This document shows positions 1 through 64,000 of a stretch of DNA of 64,000 nucleotides, piece after piece (the stretch's first letter is position 1; each line of letters begins with the position of its first letter). The translations under genes were made by a program, and so were the position numbers. The notes under the pieces are model-generated. The model was not told where the DNA came from. It was given only the letters and a program-made list of their open reading frames with translations, and did no database searches. Source of the stretch: Bacillota bacterium (GTDB taxonomy: Bacteria > Bacillota > SHA-98 > Ch115); the NCBI GenBank assembly GCA_013178415.1, contig JABLXA010000002.1:248001-312000 (forward strand), in the 5' to 3' direction.

Positions 1-1080
1 CTCATATTTCTTGGCAGTACAGGGCATAAGTGATACCGAGAAGATCTTGGATGGATCGATCCCTGCCCTCCTGGCATAATACGTCTTCACCAGAGCCCCG
101 AACATTTGCTGCGGTGATTTGCATGTTGAGATGTGGGGAAGCAGGTCCGGGTAGAAGTGTTCCCCAAATTTGATCCAGCCCGGGCTGCAGGAAGTTATCA
201 TGGGGAGGACGCCCCCTCCCTTGAGGCGTCTCAGGAGTTCGTTGCCTTCCTCGATTATGGTGAGGTCCGCCGTGAAATCTGTGTCCATTACCCTGTCGAA
301 TCCAAGTCGTCGCAAGGCGCTGACCAGCTTTCCAGTCACGATCGTCCCCACCGGAAGGCCCATTTCTTCGCCAATACTCACTCGGATAGCCGGCGCAGTC
401 TGCACTACCACGTGCATGTCGGGGTCATTGAGGGCCCGAAACACCTTCTCAGTGTCATCACGTTCGGAGATCGCGCCCACAGGACAGGCATGGATACATT
501 GGCCGCATAGCGCGCATGCCACTTCATCTAATTCGGATTCATACGCGGGGACAACCAGGGTATCAACTCCACGATTTACGGGATATAGAACCCCTGCCGC
601 CTGGACATCATGGCACATGGATACACAGCGGCGGCACAATATGCATTTGTTAGGATCCCGGACGATCGCAGGGGTTGATTCGTCCTTTGGCAGGCTGCGG
701 AGCTTCCTTTCAAACCTTACCTCGCGGATCTGCAATCTCTCAGCCAACTCCTGGAGCTCGCACACCTGATTTCGTATACATTGCAGGCAATCCTGTGGAT
801 GACGGGCTAATAAGAGCTCGAGGGTCACCCGCCTGGCTTGCCTTACCAATGGCGTGTTGGTGCGGACCGACATTCCTTCTGAGACAGGATATGCGCATGA
901 CGGCTGGAGGAGCTTTTGCCCGTCGATCTCAACGACACAAATTCTGCAAACAGCGCGTGCCTCCAGGTCGGGATGGTGGCACAGGGTTGGGATCTCGATG
1001 CCAATGGTCTTGGCTGCGTCAAGGATGGTCGTCCCCTCAGGGACGGTGACCTTCTGTCCGTCTATAGTCAAATTGACCAC
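1..1080 (-). CDS. hndD: [FeFe] hydrogenase catalytic subunit, HndD/HydA type (3' end outside window)
   Basis: This is the catalytic subunit of a cytoplasmic NAD(P)-linked, probably electron-bifurcating, [FeFe] hydrogenase. 360 residues are visible; the rest lies left of base 1. The N-terminus has a [2Fe-2S] ferredoxin-like domain (Cys33, 44, 47), then a His/Cys cluster region and two [4Fe-4S] motifs. H-cluster motif 1 reads TSCSPGW (296-302) and motif 2 MPCTAKKYE ends at the window edge. The second Cys of the usual TSCCPxW is Ser, unlike the paralogue at 55385-57511. I chose the GTG at 1080 because AAGGGAG lies 8 nt upstream; an in-frame GTG at 1089 is the alternative. It is the last visible gene of the hndB-A-C-D operon, 52 nt after hndC. 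Confidence 0.93.
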   Translation of the reverse strand, partial: MVNLTIDGQKVTVPEGTTILDAAKTIGIEIPTLCHHPDLEARAVCRICVVEIDGQKLLQPSCAYPVSEGMSVRTNTPLVRQARRVTLELLLARHPQDCLQCIRNQVCELQELAERLQIREVRFERKLRSLPKDESTPAIVRDPNKCILCRRCVSMCHDVQAAGVLYPVNRGVDTLVVPAYESELDEVACALCGQCIHACPVGAISERDDTEKVFRALNDPDMHVVVQTAPAIRVSIGEEMGLPVGTIVTGKLVSALRRLGFDRVMDTDFTADLTIIEEGNELLRRLKGGGVLPMITSCSPGWIKFGEHFYPDLLPHISTCKSPQQMFGALVKTYYARRAGIDPSKIFSVSLMPCTAKKYE

Positions 1081-1132
1081 TTGCGTCACTCCCTTTTGCT
1101 GTGGATTCTCAATACCCGGGAGCCCGGGGCCG

Positions 1133-2761
1133 CTAGACCGAATGTGTTCCTATCAAACATGCCTTCTTGTTGGTGATATGGTCGCGAATCTCATCGCCAT
1201 AATGTCTCAACATGGTGATGATAGAAAGGGGCGCCGCCTGGCCGAGGCCGCAAAGGCTTGTGACCTGCATAACCTGACAGATCTCATGTATAAGATCCAG
1301 ATCTTGAAGTCTGCCTTTTCCTTCGGCGATCTTTGTCACGATGTCGTAGAGCCTGTCTACGCCCTCACGGCAGGGCGCACATTTTCCACATGATTCATGC
1401 TTGAAGAATTTCATGAAGCAGCAGGCTATGTCAATGATGGGATGGCTGTCATCGATTATGAGAAGCGCCCCGGACCCTAAGGCGGATCCAGCCTTCGCCA
1501 AAGAAACATAATCCATTGGGGTATCCAGGAGAGCTTCAGGCAGGCATCCACCTGATGTTCCGCCTGTCTGGGCCATTTTGAATTGCCTGCCTCTGGGTAT
1601 TCCCCCGCCGACTTCGTAGATTATCTGCCTCAATGTGATGCCCATCGGGACTTCGATGAGCCCCTTGTTATTGATATCTCCTGTCAATGTGAATACCTTG
1701 GTGCCCGGACATTCGGCAGTGCCGATGCTGCGAAACCATTCAGGGCCGAAAAGGATGATCGGAGGAACATTGGCCAGAGTCTCCACATTGTTGACCACCG
1801 TGGGTTTGCCCCATAGGCCCACAACGCCAGGATAGGGAGGTTTGATCCTTGGTTCTCCCCTGTCGCCTTCCATCGATTCGATCAGAGCCGTTTCCTCACC
1901 ACATACATATGCCCCGGCGCCGATCCGCACTTCCACATCAAATCTGAAACCAGATCCAAATAGATTTTCGCCCAAAAGCCCGTATTTTCTCGCCTGCTCA
2001 ACGGCATTTCGCAGCCTCTGGATAGAGAGCGCGTATTCTCCTCTTATGTAAATGAAACCTTTGTCCGCCCCTACTGCATACCCTGCTATTGCCATGCCTT
2101 CCAAGATGCTATGGGGATCACCTTCCAGTATGAGACGATCTTTGAATGTGCCCGGTTCGCCCTCATCTGCATTGCAGACTATATACTTTTGACCTTTTCC
2201 GGCACGAGCGGTAAATCCCCACTTCACACCTGTCGGAAAGCCAGCCCCACCCCTTCCCAGAAGGCCTGACTTTTTAACAACCTCTAGGACGCCATCAGGA
2301 GTCATCTGTGTGACGCACTGGGCAAGGGCCCTATAACCGTCCCTCGCAATATACTCCTCGATTGAATCAGGATCGATCACACCACAGTTTCTAAGGACCA
2401 CACGTTTCTGTAGCTCTACATGGGGAGGCTCCTTCAAGGAGCTGACGCCCTTCGATGGCGCCTCATGAGTCATGATCCGGTTCTCAACAGGTCGTCCCTT
2501 GAAAAGGTGCTCTTCCACTATGAGAGGGACATCCGCCACTTTGACTTGCCCATAGGTTATGCCCTCAGGATAGACCACGATGATGGGTCCCATATCGCAG
2601 GGACCGAGGCAACCAGTCTCCACTACACGAATCTCATCCTGCAGGCCGAATCGTTCTATCTCCGCAATGAGGGCATCTCTGACAGCCTTGCACCCCCCCA
2701 AGACGCACGGCGTGCCTCCACAAACCAGGACATGCGAACGATAAAACTTCAACTTCTGCAC
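1133..2761 (-). CDS. hndC: NADH-binding hydrogenase subunit, HndC/NuoF type
   Basis: This is the flavoprotein subunit (542 aa) that oxidises or reduces NAD(P)(H) and passes electrons to HndD. Domains in order: an N-terminal thioredoxin-like [2Fe-2S] domain (Cys14, 19, 24, 51, 55), a NuoF FMN/NADH domain with GRGGAGFPTG around 169-178, an SLBB region, and the NuoF [4Fe-4S] motif ESCGKCAPCREG (456-467) with a fourth Cys near 504. It stops soon after. It therefore lacks the C-terminal two-[4Fe-4S] ferredoxin module present in the paralogue at 57527-59503. It lies between hndA and hndD. Confidence 0.95.
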   Translation of the reverse strand: MQKLKFYRSHVLVCGGTPCVLGGCKAVRDALIAEIERFGLQDEIRVVETGCLGPCDMGPIIVVYPEGITYGQVKVADVPLIVEEHLFKGRPVENRIMTHEAPSKGVSSLKEPPHVELQKRVVLRNCGVIDPDSIEEYIARDGYRALAQCVTQMTPDGVLEVVKKSGLLGRGGAGFPTGVKWGFTARAGKGQKYIVCNADEGEPGTFKDRLILEGDPHSILEGMAIAGYAVGADKGFIYIRGEYALSIQRLRNAVEQARKYGLLGENLFGSGFRFDVEVRIGAGAYVCGEETALIESMEGDRGEPRIKPPYPGVVGLWGKPTVVNNVETLANVPPIILFGPEWFRSIGTAECPGTKVFTLTGDINNKGLIEVPMGITLRQIIYEVGGGIPRGRQFKMAQTGGTSGGCLPEALLDTPMDYVSLAKAGSALGSGALLIIDDSHPIIDIACCFMKFFKHESCGKCAPCREGVDRLYDIVTKIAEGKGRLQDLDLIHEICQVMQVTSLCGLGQAAPLSIITMLRHYGDEIRDHITNKKACLIGTHSV

Positions 2762-2853
2762 CTCCTTTTGTTCATGCCGTTCTTGACTCTACTCAGGCAA
2801 CCAGCCTGCTGGTTTTCATTGTGCAGTCATAATATCCGATCTGGCACCGGCGA

Positions 2854-3348
2854 TTACCGATACTCACTTAGAACATGAAGAACTCTCTCGGGGGTGAGGT
2901 TACCGTAGACAACATCGTCAATCATGATGGCAGGGGCTACCCCGCAGGTTCCAAGGCAACTGGTGAACTTCAGAGAAAACTTCCCGTCAGATGTCGTCTC
3001 ACCAATTTTTATTCCTAGCTCTGTCTCGAGCGTCCTCAGGATATCCATAGCGCCCAGGACATGGCATGGGGCGCTTTCACAAACCCAGATGATGTGTTCA
3101 CCCTCAGGCTTGACTCGGAACATGGTATAGAAGGTGGCCACTCCATAGACCTTGCTGAGAGGGATGCCCAGGATCTCCGCTATTGCGGCGGCGGCGGATT
3201 CCGAAATGTAGCCATATTCTCTTTGGACATCATAAAGAGCGGGAATGAGGGCATCAGGCGCGCCCCGGTATCTTTCCAGAGCCATGAAGATATGTTCATC
3301 ATCTCTTCCCTGATCATGCAGGGGAAACTCCCGTTTGGACCCTTGCAT
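2854..3348 (-). CDS. hndA: Hydrogenase [2Fe-2S] subunit, HndA/NuoE type
   Basis: This NuoE-like thioredoxin-fold subunit (164 aa) carries a [2Fe-2S] cluster and links the flavoprotein HndC to the hydrogenase. The four ligands are Cys90, Cys95, Cys131 and Cys135 (CESAPC and SCLGTC contexts). The N-terminal half is the helical NuoE bundle. I start it at the ATG at 3348, which has AAAGGAGGA eight bases upstream; reading open to 3378 would add ten residues with no better ribosome site. It is the second gene of the structural operon, followed after 92 nt by hndC. Confidence 0.94.
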   Translation of the reverse strand: MQGSKREFPLHDQGRDDEHIFMALERYRGAPDALIPALYDVQREYGYISESAAAAIAEILGIPLSKVYGVATFYTMFRVKPEGEHIIWVCESAPCHVLGAMDILRTLETELGIKIGETTSDGKFSLKFTSCLGTCGVAPAIMIDDVVYGNLTPERVLHVLSEYR

Positions 3349-3476
3349 CACAGACTCCTCCTTTGCACGTGATTGCATAGAACCGGCCGGCAGAAGGCTC
3401 TCTCAGGCGTATCCGGGATAGATCAATGATTAGTCGTCTCATGGGAAGATTAAGACAAAGGAATAAGACCGCTGAT

Positions 3477-3839
3477 CTATGGGGTAGAAATCACCCACTC
3501 ACCGATGATACGCCCGTTTACCACATGGTTTGCTATGATCTGGCGAGCCCTTTCCCCTGTTACACGACCATATGTAACCTTGGGTTGACCAACCCTGATG
3601 ATATCTATTATTGGTTCCTGTTCGCACAGCCCGATGCAGCCGGTTTGGGTCACGACTACGTCCTGGAGATTCCTCTTGGCCAGTTCATCCAGGATCGCGG
3701 CAAGAGTCTCGCGGGCACCTGCGGCTATCCCACATGTCCCCATTCCGACTACGATCTTTACTGTCTCTTTCCCCTCCCTTAATCTAGTCATTGCTTGTGC
3801 TTCTTTTTTGATACGTTCTAACTCCTCTAGCGACTTCAC
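3477..3839 (-). CDS. hndB: Thioredoxin-like ferredoxin, HndB type
   Basis: A small protein (120 aa) of the HndB family, found in NADP-reducing hydrogenase operons of Desulfovibrio and Clostridia. A lysine/glutamate-rich N-terminal helix (KSLEELERIKKEA) is followed by a thioredoxin-like domain with Cys36, Cys68 and Cys72 (GTCGIAAGARE and GCIGLC motifs). Only three cysteines are visible, so cluster ligation is not certain. The GTG at 3839 is preferred because GGGAGGTG lies about 8 nt upstream and the family starts at this KSLEEL segment. It is the first gene after promoter 4013-4041 and palindrome 3957-3976. Confidence 0.88.
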   Translation of the reverse strand: MKSLEELERIKKEAQAMTRLREGKETVKIVVGMGTCGIAAGARETLAAILDELAKRNLQDVVVTQTGCIGLCEQEPIIDIIRVGQPKVTYGRVTGERARQIIANHVVNGRIIGEWVISTP

Positions 3840-3956
3840 TTCAGAGCACCTCCCGCTTTCTCCAATCCCCACGATTTACGCCTGAGACGCCGTATACTGC
3901 CTGGTGCGAGATTTCAGATCAATAGCTTGCCATCCAAAACCATCCAAGCCCTAGAA

Positions 3957-3976
3957 TTCGTTCCTTTTGTTACGAA
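3957..3976. promoter_or_regulatory. Palindromic operator candidate upstream of hndB
   Basis: The 20 bases TTCGTTCCTTTTGTTACGAA form an inverted repeat with perfect TTCGT/ACGAA ends. It lies about 30-50 nt downstream of the start expected from promoter 4013-4041. A palindrome with the same ends and length lies at 63413-63432, in front of hydrogenase locus 2. Rex is encoded beside locus 2 and Rex sites are palindromes of similar size (classically TTGTGA-N6-TCACAA). A Rex or other redox-repressor site is therefore my inference; the match to the classical Rex consensus is only partial. Confidence 0.55.
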
Positions 3977-4012
3977 CTTCGGCAAAAAACCGCACGTGGC
4001 ACGCCTGAAGAA

Positions 4013-4041
4013 ATAATATCACGATATATCGCCAGTTTCAA
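4013..4041 (-). promoter_or_regulatory. Sigma-A-type promoter for hndB-A-C-D
   Basis: On the minus strand TTGAAA (4041-4036), a 17-nt spacer and TATTAT (4018-4013) match the vegetative consensus at 5/6 and 5/6. The expected start is near 4006, giving a leader of about 165 nt before hndB that includes the palindrome at 3957-3976. It lies just beyond the stop of the RseC-like gene, so the structural hydrogenase genes can be transcribed apart from the regulatory genes upstream. Confidence 0.6.
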
Positions 4042-4068
4042 GGATTTCTCGCAAGTTTTGGGGATCCG

Positions 4069-4503
4069 TCATGCTCCCGAATTTGCGTTAATGATCTCAA
4101 CCACTCTAGGCTTGGTCCCTCTCCGGGAAATGGCTTTATCATATAGATGCACTATGCCATATGATCCGACAAGGAACACAACTCCCAAGACCGCAGATAA
4201 AGTCTGTGAATTTGCTTCAAGACCTGCGAAAGGGGCGATGGCGTCTCCCACGAAGAAACCGACAAACATGAAGATGAGAGGCACCATATATGCAATGAAG
4301 GCAGCAGCTAGAACATTCCTTCCTTCCATCTCCACCGTCACTATATCGCCAACAGATGCCCGCGCTGCATTGTATGCCTCGATGGAGCTTGCCCCCCTTC
4401 TTCCAACCTCACAAAGCTGACATCTCCCGCAAGCCGTCCTGCGTTCTATCTCAACCAGCGCGATATTTCCATCAACCTTGACAACCCTACCCATTTCCTG
4501 CAT
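4069..4503 (-). CDS. RseC/MucC-like membrane protein (SoxR-reducing system family)
   Basis: A protein of 144 aa. An N-terminal soluble part has a Cys cluster (Cys25, 28, 31; CGRCQLC), as in RseC/RsxC-associated proteins. Two membrane segments follow at about 64-87 and 101-121, then a short basic tail. The family takes part in redox or envelope-stress control and often lies near Rnf or hydrogenase genes. The ATG at 4503 is preferred because AGGAGGA lies 8 nt upstream. The gene overlaps the end of the HATPase gene by 17 nt, so the two are co-translated. Its role here is likely to be electron transfer or signalling for the hydrogenase locus, but that is inferred. Confidence 0.75.
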   Translation of the reverse strand: MQEMGRVVKVDGNIALVEIERRTACGRCQLCEVGRRGASSIEAYNAARASVGDIVTVEMEGRNVLAAAFIAYMVPLIFMFVGFFVGDAIAPFAGLEANSQTLSAVLGVVFLVGSYGIVHLYDKAISRRGTKPRVVEIINANSGA

Positions 4504-5092
4504 CTTGATGTTCCTCCTGATACATGTGAGCAATCCCCTCTTCTATCATTTCCCTTACAGCGCACAGAACTCTCGGGTTCGACACAGGCACATTCTCAAG
4601 TAGCCTGACAAGCGCATCTGAATCGAAGATGAACTTCCGGTATTCATCGCCTGCACATCCCGACCTGCCAGGCGACGCCACAAGTATATGCTCGTATCTT
4701 ACCCTTAGTCCGGGGTTGCACGCCAATAGCGCCACAATGGTGGAAGCCATGTCACCAAGTGGCGCCCTATCAATGTGACTGAGCCTGAAGGTAGCGACGA
4801 CAACTGTGCCAGCCCCCAACCCGGACGAGATATCTAGGCGCCCATCCGAAGCCTCACACGCTGCAGCAAGAAGGGACAAGCCCAATCCTACTTTGCGGGT
4901 CTGTCGCGTGGTTACAAAAGGATTCTTGACCTTCACAAGGAGATCTGGAGGCATGCCCCGGCCATTGTCTTTGATGGTTATCGTCAACCTGTCTGATATG
5001 CGGTCTTCATGGACGGTCACCTCGATGTATGTCGCCCCTGCCTCCAGCGAATTTTGGGCGATGTCCAGCACATGCAAGGACAGCTCACGCAA
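4487..5092 (-). CDS. HATPase_c (histidine-kinase-like ATPase) protein
   Basis: A protein of 201 aa made almost entirely of a GHKL ATP-binding domain: N-box near residues 9-20 (DIAQNSLEAGA), G1 box DNGRGM near 42-47 and a glycine-rich GLGLSLL near 69-75. There is no dimerisation/phosphoacceptor histidine domain and no membrane segment. It is therefore not a complete sensor kinase; it may act as an anti-sigma-type or partner kinase. It overlaps the PHP gene upstream by 8 nt and the RseC-like gene downstream by 17 nt. Similar stand-alone ATPases accompany [FeFe] hydrogenase clusters in Clostridia (my recollection). Confidence 0.8.
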   Translation of the reverse strand: MRELSLHVLDIAQNSLEAGATYIEVTVHEDRISDRLTITIKDNGRGMPPDLLVKVKNPFVTTRQTRKVGLGLSLLAAACEASDGRLDISSGLGAGTVVVATFRLSHIDRAPLGDMASTIVALLACNPGLRVRYEHILVASPGRSGCAGDEYRKFIFDSDALVRLLENVPVSNPRVLCAVREMIEEGIAHMYQEEHQDAGNG

Positions 5093-5831
5093 GAGAATGT
5101 CCCCTCTCTCTGATGAGAGCCTCTTTTAAGCCCTCAAGAGAACGCTCCCTGATCTCAAGAGTCGTGAAACCGCGGCCGATGTCGACCAGCCTGTGAGCAT
5201 CTGACGATATAACGATGGGGAACCGCGCTATCTCCGGAAATTTCTGAGTGGCCTCTTTTACAGACGTTCGGGGGGATACCTCGACGGCAAAGACTCGCGC
5301 CTCCGGGGGAATGAAACCGAGAGTCCTTATCACACTGAATGCTGGCCTGTCAATGTGGGACGGGATGGCGATTCCCCCATATTCCGAAATGACGTCACAG
5401 ACCCCCTCAAACGAAAGGCCGGTGGAAGCCAGGAGCAATCGGTCGCACTTTCCAACAATGGTATCATGGTCGTCCAACAGCAGCTGCTGTCCGAAGAATT
5501 CCTCGCAATTGCGGTCAGGGGGGAGAGCTGAATATATGACATTCTGAAAAGCCAGGACATCCCACAAATCATGAAAAAGACCCAAGATATGCACTTCCTC
5601 GATCGTTTGGACCTCCATGCCAGGAATCACCCATAGTCCCCTCGCCACGCCTGCAGCCATCACAGCTGATACATTTTCAGCGGAATTATGATCTGTTATG
5701 GCTATACAGCCCAATCTCCTGCTTATGGCGGCCTCGACGATCCTGGCCGGCGTCATCTCATCCTCTGCGCAAGGTGACAGCGCTGTATGGATGTGGAGAT
5801 CTGCAGTAATAGGAGAATATCCCGCACTCAT
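5085..5831 (-). CDS. PHP-domain metal-dependent phosphoesterase (TrpH/YciV-like)
   Basis: A protein of 248 aa with the PHP motifs in order: DLHIHT near residue 11, an ITDHN motif near 45, a PGMEV metal-ligand segment near 70, an SHIDRP segment near 160 and a late SSDAH motif. These residues bind the tri-metal centre of PHP phosphoesterases (nucleotide or oligonucleotide substrates in known members). The substrate here is unknown. It sits between a DRTGG gene and the HATPase gene in the regulatory half of hydrogenase locus 1, so a nucleotide-signal role is possible. Confidence 0.85.
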   Translation of the reverse strand: MSAGYSPITADLHIHTALSPCAEDEMTPARIVEAAISRRLGCIAITDHNSAENVSAVMAAGVARGLWVIPGMEVQTIEEVHILGLFHDLWDVLAFQNVIYSALPPDRNCEEFFGQQLLLDDHDTIVGKCDRLLLASTGLSFEGVCDVISEYGGIAIPSHIDRPAFSVIRTLGFIPPEARVFAVEVSPRTSVKEATQKFPEIARFPIVISSDAHRLVDIGRGFTTLEIRERSLEGLKEALIRERGHSLA

Positions 5832-5845
5832 CGTTTCCCCGGCCG

Positions 5846-6196
5846 CTAGCTTCTCTGGCCGCCCCTTATCCCAAGCTGATAGAGCCTCCCCACCACCTCA
5901 AATGTGGAAAGATCAGAGAGAAGAACGGGAATGCCCTCAGATTCCGCTCTCTTTATAGTATCACTTGCGGGTTTGATTCCTTCTGTTATCACCACGCATG
6001 CGGCATCTATCACGAGAGCCACAGCCACAACATTCTGATGAGCCTGGCTCGTGACCCAGATGGTGCCCTCAAGAGCATGAGCCATCACATCGCTCAAGAG
6101 ATCCGACGCGTAGCCCCATTTGATTTCCCGCCCCAACCCCGACCTACCAGCTGCCACTTCAAGGTCGAGGGCCTTGATCACCTCATTTACTGTCAC
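5846..6196 (-). CDS. DRTGG-domain protein
   Basis: A protein of 116 aa consisting of one DRTGG domain, the small ligand-binding module also found in CBS-DRTGG pyrophosphatases and phosphotransacetylase. Related to the gene at 8125-8487: both have a conserved DLLSDV segment and a C-terminal GIPVLLS/GIPLLR strand. I start it at GTG 6196, where GGGGGAG lies 5 nt upstream; the longer open frame runs into the hydrogenase-like gene before it and has no sequence resemblance to the family. It lies between the HydS-like gene and the PHP gene. Confidence 0.82.
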   Translation of the reverse strand: MTVNEVIKALDLEVAAGRSGLGREIKWGYASDLLSDVMAHALEGTIWVTSQAHQNVVAVALVIDAACVVITEGIKPASDTIKRAESEGIPVLLSDLSTFEVVGRLYQLGIRGGQRS

Positions 6197-6239
6197 AACC
6201 ACTCCCCCGTTCAGAAACGCAAAATGGCCATTTCCTGCG

Positions 6240-7643
6240 CTATTTCTTGCCAATAGCGGAAGGGTCCTTTTGAGCCAAATGAAAAAGCTCTTCCGCCAGA
6301 GCTTTGATTTGTTCACGCAGCTTGAATACGCAGTCCGTTTCCACTGCAAGTCCCTGCACGATATCTTCGGCCAGGGCACGACAATTCGGGGACCCGCAGG
6401 AGCCGCAGTCCAACCCTGGCAAGCTCTCAAGGACCTGCTCCATGCGCTCCATCTTCGCGATGGCTCTCGCCAAATCCTCATCCAATTTGAATGCGGGCTG
6501 AGGCACTAAAGGCGCTCCATTGAAATACCCTTGCCGGTAGAGTTCGTGTATCTCCCTCCCAACCGTCTCAGGCAGAGGGAAATAATCATCATGAAGATAT
6601 CCGCCGTTATCCTTCGTTTCATCTCCCCCATACGGCCTATCATCTTTGCGTCCAACGCTCGAGGCCAGCTGCTCCAGAGCCACCCGCCCCAAAAAAGGAT
6701 TACGGACCATGAGAGCTCCGCCGACGCATCCACCAACGCAGGCCTGCGCCTCGATAAAGTCAAGCCTGTCCAACTTCCCGAGCTCCATCTCCTCCAGCAC
6801 CGCTATCACATTGTGAATCCCGTCAACAACAAGAGAATTCTTAAGGGCTACCGCCCGATTCTCTCCGCCGGAACTCCCCCATCCAAGGCCGAAAGATGAG
6901 GCTGATGTATATTGGATACCAGGATTGTTCATATAATCCGAATTCCTTTTGATCTCAGAATAAATGGCACTTGCAGCGATGGCGCCGCTTATGTCATTTA
7001 TTCCGATGCTCAAAAGATCCCTGACCCAGGTCATTTTGGCAGGGCAAGGAGTAATGAAGAATGTTCCGACATCCTCCGGGGCAAGATGTAGCTCAGCTAC
7101 AGCTTTTTTCCGCGCTAATTTTCCCGCTGCCCTGGCCGGTGCATCCACCGGAACGATCCGGTCGAGAAGGCTCGGGAATCTTACCTGGATCAGCCTCACA
7201 ACAGCGGGGCATGCAGGGGAGATAAAAGGTCGCCCCCCAGGATGCTCCTTCACATAGACCCTCGTGACATATGACATTATGTCCGCTGCCCGAGCTACAT
7301 CAAACACATCATCAAAGCCCATCCGCAGAAGAGCGCCCAGGATCTTCTCCGGTATATGATCTTTATCTTTGCCAATCTCGTAGAATTGAGAATAGAAGGA
7401 TGGAGCAGGCATTGCAATAGAATATTTGAAACCTCTGATAGAATCAAGGTTATCCGTGATTGTCGCTTTCGCGTGGTTGTCGCAGGTCCTGACGCACTCG
7501 CCGCAATCGGTGCACCTGTCAGCATTTATCCGGGCCTTCCCCTCCCGGACGCGAATAGCCTCGGTAGGGCATCTCTTTATGCAGTTTGTGCATCCCCGGC
7601 ACTTCTCCTCTATGAGATAAACCGAGTGAAACCGCGAAGGCAT
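6240..7643 (-). CDS. HydS-type sensory [FeFe]-hydrogenase-like protein
   Basis: A protein of 467 aa. Two [4Fe-4S] motifs (Cys15, 18, 21, 25 and Cys44, 47, 50, 54) precede an H-cluster domain. Motif 1 reads SPACPAVV (Cys145), motif 2 TPCPAK (Cys200) and motif 3 QACVGGCVGG (Cys302, Cys306). The four ligands of the [4Fe-4S]H/2Fe site are kept, but the proton-relay Cys is Ala144. A FeS four-Cys motif (CGSCGSPNC) lies near 415-425. Loss of the proton-relay Cys is typical of sensory rather than catalytic enzymes. The start at 7643 has CGGAGGA upstream. No PAS domain is present, unlike the relative at 61277-63103. Confidence 0.85.
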   Translation of the reverse strand: MPSRFHSVYLIEEKCRGCTNCIKRCPTEAIRVREGKARINADRCTDCGECVRTCDNHAKATITDNLDSIRGFKYSIAMPAPSFYSQFYEIGKDKDHIPEKILGALLRMGFDDVFDVARAADIMSYVTRVYVKEHPGGRPFISPACPAVVRLIQVRFPSLLDRIVPVDAPARAAGKLARKKAVAELHLAPEDVGTFFITPCPAKMTWVRDLLSIGINDISGAIAASAIYSEIKRNSDYMNNPGIQYTSASSFGLGWGSSGGENRAVALKNSLVVDGIHNVIAVLEEMELGKLDRLDFIEAQACVGGCVGGALMVRNPFLGRVALEQLASSVGRKDDRPYGGDETKDNGGYLHDDYFPLPETVGREIHELYRQGYFNGAPLVPQPAFKLDEDLARAIAKMERMEQVLESLPGLDCGSCGSPNCRALAEDIVQGLAVETDCVFKLREQIKALAEELFHLAQKDPSAIGKK

Positions 7644-7663
7644 GACAGAATCCTCCGTGTGCC

Positions 7664-8128
7664 TCAATAATGGATACGGGCTATAACCTCGGTCCCCTTC
7701 CCTACCTCAGACTCGATCAAGAGCTCATCGGAGAACTTCTTCATATTCGGCAAACCCATCCCTGCCCCGAACCCCATCTCCCTGATTTGTTCAGAGGCAG
7801 TAGAATATCCTTCCTGCATAGCGAGGTTTATATCCCTGATCCCGGGACCTTCATCCCTGGCGATTATCTCTATCTGGTCGGGGGTCACCCTAAGCATGAG
7901 ATTGCCCGCGACAGCATGGATTATTATATTCATCTCTGCCTCATATGCAACGATGGCAGCCCTTCTCGTGATATCCGGGTCTATGCCTATCTGTTTCAGG
8001 GCGCGTTTCATCCTGGTCGCAGCCTCGCCCCCGGACGCGAAATCACCGCCCTGCACCTTATAAGACAATTCCAACAGTGGCTGCCGGCAAGTATCCAGTA
8101 TCCTCCCCCCTGAAGACAAACCCGTCAT
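7664..8128 (-). CDS. RsbW-like anti-sigma/serine-kinase-type ATPase
   Basis: A protein of 154 aa with a GHKL fold of the anti-sigma-factor kinase type: N-box EAEMNIIIHA near residues 63-72, a DEGPGI G1 box near 92-97 and GAGMGLPNM near 120. Such proteins bind sigma factors or anti-anti-sigma partners and switch on phosphorylation. I start it at the ATG at 8128, which overlaps the TGA of the upstream DRTGG gene (ATGA). A later start just before the conserved ELSYKV segment is possible. The gene directly precedes the HydS-like gene. Confidence 0.82.
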   Translation of the reverse strand: MTGLSSGGRILDTCRQPLLELSYKVQGGDFASGGEAATRMKRALKQIGIDPDITRRAAIVAYEAEMNIIIHAVAGNLMLRVTPDQIEIIARDEGPGIRDINLAMQEGYSTASEQIREMGFGAGMGLPNMKKFSDELLIESEVGKGTEVIARIHY

Positions 8129-8487
8129 GCGCAATGTCCATGAAGGCCAGCCTTGAACAGAAGACCGCATGATTCAAACAGCGGGTAGTTCGTTCTCAAG
8201 AGAGGAATCCCTCGCTCCTTAGCCATTTCGATGACCTCATCGGGCGGCCTTTTCCCTCTAACGAATACCACAGCTACCAGATCGTTCATCTCTGCAGTGC
8301 GAATCACCTGAGGATTTGTAAGCCCGGTAAGGAGCATGGTCTTTCGCTCAGCAAAGGCTAGTACATCGCTGAGCAGATCGCACCCGCAACCGCGTGGCAC
8401 GTCTATAGAAGCCAAATCCCCCTCACAGGTCAGGACCTCTGCATTTAGGATATTCTTAACCTCCAGGAGAGTCACAGCTCTCACCAC
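8125..8487 (-). CDS. DRTGG-domain protein
   Basis: A protein of 120 aa with a single DRTGG-type domain, paralogous to 5846-6196. A GCGCDLLSDV segment lies near residues 33-42 and a GIPLLRTNY strand near the end. A second start one codon in (GTG) is equally possible. It is the first gene of the hydrogenase-associated regulatory run and overlaps the RsbW-like gene by four bases. The ligand is unknown; in related proteins the domain binds nucleotides or regulates partner domains. Confidence 0.82.
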   Translation of the reverse strand: MVRAVTLLEVKNILNAEVLTCEGDLASIDVPRGCGCDLLSDVLAFAERKTMLLTGLTNPQVIRTAEMNDLVAVVFVRGKRPPDEVIEMAKERGIPLLRTNYPLFESCGLLFKAGLHGHCA

Positions 8488-8492
8488 CGGCC

Positions 8493-9023
8493 CTATTTTG
8501 CTACAAAGGCCTCGTAACCAGCATCTTTTAGTTGTTTCGCCAAGGCCTGCGCATTTTCCTCCTTCGAGAAAGCCCCCACCTGCACCTTGAATGGCGCTTC
8601 ACTCGTTACATATACCTGATACCCCTCAGATTTCAAAGTCTCTGACAATCTCTCTGCATTTGCCCTTTCCTGAAATGCGCCGACCTGCACCCGATAGAGG
8701 GTTACGGAATCAGGGAGGTTCGAATTGGGACTCTGCGGGCCCTCCTGTACCTCAGGCTGCGCAACGGTCTGGGAGGTATCCGTCTTTTTGCCTATCTGCT
8801 TGCCCTGCTCTTTGGCCTGTCCGTTTGTTATGGCAGAAGTCGAGGTGGTGGGCATAGGAGACTGAGTTGTGGCCACTGACTCCTTGGGCTGGGGCTTCAC
8901 AAGGGTGTTCAACGCATATTCTCCCAGGAGATAGCCGAGGCCTATGGCTATAGCGCCAAAGATCACAAGGCTGACAACGAGCAAAAGGCCTTCGCCACGA
9001 CGTCCATCTTCGGTTCTTGGCAT
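8493..9023 (-). CDS. SPOR-domain membrane-anchored protein
   Basis: A protein of 176 aa: short cytoplasmic N-terminus, one membrane segment at about 13-35, a Gln/Ser/Thr/Pro-rich linker (about 45-105) and a C-terminal SPOR domain (about 107-174) with two related VQVGAF repeats. SPOR domains bind denuded peptidoglycan glycans at division sites or in the cortex. It follows the folC fusion gene after 68 nt and ends 5 nt before the first DRTGG gene. Promoters were not resolved on this side, so co-transcription is likely but unproved. Confidence 0.87.
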   Translation of the reverse strand: MPRTEDGRRGEGLLLVVSLVIFGAIAIGLGYLLGEYALNTLVKPQPKESVATTQSPMPTTSTSAITNGQAKEQGKQIGKKTDTSQTVAQPEVQEGPQSPNSNLPDSVTLYRVQVGAFQERANAERLSETLKSEGYQVYVTSEAPFKVQVGAFSKEENAQALAKQLKDAGYEAFVAK

Positions 9024-9091
9024 CCTCTTTTCCTCCTTCTTGTGGAATCTTCTCCGGTACTAATACACGAATGCGGGTCAACGATCCTCCT

Positions 9092-11107
9092 TTATCCTTC
9101 CCAGGGCGGAAGCATAAAACGATCGAGGAGGAATACGGGAAGGCCTTCGATCTCATCTCCGACGATTCTTGCAAGATCCATTCCGCAGCATACAGCCTTG
9201 ACCGGAATCCCAAGCCTGGTGCCGACTTTTTTCGCTACCTCGACGCCCTTTACGATATCACCATATGATGTATCTCCGGAAAGATGAGTATTACTTATGA
9301 TCCCGGATACCCGGAGCCCGCTCGAGAGCTCTATTTCTCTGATCATCTTTTCCGCAGCGTCAGCATCCCTCGTGAAAGGTCGATTTACATTCAAGACCGC
9401 TACCATCTCGTAATCAGTGCGCTCGAATCTATCGCGAAATCGCGCGAGTCCCCGCGCTCCGGACGGATCTCCGCCCACATCAAAGACCGCAAATAGGGTA
9501 TCATTATCAAAAATGGAATAAATGCCCTGAGATAGGGCGGGAAGATCCGCAAAGTCTGCCCCTTCTCTTGAAGAAATGACCCGGATACCCTGACTCTCAA
9601 GAAGAGCTTTCAAATCCCGTGATCTGAAATATGGGTTTACAAAGTCAAGATCGATGAGAGCCACATCTTCACCCCTGGATGACAGCATGAGAGAATAATT
9701 GATAGCGAATTCTGTCTTGCCACTCCCAAAGGCCCCTGTCACCACCAGAATTCTTTTCCTCGAAATAGGAACTTCGTCTGTCGGCCTGAAAATCGGGTAT
9801 ACTTCCCCTACGAGATAAAGTGAGCCTGTGATGAAAAGCATGTCGCCTGGCGCCGACAGCTCCATTCCTCTCCTGACTGCGGCAGCGGCATCATCAATAG
9901 CTTCTGCCTGAATCCCTTCTTCTTCGAACCAAGACTGGATCTGCGCAGGAGCATAGCCGCCCACTCTGCTGGTCCTAGCCATAGTACATATTGCATAATC
10001 AACGCTCTGTGAGAGCCTGCCCACTAGCTTTTTGCCAGGCTTATCCCTGGAGATGCCGATGACCACCCGCACTTTCCCCGTAAAATCTTTTGAGTCTGTA
10101 GCCTCGTCCAGGGTCTCACAGAGCCTGTTGATGCCATCAAGGTTATGCGCACCATCCAGGATGAAGTAAGGATTCCTCGAGACGATCTCAAGCCTCCCAG
10201 GCCACCTCGCAGAAGCAAGGCCCTCCCTTATTGCATCATCGCCTATCTTTATGCCCTGCTGCTCCAATGCCTCGATCGCAGCCACTGCCGTCGCGCAATT
10301 CTCAACCTGATGGAACCCCAGAAAGGGGACGCGAATGCTCTGGTATTGACGCCTGCCGGAAAGATCGCACACTTTTCCCTCCAAGAACCCATCCACCATC
10401 TCATTGGCAGTTGTAGGTTGAACTGAGAATTTGAAATCTCTCCCAACCAGGATGAGATTTGAGCCTCTCTCATGGCACGTCCTTTCAATGACTTCCAAGG
10501 CCTCCATGCTCTGGGGGGATGAGATCACAGGTCTTCCAGGCTTTATGATTCCAGCTTTCTCCCTTGCTATCGCCGCGAGGGTGTTGCCTAAGATCTTTGT
10601 GTGATCGAAGGAGATATGCGTTATAACACTTATGAGAGGGTCCACTATGTTTGTCGCGTCAAATCTGCCGCCAAGACCCACCTCGATAACAGCCAGGTCA
10701 ACCTGCATCTGAGCGAAATAATAGAAAGCCAAGGCAGTTATGATCTCGAATTCTGTAGGGAGACCAGGATCGTTCCCCGACCTGAATTCCTCGATCAAGG
10801 ATTTGAACCTGGTCACAAGCTCGGCCAACCTCCACTTGGGGATCTCCTGACCATTGACCTTGATCCTCTCGGTAAAAGACACGAGATGGGGCGATGTATA
10901 GAGTCCTGTCCTATACCCTGCCTTTCTTAGAATGCTCTCTATCATGCTGCAGACTGAACCCTTGCCATTGGTTCCAGCTACGTGGACAACCTTGAGACCT
11001 CCGTGTGGGTTGCCCATCCTTTCAAGGAGCGCTTGGATACGCTCAAGTCCAGGCTTTACCCCGAACCTGCCAAAAGTATTGAGATAATCTATTGATTCTG
11101 GGTAATT
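9092..11107 (-). CDS. folC: Folylpolyglutamate synthase fused to a MinD/CobQ-like P-loop ATPase
   Basis: A single open frame of 671 aa. Residues about 1-435 are a complete FolC (folate/dihydrofolate polyglutamylation): ATP loop GTNGKGS near 45-51, a Mur-ligase central domain and the LDGAHNLDG motif, ending at the usual GSLYLVGEV terminus. From about 453 a second nucleotide-binding domain begins: Walker A GAFGSGKTE (458-466), IDLDFVNPYF and a Walker B-like FDVGGD near 543. It resembles stand-alone ATPases that I know as separate genes in Clostridia. No stop, ATG or clear ribosome site separates the halves; an in-frame GTG lies at the junction. The start ATG at 11107 has GGAGG five bases upstream. 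Confidence 0.88.
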   Translation of the reverse strand, partial: NYPESIDYLNTFGRFGVKPGLERIQALLERMGNPHGGLKVVHVAGTNGKGSVCSMIESILRKAGYRTGLYTSPHLVSFTERIKVNGQEIPKWRLAELVTRFKSLIEEFRSGNDPGLPTEFEIITALAFYYFAQMQVDLAVIEVGLGGRFDATNIVDPLISVITHISFDHTKILGNTLAAIAREKAGIIKPGRPVISSPQSMEALEVIERTCHERGSNLILVGRDFKFSVQPTTANEMVDGFLEGKVCDLSGRRQYQSIRVPFLGFHQVENCATAVAAIEALEQQGIKIGDDAIREGLASARWPGRLEIVSRNPYFILDGAHNLDGINRLCETLDEATDSKDFTGKVRVVIGISRDKPGKKLVGRLSQSVDYAICTMARTSRVGGYAPAQIQSWFEEEGIQAEAIDDAAAAVRRGMELSAPGDMLFITGSLYLVGEVYPIFRPTDEVPISRKRILVVTGAFGSGKTEFAINYSLMLSSRGEDVALIDLDFVNPYFRSRDLKALLESQGIRVISSREGADFADLPALSQGIYSIFDNDTLFAVFDVGGDPSGARGLARFRDRFERTDYEMVAVLNVNRPFTRDADAAEKMIREIELSSGLRVSGIISNTHLSGDTSYGDIVKGVEVAKKVGTRLGIPVKAVCCGMDLARIVGDEIEGLPVFLLDRFMLPPWEG

Positions 11108-11126
11108 CATTTCTTCCTCCACCATA

Positions 11127-11315
11127 GGCGGAAGAAAACCTTCCGCCCCTCAAACGTGAGGAGGGCCGCCGCTCCTCTCTCCTTTTTGGGCGATTCCAGC
11201 CCAGAGATGTCCGCTGGGGCGGTACCACCATCACCCACTTTGCCACGTCAGATGGAACGATATCGCCGCCCCCGGCTGCCCTCCATTCGGCGAAGGAATG
11301 CCCTTGATCCGGCAT
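11127..11315 (-). promoter_or_regulatory. Possible T-box-type leader with hairpins before folC
   Basis: The 208-nt gap between pckA and folC contains, on the minus strand, GGTGGTACCGC (about 11226-11216), identical over 11 nt to the tRNA-acceptor-binding core of T-box leaders. Below it are a CCCAG/CTGGG hairpin, a GAGGAG/CTCCTC hairpin, and just before the ribosome site a perfect GGCGGAAG/CTTCCGCC hairpin (11147-11127). No U-tract follows any of them. The specifier stem could not be identified and would have to begin at the pckA stop, so this may be a degraded leader or a chance match. Confidence 0.35.
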
Positions 11316-12944
11316 CTATTCGACCCTCGGCCCGGCCTCCGCCACCCCGGGGGGCACATCCTTGAGATTCTTGAATGCTGCGGCGAAACGCGCGGCAAGC
11401 TCGCGCGCCTGTCTCTGATAGGCTTCGGCTGATGGCCAGACCTTCTCAGGATCAAGAATCTCTTCCGGCACGCCTGGGCAGCTCTCTGGAACCATAACAT
11501 TGAAGATCGGGTGGAGTGTAAATCTCACTTTTTCCGGCTCCAGGGCGCCCTCCAGAATTGCTCGGATCATGGCACGAGTATGTTTGATACCAATCCTTTT
11601 GCCGATCCCATAGGGACCGCCGGACCATCCGGTATTCACCAGATAGACGGAGACATTATGCTTTTCGATTCTCTCCCCCAGAAGTCTCGCATAGGCTATA
11701 GGCGGCAAGGGCAGAAATGGCGCTCCGAAGCAGGAGGAGAAGGTAGCTTGAGGTTCGGTGACCCCACGTTCGGTACCAGCCAGTTTGCTGGTATAGCCCA
11801 AAAGAAAGTGGTACATGCTTTGTTCACGCGAAAGCTTTGACACGGGCGGGATTACGCCAAATGCGTCAGCGGTAAGGAAGATCACCGTCCTCGGATGGCC
11901 TGCAAATCCGTTTTTCACCGCGCCGGGAATGAAATCGACAGGGTATGCAGCTCGCGTGTTTTCGGTGTATCTCTCGCTATTGAAATCAGGTTCACGCGTC
12001 ACCGGGTCTATATCAACATTTTCGAGAATTGCGCCAAATTTGATTGAATCCCAGATCTGTGGCTCATTCTCCCTGGATAGGCGAATGCATTTTGCGTAGC
12101 AACCGCCTTCAAGGTTGAAGACTCCATCATCGCACCATCCATGTTCATCATCGCCAATGAGGAATCTCATGGGATCAGCAGACAGGGTAGTCTTGCCCGT
12201 GCCGGAAAGGCCAAAGAACAAAGCCACATCTCCATCACATCCCACGTTGGCAGAACAATGCATGGAAAAGACACCCCGTTGTGGCAGGAGATAGTTCATC
12301 ACGGTGAATATCGATTTCTTTATCTCCCCTGCATAGCTTGTTCCGCCTATTATAACCAATTTCCTCTCGAAACTAATGATAACGAATGCCTCTGATCTTG
12401 TCCCGTCTGTCTTGGGAACGGCCTTGAAACCAGGAGCGCTGATCACGGTGAAATCAGGCTCAAAATAATCAAGTTCCTCAGGGGAAGGTCTGAGAAAGAG
12501 TTGATGAGCGAAAGCATTTTGCCAGGCGAACTCATTCACCACGCGAATAGGCATCCGGTATTTAGGATGAGCGCCTACGAAACCATCAAAAACAAATACC
12601 TCCCGCCTCTGAAGGTAAGATAACAGGCGATGGTAAAGCTCGTCGAATTTGGCCGGGTCAAAAGGGACATTAGTTGAACCCCAATTAATCTGATCATGTA
12701 TACCGGGTTCATCCACTATGAACTTATCACCGGGCGACCGCCCTGTATATTTTCCTCCCAGGATATTCAACGCGCCTGTTGATGTTAATATGCCTTCTCC
12801 TCGCGTGATGGCCTTCTCAATAAGAGCCGAAACGGCCATGTTGCGGTGAGCGTTCTTAAACCCGGGAACCATTGTAACCGGAAACTCCGCTTCTCCCTCA
12901 CGTCCGGGAACTTTTTCCAGTTGACTAGCCAGATTACCTGACAT
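11316..12944 (-). CDS. pckA: Phosphoenolpyruvate carboxykinase (ATP)
   Basis: A protein of 542 aa, the normal length for ATP-dependent PEPCK, which interconverts oxaloacetate + ATP and PEP + CO2 + ADP in the cytoplasm. The kinase-1a loop [10 protein letters not shown] lies near residue 241. The metal-binding [10 protein letters not shown] segment and the R-Y-T-E-N-T-R nucleotide region are intact. The start ATG at 12944 has GGGAGG nine bases upstream. The gene is preceded by a 400-nt leader holding a lysine riboswitch and a consensus promoter. In fermenting anaerobes the enzyme often runs in the carboxylating direction, supplying oxaloacetate; that direction is assumed here, not shown. Confidence 0.97.
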
Positions 12945-13069
12945 GACTCTTTTCCTCCCTTCTCCTCTGCTCTCCTACTCCTTTGGGGATAATACGCGCA
13001 TTTCTGCTGACGCTAGTAGTATTTTGTAAGGGCCAACCTGCGAGGCGGCGCGACGCCATTTGGCCATTC

Positions 13070-13091
13070 AAAAATGACCCCCTTCAAGGGT
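13070..13091 (-). terminator. Candidate intrinsic terminator of the lysine-riboswitch platform
   Basis: On the minus strand ACCCTT-GAA-GGGGGT folds into a short stem-loop (13091-13077) and is followed by C-A-TTTTT. It lies 30 nt beyond the 3' strand of aptamer helix P1. The G-run at about 13116-13109 could pair with ACCC and open the stem, giving an antiterminator. The pairing scheme is inferred by eye. Confidence 0.5.
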
Positions 13092-13120
13092 AAAAAATAA
13101 CACCGCACCCCCCTCTTCAA

Positions 13121-13301
13121 GAGATAGCTCTCCACCGGGCACAAAGGGCGTTCTGACCGGTGACAGTTCTGCATCTATTCGATGCAGCCCCAGCTCCGAT
13201 TCCCGCGGCGGGAAATCGTGCTTCGGCGGCAGCCCCTTTCCTCCCCCCTCACCGATGCCATTCTCCGGGAGAGTACTGATGACTCACCGCGCCTCTACCT
13301 C
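13121..13301 (-). ncRNA. Lysine riboswitch (L-box) in the pckA leader
   Basis: On the minus strand this 181-nt element matches the lysine aptamer throughout. Helix P1 pairs GAGGTAG (13301-13295) with CTATCTC (13127-13121). The AGAGGCGC junction, a CAGTAC loop, a GGTGAGGGG segment, GCCGCCGAAGC, a hairpin closed by GCATC...GATGC, CTGTCA and the closing GGAGAGCTATCTC occur in the order and spacing of the Bacillus subtilis lysC element, whose 3' end is GGAGGGCTATCTC. A terminator-like stem follows at 13091-13070. The next gene on this strand is pckA, with no intervening open frame. Confidence 0.9.
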
Positions 13302-13352
13302 ACCCCCAGGGGAGATGAGGTGTTGTATCATTTTCCGATAAGTGTTTTTTCT

Positions 13353-13381
13353 AGTATATAGATCATTCGTCTGGCTGTCAA
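13353..13381 (-). promoter_or_regulatory. Consensus sigma-A promoter for the riboswitch-pckA transcript
   Basis: On the minus strand TTGACA (13381-13376) is separated by exactly 17 nt from TATACT (13358-13353). The expected start near 13346 lies 45 nt before aptamer helix P1 and about 400 nt before the pckA ATG. The promoter begins just after the stop of the gene at 13399, so pckA is independent of the sugar operon. Confidence 0.85.
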
Positions 13382-13398
13382 CAATTCTTTTTTGCCAT

Positions 13399-14220
13399 CT
13401 ATTTCCTCATCCTCGCGATCAACTCATGGTACTCAACAGGTAAGACATCGAGGCCTGTCAGGAGTTCATCGTATCCGCCAGGCCCTGTATAGCATGAGTT
13501 CCACAAGAAAAACTCAAGCCATTCCACACCCTGGTTCTTACATTCCCATGCCAGCCTTACTATTTCATCAGTCGTAGGATATCGCCAGACCCCGGGCTTC
13601 CCGAAGGCTTGAATTATCGCGATGAATTTCCCCTTTACATATGGTCTGATCTCCCTGAGATAATTCAAGGCAAAGTCCCAATCCGTGCCATCGTAATAGC
13701 TGGGATAGAGGTCAATCGAGGTATATGAAAGATCGTATCTGCTCAGATATTCCTTTGCATATTGGATATCATTCCTGTTACGACGAAGACCGCAGAAATT
13801 CAGGATCGGCCGGTATCCCTGATTTATCCAGCGAGTTATATGTTCGTTCAGATTCCCCATATCCATCGGGGCAAGCTCAGGCTCATCAATATGGAAATAA
13901 AACTCGGCGTCCACTCCCGGGAATTCTGGCAACTCCTCCAACAGCGTAGGCGGATTCCCACCCCCCGCTCCCAGGGCTATCTTTGGGAAATACTTGGCAA
14001 CAAGAGGAATATTCTCATGAGAAGAAGTCATATAGGTTATGAAATTAAATCCAATCTTGTTTGCCATATAATCCAGGGTTCTCTCAAGATGATCCCGCTT
14101 ATCTTCCCTGGGGCGTTGGTGATGATCCCAATAGAATTTCTTCTGGAAATCCTCGCTGAAGAAAATACCGACTGTGTCAAATTTTGGCACATCTAATATC
14201 ACGATACTATCCCCTTTCAT
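13399..14220 (-). CDS. Uncharacterised, probably beta/alpha-barrel protein of a sugar operon
   Basis: I do not recognise the family. The product has 273 aa, no signal peptide and no membrane segment. It has acidic or aromatic loop motifs typical of glycosidase-like barrels: FHIDEPEL near 108, DLYPSYYDG near 170, an IIQAFG strand near 200 and EFFLWNS near 236. These suggest a TIM-barrel sugar-active enzyme, but no catalytic pair can be assigned. The ATG at 14220 is preferred to an in-frame TTG at 14238; AGGA lies 8 nt upstream. It is the last gene of the DeoR-ABC transporter operon, consistent with processing of the imported sugar. Confidence 0.7.
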   Translation of the reverse strand: MKGDSIVILDVPKFDTVGIFFSEDFQKKFYWDHHQRPREDKRDHLERTLDYMANKIGFNFITYMTSSHENIPLVAKYFPKIALGAGGGNPPTLLEELPEFPGVDAEFYFHIDEPELAPMDMGNLNEHITRWINQGYRPILNFCGLRRNRNDIQYAKEYLSRYDLSYTSIDLYPSYYDGTDWDFALNYLREIRPYVKGKFIAIIQAFGKPGVWRYPTTDEIVRLAWECKNQGVEWLEFFLWNSCYTGPGGYDELLTGLDVLPVEYHELIARMRK

Positions 14221-14284
14221 AAAAGGAATCCTGAGCAAAAGCGCAGAGATTTGCCATACTTTTTACTTTCGGAATCGGATGATT

Positions 14285-14312
14285 GATGGCGCCACGCCCT
14301 TACGGCGCCATC
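14285..14312 (-). repeat. Intercistronic inverted repeat (stem-loop)
   Basis: A perfect 9-bp stem GATGGCGCC/GGCGCCATC with a 10-nt loop lies 7 nt beyond the stop of the beta-propeller gene. No U-tract follows, so it is more likely an mRNA-stabilising or processing structure than a terminator. Confidence 0.6.
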
Positions 14313-14318
14313 ACGCCA

Positions 14319-15287
14319 TCACCACGCAGGCGACCTGTCATTATGGGTTCCGGAAGTCAGCTGGACCGGCTCCCCGCCCTGGGCAGGCATGATATAGATA
14401 TGACTCGTGCCACCCTTGTCAGAGGAATATGCAATATATTTCCCGCTCGGGGACCATGCAGGGTCTGCCTCCACCACATTGAAATCCTTGGATATCACAT
14501 TCGCTGACAAATCCGCCAGAGTGAGAATAGTCACGGCCTGGCTCCTATTCGTCCTATTGTATGTGGTCATTGCCGCATATTTGCCATCGGGAGAGCATGC
14601 CCCACCCTTTACCACCTGGTCTGGTTTCGTAAGTACCTCAAGGCCGCTCCCATCCAGATTTACCCTTTCAACGCATCCATTCCCTTCACTCGCAGTAAAG
14701 AGAATGCTCTTTCCATCAGGGAACCAGCTGGGGTTGTCAACATCGCCTTTCGTCACAGCAACGCGTCTTTGATCACTGCCGTCAGCATTCATCACATAAA
14801 GCTGAGCGCTTCCATCTCGCGCCGAGACGAAGGCTATTTGTTTCCCGTCAGGAGACCACGCAGGTGAATAGTTCAGAAGAGTGTCAGGCGATGTGAGCCT
14901 CACCACATTTGTCCCGTCGGAATTCATCACATAGATCTGGAACATGCCCTCACGATCAGACGCAAACGCGATTTTTGTCCTATCAGGGCTCCAGGCCGGA
15001 TCGCGATCCTGAGCGTTATTCTGAGTGAGATTCGCCTGTTCGCTCCCATCACTATTCATGATGTAAATTTCTTCATTACCATCCCGGTCGGATACAAAAA
15101 GTATCTTTTCAGAATCCACCTGCCCCGCAGCAGTCTGAGGCGTTGAACTTGCCTTTTGCCCGCCGCCCTTTGGACGTGCACCGTACCATATGCCTACGAC
15201 GGCAAGGACGAGGATGGCTGCGATGGCAATCACCACCGTCGCCCTTGAACCACCCTCATTACCCGTCTTTCTATCCCGAATGCTCAT
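14319..15287 (-). CDS. Membrane-anchored TolB-like (PD40) beta-propeller protein
   Basis: A protein of 322 aa with a membrane segment near residues 16-37 and a low-complexity linker, followed by an extracytoplasmic beta-propeller of about six repeats. Repeats carry the PD40/TolB signature ([20 protein letters not shown], then a W-S-P-D-G-K-x-I-A-F core). The protein probably binds partners at the cell surface; the ligand is unknown. I prefer the ATG at 15287, although the ribosome site is weak; the frame is open to 15344. It ends with the start of another repeat (NDRSPAW), so the last blade may be incomplete. It lies within the sugar-uptake operon. Confidence 0.8.
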
Positions 15288-15398
15288 CAGAATCCGGCGT
15301 CTCCTCCGCAGTAAACGGATATAGCGCCAAACACCTCCTATCAATCGTTTCAGCAGGCCCGCGTCTGTCGCGCGCCGAGAAGGTCAGAAATCCTGGAC

Positions 15399-16229
15399 CT
15401 ATTCCTTCAAACCCGTCAGAGCTATTCCTTCTACAAAATAGCTCTGCCCCAGGAAGTATATTATAAGAATAGGCAACACTGCAACCACAGATGCTGCCAT
15501 CAAGAGTCCCATCTCCACGTCGCCATAATTCCTCAAGAATGCAAGGCCAAGCTGTAACGTATATTTATCGCTACTGCTGATGTAGATCAATGGCCCGAAG
15601 AAATCATTCCAGCTGCCCATGAACGTAAAAATCCCCACTGTAAGCAGGGCTGGCTTGACCAGGGGCAAGGTGATCCTCCAATAAGTCTGAAATGGCGTGC
15701 ATCCGTCAACCCTGGCAGCCTCATCCAGTTCAGAGGGAAGTGTCATAAGATACTGTCTGAGGAGAAAGGTATTAAACGCACCCCCAAAAAAGGCCGTGAC
15801 AGTGAATGGATAATAGGTATCCAGCCATCCCAGGGCTTTCATCAGTAGAAATCTCGGGATGATGGTGACTTGATAAGGAAGCATCATTGTAACCAGAATA
15901 AGAACGAACATAAATTCGCGTCCCTTGAATCTGAGCCTCGCCAGCGCAAAGGCTGCAAGCGAGCACGACAAAATCTGACCCAGAAGGACAAATACAGTGA
16001 TCTTGATACTGTTAAAATAATAATGCGCCAGCGGGACGAGCTTCCACACATGCACGTAATTCAAAAAGGTCACAGGGTTTGGGATCCATGTCGGTGGAAA
16101 TGTGACCTGCTGCTCATAGACCTTCAATGAGGTGGACACCATCCAGAAGAATGGGAGGATCATAATGATCGCGCCCAGAGAGACCACCGTATAGGCAAGA
16201 GCGGTATTCATCGCCTTCCGTTGAATCAC
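15399..16229 (-). CDS. ABC sugar transporter permease, MalG type
   Basis: A protein of 276 aa and six predicted membrane helices. The EAA loop that docks the ATPase reads DEAARVDGCTPFQTYWRITLP near 190. It belongs to the carbohydrate-uptake-1 family. The GTG at 16229 has GGAGGT eight bases upstream and is the chosen start. It follows the MalF-type permease after 16 nt. No ATPase gene is in the operon; such systems often use a shared MsmK-type ATPase from elsewhere. Confidence 0.93.
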   Translation of the reverse strand: MIQRKAMNTALAYTVVSLGAIIMILPFFWMVSTSLKVYEQQVTFPPTWIPNPVTFLNYVHVWKLVPLAHYYFNSIKITVFVLLGQILSCSLAAFALARLRFKGREFMFVLILVTMMLPYQVTIIPRFLLMKALGWLDTYYPFTVTAFFGGAFNTFLLRQYLMTLPSELDEAARVDGCTPFQTYWRITLPLVKPALLTVGIFTFMGSWNDFFGPLIYISSSDKYTLQLGLAFLRNYGDVEMGLLMAASVVAVLPILIIYFLGQSYFVEGIALTGLKE

Positions 16230-16245
16230 AGGACTCTACCTCCGG

Positions 16246-17151
16246 TCAGCGCCCGGCATAGAAAACCCATCTATTGCTCAGGCGCAGGTTTATTGCAGTA
16301 ACCACCAGAATCACCGCAAAGACTATCCATGCCATGGCCGATGCGCGCCCCATCTCAAAATAGGTAAATCCGCTCTCATATATCTGGTATACGGGTGTAA
16401 TGGTGGCATACTGCGGTCCGCCCTTAGTCAGCACATAAGGAAGCTCAAACAGCTGGAACCCCCCAATGAGTCCAAGGGTGAGGGAAAAGAATATTGTCGG
16501 TGTCATCATGGGAATAGTTATATGTCTGAACGCCGCCCAACTGCCGGCGCCATCGATTATGGCAGCCTCATAAAGGGTGCGCGGTATTCCTTTCAATCCG
16601 GCAAGATATATGATAATATTGCCTCCAATGCCACTCCAAATGGCAACAAGGGCAAGCGCTGGCATGGTCCATTGTGGCGTATTGAGCCAATCAACAGGCG
16701 CGACGCCTATCAATGAAAGTAGCCTATTCAAAATGCCATAGCGGTAATTCAGGACCGTTCCCCATATCATTGCGACTACCACTGTAGATGCGACTGCAGG
16801 GGTAAAATAGATCGTTCGAAATAGTGTGATTCCCTTGATTTTCATGTTCATGAGCATGGCTATGAGAAGTGCCATAGCAATCGACGTGGGGATGGATAGA
16901 ATTACATAGTAGGTCACATTCACTAACGATTTTTGGAAAATATCACTTGTCAACACCCGGCTATAATTGGCGAACCCAATGAATTTCGGAATGTTTATGA
17001 GAGAATAATTTGTAAACCCGAGATAGAATGAATAAACCATAGCGCCAAAGGTGAATATCACCATTCCGATGACCGTTGGCGCCAGCATTATCCATGCGGC
17101 TATGGTATGATCGCGATACAACGAACCTCGCGTCTTTGGACTCTTATTCAT
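16246..17151 (-). CDS. ABC sugar transporter permease, MalF/UgpA type
   Basis: A protein of 301 aa with six or so membrane helices and an EAA motif (YEAAIIDGAGSWAAFRHITIP) near 215. It pairs with the MalG-type permease downstream. The ATG at 17151 is preferred because GGGGAGG lies just upstream; a 35-residue extension to 17256 would run through the basic, non-membrane leader and into the intercistronic hairpin. It follows the solute-binding protein gene after 179 nt. Confidence 0.92.
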   Translation of the reverse strand: MNKSPKTRGSLYRDHTIAAWIMLAPTVIGMVIFTFGAMVYSFYLGFTNYSLINIPKFIGFANYSRVLTSDIFQKSLVNVTYYVILSIPTSIAMALLIAMLMNMKIKGITLFRTIYFTPAVASTVVVAMIWGTVLNYRYGILNRLLSLIGVAPVDWLNTPQWTMPALALVAIWSGIGGNIIIYLAGLKGIPRTLYEAAIIDGAGSWAAFRHITIPMMTPTIFFSLTLGLIGGFQLFELPYVLTKGGPQYATITPVYQIYESGFTYFEMGRASAMAWIVFAVILVVTAINLRLSNRWVFYAGR

Positions 17152-17259
17152 TGACCTCCCCACCTTCCAAGAGTAAACAAAACCGCCATGACAGGCGCGG
17201 ATAGGGTCTCTGAAGACCTTTAATGTCACACCTGGAGAATTGAGATATCTCGCCATGAG

Positions 17260-17286
17260 GGGCGGGAGAGCGCAACCCTCCCGCCC
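17260..17286 (-). repeat. Intercistronic hairpin between binding-protein and permease genes
   Basis: A perfect 9-bp GC-rich stem (GGGCGGGAG/CTCCCGCCC, 9-nt loop) lies 44 nt after the stop of the solute-binding protein gene, in the 179-nt gap before the permease. No U-tract follows. Stem-loops in this position, as in malE-malF of enterobacteria, protect the binding-protein mRNA and raise its level over that of the permeases. Confidence 0.7.
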
Positions 17287-17330
17287 ATAATCGGCTATGA
17301 CGCCTACGCGACCATAAAACTCCTGCCGGT

Positions 17331-18635
17331 CTAATCCTTATATTCCTTCAGCCACTTCTCAATCTTGACCTTAGCTTCATCCAGCAGCTTCCCCACATTA
17401 TCCACGGATTTGCTGAAAATAGTGGTCCCGGCGTACTGGTTGAAAACATCGATGGCCTTCCATTCCTTCACGGTCGCAGGATTGGGACGCCCGATCTTGA
17501 CATCATTGTTGATGATCATGTTCGTCGCGATCCCCGGAGGGCTCTTGAGCCAGTCAAGGCTGTTAGCCACTGGAATGAAAGCTGGGACTACATTAGACCC
17601 ATATGGCCCTTTGAGGAGGTCCGACAGGCTCTGGGTTATATACCATTTGATGAACTCATAGGCTTCCTTCTTATGCGCTGATTTCGCAGAAATACCGAAG
17701 CCTTGCACGTCAAGGGCCGGCATATGCTGCACGCCTGCCTTGAACAGCGGCACGGATACTCCGGCCCAGCGGAATTTATTCATCCTGGCGAACCTGGGCG
17801 CTACCCAGTGTCCCCATACATCCATGCCAAGCTTTCCGGTTGAGAAGAATTCATAGCTGGGAACTCCGGCGGCCTCAAAGACCCCGGCATCTGGAACTGC
17901 CCCAGATTTGAACAGGATGTGATTTATTTTCTCAAATACTTCTTTTGCCTTGGGGCTGGCCCCGGTAAATTCCGTTATGGAAGAGTTAAACAAGGATGTT
18001 CCGTTTTCCCACAGCCACTGCCTATATACGCCAGTCAGGTCGAACATGCACAGACCCCATTGGGTTACCTTGCCGCCTGCGTCCCTCTTGGTAAGCTTCG
18101 TCGCATAGGTGAGGAAATCGTCAGAGGTCCATTTCGGGGTCGGGTATGCAAGCCCGGCCTTATCCAAGAGGTCGGCATTGTACCATACCATATCAGGATA
18201 GTTGGAACCACTCGGCAAAGCATAGAGCTTTCCGTCGATCGTAAACGAACTTATGGCGCCCGGCTGCCACGCATCAAGGGAAACCTCAGTATCTTTTTCG
18301 ATGAATGGCTTAAGGTCCACGAAACCGCCCAGCTTGGCCACAGTTACAAAGTTGCTGGTCTCAGTAGCGGTGGTGATGATATCAGGAGCAGTGCCACCAG
18401 CTATCGCCACCGGCAGCTTCTGCATGTAGCTTCCAAAATCAAGCACCTTTGCCTCTATCTTAACATTCGGGTTGATTGCCGAATATTTCTCGGCATACTG
18501 ATTCCAGCGTTCCTGACTCTTGATGTCGCCCCAGTCCCAAACCTGGAGGGTGATTTTCTCAGCAAAAATCTGGGAAGATAGCGCAACAATGAGAAGCATG
18601 GCCATTCCGTAGGCCAACCAGATTCTTCTAGACAT
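17331..18635 (-). CDS. Extracellular sugar-binding protein (family 1)
   Basis: A protein of 434 aa with a Sec signal peptide (basic MSRR, hydrophobic core to about residue 24, cleavage near IFA-EKI). No lipobox Cys is visible, so a soluble periplasmic protein in a diderm cell is plausible. The mature part begins with LQVWDWGD and shows the usual family-1 pattern (YAEKYSAINPNVKIE). The ATG at 18635 sits 8 nt after AAGGAGG; the ATG two codons earlier is too close to it. It is the binding component for the two permeases downstream. Confidence 0.94.
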   Translation of the reverse strand: MSRRIWLAYGMAMLLIVALSSQIFAEKITLQVWDWGDIKSQERWNQYAEKYSAINPNVKIEAKVLDFGSYMQKLPVAIAGGTAPDIITTATETSNFVTVAKLGGFVDLKPFIEKDTEVSLDAWQPGAISSFTIDGKLYALPSGSNYPDMVWYNADLLDKAGLAYPTPKWTSDDFLTYATKLTKRDAGGKVTQWGLCMFDLTGVYRQWLWENGTSLFNSSITEFTGASPKAKEVFEKINHILFKSGAVPDAGVFEAAGVPSYEFFSTGKLGMDVWGHWVAPRFARMNKFRWAGVSVPLFKAGVQHMPALDVQGFGISAKSAHKKEAYEFIKWYITQSLSDLLKGPYGSNVVPAFIPVANSLDWLKSPPGIATNMIINNDVKIGRPNPATVKEWKAIDVFNQYAGTTIFSKSVDNVGKLLDEAKVKIEKWLKEYKD

Positions 18636-18772
18636 TTGCATCGCCTCCTTGTGTCATGTCTGAAACTGTTTGTGCATGCTTGAGAATACCAATCCGTACT
18701 ACTGATCCGGCTACCGCTTTGCCTGCTACCACCCCTTTCATCAACCTTATCATATATGGCGCCTTTGCTGAT

Positions 18773-19726
18773 CTAGCAACCTACATGTTCGAGCGCCAGA
18801 AGCGCGGCGCCGACCTCGGGCCCCATTTCCGGGACAATTAGGCTGGCGGAAGTGAACTCAGACTTGAGCCGCTCCCGGAAAGGCCCGGTAAATATTTCGC
18901 CGCTACGAAACATCCCCCCGCATGCAATCACGTCAAAGGGAACATCTGTTATACAAAGACGACGAACAACGCTCCGGACGGCATCTATCAATTCGCCGGC
19001 CGCGTCATCCAAGATCCTCCTGGCTACCCTGTCACCCAGAGCTGCGGCCTGCGTCACAAGAGGCGCAAGCCCGGCTATATCCCGCCGATTTCGATTGCCA
19101 TTCCGATATGCCCAGTTGATGATATCAGGAAAGCGAGCAAGGAAAAGATGCGAAGTGATCAAATCCGTCAGTATCGTGGGCTCCCCCCTGCCGTCTTCGG
19201 CCTTTGCGCAGGCTATCAGTGCCTTCCTTCCAATATCATAGCCGCTCCCCTCATCTCCAAATAAAGCCCCCCAGCCCCCTGCCGAGGCCGTCTCTCCGTT
19301 AGCGTTCCTGCCTATGGCCGCGGATCCCGTGCCCGCCACGACTACGACGCATACCTCAGGCGATCCTGCAATTGCCCTGCAGACCTCAAACTCCCCGGCC
19401 ACCATGACCCTAACGCCGGGAAGGATGTGAGAGAGATGCTCCTCAACCAGATGACGATCGGACGGCCCTCCGATGCACACAGCGTCAATCTGTGACTCTT
19501 TACAGCCTGCTTTTGACAAAGCCTCTCTAACGGCAGATTCAATAGACTGCTTTGCTGTCTCAGGATCCACGAAATTTGTGTTTATAGGTCCTCCCGCCCC
19601 GCGCCCCACAATTTGCCTGTCATAGCGCATCACTACGCATGCGGTCTTGCTTCCACCGCCATCTATCCCGATTACATATCTCTCTTCTTCAGATCCCGTC
19701 CCCATAGATGAAGACAGCCCCTTCAT
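18773..19726 (-). CDS. N-acetylglucosamine-kinase-like sugar kinase (BadF/BadG family)
   Basis: A protein of 317 aa of the ASKHA fold. The phosphate-1 loop IGIDGGGSKTACV lies near 18-30. A VVAGTGSAAIGR phosphate-2 segment lies near 126 and a GDEGSGYDIG motif near 157, as in GlcNAc kinases. The adenosine loop CGGMFRSG lies near 275. It should phosphorylate the sugar brought in by the ABC system, suggesting an amino sugar. Its ATG follows directly on the TGA of the regulator gene. The 137-nt gap to the binding-protein gene shows no clear signal. Confidence 0.87.
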   Translation of the reverse strand: MKGLSSSMGTGSEEERYVIGIDGGGSKTACVVMRYDRQIVGRGAGGPINTNFVDPETAKQSIESAVREALSKAGCKESQIDAVCIGGPSDRHLVEEHLSHILPGVRVMVAGEFEVCRAIAGSPEVCVVVVAGTGSAAIGRNANGETASAGGWGALFGDEGSGYDIGRKALIACAKAEDGRGEPTILTDLITSHLFLARFPDIINWAYRNGNRNRRDIAGLAPLVTQAAALGDRVARRILDDAAGELIDAVRSVVRRLCITDVPFDVIACGGMFRSGEIFTGPFRERLKSEFTSASLIVPEMGPEVGAALLALEHVGC

Positions 19727-20533
19727 TCATTCTGCGGCAACAGCTCCGTAAATCTCCCCCGCGGCCACGACAATTTCTATCCCCTTCTTAGAAAGGAAGT
19801 CGGCGAACTCAGGCGGCGGGGGCGCGTCAGTCACAACCATATCAACGGAATCCAAAGGCGCAAAACTACTAAACAGCAGTTGATTGAATTTACTATGATC
19901 CGCCAGCATGATAACCTTATCCGCAACATCCATCATTTTCCGGCGGATCTGCCCCTCAAGGGGGCTGTAATCAGATAGCCCGAATGTCACCGACACCCCT
20001 TTGGGAGAAATAAAGGCTTTGTTAACATGAATCTTAGATATCCCTTCCTCCGCCATAGGCCCAAGAAATGACCTCGTTGTCTCACTCAAGATCCCGCCTA
20101 CACCGACGACCGTAAGGCTTTGGATCCCGCTTAACTCGATCATCACCTCGAGTGAATTCGTGACAACTGTCAAGTTCCTTATGGATTTGACGCGCCTTGC
20201 CAGCTGCAATGCAGTGGTACTAGAATCAAGGCTAATAACATCCCCCGGATACACCAATCTGGCCGCGGTAGCGCCTATGCGCGCCTTCTCCTCAGGAAGC
20301 ATCCCTTCGCGCACCCGAGACGGCAACTGTCCGTTGACCTCAAGCTGGGGGGAACTCGCTCCTCCATGCGAACGCACTATGTAGCCTTTTTCTGCCAGGA
20401 CCTTTAGGTCCGTGCGAATGGTAACCTCGGACACCCCAAAAAGCCGGCTCAATTGCGAAACGCTTACCGTCCCATCCCGTCTGATGAGATCCAGTATTTC
20501 TTGCCTCCGTGAGACTGATAGCATCCTCGCCAT
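19727..20533 (-). CDS. DeoR-family transcriptional regulator of the sugar operon
   Basis: A protein of 268 aa. An N-terminal winged helix-turn-helix (RRQEILDLIRRDGTVSVSQ..FGVSEVTIRTDL, residues about 8-48) is followed by a DeoRC sugar-phosphate sensor domain (SLDSSTTALQLA near 100, a VVTNS motif near 124). It is the first gene of the sugar operon. Like most DeoR proteins next to a kinase, it is likely to repress its own operon and release it on binding a phosphorylated sugar. A CTTTC-repeat operator candidate lies upstream at 20631-20654. Confidence 0.92.
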   Translation of the reverse strand: MARMLSVSRRQEILDLIRRDGTVSVSQLSRLFGVSEVTIRTDLKVLAEKGYIVRSHGGASSPQLEVNGQLPSRVREGMLPEEKARIGATAARLVYPGDVISLDSSTTALQLARRVKSIRNLTVVTNSLEVMIELSGIQSLTVVGVGGILSETTRSFLGPMAEEGISKIHVNKAFISPKGVSVTFGLSDYSPLEGQIRRKMMDVADKVIMLADHSKFNQLLFSSFAPLDSVDMVVTDAPPPPEFADFLSKKGIEIVVAAGEIYGAVAAE

Positions 20534-20855
20534 CTACGCAAGCCAGGCTACCGTCGTCCTGGCATAACTACCCCCCTATCTGTATAATAGATTCAACATC
20601 CGACCTTCGATTTCCTTCTTTTAATTCTAACTTTCTTTCGCAATCTTTCACTTTGGATTTCATCCTGAATCCATGCCTATGAATTCCGGTCGTCTTTTGA
20701 CAATGAGTGTCGCAGCCTCAAGAAAGTCCCATCGAATTTTCCCGCCTTTGCCTGGCCATTATTGAAAGATAGACGGACTGGTGGGCAAACTAATCATTGG
20801 ATTCCCGACTTCGGTCGCGGGTGAATGAAATTCCATTGATGGTGGTGATGTGGTG
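20534..20855. other. Divergent intergenic region, DeoR operon / ldh
   Basis: This 322-nt gap separates the minus-strand sugar operon from the plus-strand ldh. For the minus strand there is a TATTATAC -10-like block near 20592-20585 without a good -35. The CTTTC repeats at 20631-20654 lie behind it. On the plus side I see no convincing promoter. No open frame, hairpin terminator or structured RNA was recognised. Confidence 0.5.
20631..20654. promoter_or_regulatory. CTTTC-repeat operator candidate for the DeoR regulator
   Basis: The plus strand reads CTTTCTTTCGCAATC and then TTTCACTTT, i.e. several near-regular TTTC units. Regulators of the AgaR/GatR branch of the DeoR family bind such tandem TTTC repeats. 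The site lies about 100 nt upstream of the regulator start and about 40 nt behind its -10-like block. Assignment rests on family knowledge and position. Confidence 0.45.
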
Positions 20856-21811
20856 ATGGAGCAACCTCGTTCCGGAAGAGCTACGAAGATATCGATTGTT
20901 GGCGCAGGATTTGTTGGGTCGGCCTTTGCCTATTGTCTTATGATCAGTGGGCTTTCGTCAGAGATCGTTCTCGTGGATGTGAACTTCAAAAAGGCGGAAG
21001 GCGAGGCCCTGGATCTGAGTCACGGAGTGCCCTTTGTGCGCCCAGTTGTGGTGAGGGCAGGGAAAATGGAAGATATCGAAGGATCAGACCTTGTTGTGAT
21101 CACGGCAGGAGCTGCCCAAAAACCGGGGGAAACCCGCCTTGACCTTGTGAGCAGGAACGCCGCGATATTCAAGGGGCTCATTCCAGAGGTCGTCAAATAT
21201 GCGCCTGACTCAATCATTCTTGTGGTCACAAACCCGGGGACATCATGACCTACATAGCGCTCAAATTCTCAGGTTTTCCAAAGAACCGGGTTCTCGGTTC
21301 GGGCACAGCGCTTGACACGGCGAGATTCCGGTATCTCTTGAGCAAACACTGCAATGTGAGCGCGCGGAATGTTCACGCCTATATCATCGGAGAGCATGGT
21401 GACAGTGAAGTTGCGGTATGGAGCCTGGCCAACATAGCGGGCATGCGGCTGGCTGAATACTGTCCATTGTGCGAGAAAGCCTGCCGGCCTGAATTTCGGG
21501 AGGAACTGCTGGATGATGTAAGGCGTGCGGCATATGAGGTCATTGACCGGAAGGGAGCTACTTACTGGGCGATAGGGCTGGCGATGACGGAGATCGTGGG
21601 GGCTATTCTGCGAAATGAGAATGTGGTGATGACTGTCTCGACTCTCCTTGATGGATACTATGGAGTAGATGATGTGTGCCTTAGCGTGCCAGCCGTTTTG
21701 AATCGCACAGGTGTCGTTCATCCAGTGCTGATCCAGCTGAATGAGGAAGAACAGGAAGCCTTCCGCAATTCGGCCAGGATCATTAAGGGAGTCTTGAAAG
21801 AGGTGCTGTGA
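20856..21811 (+). pseudogene. ldh: L-lactate dehydrogenase, frameshifted
   Basis: Two adjoining open frames encode one LDH. The first (to 21248) has the [14 protein letters not shown] loop, the AAQKPGETR lactate-specificity loop with Gln, and the SRN motif. The second (from about 21236 in the next frame) has the DTARFR substrate Arg and the GEHGDS catalytic His. The break falls at AACCCGGGGACATC, where NPVDIM is expected: GTG GAC appears as GGG AC, one base short. All catalytic residues are present across the halves. The CCCGGGG at the break fits the X_XXY_YYZ slippage pattern, and a -1 shift there gives NPGDIM. It is either a recent one-base loss, an assembly error, or (less likely) programmed frameshifting. 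Confidence 0.88.
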
Positions 21812-22371
21812 TGGGCAAATATCTTCCAAACAGCAGGACCTCCAGGATATTCATTCAGATTCTTGCAACATTCGCGGTCCTAATTGCTGGGTATTATATT
21901 CTCTGGATTGGCCCTGAGAGGCTGGTCCAGAGGAAAATCCAAAACACCGTGATGCACCTTGAGAAAGAAGAGGCCAGGAAACCGCCGAGGCATGTAGAGA
22001 TGGTGCAAGGTGCATATGATTACAATACCAGTCTCATGGCCCGAGTCATATATGCCGAGGCCAGAGGGGAGCCATACCCTGGCCAGGTAGGGGTTGGCGC
22101 CGTGATCCTGAATAGGGTCAGAAGCCCTTTGTTTCCCAATACGATCCCCGGAGTCATATTTGAACCATGGGCATTTACAGTCGTGGCGACAGGTGAGATC
22201 TGGTGGCATACCCCCGACAGAACGGCGTACCGGGCTACCTGGGACGCCTTATCAGGCTGGGATCCGACTGGAGGGGCGCTTTATTACTATAACCCTGCCC
22301 GGGCCACCAGCCCATGGATCTGGACCAGGCCGCCGATAACTCGCATAGGCAATCATATCTTCACCCGATGA
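21811..22371 (+). CDS. sleB: Spore cortex-lytic enzyme SleB-like cell-wall hydrolase
   Basis: A protein of 186 aa. A signal/anchor segment at about 12-32 is followed by a Hydrolase_2 (SleB/CwlJ) domain from about 75: LMARVIYAEARGEPYPGQVG, with the catalytic Glu of the YAEARGE motif, and VGAVILNR. The N-terminal peptidoglycan-binding repeat of Bacillus SleB is absent. The gene overlaps the ldh stop by one base (TGATG) and is followed 25 nt later by ypeB. The sleB-ypeB pair is the standard germination module for muramic-lactam cortex lysis, so the organism almost certainly makes spores. Confidence 0.92.
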   Translation: MGKYLPNSRTSRIFIQILATFAVLIAGYYILWIGPERLVQRKIQNTVMHLEKEEARKPPRHVEMVQGAYDYNTSLMARVIYAEARGEPYPGQVGVGAVILNRVRSPLFPNTIPGVIFEPWAFTVVATGEIWWHTPDRTAYRATWDALSGWDPTGGALYYYNPARATSPWIWTRPPITRIGNHIFTR

Positions 22372-22396
22372 TTGACAGATGAAGGGAGGAATTTAA

Positions 22397-23761
22397 ATGA
22401 AGCGCAATTGGCAAAAGATCATCATGGTAGCTGCATTGGCCATTGCCCTCTTGTGGGGGCTCAGAGAATATTCCTTAAGGCGTTATATGGAGGTCCAGGC
22501 AGAAAACCAATATCAACGCGCTTTTCAGGAACTCGCGTTTCACCTGGACAGCCTCCAGACCGAGATCGGAAAAGCGCTGGTGGCGACCTCGACGCTTCAG
22601 CGCGCTCGAGCATTCTCAGATGTATGGCGGCACGCATACTCTGCCCAGGCAAGTATAGGTCAACTTCCCATAGGACCTGCCCCTCTAGTTGCCACAGAGA
22701 AATTCTTGGGAAAAGTTGGGGTATTCACTTATGCGATAGCTCAAAAGGAGATAGAAGGCAAGCCGGTATCCCTTCAAGAACAAAAGACTCTCAGAGATCT
22801 TGAAAAACAGGCGAGCTATCTTAGCGATAGAATCACCAGATTGAGAGATGATCTGGATAGAAAGGGAATTAGATGGCACCAGGTGGGGCGGGCTTTACAT
22901 GTTTCCACACAAGTGAAACCTGAGAGGCAACCTCCGGAGCCCGTTAATCCAGTTTCAAAAGGTCTGAAAATGGTAGAAGATGGAATGAAGCGATTCCCAG
23001 AACCTGATTACAGTGGGACTCTACCCCCAGAAAAGGTAGCCCCAAAGGCCCTGACAGGTCCTATGATAGGGCCTGACGACGCTGTGCGGATAGCGAGGGA
23101 TTTCCTGGGCGCCGAGCGTGTCTCGGGAATGACAATCAGGGTGGTATCCACCGTCAGTACTGACCCCGAGACCTATAGGGTTGAGGTAAGGCCTGCCAGA
23201 GGCCTGCCCTACCGACTGATCATGCTAGATGTGTCTAGACGAGGCGGGAAGGTCCTATGGATGCTGGACGACAAGGCTCCGATGGCCACCAAGATCTCGA
23301 TGGACGATGCAGTAGCTCTGGGGTTGAGATTTCTTGAATCACGTGGATATAGAAATATGAAGGCTGTCTTCCGCGAAAAGCTCGACAATATAGCATTGAT
23401 TACCTATGCTTACGTCCAGAACGGGATTGTGATATATCCAGATCAGGTAAAACTTCGGATCGCTCTTGATAATGGCTCCGTACTGGGTGTCGAGGCCACA
23501 GGCTATCTGACATTCCATCATACAAGGACCCTTCCGGCTCCTGAAGTAAGTTCGTCGCAATTGGCCGCGAAATTCAGCCCTGAAGTGGAGGTCGTACGGG
23601 TCAGACCTGTGGTGATAATGGACGATATGGGCAATGAGAAATTATGCTATGAATTCCTCATAAGGCTCGATGGCAGGGTGTACCTCTCGTATATTGACGC
23701 CGTGACCGGGCAAGAACATAAGGTGCAGAGAATGACGATCAGGGGAACCGAGGTTGTCTGA
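22397..23761 (+). CDS. ypeB: Germination protein YpeB
   Basis: A protein of 454 aa with one N-terminal membrane segment (about 9-23), a helical N-terminal domain, and two or three PepSY-type domains in the C-terminal half (MIGPDDAVRIARDFLG, SMDDAVALGLRFL and a terminal repeat with GRVYLSYIDAVTGQE). YpeB is needed for SleB to accumulate and stay inactive in the dormant spore. GGGAGG lies 8 nt before the ATG. The gene lies between sleB and the flavoprotein gene on the same strand. Confidence 0.93.
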   Translation: MKRNWQKIIMVAALAIALLWGLREYSLRRYMEVQAENQYQRAFQELAFHLDSLQTEIGKALVATSTLQRARAFSDVWRHAYSAQASIGQLPIGPAPLVATEKFLGKVGVFTYAIAQKEIEGKPVSLQEQKTLRDLEKQASYLSDRITRLRDDLDRKGIRWHQVGRALHVSTQVKPERQPPEPVNPVSKGLKMVEDGMKRFPEPDYSGTLPPEKVAPKALTGPMIGPDDAVRIARDFLGAERVSGMTIRVVSTVSTDPETYRVEVRPARGLPYRLIMLDVSRRGGKVLWMLDDKAPMATKISMDDAVALGLRFLESRGYRNMKAVFREKLDNIALITYAYVQNGIVIYPDQVKLRIALDNGSVLGVEATGYLTFHHTRTLPAPEVSSSQLAAKFSPEVEVVRVRPVVIMDDMGNEKLCYEFLIRLDGRVYLSYIDAVTGQEHKVQRMTIRGTEVV

Positions 23762-23766
23762 GGATC

Positions 23767-24879
23767 ATGGACATTTGGGATCTAGTGGTGATCGGCGCCG
23801 GGCCGGCAGGCAGCTCAGCCGCCAGGGTGGCAGCTAATTTGGGACTCCGCGTTCTGCTCATAGATAAAGCGAGGTTCCCGCGCGATAAACGCTGTGCTGG
23901 CGGAGTGTCCCGGAAGGCACTGGCCGCAATCCCGGAGCCTCTTCCGGGCAATGTGATAGAAAGAGAGATCACAAGCCTCATCCTGGGCGGCCCGGGCGAT
24001 TTCCTGATACAAGAATCGACCGGCGCCCCGATCGCTGTAACTGTGCGTAGAAGTGTCTTCGACTCATTTCTTGTTGACCTCGCCATTGGCGCGGGGGCCG
24101 AGTTCAGGGATAATACTGAGGTTCTGGACCTGGATGAACATGAAGGGTTTGTCTCGATCAGTCTAGGAAATGTCCCGAGAGCTGCAGAAAATGTAAGAGC
24201 TTCTTTTGTCATTGGCGCAGACGGAGCTCAGGGAAAGGTTGCAGCACTGTCAGGGATCCGGAGGAAATGGCGAAGAATCGAATTGGGTGTCGGCCTTTAC
24301 ATAGAGACGACCCTGGGCAAGGCCCCGCCGGAGGCTATGCACCTTTATTGCCTTCCAGAATTACCATGTTCCTTTGGGTGGATGTTCCCATATCGCGATA
24401 GTGCCAACGTGGGCATTGGGACATGGGGACCTTTCTCATCGCGCATACCCCCGGTCTTTCATTCCTTTCTCGAAAGATTGAAGACAAAGTGGGGCATAAG
24501 GAATTTATCACAATGCCGGAAAAGATATATACTACCCGCCGGCGGATTCACCCGGAGAATCGCGAAGTCCAGAATACTATTGGCTGGCGATGCCGCCGGG
24601 ATGGTTGACCCCTTTTCCGGGGAAGGGATATATTATGCCATCAAGAGCGGGGCGATGGCCGCGGAGACCGTTGCCAGGGCCATTCGATCTTACGCCCATC
24701 CCGCGGACATCGCCATGGGGTACCAGCGCCTCTGTTACTCCCACTTTATAAAGGAATTCCGTCTCTCGGCAATAAGGGCATTCACCTCTGGCTACAAGAA
24801 TAAAATAGGTTTCTGGTTTCTCCGCCACGACCCCAGGATCGCGAAGCGCCTTATTGATATCATTACCGGGGGAACGTAA
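23767..24879 (+). CDS. Geranylgeranyl-reductase-family FAD oxidoreductase
   Basis: A protein of 370 aa. The FAD-binding beta-alpha-beta motif VIGAGPAGSSAARVA lies near 8-22, then DKARFPRDKRCAGG, and the second FAD motif LLAGDAAGMVDPFSGEGI near 278-295. This is the pattern of the geranylgeranyl reductase family, which saturates prenyl chains of quinones, lipids or carotenoid-like compounds. It follows ypeB by 5 nt, but a sporulation role is not implied by the sequence. The exact substrate cannot be read. Confidence 0.85.
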   Translation: MDIWDLVVIGAGPAGSSAARVAANLGLRVLLIDKARFPRDKRCAGGVSRKALAAIPEPLPGNVIEREITSLILGGPGDFLIQESTGAPIAVTVRRSVFDSFLVDLAIGAGAEFRDNTEVLDLDEHEGFVSISLGNVPRAAENVRASFVIGADGAQGKVAALSGIRRKWRRIELGVGLYIETTLGKAPPEAMHLYCLPELPCSFGWMFPYRDSANVGIGTWGPFSSRIPPVFHSFLERLKTKWGIRNLSQCRKRYILPAGGFTRRIAKSRILLAGDAAGMVDPFSGEGIYYAIKSGAMAAETVARAIRSYAHPADIAMGYQRLCYSHFIKEFRLSAIRAFTSGYKNKIGFWFLRHDPRIAKRLIDIITGGT

Positions 24880-24932
24880 ACTCAGCGCCATCGGATCCTG
24901 TCGGGTCGACCATGCTGGTTGGGAGAAGAACG

Positions 24933-25931
24933 CTACTGGTCATTCTCCTCTGCTATCACAGGATTCGTCAGGGTGCCCAATCTCTCGATCTCAATCGACA
25001 CCGTATCCCCGGGCTTGAGGAATATTGGCGGCTTACGCGTGAATCCGACACCGGAGGGTGTACCTGTGGCTATCACATCTCCGGGCGTAAGCGTCATGAG
25101 GTTCGATATGTATTCAATAAGAGCGGGGACATCAAAGATCAGCTCTCTTGTGTTTGAATCCTGCATGAGGGCGCCGTTGAGCCAGAGCTTTATGTCAAGC
25201 TCCCCGGGGTTTGGGATTTCATCACTGGTTATAAGGAAAGGCCCCATTGGCGCGAAGGAGTCGAGGGTCTTGCCCTTCAACCACTGGCCTTCGCTCATTT
25301 GAAGATCTCTTGCGCTTATATCGTTTAAGATGGTATAGCCGGCTACATAACCCAGAGCATCATCGCGGGAAATATGCTTGCCTTGTTTGCCTATTACAAT
25401 GGCTAATTCCGCCTCATAGTCTATCTCACTAGAGACCTTGGGGATGATTATGGGGTCATTAGGTCCTGCGATGGCATTGCAAAACTTTGAAAACAGGACA
25501 GGGGCTTTCGGAATCGGCGAGTTGGCTTCTCTGGCATGATCTCGATAGTTTAACCCAATACAGATCAGCTTTGGCGGGCAAGGAACTGGCGCCATAAGTC
25601 TCACGGAATCTCTCCTATGCACTATTGGGCGATCGCCTTCACTTGCCGCTTGCCGGAACGCATCGGGATCCAGATGCCATGACTCTTCCACATACCCAAG
25701 AGCAATCCTTGCGCAATCGAGGCACCGTTTGCCGCCGCGAAGAAACCCGAGGATATCGTCCGGCAAGGCCGCTTTGCCAAGAGCTTGCGGATCTGACTCT
25801 CCACGTTCCCTGAGGTAGGCGATGAAAGCCGCCTGAAGATCAACCACCGCCTGCCCAATCTCGGACTGCGCTGGTTCAAATATAGTCCCAACAAAGGTTC
25901 GTCCATCATACCTGAAACTGCCTAATTTCAT
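24933..25931 (-). CDS. Fumarylacetoacetate hydrolase (FAH) family protein
   Basis: A protein of 332 aa. The catalytic FAH domain occupies about residues 100-330: ICIGLNYRDHAREANSPIP, the metal ligands in DYEAELAIVIG near 175 and the GDVIATGTPSGVGF motif near 300. Family members act as acylpyruvases, oxaloacetate decarboxylases or 2-hydroxyhepta-diene-dioate isomerases. The substrate here is unknown. The ATG at 25931 begins the conserved MKLGSFRYDG; the ribosome site is weak, and the frame is open to 25991. Confidence 0.88.
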   Translation of the reverse strand: MKLGSFRYDGRTFVGTIFEPAQSEIGQAVVDLQAAFIAYLRERGESDPQALGKAALPDDILGFLRGGKRCLDCARIALGYVEESWHLDPDAFRQAASEGDRPIVHRRDSVRLMAPVPCPPKLICIGLNYRDHAREANSPIPKAPVLFSKFCNAIAGPNDPIIIPKVSSEIDYEAELAIVIGKQGKHISRDDALGYVAGYTILNDISARDLQMSEGQWLKGKTLDSFAPMGPFLITSDEIPNPGELDIKLWLNGALMQDSNTRELIFDVPALIEYISNLMTLTPGDVIATGTPSGVGFTRKPPIFLKPGDTVSIEIERLGTLTNPVIAEENDQ

Positions 25932-26252
25932 TTTGTGCCGTGGGCATCGGCCCTGCAGCATCGCGGGGATGCCCGTGCCCCCTTTCATCAAGACTCAGTC
26001 GCTCTAGTCAAAAAACATGCACTCGACTCATAGCTTGTCCTTTGTATTATAACCGAGATTATCCATGACTGGCAAAACCATTCTTATACGGAACGCGGCT
26101 CAATGGCCGAAATAGGCGACTGGCGCAGCGTTCCGGTCCTTATGAGCATGTTGTGCACAATTTTGTTGACAATAGAATCCCTGCGTGGTAGACTGTGACT
26201 CGAGAGGCGGCGGTGAACCGATGGCCTCAGGAACATAAGGGGAGGAATTTCT
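25932..26252. other. Divergent intergenic region, FAH / alpha-oxoamine synthase
   Basis: A gap of about 320 nt. The plus-strand promoter at 26166-26194 is the only clear signal. Nothing could be assigned for the minus-strand FAH gene, and the first 60 nt may be coding if that gene starts upstream at 25991. No hairpin or RNA family was recognised. Confidence 0.5.
26166..26194 (+). promoter_or_regulatory. Sigma-A promoter for the alpha-oxoamine synthase gene
   Basis: TTGACA (26166-26171), a 17-nt spacer and TAGACT (26189-26194) on the plus strand place the start near 26201, 50 nt before the GTG at 26253. Confidence 0.65.
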
Positions 26253-27482
26253 GTGAATTCCCTTCAACGACGATTAAATGCCTACTGCAGCAGGGCAAAC
26301 AAGCTCAAGCAGGAAAATCTCTATTTTTATCTGCAGCAGATTGACTCTTTACATGATGCCAGGGTAACCATAGGCGGACGAGAAATGCTGATGTTTTCCT
26401 CATATAGCTACCTCGGCCTCATCGACCATCCCAAGATAAAGGCGGCGGCCCAGGAAGCCGTGAAGGAATTCGGGACCGGGACCCACGGAGTTCGTATCCT
26501 GGCGGGCACCACCAGGCTTCATGTCGAGCTAGAGAAAAGGTTGGCGGAGTTCAACAGGACAGAAGATGCTATCGCATTCAGCAGCGGGTTCATAGGCAAT
26601 GTGGCCACGATTTCTTCTTTTGTGGGTAAAGGCGATGCCGTTATCGTCGATCAACTCAGCCACGCGAGCCTAGTGGATGGCTGCCGGCTCTCCGGAGCTG
26701 ACTTCCTCTGGTTCAAACATAACGATCCGTCTGACCTCGATAGGGTGCTTGGGGAGGCAAAAGAGACTCACCGTGGGCTACTGGTGATCGTTGACGCCGT
26801 ATACAGCATGGATGGAGATATTGCTCCCGTGCCGGATCTTATCGAGCTCTGCAGAAAGCATGACGCCTGGCTCTTGGTAGATGAAGCTCATTCTCTTGGC
26901 GTTCTAGGGGAAACAGGTCACGGGATTCAGGAATACTTCGGCCTCGCGCCCGGAGAAATCGATATACTTACAGGCTCTCTAAGCAAGACGATCCCCGCCG
27001 TAGGCGGGTATGTGGCCGGTAGGGCCGACTTCATCTCTTTCCTCAAACATACAGCAAGGGGTTTTGTATTCTCGGCAGCACTTCCTCCGGCTGCCGTGGC
27101 CGCCGCAAAGGCTGCGCTGGATGTAATCGAGGAGGAGCCATGGCGGAGGAGTAAACTCAAAGGAAATATCGACAGATTCGTAGGCGGCTTGAAAAGACTG
27201 GGCTTCAACACCCTAGGGACCAAGAGCTCTGTGATCCCCATTGTGATAGGGAACGAAACCACGACCCTTCGGATGACAAGACTCCTCCATGATGATGGGG
27301 TATTCATATGTCCGATACTCCCACCTGCAGTGCCACCCAAGACGTGTAGGCTGCGGGCAAATGTGCTGGCCTCACATACAACCGAAGATATCGACTATGT
27401 CCTGGATGCGCTCAGCAGAGCCCGCTCAAGGCTGGGCCTCGATACTGAGCCAAATCTCACTGTTGAGTCTGCGGCACGCTGA
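26253..27482 (+). CDS. Alpha-oxoamine synthase (KBL / BioF-like PLP enzyme)
   Basis: A protein of 409 aa of the class-II PLP aminotransferase fold that condenses an amino acid with an acyl-CoA (Gly + acetyl-CoA in KBL, Ala + pimeloyl-CoA in BioF, Ser + palmitoyl-CoA in SPT). The glycine-rich GTGTHGVRILAGTT lies near 73-86. The DEAHSLGVLG segment lies near 211-220 and the PLP lysine is in GSLSKTIPAVGGY near 240. Which substrate is used cannot be read; no tdh or biotin genes are adjacent. GGGGAGG precedes the GTG start. Confidence 0.88.
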   Translation: MNSLQRRLNAYCSRANKLKQENLYFYLQQIDSLHDARVTIGGREMLMFSSYSYLGLIDHPKIKAAAQEAVKEFGTGTHGVRILAGTTRLHVELEKRLAEFNRTEDAIAFSSGFIGNVATISSFVGKGDAVIVDQLSHASLVDGCRLSGADFLWFKHNDPSDLDRVLGEAKETHRGLLVIVDAVYSMDGDIAPVPDLIELCRKHDAWLLVDEAHSLGVLGETGHGIQEYFGLAPGEIDILTGSLSKTIPAVGGYVAGRADFISFLKHTARGFVFSAALPPAAVAAAKAALDVIEEEPWRRSKLKGNIDRFVGGLKRLGFNTLGTKSSVIPIVIGNETTTLRMTRLLHDDGVFICPILPPAVPPKTCRLRANVLASHTTEDIDYVLDALSRARSRLGLDTEPNLTVESAAR

Positions 27483-27525
27483 AATAGCCGCAGAGCGAAT
27501 CAAACTATCGAAATATCACCAACCC

Positions 27526-27563
27526 CATGCGGCTACAATCGGCAGTAGCCGCATGGCTGTTTT
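27526..27563. terminator. Bidirectional terminator-type hairpin
   Basis: A perfect 11-bp stem CATGCGGCTAC/GTAGCCGCATG with an 8-nt loop lies between the converging oxoamine synthase and Nif3 genes, followed by GCTGTTTTC on the plus strand. Position and strength suit a shared terminator. Confidence 0.75.
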
Positions 27564-27582
27564 CAAATCGCGATTTTCATGA

Positions 27583-28329
27583 TCAAAAGCCTGTATCCTC
27601 ACCGACAAAAACGGCAGGCAGGCCGAATTTCTCAGAGATATGACGCCCGAGGGCCTTGACCCCAACTGTTTCCGTGGCCCAGTGCCCCGCGAAGATGATA
27701 TTTACGCCGCTATCCTCAGCCTCGCCCACCAGCTGGTGGGAAACCTCGCCTGTCAGGAAAACCTGGAGATTTTCCTTTACCGCCTCCTTGAAGAGTTCTG
27801 GCGCGCTGCCGCTGCATATCCCGATGCTCTCCACTATATCGGACCCAGCATGAATCCATTGGGCCTCATGACCAAGGGAATTCCCGATCTTCCGGACAAG
27901 ATCATCAAATCTAATGGGATCAATATAACCCTTGAATCCTATAGCCTGGCCGTGATAGACCCCAAATGGAGCGCGGGATTTGAGCCCTACGATCCTTGCA
28001 AGCTCGGCGTTGTTGCCCACTTCTGGATTGAGATCCAGCGGCAAATGGGCGGCATAAAGCGCAAGATCATTCTCTATCAGGAACTTCACTCTCTTATAAA
28101 GGAGGCCAGAAATAGGGGCTTTGTCCCAGATCATCCCGTGGTGGACCAGAATGAAGTCAGCCCCACGCTCCTTGGCTCGCATGAAATTCTCGAGAGTTGC
28201 ATCTACGGCAAGAGCTATCTTGGAGACATCCCCTTCCGCCTCGACCTCCAGCCCATTGACACAAGAGTCAGGAATTTCCGCTACTCTGAGAAAACCATCG
28301 AGATACCTGGCCAGCTCCACTTTTCTCAT
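27583..28329 (-). CDS. Nif3-like dinuclear metal-centre protein
   Basis: A protein of 248 aa of the NIF3/YbgI/YqfO family, toroidal hexamers with a two-metal site. Metal ligands are visible in FILVHHGMIWD near 59-69, in YAAHLPLDLN near 92-101, and in the C-terminal FAGHWATETVG near 214-224. The extra central YqfO domain of Bacillus is absent. The biochemical role of the family is unsettled (GTP cyclohydrolase-like). It is the last gene of the outer-membrane block, 36 nt after the PorV-like gene. Confidence 0.9.
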   Translation of the reverse strand: MRKVELARYLDGFLRVAEIPDSCVNGLEVEAEGDVSKIALAVDATLENFMRAKERGADFILVHHGMIWDKAPISGLLYKRVKFLIENDLALYAAHLPLDLNPEVGNNAELARIVGLKSRAPFGVYHGQAIGFKGYIDPIRFDDLVRKIGNSLGHEAQWIHAGSDIVESIGICSGSAPELFKEAVKENLQVFLTGEVSHQLVGEAEDSGVNIIFAGHWATETVGVKALGRHISEKFGLPAVFVGEDTGF

Positions 28330-28365
28330 TTCATATTGTCCTCCCGCGAATACTCATCTCCATGA

Positions 28366-29307
28366 TCAAAATCTCACCCCGACGCCCAACTGGTGAGTCC
28401 CGCCCAGGCCGGGATCTCCTGGAATGAGACCATATCCCAGATAGGCATAATCTATCCGATATGGGCCCCTTTCGTAGCCTATTCCCAATGTCGGTGCCCC
28501 TCTGCCAACCCCGAGCCCATAATAACCAAACCGCAAAGCAAAAGGCGCAAATTTCTTTTCATAGCCAGCTCTTAATGTCCTCTGCCCCTGGGTCTCTCCT
28601 GTAAGATCGTATATATCGATGGCCACTACATCATTGTTGCTGAATTTGTATGCTAAACCCGGCCTCACATTTATTGGCACCCAGGAAAGGACTCCATCTT
28701 CCCACCGAATGGGGGAACCATTGAGATCCTGAAATAAGATGCCCAGGGACAATCTAGGTGAGGCATGGAAAAGTAGTCCCAGGTCCATTGCCCATCGACT
28801 GCCTGAAATAGGGTCTCGTTCGCCAAGGGTCAAAGAATAGCGTTCATACCTGAAGGTGGAGCCAACGGCAAGAGGCCGTGCGGCTGCAGTAGCATATGAA
28901 TATGTGAGCCATCCTCCCTCGAACTTATCCCTGGGACGCCGGCCTGATTGAAGGAGGTCCGGATGAATGAGATAACTCTCCTGAATCAACCCGAATCCAT
29001 GAGCGCCATCGGACCCGCCAGGGAGTGAAACCGCAAGGAACTCATCATAATTGTAAAAGTCACGATTGTTGATGGTATGGGTGAAGGTCACCTCCCGCCG
29101 GTGGGAAAGAGCAAGCCCCGCGGGATTCCAATAGACTGCCTCCGCGTCATCTGCCACACCAATGAAGGCCCCACCCATTCCCAGGGCGCGGGCTCCAACG
29201 CAAGCCTCGCCATTGAGGCTCACTGCCAGCATCGTGGATAAAACCACGAGGTCGAAAATTAGAAAGGCATGTGAAATTCCACGTTTCAGATTCAGCCTGG
29301 ACAGCAC
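28366..29307 (-). CDS. PorV/UPF0164-like outer-membrane beta-barrel protein
   Basis: A protein of 313 aa with a signal peptide (hydrophobic core about 14-31). The GARALGMGGAFIGVADDAEAVYWNPAGLA segment is typical of PorV/PorQ/FadL-type barrels. Many alternating strands follow, and the last residue is Phe (GVGVRF), the C-terminal signal read by BamA. The start GTG at 29307 has GGGGAG upstream. It follows lpxD in the outer-membrane block. Cargo or function is unknown. Confidence 0.82.
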   Translation of the reverse strand: MLSRLNLKRGISHAFLIFDLVVLSTMLAVSLNGEACVGARALGMGGAFIGVADDAEAVYWNPAGLALSHRREVTFTHTINNRDFYNYDEFLAVSLPGGSDGAHGFGLIQESYLIHPDLLQSGRRPRDKFEGGWLTYSYATAAARPLAVGSTFRYERYSLTLGERDPISGSRWAMDLGLLFHASPRLSLGILFQDLNGSPIRWEDGVLSWVPINVRPGLAYKFSNNDVVAIDIYDLTGETQGQRTLRAGYEKKFAPFALRFGYYGLGVGRGAPTLGIGYERGPYRIDYAYLGYGLIPGDPGLGGTHQLGVGVRF

Positions 29308-29327
29308 AGCAATCTCCCCGCTCGAAT

Positions 29328-30374
29328 TTATTTGCTCAAAGAATTCTCGAGCTGCTCTATCCTCTTCTGAAGATCTGACACAATCTCCTCAAGAGCTCTC
29401 AGCGATTGGATCATGCGTGGCAGACGGCGAATGGCCACCTCACTCTCAAGTTCCTCTCTATGGGGTCTTGCGGGCGAGCCTGAAACCATCTCCTCTGGCG
29501 GCACCCTGCTGGTGACAAATGATCGAGCTGCTACTGTCGCGCCACCGCCGATCGATACATGATCAACAACTCCGACCTGACCAGCAAGAATGGCCCTCTC
29601 TTCTATAACGCAGCTCCCGCCAATGCCCGTCTGGCCCACAATGATCACATGAGGGCCAACTTTGACATTATGCCCTATTTGCACCAAATTATCTATCTTC
29701 GTGCCATCCTCGATGATGGTCGCTCCGATCGTGGCTCGATCTATGCACGCATTCGCGCCGATCTCAACGTCATTTCCTATAATTACAGTGCCGATCTGTG
29801 GGATCTTCTTGTTGATATTCCCATCCCGTACAAAACCGAATCCATCAGCGCCTATAACCGCCCCGGCGTGAATGATGGTCCTCTTACCGACCCGGACGCG
29901 TTCGCCGATACAGACATTTGGGAAGATGACAGTCCCATCGCCTATCACCACATCCCGCCCAATGTATGCGCCCGGGAATATAATGCAGCCAGCGCCAATG
30001 GTAGCGCCTGATTCTATAACTGCATATGCGCCTACACTAGCATCTTGGGCTATCTTCGCGCCCTCGCCAATATGAGCTGTAGGATCTATGCCGTGAGGGG
30101 CGGACAATGGGGGACGAAAATGGTCCAGAATGATAGCCATGGCAAGTCTGGGATTGTCCACTATAACAACTGGTTTGCCGGGAACGGAATACCCCCTTTT
30201 CAGGACCGCCGCAGCGGCCTGTGACCGGCTGGCAGCAAGAGCGTGATGGCGATCAAAGGCGAAAACAATGTCATGTGGCGTAGCTTCTTCTATCTCGCGC
30301 ACACCCTCGATGACGATATCAGGATCTCCTTCAATCTCCCCGTTTACGGCCCTTGCAATTTCGCCTAAGGTCAC
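29328..30374 (-). CDS. lpxD: UDP-3-O-acylglucosamine N-acyltransferase LpxD
   Basis: A protein of 348 aa that adds the N-linked acyl chain in the third step of lipid A synthesis. The N-terminal uridine-binding domain (about 1-100) is followed by a left-handed beta-helix of hexapeptide repeats (about 105-300), with the catalytic His in QIGHNVKVG near 232, and a C-terminal helical tail. The GTG start has AAGGAGG upstream. Its presence says the outer leaflet probably carries lipopolysaccharide-type lipid; no other lpx genes are in the window. Confidence 0.95.
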   Translation of the reverse strand: MTLGEIARAVNGEIEGDPDIVIEGVREIEEATPHDIVFAFDRHHALAASRSQAAAAVLKRGYSVPGKPVVIVDNPRLAMAIILDHFRPPLSAPHGIDPTAHIGEGAKIAQDASVGAYAVIESGATIGAGCIIFPGAYIGRDVVIGDGTVIFPNVCIGERVRVGKRTIIHAGAVIGADGFGFVRDGNINKKIPQIGTVIIGNDVEIGANACIDRATIGATIIEDGTKIDNLVQIGHNVKVGPHVIIVGQTGIGGSCVIEERAILAGQVGVVDHVSIGGGATVAARSFVTSRVPPEEMVSGSPARPHREELESEVAIRRLPRMIQSLRALEEIVSDLQKRIEQLENSLSK

Positions 30375-30449
30375 ATGGACCCCTCCTTGCTGAAAGGCTG
30401 AAAGCTCGCTACCCTGAAGGTCGGATGTTCAACTAGAAAGAACCGATCC

Positions 30450-31790
30450 TCAATTGCCCTGCCTCGTAGAACCCTCAGAGTTGAAATAATGACGGATGAA
30501 TTCGGATACCTCTGAACTAATATCCTGATATTGTTTCGACGCGTCTGCCATAAGCACCTCCTTGTCCCGCGGCGAGGCGATGGTGACTATCTCAAAGCCA
30601 TTGGCCTTGCCGTATATTCTGACCAGACTCTGTATATCCTTATGGATCTTTTCGAGAAGCGCATCTCTCTTTTCTAGCAAGGCCCTCTGGCGCATCTCAA
30701 ACTCCTCCTGCCGAGCCTGAAACTCCGCTCGCTTTTTCTCGATCCTGGTCTGCAGTTCCCCCATGAATTCATGCGATAGGCTGCCCACTTCGCTTTGAAG
30801 CCCTTTTGAAATGCTCCTCTTCCTGCTATCCTCTATGACTCCATAGCGGGATAAGAGACGGGCGCGTTCCTGCTCTACGGCAGATCTAGTCTCATCCACC
30901 AATTTGACTTTATATCGCATCAGTTCAATATCGGCTGCTGCCTGCCTTTCGTTTGCCTTTCTCGTGAACTCCTCTTCAAGAGCTTTTTTCTTTGCAGATA
31001 TCTTGTCGTTTATTTCCGTCTCCAGCCGCAGCAGCTCAGATTCGACCTTTTTCCTGTCCTCGGGTTTAAGATCAGCCAACTCCAATTTGAGCTGCAAATT
31101 AAGAGTCAAGGGAAGATATTCCTGCTGGATGGCCTTGACATAAGCATCCAACTCGTTGTTCATCTCGCCTCTTATCGTATATAGCTCGTCCTGGATTCCA
31201 GCCTCGATCGCTCTTGACTTCTCTTCCAGTTTTCCAGCGATGAGGTCCTGCAGATCGGCTTCAAACTGGCTGAGCAGATCCTGAATAATCGGATCATCCG
31301 CAGTCTGCTGTGTTTCCCCGCTCTGTCCCGTTGTTTCCGCGCTCTGCTCCTTTGCCGACCTGTCACTCTCGGGAAGGAAGCTATCTAAGAAACTCAGGAT
31401 CCCCTCATAGAACTTCTTGTTTTGATCGCTGAGCAACTGACTTCGATCGATGTAGTCTCTCCATTCTTCTTCCTCTGCTTCCATGACCTGGATGACATTT
31501 TGATACTGCGTCCACATGGGATGCAAGGAATAGAGAGCGTTTAGGTCGACCCAGCGAACCTTCTGAACACTGTCTTCAGTAGCCGCGCCACTTATGGGGA
31601 TGGGCGCGCCAATGGACATAGACAGCGCCAGAAGTATGGCGATCACCCATAGTACCTTCCGGGGTTTCAGCAGGCTGTACCAGTGCCTGAATAAACTATC
31701 ACATTGTCGAAGCCCCAGGGCGAAGACCCTGGGGCGTGAAAATCCATCTAGGGAGCAGTGAGATCCTCTTATTGAATCCGGCGCGTTCAC
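30450..31790 (-). CDS. Long coiled-coil OmpH/Skp-like envelope protein
   Basis: A protein of 446 aa. After a basic leader, a signal or anchor segment (about 48-68) precedes VRWVDLNALYSLHPMW, which resembles the VxxVDxxxVxxxHP start of mature OmpH/Skp. A long charged alpha-helical region (about 100-400) rich in Glu, Lys, Gln and Arg follows, with strong coiled-coil character. It is 2.5 times the length of the classical OmpH paralogue next to it. The 47 residues before the membrane segment are unusual, so the GTG at 31790 may not be the true start. A periplasmic holdase or spacer role is inferred. Confidence 0.72.
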   Translation of the reverse strand: MNAPDSIRGSHCSLDGFSRPRVFALGLRQCDSLFRHWYSLLKPRKVLWVIAILLALSMSIGAPIPISGAATEDSVQKVRWVDLNALYSLHPMWTQYQNVIQVMEAEEEEWRDYIDRSQLLSDQNKKFYEGILSFLDSFLPESDRSAKEQSAETTGQSGETQQTADDPIIQDLLSQFEADLQDLIAGKLEEKSRAIEAGIQDELYTIRGEMNNELDAYVKAIQQEYLPLTLNLQLKLELADLKPEDRKKVESELLRLETEINDKISAKKKALEEEFTRKANERQAAADIELMRYKVKLVDETRSAVEQERARLLSRYGVIEDSRKRSISKGLQSEVGSLSHEFMGELQTRIEKKRAEFQARQEEFEMRQRALLEKRDALLEKIHKDIQSLVRIYGKANGFEIVTIASPRDKEVLMADASKQYQDISSEVSEFIRHYFNSEGSTRQGN

Positions 31791-31862
31791 CTGCTTCCCA
31801 CCCCCTTTAGATTGGGCAAATCCAACTGCAGGCCAGATACCAATGAACCTTATCGCCGGTCA

Positions 31863-32396
31863 TCACTTCTTGCTGTTGGCTTCCAACTTCTTCAACACAG
31901 TATCTGTGACATCTTTTCCCCCATATAGGACGATTTCGCGTTTCAACACCACTTGCAGGTTCTGCTCCTTGGCTACGCTCGCTATGGCAGCGTCAAGTTT
32001 TGTCTCTATATTTTTAAGAACATCTGCCTTTTGCTTATCTAGCTGACTTTGATAATCCCCCTGGATTTTCTTGATTTTCGCGGCATATTCATTGCGCAGC
32101 TGGTCGATCTTCTCCTGATCCTGCATTCCCTTGACTTTCGTATTTAATTCATTTTGAAGCTTGGCCGCCTCAGAATTCAATTGCTCCTGCAGCCTGGCAA
32201 ATTCTTTCTCAAGGGAAGCGGAGGCATCCTTAAAATCCTTGTGCTGATTCATGATTCGCTGCACGTCAACGAATCCAATGTCACCGCCATTGGAAGCAGC
32301 CTTGAGTCCTCCTCCAATCCAGATCAACACTGCCCCTATCACAAGTATAGCCACTGGAACAAAAGCCCTGTAAATCCCCTTCGAAATCTTCATCAA
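31863..32396 (-). CDS. ompH: OmpH/Skp-family periplasmic chaperone
   Basis: A protein of 177 aa, normal for Skp/OmpH. It has a signal peptide or anchor (about 12-30), then IGFVDVQRIMNQHKDFKDA and a coiled-coil body rich in Lys, Gln and Glu, ending in ADTVLKKLEANSKK-type helices. Skp escorts unfolded outer-membrane proteins to BamA. AAAGGAGG lies 8 nt before the TTG at 32396 and 11 before the following ATG, so either may initiate. It lies 19 nt downstream of bamA. Confidence 0.9.
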   Translation of the reverse strand: MMKISKGIYRAFVPVAILVIGAVLIWIGGGLKAASNGGDIGFVDVQRIMNQHKDFKDASASLEKEFARLQEQLNSEAAKLQNELNTKVKGMQDQEKIDQLRNEYAAKIKKIQGDYQSQLDKQKADVLKNIETKLDAAIASVAKEQNLQVVLKREIVLYGGKDVTDTVLKKLEANSKK

Positions 32397-32415
32397 CCGA
32401 ATATCCTCCTTTGAT

Positions 32416-34155
32416 TTAGAACATTTGACCGATGCTCAGATAAGCCTGGCCGCCTTCCTTGCTGGTGCCGTAATCAATGCGGATGAGCCCTATCGGCGTG
32501 TCTATCCTCACACCCACGCCGTATCCTGTCTGGAAATCCTGCATACTGATGGGCGAGTCGCTAGCCCATGCGTTGCCCGCATCGACAAAAAGCACACCTT
32601 GGAGCTTATCCACTATTCTAAAGCGATATTCACCATTAGCATAGATCATCTTATCGCCATAGAACCGTCCGTATTTGTAGCCCCTTACGGTCTCCGCCCC
32701 GCCTATGCGGTATTGCTCCTGAGTCGGCAACTCCCCGGAAGAGAAACCAGATGAGACTCTAAGGGCGAGTATCTGGTTCTTCCTCACTTGATGATACACG
32801 CTGCCTTCTAGCTCATACTTGTTGAATGTATAATCTCCACCCAGCATGCCGCCAGCCAATTCAACTGAAACGCGCTTACGGCTCCCGCTCGACGGGTTGA
32901 GGAAGTTATCCCGAGTGTCATTTACTCCGCTCAGAGTGATACTCCTGATCTCCCCTCCGCCCACGACTTCCTTCAAGCCCGGAGTCACGGGGGAGAAACT
33001 CGTATCATCTATTCTAAGGGTGAGATAGAGCCTCGTGTCCTTGGCGATAGGCCTGCCAAGCTGCACATTGCCACCTTTCCTGTACTCTGTATATTTTACC
33101 TTGTCCGGTTCTGCAACTCCAGGATCAAGAATGTGGTAATCCGCGTCATATTTTCTTTCTACCTGATTACGCCTGCTATACAAGTTGAGGCCGAAAGATG
33201 TTCGCTTAGCATCCAGCCATGGTTCATAGAATCCAAGCTCATAGTTGGTCGTCCCTGCCCCAAAATCCCAGCGGACGTTTATATGCTGGGCATTGCCAAG
33301 GAAATTGTCTTCCGATACATCTATGTAGCCAATGAAACCTTGACTCGAGTTCCATGCCACCCCAAGGTTGGCCGTGCCGGTGCGCCTTTCCTTCACCACA
33401 TAGGTAATGGTATATGCATCTTTATCTGAATTTAGATCGAGCTTGACATCGACCGACTCAAAGATCCCGAGGTTGAAGATGCGCCTCTGGTCCTCGCGCA
33501 CTTTATTGATATTGAGGACATCACCTGGCTTGAGCATACTCTCCCGCAGGATAACCTTGGGTTTGGTCTTTTTGTTACCGTCTACCTTTATGTCACCGAC
33601 GGTGAGTTCTTTGATCTGAATAGTTATAAGCCCAGAGGAGGATATACTCACGTCAGTGACCCGTGTAGAATAACCAGCATTGTAATAGTACTTCAGGATG
33701 CGCTCGAGATCTCCATTTAGTTGCTTGACATTCAGGACCTCCCCAGGCTTTACAGTCATCAGCGACCTCAGCTGCTCTTCCGTCATCACCTTGTTACCAG
33801 TAAAGGCGATGCCTGATACCTTGGGATTTTCAATTACTTCGAAGATCAGTTTGACGCCATCTCTATGCGCAACGGTCCTGGCCGTGGGGGGTTTGAAAAA
33901 ACATCCCATCTCATTGATCCTCTGAAGATCCTCTTTGATCTTTTGCTCTGAAATCTTGTCACCCACCTTGACTTGGGTGACCTCGAGGATCTTTTCTTTA
34001 GGGATATTCTGATTGCCCTCCACATCGATCGCCACGATGGTGGGTTCATCAGTCGCTCCCGCAGCCATGCACGGAATCCCCAACGCGACGATCAGCATCA
34101 CAGCCATCAGAGAGCAATGTATTATCGTTCTGCATAAGATCCTTGATCTGGACAA
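32416..34155 (-). CDS. bamA: Outer-membrane protein assembly factor BamA
   Basis: A protein of 579 aa: signal peptide (about 1-30), three POTRA domains (about 35-110, 111-185, 186-265; each with the VxxIxVxGNxxI pattern), then a 16-strand Omp85 barrel ending in SIGQMF with the terminal Phe. The conserved IGGAETVRGYKYGRF loop near 495 is the L6 RGF-type motif. Five POTRAs are present in proteobacteria; a short array fits diderm firmicutes. The start is TTG at 34155, supported by AAGGAGG eight bases upstream. Confidence 0.95.
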   Translation of the reverse strand: MSRSRILCRTIIHCSLMAVMLIVALGIPCMAAGATDEPTIVAIDVEGNQNIPKEKILEVTQVKVGDKISEQKIKEDLQRINEMGCFFKPPTARTVAHRDGVKLIFEVIENPKVSGIAFTGNKVMTEEQLRSLMTVKPGEVLNVKQLNGDLERILKYYYNAGYSTRVTDVSISSSGLITIQIKELTVGDIKVDGNKKTKPKVILRESMLKPGDVLNINKVREDQRRIFNLGIFESVDVKLDLNSDKDAYTITYVVKERRTGTANLGVAWNSSQGFIGYIDVSEDNFLGNAQHINVRWDFGAGTTNYELGFYEPWLDAKRTSFGLNLYSRRNQVERKYDADYHILDPGVAEPDKVKYTEYRKGGNVQLGRPIAKDTRLYLTLRIDDTSFSPVTPGLKEVVGGGEIRSITLSGVNDTRDNFLNPSSGSRKRVSVELAGGMLGGDYTFNKYELEGSVYHQVRKNQILALRVSSGFSSGELPTQEQYRIGGAETVRGYKYGRFYGDKMIYANGEYRFRIVDKLQGVLFVDAGNAWASDSPISMQDFQTGYGVGVRIDTPIGLIRIDYGTSKEGGQAYLSIGQMF

Positions 34156-34339
34156 TTACTCCGCCTCCTTCACAGGTGGACACACGCTTCGCATCTATCA
34201 TGCGCTTGTGCCATAACTTACCTTTTCTTGTTTCCGCCGGTTCATAACAAGATACATCACACATATTCGCCTGAGAACCCGTGAATCCTTCCGAGTTACT
34301 AAGGCAATTAATTCCGTCATGGGAAGGTTGCTCCAATGG

Positions 34340-37300
34340 TCAGAATTTGAGCCTGGCCTCGAGACCTACGGAATAACGGTCTTCTCCCTCAAATTGGCCG
34401 CTCAGCACTACCCCCGGAGAAACGAGATATTCTAACTTAAGCTTGCCTAAGGTATCCGGAGAAAGAGGAGCGCTATACGAAACGAAGAGATGTTCATCAA
34501 CATATTTCCCAAGCCTTAGGGTAAACTTGTCTTCCTCATTCCGTTCCAGCTTCACCTCATCGAGGGCGAGTGCCTGCCTCAGCGCTCTTTCCATGCTTCC
34601 GACCACCTGGAGGCGGAGTTCTTGGTCAATGATCCTGAGGATTTCATCTTTGATAGCCCCCTCCACATCTCCTTTTAGAACCCGGGTCACGGCAGAAGGA
34701 TAGTTCAAGAGGGCCATGATCTCATCCTCCTGCATAGGGGGATCGGATGAGAACCTCATCCTCAAAGAATCAGGTCTCCCTGTCAACGCCAGCATGACAC
34801 GTGTGTGATCCACGCGGGTCTCTCCGTGCACCTCGATGTTTGGGACAATGCCATTGCCCTCTGAGAAGTCAGCCCTCCCATCCGTTAAATTGAATTCGGT
34901 CCCGAAATATACAAATGATCCTCGATGCGCATACAGAGTCCCCGTAGCCTGAGGTTCCTGTAATGCTCCCCGGACATGTATACTCCCGCCAAAGAGTACA
35001 TCTATCTCCTTACTCAGCAGCCGTCCATTGTTCCCGAAATCAAGTTCAAGGTCAAGACCCAGGTTGCCTGCGATCTTCCCCGACGTTTTCAGAGTAAATG
35101 GATTGATCTCAGCCTTATTCAAACGTATCTTCCCACTGGCGACAGGAAGCTTGGCCGGGCCGTGAACCCTTACACTGCCGGTGACCGAAGTCGCAATGGA
35201 ATCAGCGATCACTGGCAGCTGGTTCGCCGCAAGCGAAAGATCCACCGCAGATAGTTTGAATTGCGCAAGCCCTATCCTGCCCTGGCATGAAATCCCTCCG
35301 GCTCTAATCTTTCCCCTCACGGACCTCACCATTACCTCATTGCCCCGGAATTCGATATCTGCGGCAATGTCTGTAATTGCATCGGCAATGGGCCGGATCT
35401 TGATCTCCCCGCCATTTAAGGTTATCTGCCCAAAAAGCATAGGGGCCCTCAAATCCCCTTCGATTCGGGCTGAGACATCCGCGATTCCCCGCGCCCATTC
35501 AATTTCATCAGTCAGCAATCCGAGGAGGTTCAGGTCGGCCTTACTCATCGTCACCCCCAGGTCGAGGGCGCCTGGTCTCGATGGCGGAGAGATTCCAAGG
35601 GCCTCGAGGTACTTCTCAGGAATTGGCAGGGTGCCTGATATGGAGGCACTATGAGCGCCATGCTTGAGAGTCGCTTTTTCTATCGTGAATCTACCACCTT
35701 GATATTTGCAGTTCCCGGAGATGTTATCAAAGTAAAGCCTATCAATGCTTCCATTTACCAGATTCCCGGAGATGGTCGCCACCGGCGAGCGCGCAAGGCC
35801 AGTGATAATGGCGTCAAGATTCAGAAGCCCTGTCACATTATGTCTCATGCCCATTGCTCCCACAGCGGACTTTAAGTCGAAAGATCGTGTGACGAGGCTG
35901 ATCTCCACAGCGCCCTTCGGGTTATATGAGCCATGGGCGCTCAGATATCCTTTGCCTTGGTGGATCTTGAGGGATTTGAGAGATACAGTCTTTCCATCCC
36001 CCGCTGCCTGAAGCAGCAATTTCCCCAAGTCGCTCCCTTCCATGGTGACCTTATCAGATGCAATGGACAAAGAGAAAGAAGGCTCTGACATGGATCCTTT
36101 AACGACGGCCGAGCCATTCAATTTCCCGGCGATGGGATCAAGATAGCGAACGGCCAAGACTCCACTCACCGTGCTAATATCGATGCCAGCTATGTCTACT
36201 TTGAGATCCATCCCCTTTTTGCCGACAAGGTTGACCCTGCCTGTCACCCTAACTGTCCCGCTCCCATCGGCCACATCGACGGGAGAGAATTCAATGTATC
36301 TTCGACTCGCCGATATCAGGCCTGACACACTCTGAAGGTCCGAGCGCTCTAACTTCATGCCATTCATGCTCAAAGCCCCTGAGACCACAGGATCATTCCA
36401 GACGCCTTCAACCTTACCCTGAAATCGGATTTTTCCGGAAATGATATCAAAGGGGCGGGCTAGCCCGGAATAAAGTGCAATCAGTTTCAGCGTTTCTCCA
36501 GCGTCTGCCCCCTCCAGTCCCACGTCCATGTCTATGTTCTTTCCCATCATTGCCCGTCCGGATGCGACCAGTGTCCCTCCAGCAATACCGAGTGTCAGGC
36601 GCCGGATTGTCATCAGGCCCCTTGCCAACGTGAAATCAAGACTGGCAGAACCCATTCTCTGTTTTGCGAGAATAAGATCCCCAAACTCAAGCTGCCCGGA
36701 AACCTCGGGGTCATTGATCTTCCCTTTAATAGTCACCCGGCCATTTGCCCATCCCCCGGCATCGAATGAGGTCTTGGAGATCTGAAGAAGCCTTTTGACA
36801 TCTGCTTTCTGAACGACGACTGAGAGATTCATCCCCTCCTTGCCGATTTTGCCTGAAGCCCTATATATACCAGCAGCCGATAGACGGCAATCATCAAGGG
36901 TGATTCCATCTAGACCCGCCACGACAAATCCACTCAAGTCTTCGAATCCGTTGCCAAGGAGTTTCCCGCGCTCTACCTTGACGATCCCCTCATATTTCAT
37001 ATTGTCAAAAGGCCCTGATACTTTGCCGGACAGCGAAGTTATGCCTGTTGTCTCACTTCCAGAGAAGCCTAACGCAGGAGCGATGGTCCCAAGGTCAAGC
37101 CCTTTGCCGGATATATCCATGTCAATGGCCGGCCGTGCCAGATCGATGACCCCAGCAGCAGCGAGATTAGCCTCCTTATTGACAGCAACAAAATCACTCA
37201 AGTAAAGACTTGCGCCCTGAAGTCTGAAATTCGTTCTGACTGCATCGAACCTGAAGCCGTCAAAATCAAATGAACGCGCGGAGAGACTTCCCACAGATGA

Positions 37301-40300
37301 GATAGACCCGTGTTTCCAGGAGACCACCGCCTTCCCATAGAGGTTCCCTCTGATCCGGCTCCAGTTGACCGCTACCTTGCCGGGGAGGCGGGCATCCGGC
37401 TGCTTGAAGAATGGTGAAAGCTCCTCGAGATGCAAGCCCTCCCAGGCCGTCGTCGCGGTCAACTCGCGAAGGCCCTTATGGCCCGAATTTGATCCTAGAT
37501 CCAGATCCGCCACTAAACCCCCCCGGATGGTCCCCTTGGCGATATTCGCAGATATGTCCTGAATGGAGAGCGCCCCATCATCATAGAGGATCTTTCCTTT
37601 CAAGGCGGTCAGCCTCCCATCATAGATATTGATGGAAGGGAAAGAGAAATCTCCCCTGGCCGACAAACTATCTAGTCTCCCGGATAACCGAACGGAAATA
37701 TCGCCAGCACCTTCAATGGGTAGACTCGCGCCCGCCTTCCGGTGCGGGTCCATAAGTCCTACAGGGAATTCAGAAGGAGAAACCCCTGTGAGAGAAGCAT
37801 CTACCTGTATAATGGGGTTCCGACCTGGCTCTACTACCTTGCCCTTCGCAAGCAGTTTTCCGCCGAAGACATTCGCAGAAAAATCCTCTATTCGCAGCTC
37901 TTGTCCACATAGGATAATACTGGTATTGATGTCGGTTATATCCTTTTCTAGGTTGGAGAACCTGATCTTCCCATTTGTGGCCTTTATGGCGCCAGAATAC
38001 ACCAGAGAGCCTAAATATCCAGCAGCGGTAAAGTTAACCGCTAAAGAACCCTTGAGATCAGTCAAGCCGGGGATCAAGCCCCCGGCCTTGATCTCTGAGA
38101 TATCCAGAGCCGGAGATCGTAAGCTTAACTCCAATCTTGGGCGCGGGCCGAAGAAAATGTCCCCGGCCAGGGCTACAGGAGACTTGCCGATAACCCCGAT
38201 AGCCTGGCCAATATGCAAAGAGAACTCATCAAAGCGGAAGGTCGCCGAGATATTTCCCACGGGTTCCTTGAGGATGGAAGGAACTGCGAGACTGCCCTCC
38301 TTGAGTTCAATAGCCCCTTTATATTTCGGCATCTCCCCTCCCCTGGATTCAAATGTGATCTCTCCTCCGGCCTTTCCAGATATAGGCCCAATGGATGCCA
38401 GCGGACCGCCAGATAGGATGGCATCCACGTCATCCAGATTGATCTTGCCTTTATAGTCGACCTTTTTTGAGTCGAAGCTAAGCGGTCCACCTGAGGTAGA
38501 TCCAGAGAAGCTGGCATCCATGCTCACTTTGCCCGCCATGCTCTCGACCCCAAGATCCTTGTTGCCAAATTTAAGATTTCCTGATAACAGCTGAACAGTG
38601 CCACTAAATCGGGTTTGTCCTGCCATCCCTTCAGAATCATGACCCTTTAGCTCTCCATTGTAATCAACCCTGCCCTTCCACATTCCGGAAAGGCTCTCCA
38701 GACCATCCACGATCTGCTTTGCGACAACTTCCCCATTTGCGAAATTCATTACACCCGTATATTTAAGATTCAACCCTGCTCCATATGATTGCTTACCTGA
38801 AGTCGCGCTCTTCCCCGCCTGTCCTATGTTCACCTTTCCATCAAAAGAGATATTGCCATTCAGGTTGCCGGAGATCTTTTCAAGGCCCTTGACGAGACCT
38901 GTAGATGATGCCTGCCAACCAGTAATATTGAGTTTCCCGCTGAAGCCTAAGATCCCCTGAGGATCCGTATCGAAATTGATGTCGCCGGATAGGGCACCTT
39001 GTGCCTTTAAGTTGCCTCCGCCCACAGCGCCTGATTTACCGCCAGTTACCTGCAAATCAGAGATCCCATTGGAGAGCTTCACAGCACCCTTGAATTTCGG
39101 GGCTGCCTTATCCTTCGCCTCAAATATCAGATCGCCATTCACCTTGCAGCTCAATCGATCCTGAAATGCCGGGGCCACCAAACGGGCCTTAACAGAAGCA
39201 TCCTTTAGGGTTATCGTGCCCCGATACCAGCCGGGGGCTGCCGCGCTTGCGCCGCTATGCGACTTTGCCCCGGAACCTAGCTGGCCTTCAAACTCCAGCT
39301 TCGATAGGTTGACACCCGTCAGTTCGTCAATATAGACATTTACGGTTTGGGCATCCTTCCCGCTGCCCATAGTAAACTGGAACAAGCGCGGGATGAGCCC
39401 AATGGCAGCATCTTTCTTGAATGAGGAAGCATCCAGAGCTATTTCGCCGGAATATGAGATCCCTTTGGCATTTGGATTTGAGCTGGCATGCACCTGCGCG
39501 TCGATCTTTTGATCATGAAGCCCTTCCAGCCATTCAACAGCGGGGGGTCTACCGACGAAATCAAGGAAGTTCAAAGCATCGCCGACCTTGATATCATCTA
39601 TCGTGCCATCTAATGAGAATGTATTGTCATTCTGTCTAATCCAGCCTTTGGCCGAAAGATGCGCGTCACCTTTTGAGAGGGTGCCTGACATGTCTCCGAT
39701 ATTCACTGTCCCCTTGTCAAATACGATGAATCCATTTATATTCCTTATCTCGGCCACCGGGGACAGCTTGCCTTTCCCTCCCGCCATATCCTCGATTTTC
39801 ACTATCCCGTCTTTGATCAGTACCTTTGAACTCAGGCTATCTACATCATTCACCGTTGCCCGCGATTTTAATTCCTGGGCCAGACGCGCCAGATTCCAAG
39901 TCCTATCGCTGTTCCGCCTCACGTTCACCTCTGCACCGGTCATAGATATGGTTTCAATGGCCGCTGTGGCCTGACGCCTGCGAAAAATAAAACCTAGAAG
40001 ATCCATCTCCACCTCTGCCTCTTTGACTCGAAAGATGGGCGAGATGGGACGATTAGGCATGGCAGCCATGGCCACATCTGCGGATCCATTGCGAGAAATG
40101 CCCGCTCCTTCTGCGCCACGGGAAGCCCCCTCGCCGGCCACTCCCTCTGAAATGACTATATCATAGAACTTGAGACGATTAGGTAGCACGAAGCTCGCCC
40201 TGGCGATTCTGACAGGAGCTCCCAGGGAGCTTTCTAATGCGGCTGCGGCGATCTGGCCTATGGTTCCGCCGCCGTGCAGTGTTCGCGCAATTAAATAGAG

Positions 40301-40369
40301 GCCTGCCCCCCCCAGCAAGGTCACTATGGTTGCTATGATAGCAAATGATACCATCCATCTTTTTCGCAT
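34340..40369 (-). CDS. tamB: TamB-like translocation and assembly / lipid-transport protein
   Basis: A very large protein (2009 aa; Escherichia coli TamB has 1259). One N-terminal membrane anchor (about 5-27) is followed by a long repetitive beta-rich region of AsmA/TamB type (repeated G-x-L-S-G-x-I segments). The C-terminal DUF490 domain includes RGSFVYFGTEFNLTDGRADF and ends in GLEARLKF with terminal Phe. Such proteins span the periplasm as a hydrophobic groove and carry lipids or help barrel insertion. The ATG at 40369 has GGAG eight bases upstream. It lies 184 nt before bamA. Confidence 0.93.
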   Translation of the reverse strand: MRKRWMVSFAIIATIVTLLGGAGLYLIARTLHGGGTIGQIAAAALESSLGAPVRIARASFVLPNRLKFYDIVISEGVAGEGASRGAEGAGISRNGSADVAMAAMPNRPISPIFRVKEAEVEMDLLGFIFRRRQATAAIETISMTGAEVNVRRNSDRTWNLARLAQELKSRATVNDVDSLSSKVLIKDGIVKIEDMAGGKGKLSPVAEIRNINGFIVFDKGTVNIGDMSGTLSKGDAHLSAKGWIRQNDNTFSLDGTIDDIKVGDALNFLDFVGRPPAVEWLEGLHDQKIDAQVHASSNPNAKGISYSGEIALDASSFKKDAAIGLIPRLFQFTMGSGKDAQTVNVYIDELTGVNLSKLEFEGQLGSGAKSHSGASAAAPGWYRGTITLKDASVKARLVAPAFQDRLSCKVNGDLIFEAKDKAAPKFKGAVKLSNGISDLQVTGGKSGAVGGGNLKAQGALSGDINFDTDPQGILGFSGKLNITGWQASSTGLVKGLEKISGNLNGNISFDGKVNIGQAGKSATSGKQSYGAGLNLKYTGVMNFANGEVVAKQIVDGLESLSGMWKGRVDYNGELKGHDSEGMAGQTRFSGTVQLLSGNLKFGNKDLGVESMAGKVSMDASFSGSTSGGPLSFDSKKVDYKGKINLDDVDAILSGGPLASIGPISGKAGGEITFESRGGEMPKYKGAIELKEGSLAVPSILKEPVGNISATFRFDEFSLHIGQAIGVIGKSPVALAGDIFFGPRPRLELSLRSPALDISEIKAGGLIPGLTDLKGSLAVNFTAAGYLGSLVYSGAIKATNGKIRFSNLEKDITDINTSIILCGQELRIEDFSANVFGGKLLAKGKVVEPGRNPIIQVDASLTGVSPSEFPVGLMDPHRKAGASLPIEGAGDISVRLSGRLDSLSARGDFSFPSINIYDGRLTALKGKILYDDGALSIQDISANIAKGTIRGGLVADLDLGSNSGHKGLRELTATTAWEGLHLEELSPFFKQPDARLPGKVAVNWSRIRGNLYGKAVVSWKHGSISSVGSLSARSFDFDGFRFDAVRTNFRLQGASLYLSDFVAVNKEANLAAAGVIDLARPAIDMDISGKGLDLGTIAPALGFSGSETTGITSLSGKVSGPFDNMKYEGIVKVERGKLLGNGFEDLSGFVVAGLDGITLDDCRLSAAGIYRASGKIGKEGMNLSVVVQKADVKRLLQISKTSFDAGGWANGRVTIKGKINDPEVSGQLEFGDLILAKQRMGSASLDFTLARGLMTIRRLTLGIAGGTLVASGRAMMGKNIDMDVGLEGADAGETLKLIALYSGLARPFDIISGKIRFQGKVEGVWNDPVVSGALSMNGMKLERSDLQSVSGLISASRRYIEFSPVDVADGSGTVRVTGRVNLVGKKGMDLKVDIAGIDISTVSGVLAVRYLDPIAGKLNGSAVVKGSMSEPSFSLSIASDKVTMEGSDLGKLLLQAAGDGKTVSLKSLKIHQGKGYLSAHGSYNPKGAVEISLVTRSFDLKSAVGAMGMRHNVTGLLNLDAIITGLARSPVATISGNLVNGSIDRLYFDNISGNCKYQGGRFTIEKATLKHGAHSASISGTLPIPEKYLEALGISPPSRPGALDLGVTMSKADLNLLGLLTDEIEWARGIADVSARIEGDLRAPMLFGQITLNGGEIKIRPIADAITDIAADIEFRGNEVMVRSVRGKIRAGGISCQGRIGLAQFKLSAVDLSLAANQLPVIADSIATSVTGSVRVHGPAKLPVASGKIRLNKAEINPFTLKTSGKIAGNLGLDLELDFGNNGRLLSKEIDVLFGGSIHVRGALQEPQATGTLYAHRGSFVYFGTEFNLTDGRADFSEGNGIVPNIEVHGETRVDHTRVMLALTGRPDSLRMRFSSDPPMQEDEIMALLNYPSAVTRVLKGDVEGAIKDEILRIIDQELRLQVVGSMERALRQALALDEVKLERNEEDKFTLRLGKYVDEHLFVSYSAPLSPDTLGKLKLEYLVSPGVVLSGQFEGEDRYSVGLEARLKF

Positions 40370-40443
40370 ATGAAAATCTCCACCCGGCTCCCCTGGCATA
40401 GACAAGAGGAGCTAAATCATCGAAAAATCCCTGCAAATGTTCA

Positions 40444-40449
40444 ATTATA
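40444..40449 (-). promoter_or_regulatory. -10 element candidate for the tamB-bamA operon
   Basis: On the minus strand TATAAT lies about 75 nt before the tamB ATG, in the 170-nt gap after the S55 gene. The -35 region is poor. An internal promoter here would let the outer-membrane genes be expressed apart from the upstream S55/phosphodiester glycosidase pair. Confidence 0.4.
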
Positions 40450-40539
40450 TAAATGAAATTCGACACTGAAGCGTGTCATTCCTTTAAAGAAGCCAGAAAG
40501 ATTGTTCTATGATCTCAGGTAATCAAAGGACAAGCTGGA

Positions 40540-42576
40540 TCAACCCCCCTTGCCTTCCCCAGGATTTCCATCGGAGTCCTTCCCTTGATCATCCTCCACG
40601 GTAACTTCAACCTCTACGGCACCGTCAATCACGAATTCAGTAGGAAAAGAAAATCTCATAAGGCCGCCAGACGTTAATTCATGCTGGCCAGTGCGTGGTT
40701 TTCCGGGTTGCTCTTTTCCCTTTCGCTCAGGAGGTATCTTGTCTTGCGCTGCCCGGTGGATAGGAGCAGTATCCTCGTTCTCTCGTATGCTCTTTTCCTC
40801 CGAGCTGGTCATGTCAGCAGGCGTCCCGTCCCCCTGCCCCGGAGGCAGATACTCCACAATTATGTCGCTGTTCTTTTCTTGCTTCGTGAAACTCAAAAGA
40901 AGGTCCTCTAGGCTCTCGAACTCTTTCTTAGGTCCCTCCTGCGCCGCCGCATCAGTCTGACTGTTGCCATTCGCTGACGCATAAGCCGCCGGGGTGCCTC
41001 CCCCGCGAACCGTGAGATATATGATGCCAGGAGGCGTATCTTTCGGAATAGTGACACCTAGCACCTCAGTCCGGACAGGCATCCTATATGGCCGGTAACT
41101 TACCTCGATATGGGCTGTTTCTCCGGGCCTTACGCTTTTCTCCAGGATCTTCGCGCCACTTATAACGGCGGTCTTTCGCTTACTTTCAACTCTAGCGGCA
41201 ATGCTTATAGATTTTATAGATACCTCTTGAAATTCATTACTGCAGATCGCACCCACTATCTGGGGTAATTCATCCAGTGAAGCCATTGATATGTCGCTAT
41301 CACTAAAATACAAGTTTTCGCGCTCGACCCCCTGTTTTTGTCCGTCAATCTCCACCTTTAAGGAGACCCTAGAAGTCCCCGAGCCTATCCTGCCCAGTGT
41401 GGTATCGAGGGCTTGAAGGGCAAAGGCGGCGGCAAGATCTGGCGCGATTTCAGGATCATCAACCATCTCAGCGCTGAAATTTCTGGTGGAAAGATGATCC
41501 TCATCCACGACAGTTACCGAAATCGGAATGCTCCGCGTCCCCTTGCCTAGGGTCCCTGAGATGCCCGGCAGCCGATCCTGCACAACTGCTCCGATGATCT
41601 TCCCAGGAGAAGCGACCTTGAAAGGCATAGCAAGCCCTTGCACTATATGATGAACGAAGGCTGATGTAGCGTAGAACCCCACATCCCCCTTACTCAAAAA
41701 GGGGTGCCCGAAGGCTAGAAACCTATCGCCCTCAATATAGGTCATGGTTCCCACAGCGGTGATGGATGCATCCCCTCTCATCAGCTGCACACCGATGGAA
41801 CCACCCGGGGCCATTTGAACATCTTGGTCGAAAAAACCCTGCGCGCCACCAGACCGGATGAACTGCAATCCAGGGCCCCCAAGACGTTGCCTTAGCATAG
41901 AGAGGGATCTCCCGCTCAACCCCTGCACCATGACGGGCGTTTCAACAGGAATGATCCTTGCCGCATTAGGAAAGGATGTCCTCCCTAGAGATCCGGATCT
42001 GCCTTCGAGCACTATCCGAGATATCCTTCGTCCGTTGATGGAGATCGGTGTCTTGAGGGTGTAGACTCTAGTCTCATCAGGGCTATGTAGGTCGAAAAGC
42101 CGCATCATTTCTTCGATAGGTGTCGCGAGAGCCACACTATGGTCCGCATATTCATATCCATAGGAGAGCGCCCCTGCGAGTTTCCCCGAAATATATATCG
42201 GGCTGCCACTCATTCCTGCAGCTAGGCCGCCTGTACGCTTCACCAGATCTCCGCCGAGGCGGACAAGAATCAAAGAACTATCAGGAGCATCGCCTTCCAG
42301 CACGGCCAAGACCTCGACTTCAAAATCCTCTATTTTAGTGCCACTCACCACGGTCTTGCATATACCCTTCATCCCCGGCCTTAGTTCAGACATCGGCATT
42401 ATTTCGGGCACCTTGAGATCGACTTTCGTTCCCTTTGAACCCGCCTCAGAATTCGCGCCAGCGCCGAAAGGAAACACAGCCACACAGATCAGGAGCGCAA
42501 AAAACAAGATAATTTCTTCGATCAAATATCTCCGTGGCTGCCCTACTTTAATGTCCATAATGGGTGTCCGTCTCAT
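40540..42576 (-). CDS. SpoIVB-like S55 peptidase-domain envelope protein
   Basis: A protein of 678 aa. It has a signal segment (about 20-42) and an S55-type domain with LRPGMKGICKTVVSGTKIE near 65-83 and GMSGSP near 121-126 (the nucleophile motif of SpoIVB). A second block has VGTMTYIEGDRFLAFGHPF with His291. A Pro/Glu/Lys-rich C-terminal tail lies from about 525 to 640. In SpoIVB the His block comes before GMSGSP; here the order is reversed, as if permuted. No PDZ domain is evident. It overlaps the NAGPA gene by 29 nt and precedes tamB, so an envelope role is more likely than sigma-K processing. Confidence 0.82.
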   Translation of the reverse strand: MRRTPIMDIKVGQPRRYLIEEIILFFALLICVAVFPFGAGANSEAGSKGTKVDLKVPEIMPMSELRPGMKGICKTVVSGTKIEDFEVEVLAVLEGDAPDSSLILVRLGGDLVKRTGGLAAGMSGSPIYISGKLAGALSYGYEYADHSVALATPIEEMMRLFDLHSPDETRVYTLKTPISINGRRISRIVLEGRSGSLGRTSFPNAARIIPVETPVMVQGLSGRSLSMLRQRLGGPGLQFIRSGGAQGFFDQDVQMAPGGSIGVQLMRGDASITAVGTMTYIEGDRFLAFGHPFLSKGDVGFYATSAFVHHIVQGLAMPFKVASPGKIIGAVVQDRLPGISGTLGKGTRSIPISVTVVDEDHLSTRNFSAEMVDDPEIAPDLAAAFALQALDTTLGRIGSGTSRVSLKVEIDGQKQGVERENLYFSDSDISMASLDELPQIVGAICSNEFQEVSIKSISIAARVESKRKTAVISGAKILEKSVRPGETAHIEVSYRPYRMPVRTEVLGVTIPKDTPPGIIYLTVRGGGTPAAYASANGNSQTDAAAQEGPKKEFESLEDLLLSFTKQEKNSDIIVEYLPPGQGDGTPADMTSSEEKSIRENEDTAPIHRAAQDKIPPERKGKEQPGKPRTGQHELTSGGLMRFSFPTEFVIDGAVEVEVTVEDDQGKDSDGNPGEGKGG

Positions 42577-44131
42577 TATAAGTTACCTCCACTTCAGCGG
42601 TGTCAACTGGCAGCGAGTCATAAGCGCGGGGAAGAAGGGTTTCGTTTTTGAACACAAGGATGGCATCGCCAACCTTTCTTTCTCTCCCCTCTGAAGGCAA
42701 GTTCATCACAAGTCCACGTATGGCGAGAGTAGACGAACCTCCCCCGTCGAGGTTGATGGCATCAACTGCGCCAAACTCTATCATGAGGCGAGCTAATTCA
42801 TCAAGCCTGAGGCCGACGCTGATCCCCTGCTGCCTGCCTGTAGCGACCAACATGATCAAATGATTGTCGGCTGTGACTCCGATAGCGGTCCTTGGCGCCC
42901 TGCCAGCCGTGACATCTAGCTTGAACAATTCTTCCTGTGATGTAATTGTCACGACTCCGCTAGCGACAAGCCGGGGGCCAGCGCCAACCGCATGTATGAC
43001 TCCCTGAGAGATCCAATCAGGGTCAAGGCGCAGATCCAAATGTATTTGGTCACCCATAGCAATATCGCCAAGCTCGGCAACCGAGTTCCCGTGGCATGAT
43101 ACCACGAAGCCGTTTCTCGGTATCTGCAGATTCCCCCGGCCTATTTCCACCACCGTATTGTCAACGACTGAAAATTCGAGACCAAATCCATTTGTGCGGG
43201 TGAAATCACCCCAATGGGAGGTGTATATTATCACATCGTTTGTTCCGCGAGGGCTGTTCACGCCGCTTACTTTGATCTCACGGCCGCCCGGCAGGATGAT
43301 CCGGCCCTGAAGGTCGACCCTATCAATCAACACCTTTCTATCACTTGTTATACCAAAGGCGCTGCGTCTATAAAGAGGTCCTGAAACGATGTATCCGTCT
43401 ATGACCATGAGTCCCAAAGGCCGACCGTCAGGCGCAAAATAGATTCCATTAATGCCGGCGATGGCGCCATAGCGGCGGGAAATCCCGCTCACGGTATCGC
43501 GGCTCGAGAGACGATCGCCTGCGAGCGCCGGACGCACGGAGATAGTTGGATCATTCAGGTCGATGTCTAAGACATCCACCCTCAGCGGGCCATCTGCCAT
43601 TCCCCGCTCTAGCTGGATATACCTGATGCCGGGAGCTACGAATATATTCGATTTCTCTTCATAGAGTTTCGGTATGTCGACCACTATCCTGGGAGGATCC
43701 TCGAGCGCGAACACGGATGCCGTAGGCAGTGGATATGCAAGATCTATGACCGCGCGCGTCAGCTCAGGCGAAGGCATCGTGACACGTATACCAGATAACG
43801 CTATTTTATGGATGTTTTCATCGATCTCGATGGCCCGGGCCTGCGGAAACTCTAAGACTATCCGGCTGGGATTACGGGTTTGCGAGAAATGGTATTCTGG
43901 AATCGCATCTGAAAATTCAAATATAACCCTGACCTTTTCCCCATTTTCATTATACCGCACACTTTGTAGAAAGCGGGCAAAGGGAAGGCTGGAAATGCCA
44001 TCATACGCCCTGGCCATTGGAACGCGATATATCAAGAGAACAAGACATAACGACAGCATGATTCGCATCCATATATTCGCGGACAGACCGGAGCGATGGA
44101 TGCGCCATCGAATTGAACCCATGGTCAGCAT
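42548..44131 (-). CDS. AMIN-domain phosphodiester glycosidase (NAGPA-like)
   Basis: A protein of 527 aa. It has a signal segment (about 22-42), an AMIN domain (about 55-155, RVIFEFSDAIPEYHF...RIVLEF, a peptidoglycan or envelope targeting module) and a NAGPA/DUF2233 domain (about 200-505). The NAGPA part has GINGIYFAPDGRPLG, APRTAIGV and INLDGGGSSTLAIRG. NAGPA proteins cleave GlcNAc-phosphodiester links; bacterial members act on wall or envelope glycans. No strong ribosome site is visible; the ATG at 44131 or one four codons later may be used. Confidence 0.88.
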   Translation of the reverse strand: MLTMGSIRWRIHRSGLSANIWMRIMLSLCLVLLIYRVPMARAYDGISSLPFARFLQSVRYNENGEKVRVIFEFSDAIPEYHFSQTRNPSRIVLEFPQARAIEIDENIHKIALSGIRVTMPSPELTRAVIDLAYPLPTASVFALEDPPRIVVDIPKLYEEKSNIFVAPGIRYIQLERGMADGPLRVDVLDIDLNDPTISVRPALAGDRLSSRDTVSGISRRYGAIAGINGIYFAPDGRPLGLMVIDGYIVSGPLYRRSAFGITSDRKVLIDRVDLQGRIILPGGREIKVSGVNSPRGTNDVIIYTSHWGDFTRTNGFGLEFSVVDNTVVEIGRGNLQIPRNGFVVSCHGNSVAELGDIAMGDQIHLDLRLDPDWISQGVIHAVGAGPRLVASGVVTITSQEELFKLDVTAGRAPRTAIGVTADNHLIMLVATGRQQGISVGLRLDELARLMIEFGAVDAINLDGGGSSTLAIRGLVMNLPSEGRERKVGDAILVFKNETLLPRAYDSLPVDTAEVEVTYNETDTHYGH

Positions 44132-44308
44132 ATCGGATCACGCCCGTTTAAATATACTCTACAATGATTTCGCCTGAAAGCGCGTAGCTCCTTTCTAGGA
44201 GATCAGAAATCAATAAATTTCTCTTGCCTGAATTATCCCATAATGCCTGTCATTACTTGATGATATCAAGGGCTGACGGGGTTAGGACGATTGGGGGAGG
44301 GGACCCTA

Positions 44309-44337
44309 CCCCGAAGATAGCGGCGCCCGCTTCGGGG
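44309..44337. repeat. Inverted repeat after the DUF1614 gene
   Basis: A perfect 8-bp stem CCCCGAAG/CTTCGGGG with a 13-nt GC-rich loop lies about 80 nt beyond the DUF1614 stop on the minus strand. There is no U-tract on that strand, so termination is uncertain. The rest of the 287-nt gap (44132-44418) shows nothing I can assign. Confidence 0.4.
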
Positions 44338-44418
44338 GATTTTCATCCTTCTGCTGGTGCTGCCGCGGCAGATATGTAGTGGAACCCCGAGACGGTATCG
44401 CCTACACCTCGGCCATTT

Positions 44419-45063
44419 TCATGCGAGGAGCGCCGCCACTACTCCAACCAGGAAAATGCCATCATAAACCCCCGCGCCGCCGATACTGACCACTTGCGCG
44501 CCAAGACGTCTGATCTTGCCCAGATTCAAAATATCCGCGCCTATGAGCGTCCCCAGCGCGCCCGAAATATATGCAACCTGCGCCGCGTCCTGCCTCGCGA
44601 GAATAAGAGCCGCTGAGGCCGCAACAAGGGGCGGGATGAATGCCGGAAGCACGATGCCGACACCTGGTGTCACGCGCGCGAGAGACTTGGAGACCCATGC
44701 CACAACCAGCGTAGATAGGATCACCGGAGGAATAGGAGTCCGAGTGAGAAGGTACAAAGAAAAGGCCGCAGGGATGATGGCGCCGCCCAGATTTACTGCG
44801 ATGACCTGCTCCCGGACACGTGGCGGGTAATAGAAAAGGAAGGGAAACCAGAGGACCGGTCTCTCTTCTACTATAAACCTCTGCCTGTGGAGGGGGATAT
44901 TGATGACACTCCCCAGGAGTGATAACCCGAAAAGCAAGATGGCGCCAGAAGGTGTGAGACCCAACTTGGTAAAGGAAATGGCTGCGACATTGAAATAGAA
45001 TAAGAAGATCAGGGCTGGCAACAACAATAGGGCGAGAATCAATAGGGGAATAAATCCAAACAT
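44419..45063 (-). CDS. DUF1614 multi-pass membrane protein
   Basis: A protein of 214 aa with five to seven hydrophobic segments. It shows the DUF1614 pattern: an N-terminal helix pair, FGLSLLGSVINIPLH near 45-59, VNLGGAIIPAAFSLYLL near 90-106, and a C-terminal GALGTLIGADILNLGKI followed by VSIGGAGVYDGIFLVGV. The family is widespread in archaea and Clostridia and has no established function. It lies between mbl and the NAGPA gene. Confidence 0.85.
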   Translation of the reverse strand: MFGFIPLLILALLLLPALIFLFYFNVAAISFTKLGLTPSGAILLFGLSLLGSVINIPLHRQRFIVEERPVLWFPFLFYYPPRVREQVIAVNLGGAIIPAAFSLYLLTRTPIPPVILSTLVVAWVSKSLARVTPGVGIVLPAFIPPLVAASAALILARQDAAQVAYISGALGTLIGADILNLGKIRRLGAQVVSIGGAGVYDGIFLVGVVAALLA

Positions 45064-45128
45064 ATTTCATCATCCTATCTGCGGAGATATAGTTCGACCC
45101 GTATTATCTTGATCTATCCAATGAGATT

Positions 45129-46151
45129 TTACAATTCCCCTACCCTGGCAAGCAAGCCCTCTGAAAGCAGCCATGGTGATTCCAGGATGCGGCCCGCCCC
45201 CTTTACGGCACAATTTGTAGGATCTTCAGACACATATGAAGGGATTCCGGTCTCTTGGGAAAGAAGTCTGGGTAGACCATGCAACAGCGCGCCACCGCCT
45301 GTCAAGATGATTCCCCTGTCTGCTATGTCTGACACAAGCTCGGGTGGTGTCTCCTCGAGAACTGCCTTGATGGCTTCCACGATGATGCTGATAGGTTCAA
45401 GAAGCGCCTCATGGATCTCATCGGAAGAAATAGAGACGCTCCTGGGGAGACCTGTCACAAGGTCGCGCCCGCGTACCTCAGCGCTTCGTCGTTCTGAGAC
45501 CTTATATATCGTGCCAATCGCTATCTTGATCTCCTCTGCCGTAAGTTGACCAATCAACAGATTATATGTCTTTTTCACATACCTGACTATTGCCTCATCG
45601 CACTTATCGCCGCCAATCCGGAGGGAACGAGAAGCCACGATGGAATTCAAGGAGATGGTCGCTACAGTGGTTGTCCCTCCCCCCAAATTGACCACAAGGT
45701 TCCCGCTCGGTTTGGATATATCAAGTCCGGCGCCAAGGGCAGCGGCTATCACTTCATCTACGAGGTGTATCCTCCTGCCCCCCGCAGACGTGACAACTTC
45801 CAACGCGGCCCGCCGCTCAATATCCGTGATGCCTGATGAAATGCATAGCACGACCTCAGGGCGGAGAATATTCCGCCTGGTATACACTTTCCGGATAAAA
45901 TGCCTAAGCATGGCCTCCGCGGCAGCGTAGTCGGCTATAGCCCCGTCCTTCATGGGTCTTAAAGTCCAGATACCTACCGGGGTCTTGCCAACCATACTGC
46001 GGGCCTTTTCCCCGACCGCGGAAATCTTGCCAGTCGCAGGGTCGAGAGCCACAACCGAGGGCTCCTGCACGACAATGCCACGCCTTCTGGCGTATATTCT
46101 GATATTTGTCGTTCCGAGATCTATGCCGAGACCTGAGAATATCCCAAGCAC
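45129..46151 (-). CDS. mbl: MreB-family cytoskeletal protein, Mbl type
   Basis: A protein of 340 aa, actin-like ATPase that guides lateral-wall synthesis. Phosphate-1 loop GIDLGTTNIRIY lies near 9-20, phosphate-2 VVNLGGGTTTVA near 149-160, and adenosine loop ILTGGGALLHGLP near 285-297. Its place next to spoIIID matches Bacillus spoIIID-mbl, hence Mbl rather than MreB. It starts at GTG 46151 with GGGAGG upstream. Confidence 0.92.
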   Translation of the reverse strand: MLGIFSGLGIDLGTTNIRIYARRRGIVVQEPSVVALDPATGKISAVGEKARSMVGKTPVGIWTLRPMKDGAIADYAAAEAMLRHFIRKVYTRRNILRPEVVLCISSGITDIERRAALEVVTSAGGRRIHLVDEVIAAALGAGLDISKPSGNLVVNLGGGTTTVATISLNSIVASRSLRIGGDKCDEAIVRYVKKTYNLLIGQLTAEEIKIAIGTIYKVSERRSAEVRGRDLVTGLPRSVSISSDEIHEALLEPISIIVEAIKAVLEETPPELVSDIADRGIILTGGGALLHGLPRLLSQETGIPSYVSEDPTNCAVKGAGRILESPWLLSEGLLARVGEL

Positions 46152-46187
46152 GAAGCGGTCCCTCCCGGCGTCTTTTTCCCTCCTGCC

Positions 46188-46505
46188 CTAGACCTTCTCT
46201 GCGCCTTCAACCTTTCTTTCCACTAGTTTTAGAGAAACCTTCATTCCGGCGCCTGTCTTGTTCTCCAGGTATTTTCTGCGTGTGGCTTCTCCACCTCTTA
46301 TATGACGCTCAGCTTTGTTTTGTTCTAGAATCCGCTTCACTTTGCGTGATAGGGGTTTGCTTATGGTCGGCAGTCGGTCAGTGACGTCTTTATGGACCGT
46401 GCTCTTGCTAACATTATAGGAACGCGCCGCCTGTCTTACAGTGGCCTTATTCTCGACTATATAGTTGGCGATGTCGACTACCCGGCGACGAATATAGTCC
46501 CTCAT
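46188..46505 (-). CDS. spoIIID: Sporulation transcription factor SpoIIID
   Basis: A protein of 105 aa. The first 80 residues are a helix-turn-helix protein with the SpoIIID pattern (MRDYIRRRVVDIANYIVENKATVRQAA, then SKSTVHKDVTDRLP), which binds DNA as a monomer and tunes sigma-E and sigma-K genes in the mother cell. The C-terminal tail is slightly longer than in Bacillus (93 aa). It lies 36 nt before mbl. Confidence 0.95.
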   Translation of the reverse strand: MRDYIRRRVVDIANYIVENKATVRQAARSYNVSKSTVHKDVTDRLPTISKPLSRKVKRILEQNKAERHIRGGEATRRKYLENKTGAGMKVSLKLVERKVEGAEKV

Positions 46506-46569
46506 CGAGCCAGCCTCCCCGCATGGTATTTACTACATGTATATGCGGGGGGATGGCCGGTATTCCGCT

Positions 46570-47442
46570 TTAAAGCTTATCCGGTTCAACGGGTTCCTGG
46601 CCTTTTCTCACCTCGAAATAGACCTGAGGGACCGTTGCAACGCCTGTATCCCCTGATACTCCTATGACCTCTCCTTGTCTGACCATATCTCCAACATGAA
46701 CGGTTATGGAGCCAAGATGCCCATAAAAGGTGGAAATATCGCCAGCATGGGATATGGAGATGGCCATGCCATAGTCAGCCACCTTTCCCGCCTGCACGAT
46801 TTTGCCAGACAAGGCGGCCCTCACGGGAGTCCCTGGAGGAACTTCTATATCAAGTCCAGGGTGAAATCTCCAGTCGCCATATACTGGATGGCGAGACCAC
46901 CCAAAAGAGCGTATCACTTTGCCAGGCACGGGCATCATGAGTTCCTCGTTTTTCGGCAGCGTAGCATCTTCCGCCTTTGCAGACAGATCTCCCTTCGGCT
47001 TGTCGTTCTCATGTTTGACGGTACCCCGTTCGATTGCATCGCGTTTGATGGCACCCTGTTCAACAGTGCTCTGTTTAGCAGAACCCTGTTTAGCAATCTC
47101 CGGCTCGACGATTTCCTTTTCGACAGTTGCCCGTGTCTTTCTGGCAGCCGGATCATCTGGGGCAGGTAGCTTCCCCATAGCAGGCGGCCCGTTTGGTTCA
47201 TCAGAGCCGGCAAAGTAATGGGAACGAAGTCCCAGACTGAAGCCTGCGGTAATGCCTGCCACCACCACAAGGATAAGGGCTGTTCTCGCGCCCCTCCGGG
47301 CCATGACGGAACCCCAGGCTTTACGTAGGTCCCCGAAGAACGAGGCTAGCGCGTCGCACAGGCATCTCACCGGAGAAGATGCAAGACAGCGGACCCTATT
47401 TGAGAACCTCCTCAAATGCATAATCAAAGATCTGGATGTCAC
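46570..47442 (-). CDS. spoIIQ: SpoIIQ-like LytM/M23-domain protein, degenerate zinc site
   Basis: A protein of 290 aa. One membrane segment (about 55-72) is followed by a linker with pentapeptide-like repeats (see 47008-47097) and a LytM domain (about 165-285). The first zinc motif HPGLD is intact. The second, normally GPHLHFEV, reads VPQVYFEV, so both His of HxH are gone and catalysis is unlikely. A non-catalytic LytM domain fits SpoIIQ, the forespore half of the SpoIIQ-SpoIIIAH channel, as does the place between spoIID and spoIIID. GTG at 47442 is chosen because GGAGG lies 7 nt before it. Confidence 0.85.
   Translation of the reverse strand: MTSRSLIMHLRRFSNRVRCLASSPVRCLCDALASFFGDLRKAWGSVMARRGARTALILVVVAGITAGFSLGLRSHYFAGSDEPNGPPAMGKLPAPDDPAARKTRATVEKEIVEPEIAKQGSAKQSTVEQGAIKRDAIERGTVKHENDKPKGDLSAKAEDATLPKNEELMMPVPGKVIRSFGWSRHPVYGDWRFHPGLDIEVPPGTPVRAALSGKIVQAGKVADYGMAISISHAGDISTFYGHLGSITVHVGDMVRQGEVIGVSGDTGVATVPQVYFEVRKGQEPVEPDKL
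47008..47097 (-). repeat. Degenerate 15-bp tandem repeat in the SpoIIQ-like linker
   Basis: About six units of a five-residue pattern (consensus [AIV]-[KE]-[QR]-G-[SAT]) lie between the membrane segment and the LytM domain. The DNA units share GTTT/GTTC cores on the plus strand. Units differ by one or two residues, so it is an ageing repeat that could vary in length between strains. Confidence 0.7.
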
Positions 47443-47635
47443 ACTACCACCTCCATCCAAATCTTCCCCACATTTTGGATGATTATGCATCGGGAGCCTC
47501 AAAAACCATGAGCTTTCCAGCTAATGGGCCTATAACCACACAATTCCCTGAATTTGTAAGATTGGATCCGCAATCTGGCCGCCGCATAGAGAAACCTGTC
47601 AGGCATGCGCCGGTGCCATCCTAAGGATATCCATC

Positions 47636-48649
47636 TTAGGGATATATGGATTTGATGTCTACGCCGGTGTAGTAATATCTGAGAATTTCCTCAAACGATT
47701 TGCCTTGCGCGGCCATCCCTGATGCGCCATACTGGCATAGACCGACACCGTGGCCATATCCTGTTGAAGATATCCTGATGTTCTGTCCTGATATCTGCCA
47801 GGAAATCTTAGATGATCTCAAACCTAGAGCCTGCCTCATCTCCATGGCGCTCAGGATCTTCCCCCCTATGCTTATCGTCTTGACTCTCCCGGTGGGTGAA
47901 CTAGCCAGCACTGTAATGGGCCTTTGCATCATTTCGCTGGTGGTGACACGTATGGCGCGGCCAGCTATATTATGAGTCTTGGTCGAACTTACCCTGAGGT
48001 CTACACCCAGTCGTTTTTCAATGTCAGAGATTGAAAACTGCTTTACCTCATTGAATGGAGACCGTGTGGAGCAGAACTCACATCTCTTTGAACGAAGATA
48101 TGGGACGGGGGTTGACCAGACATCCTCGGAATTCTCTGTATATCCCCCACATGAGGAATGAAATGCTGCATCTATGGGAATTCCATTGTAGGTCACGATA
48201 AGGCCTGCTGTGGACATAACGGCGTGAGCGATTTTACGGCTCCATATGAGCCCTTCGAGATAGCCCCATTTTCTGCCCATGCCGGCCTCAGAAAGCCATG
48301 CCTGGCAGTGTCTATAATCCGTACACACGTCCGCCCCTGGGTGTTCCTGGCATCCTGTGCCACCATAGATTTTCATCCGTTTTACAGCGAAAGTCCTTGC
48401 GGCCACAGCCTGGGCCTTGAGCGCCTCCAGAGGGAAGGAAGCAGGCATCTCTGCCGCCACAACGCCTACAAGATAGAGTTCAAGGGGCATTTCAACCATT
48501 CGGTTATCATCAGAAATGAATACGCGGACTGGAGGACCCAGCGCCGATTGAGGGGGCTCAACGGGGCGACATCCCCGAACGAGGATTGCCGGAATGATTA
48601 TGATGACGATCAAGCAAAAGGCAATGGTACTTGCTATTACCCGACCCAT
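47636..48649 (-). CDS. spoIID: Stage II sporulation protein D (peptidoglycan lytic enzyme)
   Basis: A protein of 337 aa with one N-terminal membrane segment (about 5-25) and a SpoIID domain. An AEMPASFPLEALKAQAVAARTFAVK segment contains the catalytic Glu of the AEMP motif near 66. A paired-Cys region follows, then the C-terminal GYGHGVGLCQYGASGMA. It is a lytic transglycosylase needed for engulfment together with SpoIIM and SpoIIP. GGGGG lies 8 nt before the ATG. Confidence 0.95.
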   Translation of the reverse strand: MGRVIASTIAFCLIVIIIIPAILVRGCRPVEPPQSALGPPVRVFISDDNRMVEMPLELYLVGVVAAEMPASFPLEALKAQAVAARTFAVKRMKIYGGTGCQEHPGADVCTDYRHCQAWLSEAGMGRKWGYLEGLIWSRKIAHAVMSTAGLIVTYNGIPIDAAFHSSCGGYTENSEDVWSTPVPYLRSKRCEFCSTRSPFNEVKQFSISDIEKRLGVDLRVSSTKTHNIAGRAIRVTTSEMMQRPITVLASSPTGRVKTISIGGKILSAMEMRQALGLRSSKISWQISGQNIRISSTGYGHGVGLCQYGASGMAAQGKSFEEILRYYYTGVDIKSIYP

Positions 48650-48684
48650 GGGCTTATCCCCCTGTCTAAAGGATCTATACGCCC

Positions 48685-48709
48685 ATCATGGTCAGGTTAG
48701 AACCATGAT
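48685..48709. repeat. Inverted repeat between murA and spoIID
   Basis: A perfect 8-bp stem ATCATGGT/ACCATGAT with a 9-nt loop lies in the 86-nt gap, 27 nt after the murA stop. There is no U-tract. It could be a weak terminator or an operator for the developmentally controlled spoIID. Confidence 0.5.
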
Positions 48710-48735
48710 ATAATGTCAGGAGCGCTAAATCCCCG

Positions 48736-50025
48736 TTAGAGGACCTGCGCTATAGGTTCCTGCTGGGCTTCATCATACACCCTGGCTATATCAGCGCCTA
48801 GGCCTGCCAGCTTACGGTCCATCGCCTCGTATCCTCTGTCGAGATGGTAAATATCCTGGATTTCCGTCTCGCCATTTGCGGCTATCCCGGCGAGCACCAG
48901 AGCAGCCCCGGCTCTGAGGTCAGGCATCCTGACATGAGCTCCTGATAAACGTCTCACACCCTCGATAATCACGCTGCGATTTTCGATCCTGAGATCGGCG
49001 CCCATGCGATTGAGTTCGGCCACATGCATAAAACGGCCTTCGAAGATCGTCTCGGTAATGACGCTTGTTCCTGAGGCAATAGAAAGAAGAGTCATCATTT
49101 GGGGCTGTAGGTCCGTGGGGAATCCTGGATAAGGAGTGGTGGTGACATCTGTGCAATAGGGTCTCTTGTCGGATAAGACGCGGAGCCCTCCCCCAAGATC
49201 CTCTATCGTCACGCCGACCTCCGTCAACTTGGCAATGACCGCTGTAAGATGCTCAGGCACTACATTCTGCAGGGTGATATCTCCCCCTGCGACGGCACAG
49301 GCTATCATATAAGTCCCGGCCTCGATGCGATCAGGGATAACCGGATATGAGATCCCCGATAACCCAGATACGCCGTCGATCTTGATGACGCTCGTGCCGG
49401 CCCCTCGTATCTTTGCGCCCATGTTGTTAAGGAAATTGGCCAAATCAACGACTTCCGGCTCGCGCGCCGCATTCTCTATAACAGTTTCCCCCATCGCAAG
49501 AGAAGCGGCCATCAAAAGGTTTTCCGTAGCGCCCACACTAGGGACATCTAGATAAATCCTAGCCCCCCGTAGACCGCCCAGGGCATCCATTTGGATCACC
49601 CCGGATTCCTGCGTGATCGTCGCGCCCATAGCCAGAAAACCCTTGAGGTGCAGATCAACAGGCCTTGAACCTATAGCACACCCTCCGGGGAGTGGGATCC
49701 TTACGGAATTGAGTTTCGCCAGGAGAGGCCCGGCCACTAGGAAAGAGGCTCTCATTTTCCGGATCAAATTGTAAGGGGCTTCGTCTTTTTCCACTTTTGC
49801 GGGATTTATGACAACCTTTGAACCAGAGCGTTTGACCTTTGCTCCAAGAGCCTGTAACAGCTCCAGCATTGATTTCACATCATCCAGATCAGGAACAGAA
49901 GTTATAACCACCTCATCGCCGGCCAAGATGGAACCTGCTAGTATCGGAAGTGCCGCGTTCTTTGCTCCACTTATCATAACCATGCCCCGTAGCTTGTTAC
50001 CGCCTCTGATGATCAATCGCTCCAA
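48736..50025 (-). CDS. murA: UDP-N-acetylglucosamine 1-carboxyvinyltransferase
   Basis: A protein of 429 aa, first committed enzyme of peptidoglycan synthesis (PEP + UDP-GlcNAc). The catalytic Cys lies in [16 protein letters not shown] near 115; the N-terminal Lys/Asn (SGAKNAALP) that binds substrate and the [12 protein letters not shown] motif near 370 are present. It is directly upstream of spoIID, as in Bacillus (murAA-spoIID). Confidence 0.96.
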
Positions 50026-50150
50026 TTCAATTTCCCTCCGACCCTAAATCAAAACCCCATTATGCCTATTTCACCCTGTCACCGCACCTCCCAGTCTACC
50101 ATTTTCCCTGCTAGGGCGGCAAGCGCCAAGTGTTGCCAATGATCCCAGGA

Positions 50151-51326
50151 TCAGACGAAATCCGCAGGCGGTGAATCCTCCATCCCGAAGTAGTACTTTA
50201 TAGCCTTTACGATCCTCTGACAGGCCTGCCCATCACCATAAGGGTTCCCGGCATAAGCCATTTCGGCATATGCCGACCTATCAGAAAGCAGCCTCACTGC
50301 CTCTTTGAGGATCCGTTCTTTTGAGGTGCCAGCTAGCCTAAGGGTGCCAGAAGCTAGACCCTCGGGGCGCTCGGTGACATCCCTCAATACCAGCACCGGT
50401 TTATTGAGGGATGGGGCCTCCTCCTGCATACCTCCGGAATCGGTCAATACGAGATAGCATCTTTTCATGAGGTTCACCATGGTCAGATAGTCCACCGGAT
50501 CGATGAGATATACCCTTTCTTCAGCGCCCAAGATTTCATGGGCCGGTCTCCTGACCTGTGGGTTCATGTGCACAGGGAACACCACGATCAGATCAGGGAA
50601 TGTATGGACCAGTTCGCGTATGGCCGTGAGAATCTCCTCCAGAGGCCGCCCCCAATTTTCGCGACGATGTGCCGTCACCAGAACCATGCGATACCTATCA
50701 AATGGAATGCTCGCCAGGACAGGATCCCGGAAGGAGAAATCTCTGGCTGTTGCAGCCAGCAGTGCGTCGATCACCGTATTGCCTGTGACAAAGATCTTCT
50801 GTGGCGAAATCCCTTCCCTTATGAGATTTTCTTTGTGATTCTTGGTGGGAGCAAAATGAAGATCAGCCAGGACGGCGGTAAGCTGGCGGTTCATTTCTTC
50901 AGGGTACGGACTGTATTTCTGCCCTGTCCTGAGGCCCGCCTCCACATGCCCCACTGGGATTTTATGATAAAAAGCCGACAGCGCGCCAGCCATGGTCGTT
51001 GATGTATCGCCATGGACCAGCACCAGATCTGGCGATTCTGCCTCTAAACAGGACGCGAGCCCCGAAAGGCACCTTATCGTTATATCTGTGAGCGTCTGAC
51101 CCTCTGACATTATATCTAAATCATAGTCTGGGGCGATATCGAAAAGATCTAGCACCTGATCCAGCATATGACGATGTTGGGCTGTAACTGCTACAATGGT
51201 GGTAAAACATGAATGCCCCTTGAGTTCTATGACTAAAGGGGCCATTTTTATTGCCTCAGGTCTAGTTCCGAATATCACCATGATTTTCTTCCTATTACTG
51301 CCATTGCCCAAAGAGACCATCACCAC
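50151..51326 (-). CDS. wecB: Non-hydrolysing UDP-GlcNAc 2-epimerase
   Basis: A protein of 391 aa (WecB/MnaA). The KIMVIFGTRPEAIKMAPL start, the HVEAGLRTGQKYSPYPEEMNR segment near 130 and the DSGGMQEEAPSLNKPVLVLRD motif near 300 are typical. It makes UDP-ManNAc for linkage units or surface glycans. GTG at 51326 precedes two other possible starts within three codons. It follows the TagO/WecA-like gene, as mnaA follows upp in Bacillus. Confidence 0.94.
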   Translation of the reverse strand: MVMVSLGNGSNRKKIMVIFGTRPEAIKMAPLVIELKGHSCFTTIVAVTAQHRHMLDQVLDLFDIAPDYDLDIMSEGQTLTDITIRCLSGLASCLEAESPDLVLVHGDTSTTMAGALSAFYHKIPVGHVEAGLRTGQKYSPYPEEMNRQLTAVLADLHFAPTKNHKENLIREGISPQKIFVTGNTVIDALLAATARDFSFRDPVLASIPFDRYRMVLVTAHRRENWGRPLEEILTAIRELVHTFPDLIVVFPVHMNPQVRRPAHEILGAEERVYLIDPVDYLTMVNLMKRCYLVLTDSGGMQEEAPSLNKPVLVLRDVTERPEGLASGTLRLAGTSKERILKEAVRLLSDRSAYAEMAYAGNPYGDGQACQRIVKAIKYYFGMEDSPPADFV

Positions 51327-51347
51327 CCAAGATCCTGCAAAACTAGA

Positions 51348-52406
51348 TCAACTGAGCGTTTGACTGCGGCTCGATCCCTGATTCCTCCGCGACTTATATC
51401 CCCCAAACTCCCGGAAGAATATGGAAAGAACTATGGCGACGATTACAATAGTAATATAACTAGACTCAATTCCCAATTTAGCTGACAAGACAGCGCTGAG
51501 ACCAAGGAGCCCGGTCAATGAATACAGGGTCAAAACCGCCTGCCGCTGAGACAGTCCCATGTCTAGCAACCTGTGATGTATATGCCCCTTGTCCGCCACG
51601 TAAACGGGCACCCTTTGCTGCCATCTCCTGATGATTGCAAAGGCTGTATCAAAAATAGGTACGCCAAGGACCAGAAATGGGATCGTCAATGATAGAGTCG
51701 CAGGGCCCTTTAGAGCGCCGATGACTGAAACCCCAGCTAGCGTAAACCCTATGAACATTGCGCCTGCATCCCCCAGGAAGATCTTCGCCGGGTTGAAGTT
51801 ATACCGCAGGAAACCTAAGGTAGCCCCTGCAAGAGCGGCGGCCAAGACGGAGGAGGTCTCCTGGCCCTTGCCAGATGCCACAACAAATAGAGAAATAGCG
51901 GCTATTGCGGAGATCCCTGTGGCCAGACCATCGAGTCCGTCCATGAAATTTACCACATTTGTCATACTTACTAGCCACAGCACCGTTATGGGGACACTCA
52001 ATGCCCCCAGATAGAACATTCCGCCAAACGGATTAGTGACGAACTGGATCCTGACTCCAAATATGGCCACGAGGGTGCTTATGACAATCTGACCCAGAAA
52101 TTTCACCTTTGCAGAAAGCTCCCCGCGGGATTTCTTATAATCATCCAGAACCCCGAGGGCCAGAATCGCGACGCCTCCGGCCAGTATGGCCCGGACAACG
52201 CCATCATGAGGCAGCCAGCAGAGCGTGGTGACCACGAATCCAATTGCTACGGAGATCCCTCCGAGAAGAGGAATGTCGTGATCATGAACCCTTCTTTCTG
52301 AGGGCTTATCTATGAATCCTGCCTTCAACGCGAAAGCTCGAATGAGCGGTGTAGTAACGAGCACGATGGCCAATGATTGCACTAGAGCCAGAATATAATA
52401 CTTCAT
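51348..52406 (-). CDS. Undecaprenyl-phosphate GlcNAc-1-phosphate transferase (TagO/WecA-like)
   Basis: A protein of 352 aa with about ten membrane helices. Catalytic cytoplasmic loops: GVLDDYKKSR near 92, NVVNFMDGLDGLATG near 150 and LGDAGAMFIGFTL near 205, plus the HIHHRLLDMG motif near 285. It transfers GlcNAc-1-P to the lipid carrier, starting teichoic-acid-like or O-antigen-like chains. ATG at 52406 has GGGGGT upstream. Confidence 0.93.
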   Translation of the reverse strand: MKYYILALVQSLAIVLVTTPLIRAFALKAGFIDKPSERRVHDHDIPLLGGISVAIGFVVTTLCWLPHDGVVRAILAGGVAILALGVLDDYKKSRGELSAKVKFLGQIVISTLVAIFGVRIQFVTNPFGGMFYLGALSVPITVLWLVSMTNVVNFMDGLDGLATGISAIAAISLFVVASGKGQETSSVLAAALAGATLGFLRYNFNPAKIFLGDAGAMFIGFTLAGVSVIGALKGPATLSLTIPFLVLGVPIFDTAFAIIRRWQQRVPVYVADKGHIHHRLLDMGLSQRQAVLTLYSLTGLLGLSAVLSAKLGIESSYITIVIVAIVLSIFFREFGGYKSRRNQGSSRSQTLS

Positions 52407-52460
52407 AGCGATACCCCCAGTTCCCCACTCCACCCATTCTAACTCGAGTCAACTGCCAGG

Positions 52461-52964
52461 TCAACCAGCATTGAAACGGACAACCTTTACCCCGCCCTCG
52501 GTCAATATCTTCATGGCAAGGGGATCGGGGTAATCTCCCTGAAAGATCACCAACTTTATGCCGGCATTTACCAGCATTTTCGCGCACAAGCTGCACGGCT
52601 GAGTCGTAACATATATAGTTGCCCCATTAATAGATATTCCATGAAATGCCGCTTGAATGATAACATTTTGCTCCGCATGCAGACCTCTGCATAGTTCATG
52701 CCTTTCCCCTGATGGCACATCCATCTGGGCTCTGAGGCACCCCACTTCTGCGCAATGCGGTGTGCCAGAAGGAGCTCCATTGTAACCGGTGGCAAGGATG
52801 CGACGATCCTTAACGGCGATCGCACCCACGTGTCTGCGAAGGCACGTGGATCTCTTCGACACTACATGGGCGACCTCCATGAAATACTCATCCCATGATG
52901 GTCTTGTGTCTCCCGGTAGTCTTACCGTGGCGTCACCATTGGACTTATCATCCATATTCAACAT
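52461..52964 (-). CDS. dCMP deaminase (ComEB-like)
   Basis: A protein of about 167 aa with the zinc-dependent deaminase fold. HAEQN near 92 supplies the His ligand and catalytic Glu and PCSLC near 119 the two Cys ligands; [10 protein letters not shown] near 57 is typical of deoxycytidylate deaminase. It feeds dTMP synthesis. The frame begins at 52976 with a GTG overlapping the upp stop. The ATG at 52964 or one three codons later fits the GGAAGGCGGA upstream. Confidence 0.92.
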
Positions 52965-52975
52965 TCCGCCTTCCA

Positions 52976-53605
52976 CTATTTGGTACCGAAGAGACGGTCA
53001 CCCGCATCTCCGAGCCCCGGGACTATATATCCATGTGAGTTCAAACATTGATCCACCGCAGCTGTGAAGATATTCACGTCGGGGTTTTCCCGCTGAACGG
53101 CGGCGATACCTTCCGGAGCCGCTATCAAGACCATGAGCTTGATGTTACGTGCCCCGCGCTCTTTCAGAAAATGTATGGCGGCATTAGCAGAACCCCCTGT
53201 GGCCAGCATAGGATCCACTAAGATGAGATCCCGCTCTGATACGTCCGTAGGTAACTTACAATAATAATCTACTGGCTTTAGGGTCTCTGGATCTCTATAG
53301 ATTCCTATGTGCCCCACTTTGGCTGCCGGGATGAGTTTGAGGATCCCATCCACCATCCCGAGTCCTGCCCTGAGGATAGCAATAACCCCGACTTTTCTGC
53401 CTGCGATGACCTTTGTTCTTGCGCGGCATATCGGGGTCTCAACCTCTGTTTCCTCGAGGGGAAAATCTCGAGTTACCTCATAGGCCATGAGGGTAGCGAC
53501 CTCATTTATCAGGTCGCGGAAATCTTTGGAGCCAGTATGTTTGTCGCGGATAAAGGTAAGCTTGTGTTGGATAAGCGGATGATCAATAACAAGGACTTGT
53601 GACAC
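52976..53605 (-). CDS. upp: Uracil phosphoribosyltransferase
   Basis: A protein of 209 aa that salvages uracil to UMP. The PRPP loop [18 protein letters not shown] lies near 131-148; the uracil-binding end [19 protein letters not shown] matches the family exactly in length and position. It is followed by the dCMP deaminase gene with a one-base overlap. In Bacillus glyA lies between the rpiB-like gene and upp; here it does not. Confidence 0.96.
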
Positions 53606-53648
53606 CTAAATTCTACTCTCCTCTCCTCGCTGCAGGATGCAAATCTGC

Positions 53649-54116
53649 TCAATCAGGGACAACCGACTTACACTGCTTTTCGAGCTCAATTATCTTGGAG
53701 ACCCTCCTCGCATGCCGTCCCCCCTGAAAATCTGTCTTGAGGAAAATCTCCACTATGTCCGCGGCAAGGCCCGGGCCAATGACCCGGGCGCCAAAGACCA
53801 AGATATTTGCGTCATTATGTTGTCGCGCCGCCCTGGCGGAGAATTCGTCATGGCAGAGAGCCGCCCTTATCCCTGGAATTTTGTTTGCGACGATGGACAT
53901 GCCGATTCCTGTTCCGCAAATCAATATCCCGCGCTCATATTCCCCGTTTGCGATGCCACGGGAGACCACCTTGGCTATATCAGGATAGTCCACTGATTCT
54001 GGCGAATAGCAACCAAAATCTTCAAAGTCCACCCCCATGGTCGCGAGATGCCTTTTAATGTCTTCTTTTAGAGAAAAACCCGCATGATCAGATCCAATAG
54101 CTACCCTCAAATCCAT
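53649..54116 (-). CDS. rpiB: Ribose-5-phosphate isomerase B
   Basis: A protein of 155 aa. The GSDHAGFSLKE start and catalytic Cys segment ILICGTGIGMSIVANK near 66-81 are present, with the later H-N-D-A-N pattern. It interconverts ribose-5-P and ribulose-5-P in the pentose pathway. Its ATG overlaps the ywlE stop by one base. Confidence 0.95.
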   Translation of the reverse strand: MDLRVAIGSDHAGFSLKEDIKRHLATMGVDFEDFGCYSPESVDYPDIAKVVSRGIANGEYERGILICGTGIGMSIVANKIPGIRAALCHDEFSARAARQHNDANILVFGARVIGPGLAADIVEIFLKTDFQGGRHARRVSKIIELEKQCKSVVPD

Positions 54117-54592
54117 CAGCCCTTCAAAAGCTTGTCTATCGCCACCTGGAGCAATTCTTCGATCTCTGCCGCCGCCTTGCGATAGTCATCTAGACTTCCC
54201 GCGAAGGGGTCGCTGATCTCGTGCTGCTCGCCCTTCCCGGCGAATTCCCCAAGGGTGAAAACCTTCCCCCTGGCCTCCGGCGCGAGGGATAGAATAGCCC
54301 TCTTGTGGCTCACAGTCATGGTCAGTATGAGATCTGCGGCCGTGACCATTTCCCTCGTCGCGAGAGAGGCCTTATGACCAGAGATATCGATGCCCTTCTC
54401 GGCCATGGCTGTCACGGCATGAGGCGACGCCGGATCACCCGGCCGGGCACCGATTCCCGCTGAAGTCACTTCAAGACTATATTCGCCACCAAATCGTTTT
54501 TTGAGCTCTTTTTTCAGAATGGCTTCTGCCATCGGGCTACGGCATGTATTTCCAGAGCAAATCAGAAGAATCCTCTTGATTGACTCCACCAC
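54116..54592 (-). CDS. ywlE: Low-molecular-weight phosphatase, protein-arginine-phosphatase type
   Basis: A protein of 158 aa. The P-loop is CSGNTCRS (12-19), with Thr in the third-from-last variable position as in YwlE (arginine phosphatase) rather than Ile or Leu of tyrosine phosphatases. The catalytic Asp is in ISDPFAGS near 116. YwlE reverses McsB arginine phosphorylation. It is the first gene of the ywlE-rpiB-upp run. Confidence 0.9.
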   Translation of the reverse strand: MVESIKRILLICSGNTCRSPMAEAILKKELKKRFGGEYSLEVTSAGIGARPGDPASPHAVTAMAEKGIDISGHKASLATREMVTAADLILTMTVSHKRAILSLAPEARGKVFTLGEFAGKGEQHEISDPFAGSLDDYRKAAAEIEELLQVAIDKLLKG

Positions 54593-54618
54593 CCGAAAGG
54601 TAGATCTCTCTGGTCGCT

Positions 54619-54624
54619 ATTATA
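54619..54624 (-). promoter_or_regulatory. -10 element candidate for ywlE-rpiB
   Basis: TATAAT on the minus strand, 27 nt before the ywlE start, just after the rex terminator. No good -35 was seen at 16-18 nt. Confidence 0.45.
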
Positions 54625-54652
54625 CCCTATTTCGAGGGGATGGTCCTAAATA

Positions 54653-54676
54653 AAATTCGCCCTTGCGGGCGAATTT
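54653..54676 (-). terminator. Intrinsic terminator after rex
   Basis: On the minus strand AAATTCGCCC-GCAA-GGGCGAATTT is a perfect 10-bp stem with a GCAA-type tetraloop, and the 3' side runs into TTTTATTT. It lies 12 nt after the rex stop and closes the hydrogenase-rex transcript. Confidence 0.88.
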
Positions 54677-54687
54677 CCTTTCAATTT

Positions 54688-55347
54688 TCAGCCTTTGGCA
54701 GCAAGATTTATTGGACAAGAGCCTGCCACGTGATGGAACAATGTAGCCAGACCTGCCGCAAGATCTTCATTTCTGACCACTATTCCTGGATCGACCCTGA
54801 GAGTCACCGGCGCGAAATTCCATATCGCCCTAACCCCCGACTGCACAAGCTCAGAGGCAACAGACTGAGCCTGGACTGCGGGAACGGTGATTATTCCGAC
54901 CTGGATCCGGAGTCTCCTGATTATATGAGGAAGCTCACTCATTGGAAAAACCCGTTTACCAGAGATTTCTGTTCCTATTTTCTCCGGGTCCGTATCGAAC
55001 AAGGCCACGATGGACAATCCATATTTAGCAAACCCAGGATAACTGGCAATGGCGGATCCAAGGCGCCCAGCGCCGACGAGAACTGCCTCGTTGCGGCTGT
55101 GAAAACCTAGGAGTTCTTCAAGAGCAGTACACAACTGCTCAACATTGTATCCCACACCGGGCTTGCCAAATTCTCCAAAAAGCTGGGTAAGGTCCTTCCT
55201 GACCTGAACTGGATTGACCTCCGCCTCTCTCGCGATCTCTTCTGACGAAACAAACTGTCGCTCTGTCTCACGGCACCTTACGGCGCAACGATAGTATAAA
55301 GGCAACCTTCTCAATGCCTGTTTAGAGATCTTTATCTCGGCAGCCAT
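54688..55347 (-). CDS. rex: Redox-sensing transcriptional repressor Rex
   Basis: A protein of 219 aa. An N-terminal winged helix (KQALRRLPLYYRC, SSEEIAREAEVNPVQVRKDLTQ) is followed by a Rossmann domain with VGAGRLGSAIASY near 92-104. Rex senses the NADH/NAD+ ratio and represses fermentation, hydrogenase and respiratory genes when NAD+ is high. ATG at 55347 has GGAGG eight bases upstream; the frame is open further up into the hydrogenase gene. It follows hydA2 by 37 nt, so it is probably in the same transcript. Confidence 0.96.
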   Translation of the reverse strand: MAAEIKISKQALRRLPLYYRCAVRCRETERQFVSSEEIAREAEVNPVQVRKDLTQLFGEFGKPGVGYNVEQLCTALEELLGFHSRNEAVLVGAGRLGSAIASYPGFAKYGLSIVALFDTDPEKIGTEISGKRVFPMSELPHIIRRLRIQVGIITVPAVQAQSVASELVQSGVRAIWNFAPVTLRVDPGIVVRNEDLAAGLATLFHHVAGSCPINLAAKG

Positions 55348-55384
55348 GTGCTCATCCTCCACTGGGTGAAGCCCAGGGCCCAGT

Positions 55385-57511
55385 CTAGGACTGGGCCTTT
55401 GCTCCAGAGTTCTCTGATTTCTGACATTTATCCGGAGGAGTCTCCCGGCAATCATGTCCAACTCGGGGCTTGATCAGATTTTCAAAGATCCAGTTAGCCC
55501 TCTCTGGGGTAACTCCTGAGATGATCTGATCGTTCACGCTCACAGATGGGCCCTTGTCGCAATTTTCAAGACAGAATGTCGCATGCAGATTCACGCGATC
55601 GGACAAGCCTGAGGCTTCCACAAGGTGAACCAGATTCTTGAGAACCACATATGACCCCTTGAGATAGCAGGAGGTTCCGACACAGACTCCCACATCCACA
55701 GGACATGGTTCTTTCTCGGGCAGGAGCTGGATCCTCTCATCCGCTATCCTTCTCCTGGAAGCATATGAAGTGTGAAGCGCCTGATGCGCCACGTGGCTCC
55801 CGGGTTTCTCCAACCATTTACCGTAGACTTCCTTGATAAACGGATTATCTTGCGAGCGTCTTATCGGCTCTTCCCGATCGAGCCGGTAGAGTCCCTTTGC
55901 CCTGGCTTCTTTTACCTTGCTTTCCAGCGCGATGGGCTGTCCTGCCCCTCCAACGCAGCCTCCAGGGCAGGCCATGACCTCCACCAGATCATATTTAGCA
56001 GCCTCTCCGCGCCGGATGGCGTCCAGAAGCTTGCGCGCGCGGCCGAGGCCATTTACGACGGCCAGTTTGATCTCATGACCGCCCACATTGACGGTTGCTT
56101 CTTTGAGTCCGTCCATGCCGCGCACATCCACATAATTCACACCTACTGAACCACGTCTCTTGTCGATCTGCCCAATTCCGTCTCCTTCCACCTTCGGAGA
56201 AGCATCTGCCGTCAGCATGTCGGAAGCCGCCCGCAAAACCGCCTCCGCTACGCCTCCAGTGGCGCCGAAGATGACACCTGCGCCGCTGGCAAACCCGAAG
56301 GGCACATCAAATGCCTCTGGCTCGAGATCTTCAAATGAGATGCCTGCCTCCTGGATCATCTTGATGAATTCCTGGGTTGTAAGAACCAGATCCACATCTG
56401 GCGCATCGTCTGTCTTGAATTCTGGCCTCCTGGCTTCGAATTTCTTGGCAGTACATGGCATCACAGAGATCACATAGAGGTTCTCAGGCTTTAAGCCCCG
56501 CTCCCTAGCATAGAACTTCTTCAGCACGGATCCAAACATCTGATGCGGTGACCTGCAGCTGGATATGTTCGGCACCATATCAGGATAGTATTGCTCGGCG
56601 AACTTGACCCATGCAGGGCAGCATGACGTGAACAGAGGGAGCTTTCCGCCTGATGCGACTCTCTCTATGAATTCCGTGGTCTCTTCCATTACGGTGAGAT
56701 CAGCGCCAAAGCAAGTATCGAAGACCTGATCAAATCCGATCCGCTTCATGGCTGCGACTATCTTGCCCGTAGTCGCCTCCCCCGGCGGCAGCGAAAACGC
56801 CTCACCAGCCGCGACCCTTACCGCCGGAGCTATCTGGGCCACAACTACCTTATTGGGGTCGTGAATTGCCTTCCATGCCTCTTCCACCTGGGACTTCACT
56901 ACAATTGCGCCAGTCGGGCAGACTGAAGCGCATTGGCCGCAGTTTACGCAGTCCACCTCCGCAAGTGGTTTGCCAAAGGCAGGCACAACTGTGGCTTTGG
57001 ATCCACGGTAGGCAAAGTCCAGCACGCCTACACCCTGGACCTCCTCGCACATGCGCACGCAGTCTCCGCATAGTATGCATTTGTTTGGGTCCCTCACCAA
57101 GGCAACGCTCGATGCATCCTCAGGGAGCTTGGTATCCCTCTTGCCCATCCTTATCTCACGAACGCCCATCTTCCGCGCGATTTCCTGCAGTCTGCAATTC
57201 CCGTTCTTTTCGCATGTGGTGCAGTCGCGACTATGATTAGCCAGGAGCAACTCCAAGATCATTTTACGCAAATGCCTCAATCGTTCGGTATTTGTCTCCA
57301 CAACCATTCCATCTCTAGGAGGGGTAGAACAAGCGGCGACAGGCGCTCCTCCATCTACTTCCACGAGGCACATTCTACAGGCACCATATATGCTAAGCTC
57401 TGAATGGTAACAAAAAGTTGGAAGATCGATCCCGGCCTTACGGATCACCTCGAGCAGATTCTGCTCTCCATTCAGGGCTACAACCTGACCGTCAACTGTT
57501 ATCTTTCCCAT
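55385..57511 (-). CDS. hndD: [FeFe] hydrogenase catalytic subunit HydA/HndD type, C-terminal ferredoxin fusion
   Basis: A protein of 708 aa. [2Fe-2S] domain (Cys34, 45, 48, 61), His93/Cys97/100/106 cluster, two [4Fe-4S] motifs (Cys145, 148, 151, 155; Cys188, 191, 194, 198). The H-cluster domain has TSCCPAW (295-301), MPCTAKKFE (Cys353) and MACPGGCVGG (Cys515, 519). After a small-subunit-like segment, an added thioredoxin-like [2Fe-2S] domain (about 600-690; Cys610, 615, 647, 651) follows, related to the separate gene at 63139-63387. All active-site Cys are present, unlike the paralogue at the left edge. It lies in locus 2 between hydB and rex. Confidence 0.96.
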   Translation of the reverse strand: MGKITVDGQVVALNGEQNLLEVIRKAGIDLPTFCYHSELSIYGACRMCLVEVDGGAPVAACSTPPRDGMVVETNTERLRHLRKMILELLLANHSRDCTTCEKNGNCRLQEIARKMGVREIRMGKRDTKLPEDASSVALVRDPNKCILCGDCVRMCEEVQGVGVLDFAYRGSKATVVPAFGKPLAEVDCVNCGQCASVCPTGAIVVKSQVEEAWKAIHDPNKVVVAQIAPAVRVAAGEAFSLPPGEATTGKIVAAMKRIGFDQVFDTCFGADLTVMEETTEFIERVASGGKLPLFTSCCPAWVKFAEQYYPDMVPNISSCRSPHQMFGSVLKKFYARERGLKPENLYVISVMPCTAKKFEARRPEFKTDDAPDVDLVLTTQEFIKMIQEAGISFEDLEPEAFDVPFGFASGAGVIFGATGGVAEAVLRAASDMLTADASPKVEGDGIGQIDKRRGSVGVNYVDVRGMDGLKEATVNVGGHEIKLAVVNGLGRARKLLDAIRRGEAAKYDLVEVMACPGGCVGGAGQPIALESKVKEARAKGLYRLDREEPIRRSQDNPFIKEVYGKWLEKPGSHVAHQALHTSYASRRRIADERIQLLPEKEPCPVDVGVCVGTSCYLKGSYVVLKNLVHLVEASGLSDRVNLHATFCLENCDKGPSVSVNDQIISGVTPERANWIFENLIKPRVGHDCRETPPDKCQKSENSGAKAQS

Positions 57512-57526
57512 TTCATTCTTCCCTCC

Positions 57527-59503
57527 TTACTTGGAAAGCTCGATAGCACCGAATGGACAGGCGTCAGCACATGTCCCGCATCCAATGCATATAGCGGGAT
57601 TTATCTCATGCTGCTTGCGGACTTCCCCACTTATGGCACCGACTGGGCAGACTCGCTTGCACTTGCCGCAACCACGACATTTGCCGGTAATCATGAACCT
57701 CCGAAGCGCCTGGCATACCCCGGCCGGGCAGCGCCTATCTACCACATGAGCTAGATATTCATCACGGAAATGCCGGAGAGTAGTGAGGACCGGATTGGGC
57801 GCTGTCTTGCCCAGACCACATAGTGAACCATATTTTACAGTCCATGCTATCTCTTCCAGAAGATCTAGATCTTCCAAAGTGCCCTCTCCTGCTACGATCT
57901 TCTCGAGGATCTCGAGCATCCTCTTAGTCCCTTCCCTGCATGGCACACACTTGCCGCAGGATTCGTTCTGAGTGAAGTTCATGAAGAATCGCGCAACTTC
58001 CACCATACAAGTAGACTCATCCATGACCACAATGCCGCCTGAACCGACCATGGCGCCTGCTTTTGCAAGGGAGGCAAAATCTAGCGGAAGATCCAGGTGC
58101 TCCGTGGTAAGGCATCCCCCTGACGGGCCTCCAATCTGCACGGCCTTAAACTTCCTGCCACCCCGTATGCCGCCACCGATATCAAAGACGATCTCTCTGA
58201 GGGTAGTCCCCATCGGCACCTCGATTAGCCCAGTGTTCGTGACTTGGCCGGTCAGGGCAAATGTCTTTGTGCCCGGGCTATCCTGGCTTCCCACTGATCT
58301 GAACCAGTCTGCTCCGTTCAAGATTATAGATTGGACATGAGACAAGGTCTCAACATTATTTATCACCGTCGGCTTTCCAAAAAGTCCGTGGGTGGCAGGA
58401 AATGGCGGCTTTGGCCGGGGCATCCCGCGTTTGCCCTCGATGGAAGCCAAAAGCGCGGTTTCCTCGCCGCATACGAAGGCGCCGGCGCCTTCCCGGATCT
58501 TTATATCAAAGGAAAACTTGCTCCCCAGGATATTAGTCCCGAGGAAGCCCCATTCCCTCGCATCTCTGATAGCCTTCCTCAGGCGCTTCACCGCCAACGG
58601 GTACTCGGCCCGGACATAGATATATCCTTCACTGGCGCCTATCGCATACCCGGCGATTATCATTCCTTCCAGAATTCTGTGTGGATCCCCTTCCATGACG
58701 CTTCTATTCATGAATGCCCCGGGGTCACCTTCATCACCGTTGCAGATCACATACTTTACGTCGCCTGAGGCACGCCTCGTGAAATCCCACTTCTTTCCTG
58801 TCGGAAATCCAGCACCTCCTCTGCCCCTCAACCCAGAGGCGGTGATAACATCGATCACCTCTTCAGGGGTCATTTCAATGAGAGCCTTGGCAGCAGCGCG
58901 ATATCCATCTCTGGCGATATATTCCCGGATATTTTCCGGATCGATATTTCCACATCTAGACAGCACCCAGCGCTTCTGTCTGATATAAAAGGGAATCTCA
59001 CTTTCACGCTTGTAAGGCTTGCCGTCTGCGCCATGATACAAGAGCCTTTCAACTACGCCCCCATCCACAAGAGTAGTTTTTACGATCTCCTGAGCGTCTT
59101 CAGGCCGGACTTTCATATAAAGAATGCCTCCAGGTTCAATTCTCACAAGGGGGCCCATCTCGCAGAAGCCATGGCAACCGCTGATGGCGACATCCACCAG
59201 CGGCTGTCCAGATCCGACTCCGCATTGGGTCTTTCCATGGCCGTCCTCTTTATCGAATTCGACCTTTACTTCGACTCCCATCTCATGGCAGATCCTCTTG
59301 ATCTCCTTGTATACAAGCTCGGACCCGTTAGCCATGCACCCGGTGCCTGCGCAAACAAGGACTCTCTTCTGCGCCCTTGCCAGATCTTCTTGAAAAGATT
59401 CCCTAGCCCTATCAAGGTCTTTACTTGACCCGATGAAAAATGTTCCGTCACCTTTCAATATTCCGTCTGATTTCGGGCGCATGACATCCTGCATCTCACT
59501 CAC
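57527..59503 (-). CDS. hndC: NADH-binding hydrogenase subunit HydB/HndC type with C-terminal ferredoxin
   Basis: A protein of 658 aa: thioredoxin-like [2Fe-2S] domain (about 40-140), NuoF FMN/NADH domain (GRGGAGFPTG near 230), SLBB, NuoF [4Fe-4S] motif ESCGKCVPCREG near 530, and a C-terminal two-[4Fe-4S] ferredoxin (CRGCGKCKRVCP, CIGCGTCADACP). This is the full HydB arrangement of electron-bifurcating hydrogenases. About 115 residues longer than the locus-1 HndC, mostly from the C-terminal ferredoxin. Its ATG overlaps the hydC stop by four bases. Confidence 0.96.
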   Translation of the reverse strand: MSEMQDVMRPKSDGILKGDGTFFIGSSKDLDRARESFQEDLARAQKRVLVCAGTGCMANGSELVYKEIKRICHEMGVEVKVEFDKEDGHGKTQCGVGSGQPLVDVAISGCHGFCEMGPLVRIEPGGILYMKVRPEDAQEIVKTTLVDGGVVERLLYHGADGKPYKRESEIPFYIRQKRWVLSRCGNIDPENIREYIARDGYRAAAKALIEMTPEEVIDVITASGLRGRGGAGFPTGKKWDFTRRASGDVKYVICNGDEGDPGAFMNRSVMEGDPHRILEGMIIAGYAIGASEGYIYVRAEYPLAVKRLRKAIRDAREWGFLGTNILGSKFSFDIKIREGAGAFVCGEETALLASIEGKRGMPRPKPPFPATHGLFGKPTVINNVETLSHVQSIILNGADWFRSVGSQDSPGTKTFALTGQVTNTGLIEVPMGTTLREIVFDIGGGIRGGRKFKAVQIGGPSGGCLTTEHLDLPLDFASLAKAGAMVGSGGIVVMDESTCMVEVARFFMNFTQNESCGKCVPCREGTKRMLEILEKIVAGEGTLEDLDLLEEIAWTVKYGSLCGLGKTAPNPVLTTLRHFRDEYLAHVVDRRCPAGVCQALRRFMITGKCRGCGKCKRVCPVGAISGEVRKQHEINPAICIGCGTCADACPFGAIELSK

Positions 59504-60096
59504 TTTGCCTCACTCCTCTCCACCTGTGGCTGTGCATTGACGTCGTCCCCAGAGTTACTCATAAGTTCATCAAGAAGCCGGTCGACCTTCTCCGGAGTCA
59601 TCTGACCATATACCCTATCATTTACCATGACTACAGGCGCAAGCCCACAGGCCCCAAGGCATGATACCGTTTCTATGGTAAATTGCATGTCACTAGTTGT
59701 TGTTTCCTTCCCGGAGAGCCCCAGCTTCTTGCGGACCGCCTGCAGGACTTTGGACGAACCTCGCACGTGACAGGCAGTTCCATCGCACATCCTTATGACG
59801 TACCTCCCTTGTGGCTCAAGAGAGAATTGGGCATAAAACGTCGCAACGCCAAACACCTTTGATGGGGGTATCCCCAAGGCTGTAGCGATATATGTCATGA
59901 TTTCCTCAGGCAAATACCTGTACTCGGCCTGCACCTCCTGTAATATGGATATCAAGGCAGAAGGTTCCCTATCATATTTAGAGAGTATCTCGTTGACCTT
60001 CTCAAATAGCCTCTGCCTGGTTCCTGCTTGACCGCCTGCATGTTCCTCCAACTCTGCGCCAAGAACATCCTGGCTTTTTTCAGTTACCTGTGACAT
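59500..60096 (-). CDS. hndA: Hydrogenase [2Fe-2S] subunit HydC/HndA type
   Basis: A protein of 198 aa, NuoE-like. The four Cys lie in MCDGTACHVRG and SCLGACGLAP. The N-terminus is about 25 residues longer than in the locus-1 HndA. It is the first of the three catalytic genes of locus 2; it precedes hydB with an ATGA overlap and follows the SpoIIE-type phosphatase gene by 38 nt. Confidence 0.95.
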   Translation of the reverse strand: MSQVTEKSQDVLGAELEEHAGGQAGTRQRLFEKVNEILSKYDREPSALISILQEVQAEYRYLPEEIMTYIATALGIPPSKVFGVATFYAQFSLEPQGRYVIRMCDGTACHVRGSSKVLQAVRKKLGLSGKETTTSDMQFTIETVSCLGACGLAPVVMVNDRVYGQMTPEKVDRLLDELMSNSGDDVNAQPQVERSEAK

Positions 60097-60134
60097 TTGA
60101 CTCCCCTCCTGCGATGAAAATCAAAGAGCCGGTG

Positions 60135-61280
60135 TCAGTAAAACTTGAGCTTTACTTGCTTCCCACGTTCTTCCAGCAATCTTGCCAGCCTGTAGACTAC
60201 CTGCATTTTAAGAGCCAAACCTGGAGGAAGGCTGGGATTCTGATGTGCCCGGTTTATTGCCGTTCCGACCAGGAATTTGATGCTATCGCTTTCCAACAGG
60301 ATGGCTGCCAATTCCTCCGCAGCATTTCGCCTTGTACGAGGCGCATTTTCTGCATTTTGGATGATCTCAACCACCTTGGAGAGCGTAATTATCCCTTCTG
60401 TGACCAGATCTACACCGTCCAAGCTACCAGGAGGCGGCAGATCTGGAGATATCGCCTTCATGTCGACCTGCAATGTCTTCCCGATTTCCCGCGCTACCAA
60501 GAGACTCGTGGTGCCGCCGCAGATGACCCTTTTACCTTGCTCAGAAAAAAGCTCTCGAGTGACGACTGGATCATCTTTCTTGTCTTTTGGAGGGCCGACC
60601 AGAACAGTAACAGAGCGAGGCCTCCGAACTTTCAAGACGACCCCGGTGGCATCATCCCCCGGGCATCCTCCATAAAGATGCTGCGAAACCCTGCAGAGTC
60701 GCTCAGATATCGCCCCTGCGCTCATACCCTCGCGGTAGATTTCCTGAAGATATTGACCTACATTTTGCCACTGCCAGCCTAGATTCATCACTCCTCCAAC
60801 TCCCGCATGAATCACTCCGTCACTCACCACCACAATGACATCTCCCTCGAGGACCCGGAACTCGGATTCTCTTATCTTTTTTCCGGAGATTTCCCGTTCC
60901 TCGAAATCAAGCATCATGAGACTCCCTTCTCTGAGGATGAAGGTTGGGGGGTTATCAAATTCCGCCAGGTATGCCTGCCCGGTATTCAATATCTGGATTA
61001 TCGTAAATGTGGAGTAGGCGATCTTTCTTACCTGGCATATGGGAAGCGTGTTCCCCATGGTCTCTACCACATCACTCAGATCTGCCCCTCCCTTCAGCAT
61101 TGTCACCGCGATCCTGGTCGTGAGCGTAGAAAGAATATTCGCCTTGACCCCACTCCCCAGCCCGTCAGCCATGGCAACGATGGTAGAGTCAGGAGTCCGG
61201 GCTACATGGACGCTGTCCCCTGATAGCTCTTCTCCATATTTGCAAAGGCTAAATTGGGATACCTCGATGAATAGACTCAT
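60135..61280 (-). CDS. SpoIIE-family PP2C-type serine phosphatase
   Basis: A protein of 381 aa. A PP2C/SpoIIE domain occupies about 1-215: GDSVHVARTPDSTIVAMADGLGSG near 21-44, with the metal Asp in MADGLG; VIVVVSDGVIHAG near 148-160, with the second metal Asp; and CPGDDATGVVLKV near 202-214. A second, unassigned domain of about 160 residues follows. There is no membrane segment, unlike sporulation SpoIIE. Such phosphatases reactivate anti-anti-sigma proteins. It overlaps the HydS-PAS gene by four bases, so it probably answers to that sensor. Confidence 0.9.
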   Translation of the reverse strand: MSLFIEVSQFSLCKYGEELSGDSVHVARTPDSTIVAMADGLGSGVKANILSTLTTRIAVTMLKGGADLSDVVETMGNTLPICQVRKIAYSTFTIIQILNTGQAYLAEFDNPPTFILREGSLMMLDFEEREISGKKIRESEFRVLEGDVIVVVSDGVIHAGVGGVMNLGWQWQNVGQYLQEIYREGMSAGAISERLCRVSQHLYGGCPGDDATGVVLKVRRPRSVTVLVGPPKDKKDDPVVTRELFSEQGKRVICGGTTSLLVAREIGKTLQVDMKAISPDLPPPGSLDGVDLVTEGIITLSKVVEIIQNAENAPRTRRNAAEELAAILLESDSIKFLVGTAINRAHQNPSLPPGLALKMQVVYRLARLLEERGKQVKLKFY

Positions 61281-63103
61281 GAATCGTCACCATCCCCGCC
61301 ACGTCCCATGAGCTTCATAAGCCGGGTCAGCACCAATTTAGTCTCCGCGGTGGTTTCCCCGAGAAGCCCGGCTATTTCCTGGGCCACTCTCATTTGCCGG
61401 GTGATGACCTCCTGGGCCCCCATGAGAGTCTCTTCCTGCATCTTTCTAAGCCGGTCCCGCTGGGCCCGTTCTTGGGTGATATCAGCTATGACGCCGACCA
61501 CCAGTCCCTGATCCTCCACATATACTGCGGTCTGAGAGGTCACGAGCCCATATGCCGGATACTCCACTTCACCTGAAGCAAGACCATTTTTCTCTATCGC
61601 ATTACGGAAAACCCTAGCATCCAGAAAATCCTCAAGATGTCTGCCGACCACGGCATCCCGCCTCATTTGGAATTTGTTCTCAATGGCCGGGTTTATATCC
61701 AGGATCTTGAGATCCCGATCTACTATGATGATTCCGTTCGGGGTCAGGTTGAACGTGACCTGAGCCATGGATTCAGCTCTCTTGCGCATATAAGGGATGC
61801 ACATCTCGATTTCGGCCATCCCCTGAAAAACGGCAAGGGCTTTTGCCCTGCAGGAGTCATAGCCGCAAGCCCCGCAATTGAGCTCGTCTTCGGGCGTCAA
61901 TTTGCCCGTGGCCGCCAGGATCTTCCGGATGTCCTCTTCCGTGGGCTGAGGCGCCCTGATATCCCGAGGTCCATAGGTTCTTCTCAAGGGTAGAATGATG
62001 GGGCCCTGCTGATGCCAGCCTTTCATCCCATCCTCCCCTGCCTCGGTCTTTCCCACACCACCATGAGACCCCAAGTCTCCATATGGCGTCTTGAGTCTTG
62101 CATATTCCAGCAATTTTCTCCTGCGACTATACAGGTCATCACCGGTTTGAAGGCCGATGTCATAAAGTCCCGGACCAGCGAGACATCCGCCATTGCATGC
62201 TAGAGCCTCTACAAGATCCGGCCCATCCTCAATGGGGAACTTAGAGAAATAGTCCATACACTCTTCGATTCCTGAGATGGTCACGAGATCTTCTGCCAGC
62301 AGCCCCGCCTCTATACCCGCCGTCCTGGCAAGCCCTCCCGCCATTGGGAAATATCTTGCCTCCCGCAAAATCTCATCACAGTAGCCGCCCATGCGCTCAT
62401 AGAGATCCCCCATGCTCATAAAGTCTTCCTCCGGGAGCTCGGCGAGATCCAGGCCGACGTCCAAAATCCAGGCGGCGAGTTCATCAAAGGTCAAGACCCC
62501 ATCTACAGCTCCCTTGACATGCTTGTCTCTCGCCTCATTCTTCTTTGCTACGCAGGGCCCGATGAATACATAAGCTACATCCTCGCCAAGGAAACGTTTT
62601 ATAAGCCTTCCATGGGCCACCATGGGGGACACAACAGGAGCCAGATAGCCGAGGAGATGGGGATAATATTGCTCGAGCAAATTCACAATTGCAGGGCACG
62701 ACGAAGAAATAAGCGGGCGCCTCCCCGCCGCGATCACCCTCGCATGTTCTCTGGCGACGAATTCCGCCGCAAATGCCGTCTCCTGCACATCCTGGAATCC
62801 CAACTTTTTGAGGATCGACACCAGCCTCCGGGGGCCGTATTCGTGGAAGGCCGATATAAAGGAAGGCGCAAGTCCTGCTATGACTCTAGCGCCTGACGAT
62901 ATGAGCCCTCTGACATGATCCACGTCACTTGCCACCTTTTTGGCATGCTGCGGACATACCGTGATGCATCGTCCATCGAGTATGCATCTTTCTTCCACGA
63001 CCTCAGCATGTCCCTGATGTATTCTGATGGCTTTGACGGGGCATGATCTCACACATTTATAACAATCTTTACATTTGGCTTCAATTACGGTGATAAGGCC
63101 CAT
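61277..63103 (-). CDS. HydS-type sensory [FeFe]-hydrogenase-like protein with PAS domain
   Basis: A protein of 608 aa. Ferredoxin motif 1 is Cys11, 14, 17, 21; motif 2 is Cys40, Asp43, Cys46, Cys50 (CxxDxxCxxxC). The H-cluster-like domain has SSSCPAIV, GPCVAKKNE and LACNGGCLAGPG, so the ligands stay and the proton-relay Cys is Ser. A FeS motif (CGACGYDSC) lies near 420. A PAS domain follows (about 455-555), then a C-terminal helix of coiled-coil type. This is the layout of hydrogen- or redox-sensing HydS proteins. ATG at 63103 has GGGGG eight bases upstream; a GTG five codons before is possible. Confidence 0.87.
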   Translation of the reverse strand: MGLITVIEAKCKDCYKCVRSCPVKAIRIHQGHAEVVEERCILDGRCITVCPQHAKKVASDVDHVRGLISSGARVIAGLAPSFISAFHEYGPRRLVSILKKLGFQDVQETAFAAEFVAREHARVIAAGRRPLISSSCPAIVNLLEQYYPHLLGYLAPVVSPMVAHGRLIKRFLGEDVAYVFIGPCVAKKNEARDKHVKGAVDGVLTFDELAAWILDVGLDLAELPEEDFMSMGDLYERMGGYCDEILREARYFPMAGGLARTAGIEAGLLAEDLVTISGIEECMDYFSKFPIEDGPDLVEALACNGGCLAGPGLYDIGLQTGDDLYSRRRKLLEYARLKTPYGDLGSHGGVGKTEAGEDGMKGWHQQGPIILPLRRTYGPRDIRAPQPTEEDIRKILAATGKLTPEDELNCGACGYDSCRAKALAVFQGMAEIEMCIPYMRKRAESMAQVTFNLTPNGIIIVDRDLKILDINPAIENKFQMRRDAVVGRHLEDFLDARVFRNAIEKNGLASGEVEYPAYGLVTSQTAVYVEDQGLVVGVIADITQERAQRDRLRKMQEETLMGAQEVITRQMRVAQEIAGLLGETTAETKLVLTRLMKLMGRGGDGDDS

Positions 63104-63138
63104 TCCTCTCGCCCCCACTCCCGGTAATGCTCATCGGT

Positions 63139-63387
63139 TTACCCCACCGATGGGAGTACCTTTTCCTCAAAGATCCTTTCTACAATCTGGGGAGTGACAG
63201 ATGTCACTATGGTCTCGCCGATTTTGACCGTGACACCTTCTGTGCAATGTCCTAGACAGAATGTTGCCGAAAGATCGATCTTGTCGGAAAGACCATATGT
63301 ACGTATGAGATCCTGTAGCGCGCGGATCACGTCATAGGCGCCCCTCAGGTGACACGAACTTCCCACGCAGACGGAAACATTTAGCAT
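63139..63387 (-). CDS. Small thioredoxin-like [2Fe-2S] ferredoxin
   Basis: A protein of 82 aa: VCVGSSCHLRG and ATFCLGHCTEG supply four Cys in the thioredoxin-like ferredoxin pattern. It is a near relative of the C-terminal domain of HydA at 55385-57511 (VCVGTSCYLKG, ATFCLENC). First gene of locus 2, 55 nt before hydS-PAS; it may deliver electrons to that sensor. ATG at 63387 has GGGGTG upstream; the frame is open to 63429, through the operator. Confidence 0.88.
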   Translation of the reverse strand: MLNVSVCVGSSCHLRGAYDVIRALQDLIRTYGLSDKIDLSATFCLGHCTEGVTVKIGETIVTSVTPQIVERIFEEKVLPSVG

Positions 63388-63412
63388 ATCATCACCCCGA
63401 AGTTGCCAAGAC

Positions 63413-63432
63413 TTCGTAACTTTTTTCACGAA
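63413..63432. promoter_or_regulatory. Palindromic operator candidate at the locus-2 promoter
   Basis: The 20 bases TTCGTAACTTTTTTCACGAA (plus strand) have TTCGT/ACGAA ends and overlap one base of the -10, covering the expected start. The matching site of locus 1 is at 3957-3976. A repressor bound here would block the promoter. Rex is the obvious candidate because it is encoded in this cluster. Confidence 0.65.
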
Positions 63433-63459
63433 TTATATTATCATAAAAGCGGTACTGAA
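63432..63459 (-). promoter_or_regulatory. Promoter for hydrogenase locus 2
   Basis: On the minus strand TATAAT (63437-63432) is a perfect -10; a weak TTCAGT -35 (63459-63454) lies 16 nt upstream. The start is expected near 63425, about 38 nt before the small ferredoxin gene. Confidence 0.6.
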
Positions 63460-63460
63460 T

Positions 63461-63484
63461 GCAATAATCTCGCTCATTATTTGC
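63461..63484. repeat. AT-rich imperfect palindrome upstream of the locus-2 promoter
   Basis: GCAATAAT and ATTATTTGC flank a 7-nt spacer just behind the -35 region. With the weak -35 of this promoter, a site for an activator is possible. No known regulator consensus was recognised. Confidence 0.35.
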
Positions 63485-63590
63485 TAGTTTTTTTCCCTTT
63501 TCACAGGCATGGGACGATGCAAAAAGCATCTCCAGGGAGACAGTGATGATGACAAAAGGGGTCATGCCAGGGGGACTACATTGGAACGGA

Positions 63591-64000
63591 TCATACCTTA
63601 GATCCTGCGGCCTTCCTGAGGCGGTTCATTATAGCGAATCCAAGACCGTTTTCAGGAACGCCCTCCACAAGAATCACATCGGCCTTATCATGATCAAATT
63701 CCCTTAGAAGAGCGAAGATATGCGAGGCTATCCGCGAGAGGTCCTCTCTGCTTCCCGATACCTTCAACAATACTCCGAGGTCTTTATACAGGTCGTGAGT
63801 CTCATGGGTCGCCAGGATCCCGACCCTCTTCCCCTGAGCAATAAGGTCGATGGCTGAACGGCGAATCCCCGATACTATATCCTGCGGGTCCCCCTCAAAA
63901 AGCATTACCTCAGCCTCAGGTGAATAATGAGTATATTTCATGCCGGGAGAACGAGGCGCGCCATTGATGGGCATGCGGCCGGGATGGATGATGCTGGGGC
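63591..64000 (-). CDS. ywlC: Threonylcarbamoyl-AMP synthase Sua5/YwlC type, C-terminal part
   Basis: The frame is open to the right edge, so the 5' part is outside. The visible 135 or so residues are the C-terminal Sua5 domain: APRSPGMKYTHYSPEAEV, then an alternating beta-alpha domain ending in GLGFAIMNRLRKAAGSKV, both diagnostic. The full enzyme makes the threonylcarbamoyl-AMP used for tRNA t6A37. In Bacillus ywlC lies close to ywlE and rpiB; here locus 2 and rex stand between. Confidence 0.88.
   Translation of the reverse strand, partial: PSIIHPGRMPINGAPRSPGMKYTHYSPEAEVMLFEGDPQDIVSGIRRSAIDLIAQGKRVGILATHETHDLYKDLGVLLKVSGSREDLSRIASHIFALLREFDHDKADVILVEGVPENGLGFAIMNRLRKAAGSKV

Follow-up and report, generated by a model that had tools for sequence, protein, structure and literature searches.

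A FolC fusion with a P-loop ATPase whose relatives are associated with VorB-type oxidoreductase operons

HypB, CooC and MeaB are chaperone NTPases and offer functional analogues for the ATPase described here, which is found as the second half of a FolC protein encoded in a window of 64,000 nucleotides (the whole stretch of DNA analysed). Like other FolC proteins (TIGR01499), the bifunctional dihydrofolate/folylpolyglutamate synthases, the protein has a complete set of signature motifs, and its gene is the sole folC copy found in the genome, but the fusion adds a C-terminal extension of ~230 residues with a second P-loop domain. The likeness of this domain to ParA/MinD/Mrp proteins (CbiA, PF01656; PF10609; NF041136) lies in the N-terminal P-loop region, where the matches are sub-threshold; it differs in having GAFGSGKT rather than KGGxGKT, and lacks the CxxC of the Mrp/NUBPL carriers. 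With SIMIBI accessory NTPases such as the ATPase-type HypB (5auq) it shares the modelled fold and an operon association with a cofactor-bearing enzyme, but it has no conserved metal-binding cysteines and its partner is different. Standalone ATPases of the same family are at home in a VorB-type operon (NF005507), alongside ptb-buk and a leucine dehydrogenase gene, whereas here the ATPase sits on FolC instead. In the titles, abstracts and hit counts surveyed, in which subscription journals are thinly covered, we found no description of a FolC-ATPase fusion or of a link between this ATPase and VorB, nor an experiment on a protein of the ATPase family.

Architecture of the fused protein

The frame of the fusion is open on the minus strand and closed on the plus strand. 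The features of the locus, in window coordinates, are as follows.

8493..9023, minus strand: SPOR-domain protein (PF05036), 68 nt downstream of the fusion
9092..11110, minus strand: folC::ATPase fusion coding sequence, 672 amino acids, stop TAA at 9094-9092
9098..9760, minus strand: P-loop ATPase domain, residues ~450-670, from a family whose other members stand upstream of korDABC
9455..9481, minus strand: Walker B-like motif DVGGDPSGA (alignment A1)
9617..9652, minus strand: DxDxxNPYFRSR, conserved second acidic/switch motif (alignment A1)
9713..9736, minus strand: Walker A motif GAFGSGKT followed by a conserved E, in invariant or nearly invariant columns (alignment A1)
9761..9793, minus strand: linker (RPTDEVPISRKR region), placed from the full-length model and the junction length
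9794..11110, minus strand: FolC domain (bifunctional dihydrofolate/folylpolyglutamate synthase), complete (TIGR01499)
11316..12944, minus strand: ATP-type PEP carboxykinase (PF01293, 737 bits), upstream of the fusion

The likely start is the ATG at 11110, preceded by GGAGGAAGAA, which contains a Shine-Dalgarno-like GGAGG; an in-frame ATG upstream at 11125 is a less likely alternative. A sequence-only reading of this DNA had described one frame running through a complete FolC into a second P-loop domain. This is confirmed, with both domains intact and each carrying its own P-loop (GTNGKGS in FolC; GAFGSGKT, together with the Walker B-like motif, in the ATPase). The FolC half gives a full-length TIGR01499 (folC) match over residues 21-438 of the fusion (397.6 bits, cut-off 162.65), and the GTNGKGS P-loop and the SPH, REKAGI and DGAHN motifs are all present. 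Most motif residues are invariant among the fused members, including G-T-N-G-K-G-S, S-P-H, E-K and D-G-A-H-N. The FolC half most likely performs ordinary FolC chemistry.

No Pfam or NCBIfam model matches the ATPase domain above its cut-off, and the CbiA, ParA and MrpORP models match weakly, below theirs; standalone members of the family likewise have no NCBIfam match above cut-off. These standalone homologues are 31-42% identical to the ATPase domain in the window, which has all 18 invariant columns of alignment A1. The family motifs in that alignment are GxxGSGKTE, DxDxxNPYFRxR, D(V/L)GGDxxGA and NxxRP, and the alignment contains no conserved cysteine that could bind a metal or an Fe-S cluster. 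The domain is modelled with a pLDDT of 88 and a SIMIBI-like fold, and its best Foldseek matches are ATPase-type HypB (5auq) and SRP GTPases, a moderate similarity (E 1e-7, TM ~0.55). The earlier description of the domain as MinD/CobQ-like therefore holds for the fold class and fails on the rest: the deviant Walker A lysine (KGGxGKT) is absent in all members, which have GxxGxGKT instead, and none of the CbiA, ParA and MinD models matches above its threshold. An Mrp/NUBPL-type Fe-S carrier was also considered and rejected, as there is no C-terminal CxxC and NF041136 scores 22.5 bits against a cut-off of 450. The nucleotide used by the domain is presumably ATP.

In the full-length model, built from nine sequences, two folded domains are joined by a linker that is probably flexible (pLDDT <50 at residues 442-448). 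GSLYLVG is separated from the Walker A glycine by 23 residues in 14 of 14 fusion genomes of the class, and the junction is shorter, at 16 residues, in a fusion from another class (G027). The gene could be one in form only, with internal initiation or proteolysis giving two proteins, and most g5 members of the sister family f3 do have a junction ATG behind GGGGAA or GGAGAA, at which a second protein could start. The corresponding codon is ATT in the window, however, other fusion genomes have GCG, GCG, AAG and CTG there, and we found no conserved internal start codon at the junction among the fusion genomes compared. The two junction GTGs proposed earlier as internal starts, at 9745 and 9742, both fall inside the ATPase's first beta strand; initiation there would remove half of this strand and Arg452, which is invariant among the fused proteins, and we judge it unlikely in the window. 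Overall, production of two separate proteins seems unlikely.

The SPOR-domain gene also comes next after the fusion in the f3 genomes and in G027, based on gene maps. The upstream slot held here by the PEP carboxykinase is occupied in most relatives by valS, with or without nth. Elsewhere in the window, on the minus strand, genes for Omp85/BamA, TamB and an LpxD-like protein lie near those for SpoIID and for peptidases of the S55 (SpoIVB-type) and M23 families (29331-48649), a set that fits, as expected, a two-membraned and possibly spore-forming Bacillota-like lineage. Many NuoE/NuoF-like, [FeFe]-hydrogenase-like, anti-sigma-factor-like and PHP genes lie at 1-8500 and 55385-63118, also on the minus strand, and part of this set follows the fusion in f3 genomes as well.

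Distribution and history of the fusion

The uninterrupted fusion occurs in 14 of the 17 genomes of the class, namely the window's own genome and all 13 sampled genomes of f3, and G027 carries it outside the class. FolC is retained in the other three genomes of the class (G001 of the same family, G002 and G003 of the same order), in which the ATPase is not detectable. In pairwise comparisons of fusion members, FolC has a dN/dS of 0.11-0.19 and the ATPase one of 0.09-0.21, so both fused domains are under purifying selection. The earlier reading had allowed for a lost or missed stop codon or a frameshift, and such a sequencing error or recent stop loss in one genome draws what plausibility it has from related orders, where a single stop divides the two separate genes. 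The open junction recurs at identical length in the assemblies of 13 other species, and this, together with purifying selection in both domains and the lack of a conserved internal start codon, leaves the error a negligible likelihood; the fusion is genuine and cannot be put down to chance, a lost stop or faulty assembly.

Separate ATPase genes beside folC, which the earlier reading had proposed to look for, exist in the neighbouring order (f38, f63, f73), where nine genomes have both genes side by side. Among 398 sampled genomes of the phylum, several others have folC and the ATPase gene in tandem, separated by one or two stops and by a spacer that ranges from a few bases to several tens. Some lineages (L032, L086, L087, L090, L143, L172) have folC, the ATPase gene and korDABC consecutively.

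Phylogenetic analysis of FolC places the fused class, the unfused folC-ATPase-SPOR group (8 of 9), the folC-ATPase-kor group and G001-G003 in one clade (SH-aLRT 96). The backbone of the ATPase tree is without resolution; within the class the fused ATPases cluster at support 90, which suggests one fusion event within the class. As the FolC of G027 falls outside the main FolC clade and its linker is shorter, its fusion is possibly a second event or a transfer. A single clade including the G027 fusion is not rejected by the AU test (p 0.85). A constraint grouping all folC-linked ATPases is not rejected either, and its likelihood exceeds that of the free quick search, which means that the free search was incomplete. 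These trees are consistent with, but do not prove, a single origin of the folC-ATPase link.

FolC has also merged with its upstream neighbour. In G210, from the unfused group, nth and folC form one frame of 699 residues (L089:7256-9355, minus strand), with 68% identity to Nth (endonuclease III) over 213 residues followed by FolC, and nth and folC are separate neighbours in G160 and G234 (L088 and L084, compared with L089). The FolC-Nth fusion points to neighbour merging around folC. That FolC merges with unrelated neighbours on both sides argues against taking a fusion at this position as in itself a sign of a functional link, and the covalent join to the ATPase probably results from gene order, which by itself would not couple folate metabolism to the oxidoreductase.

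The ATPase family and the VorB-type operon

Standalone ATPases of the family mostly lie directly upstream of a ferredoxin-like korD, followed by vorB, vorA and vorC, and are often preceded by ptb, buk and a leucine dehydrogenase gene. The 80 best ATPase loci from a scan of the whole collection comprise seven with the folC-SPOR arrangement, two at a contig edge, 69 with kor/vor genes and two without. Kor/vor genes are thus directly downstream in 69 of the 71 informative loci, a proportion that applies to these closest relatives of the window's ATPase and not to every distant member. In 67 of the 80, the ATPase is with kor alone and without folC. The kor-linked loci include records from Thermoanaerobacter, Clostridium, Atribacterota and Zixibacteria. 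Across 61 relatives, 44 genomes have both the ATPase and a full-length KorA/VorB, none has the ATPase alone, eight have KorA/VorB alone and nine have neither (Fisher 1.4e-6, a value that overstates independence, as the genomes are related).

A more divergent ATPase subfamily (L061-L067, L050) lies, in many relatives, between dnaX-ybaB-recR-DUF2508-bofA-like genes (named by eye) and korABC. Two loci from Anaerovorax-like and Brocadiia-like records (L161, L173) encode ATPase homologues with no kor genes nearby.

In the window's genome (G000), korDABC lies near C2:87254, ~170 kb from the fusion on their common contig, and the alpha subunit there is VorB (NF005507, 566 bits, cut-off 399). No ATPase gene lies beside this operon (L188), and the assignment of the fused ATPase to the family rests on sequence, not on position. 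Similarly, six f3 genomes retain buk-korDABC, and the ATPase is gone from its usual slot. In G001-G003, G047 and G052 the korDABC operon is present and the ATPase absent; the ATPase is thus dispensable for korDABC, and a strict requirement of the oxidoreductase for it is ruled out.

Role of the fused ATPase

We favour, with a probability of roughly 0.6, a merger of adjacent genes in which the ATPase half serves the VorB-type oxidoreductase as an accessory factor and the join brings no coupling. Two co-directional neighbours would have merged, folC with a small gene for a SIMIBI-fold ATPase. On the simplest account, the ATPase gene would have settled behind folC, the kor genes would later have separated from it, and the two frames would have merged in the window's class; G001 and family f2 would have lost the ATPase. 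The most likely client of the ATPase half is the cell's KorD-VorB-VorA-VorC, a VorB-type 2-oxoacid:ferredoxin oxidoreductase, which it would help to assemble or activate in a nucleotide-dependent manner, in analogy to HypB, CooC and MeaB. Genomic context and fold are what make such an accessory NTPase role the most likely one for the family.

The ATPase may instead be a regulator that is merely co-transcribed with the oxidoreductase and has no part in its assembly or activation. Both the lack of conserved cysteines for metal or Fe-S binding and the occurrence of the oxidoreductase without the ATPase would fit this, but at least two divergent subfamilies repeatedly have the ATPase gene tightly placed as the first of the korDABC cluster, which argues against it, and we regard it as a tentative and rather doubtful alternative.

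A folate- or C1-linked function, as first suggested for the fusion, is not borne out, since the genomic partner of the ATPase family is the VorB-type oxidoreductase. The maturation ATPase that the earlier reading offered as an example would be compatible with this partner. A functional coupling, with the ATPase regulating FolC or folate status regulating the oxidoreductase, could account for an adjacency of folC and ATPase that stays within one FolC clade (SH-aLRT 96) through several gene orders, and for the lineages with folC, ATPase and korDABC in a row. The persistence of this link over a large clade could reflect selection for co-expression, and to that extent counts against the merger that we favour. 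Against coupling stand the 80 best ATPase loci, most of which have kor without folC, the FolC of G001-G003 without an ATPase, the fusion of FolC with the unrelated Nth, and the low-confidence, probably flexible linker; we consider it quite improbable. More improbable still is the combined case, a dedicated activator of the VorB-type oxidoreductase whose fusion to FolC physically couples activation to folate or C1 status.

On the favoured reading, a merger without coupling, the fusion itself probably tells us little about folate, and it cautions that not every gene fusion is a functional link. It has nevertheless led to a P-loop ATPase family, without a Pfam or NCBIfam model above cut-off, that heads a VorB-type operon in many anaerobes. 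The VorB-type oxidoreductase degrades 2-oxoacids derived from amino acids, and the link between the ATPase and VorB makes the function of the family directly testable, as the genera that carry it include some with laboratory strains.
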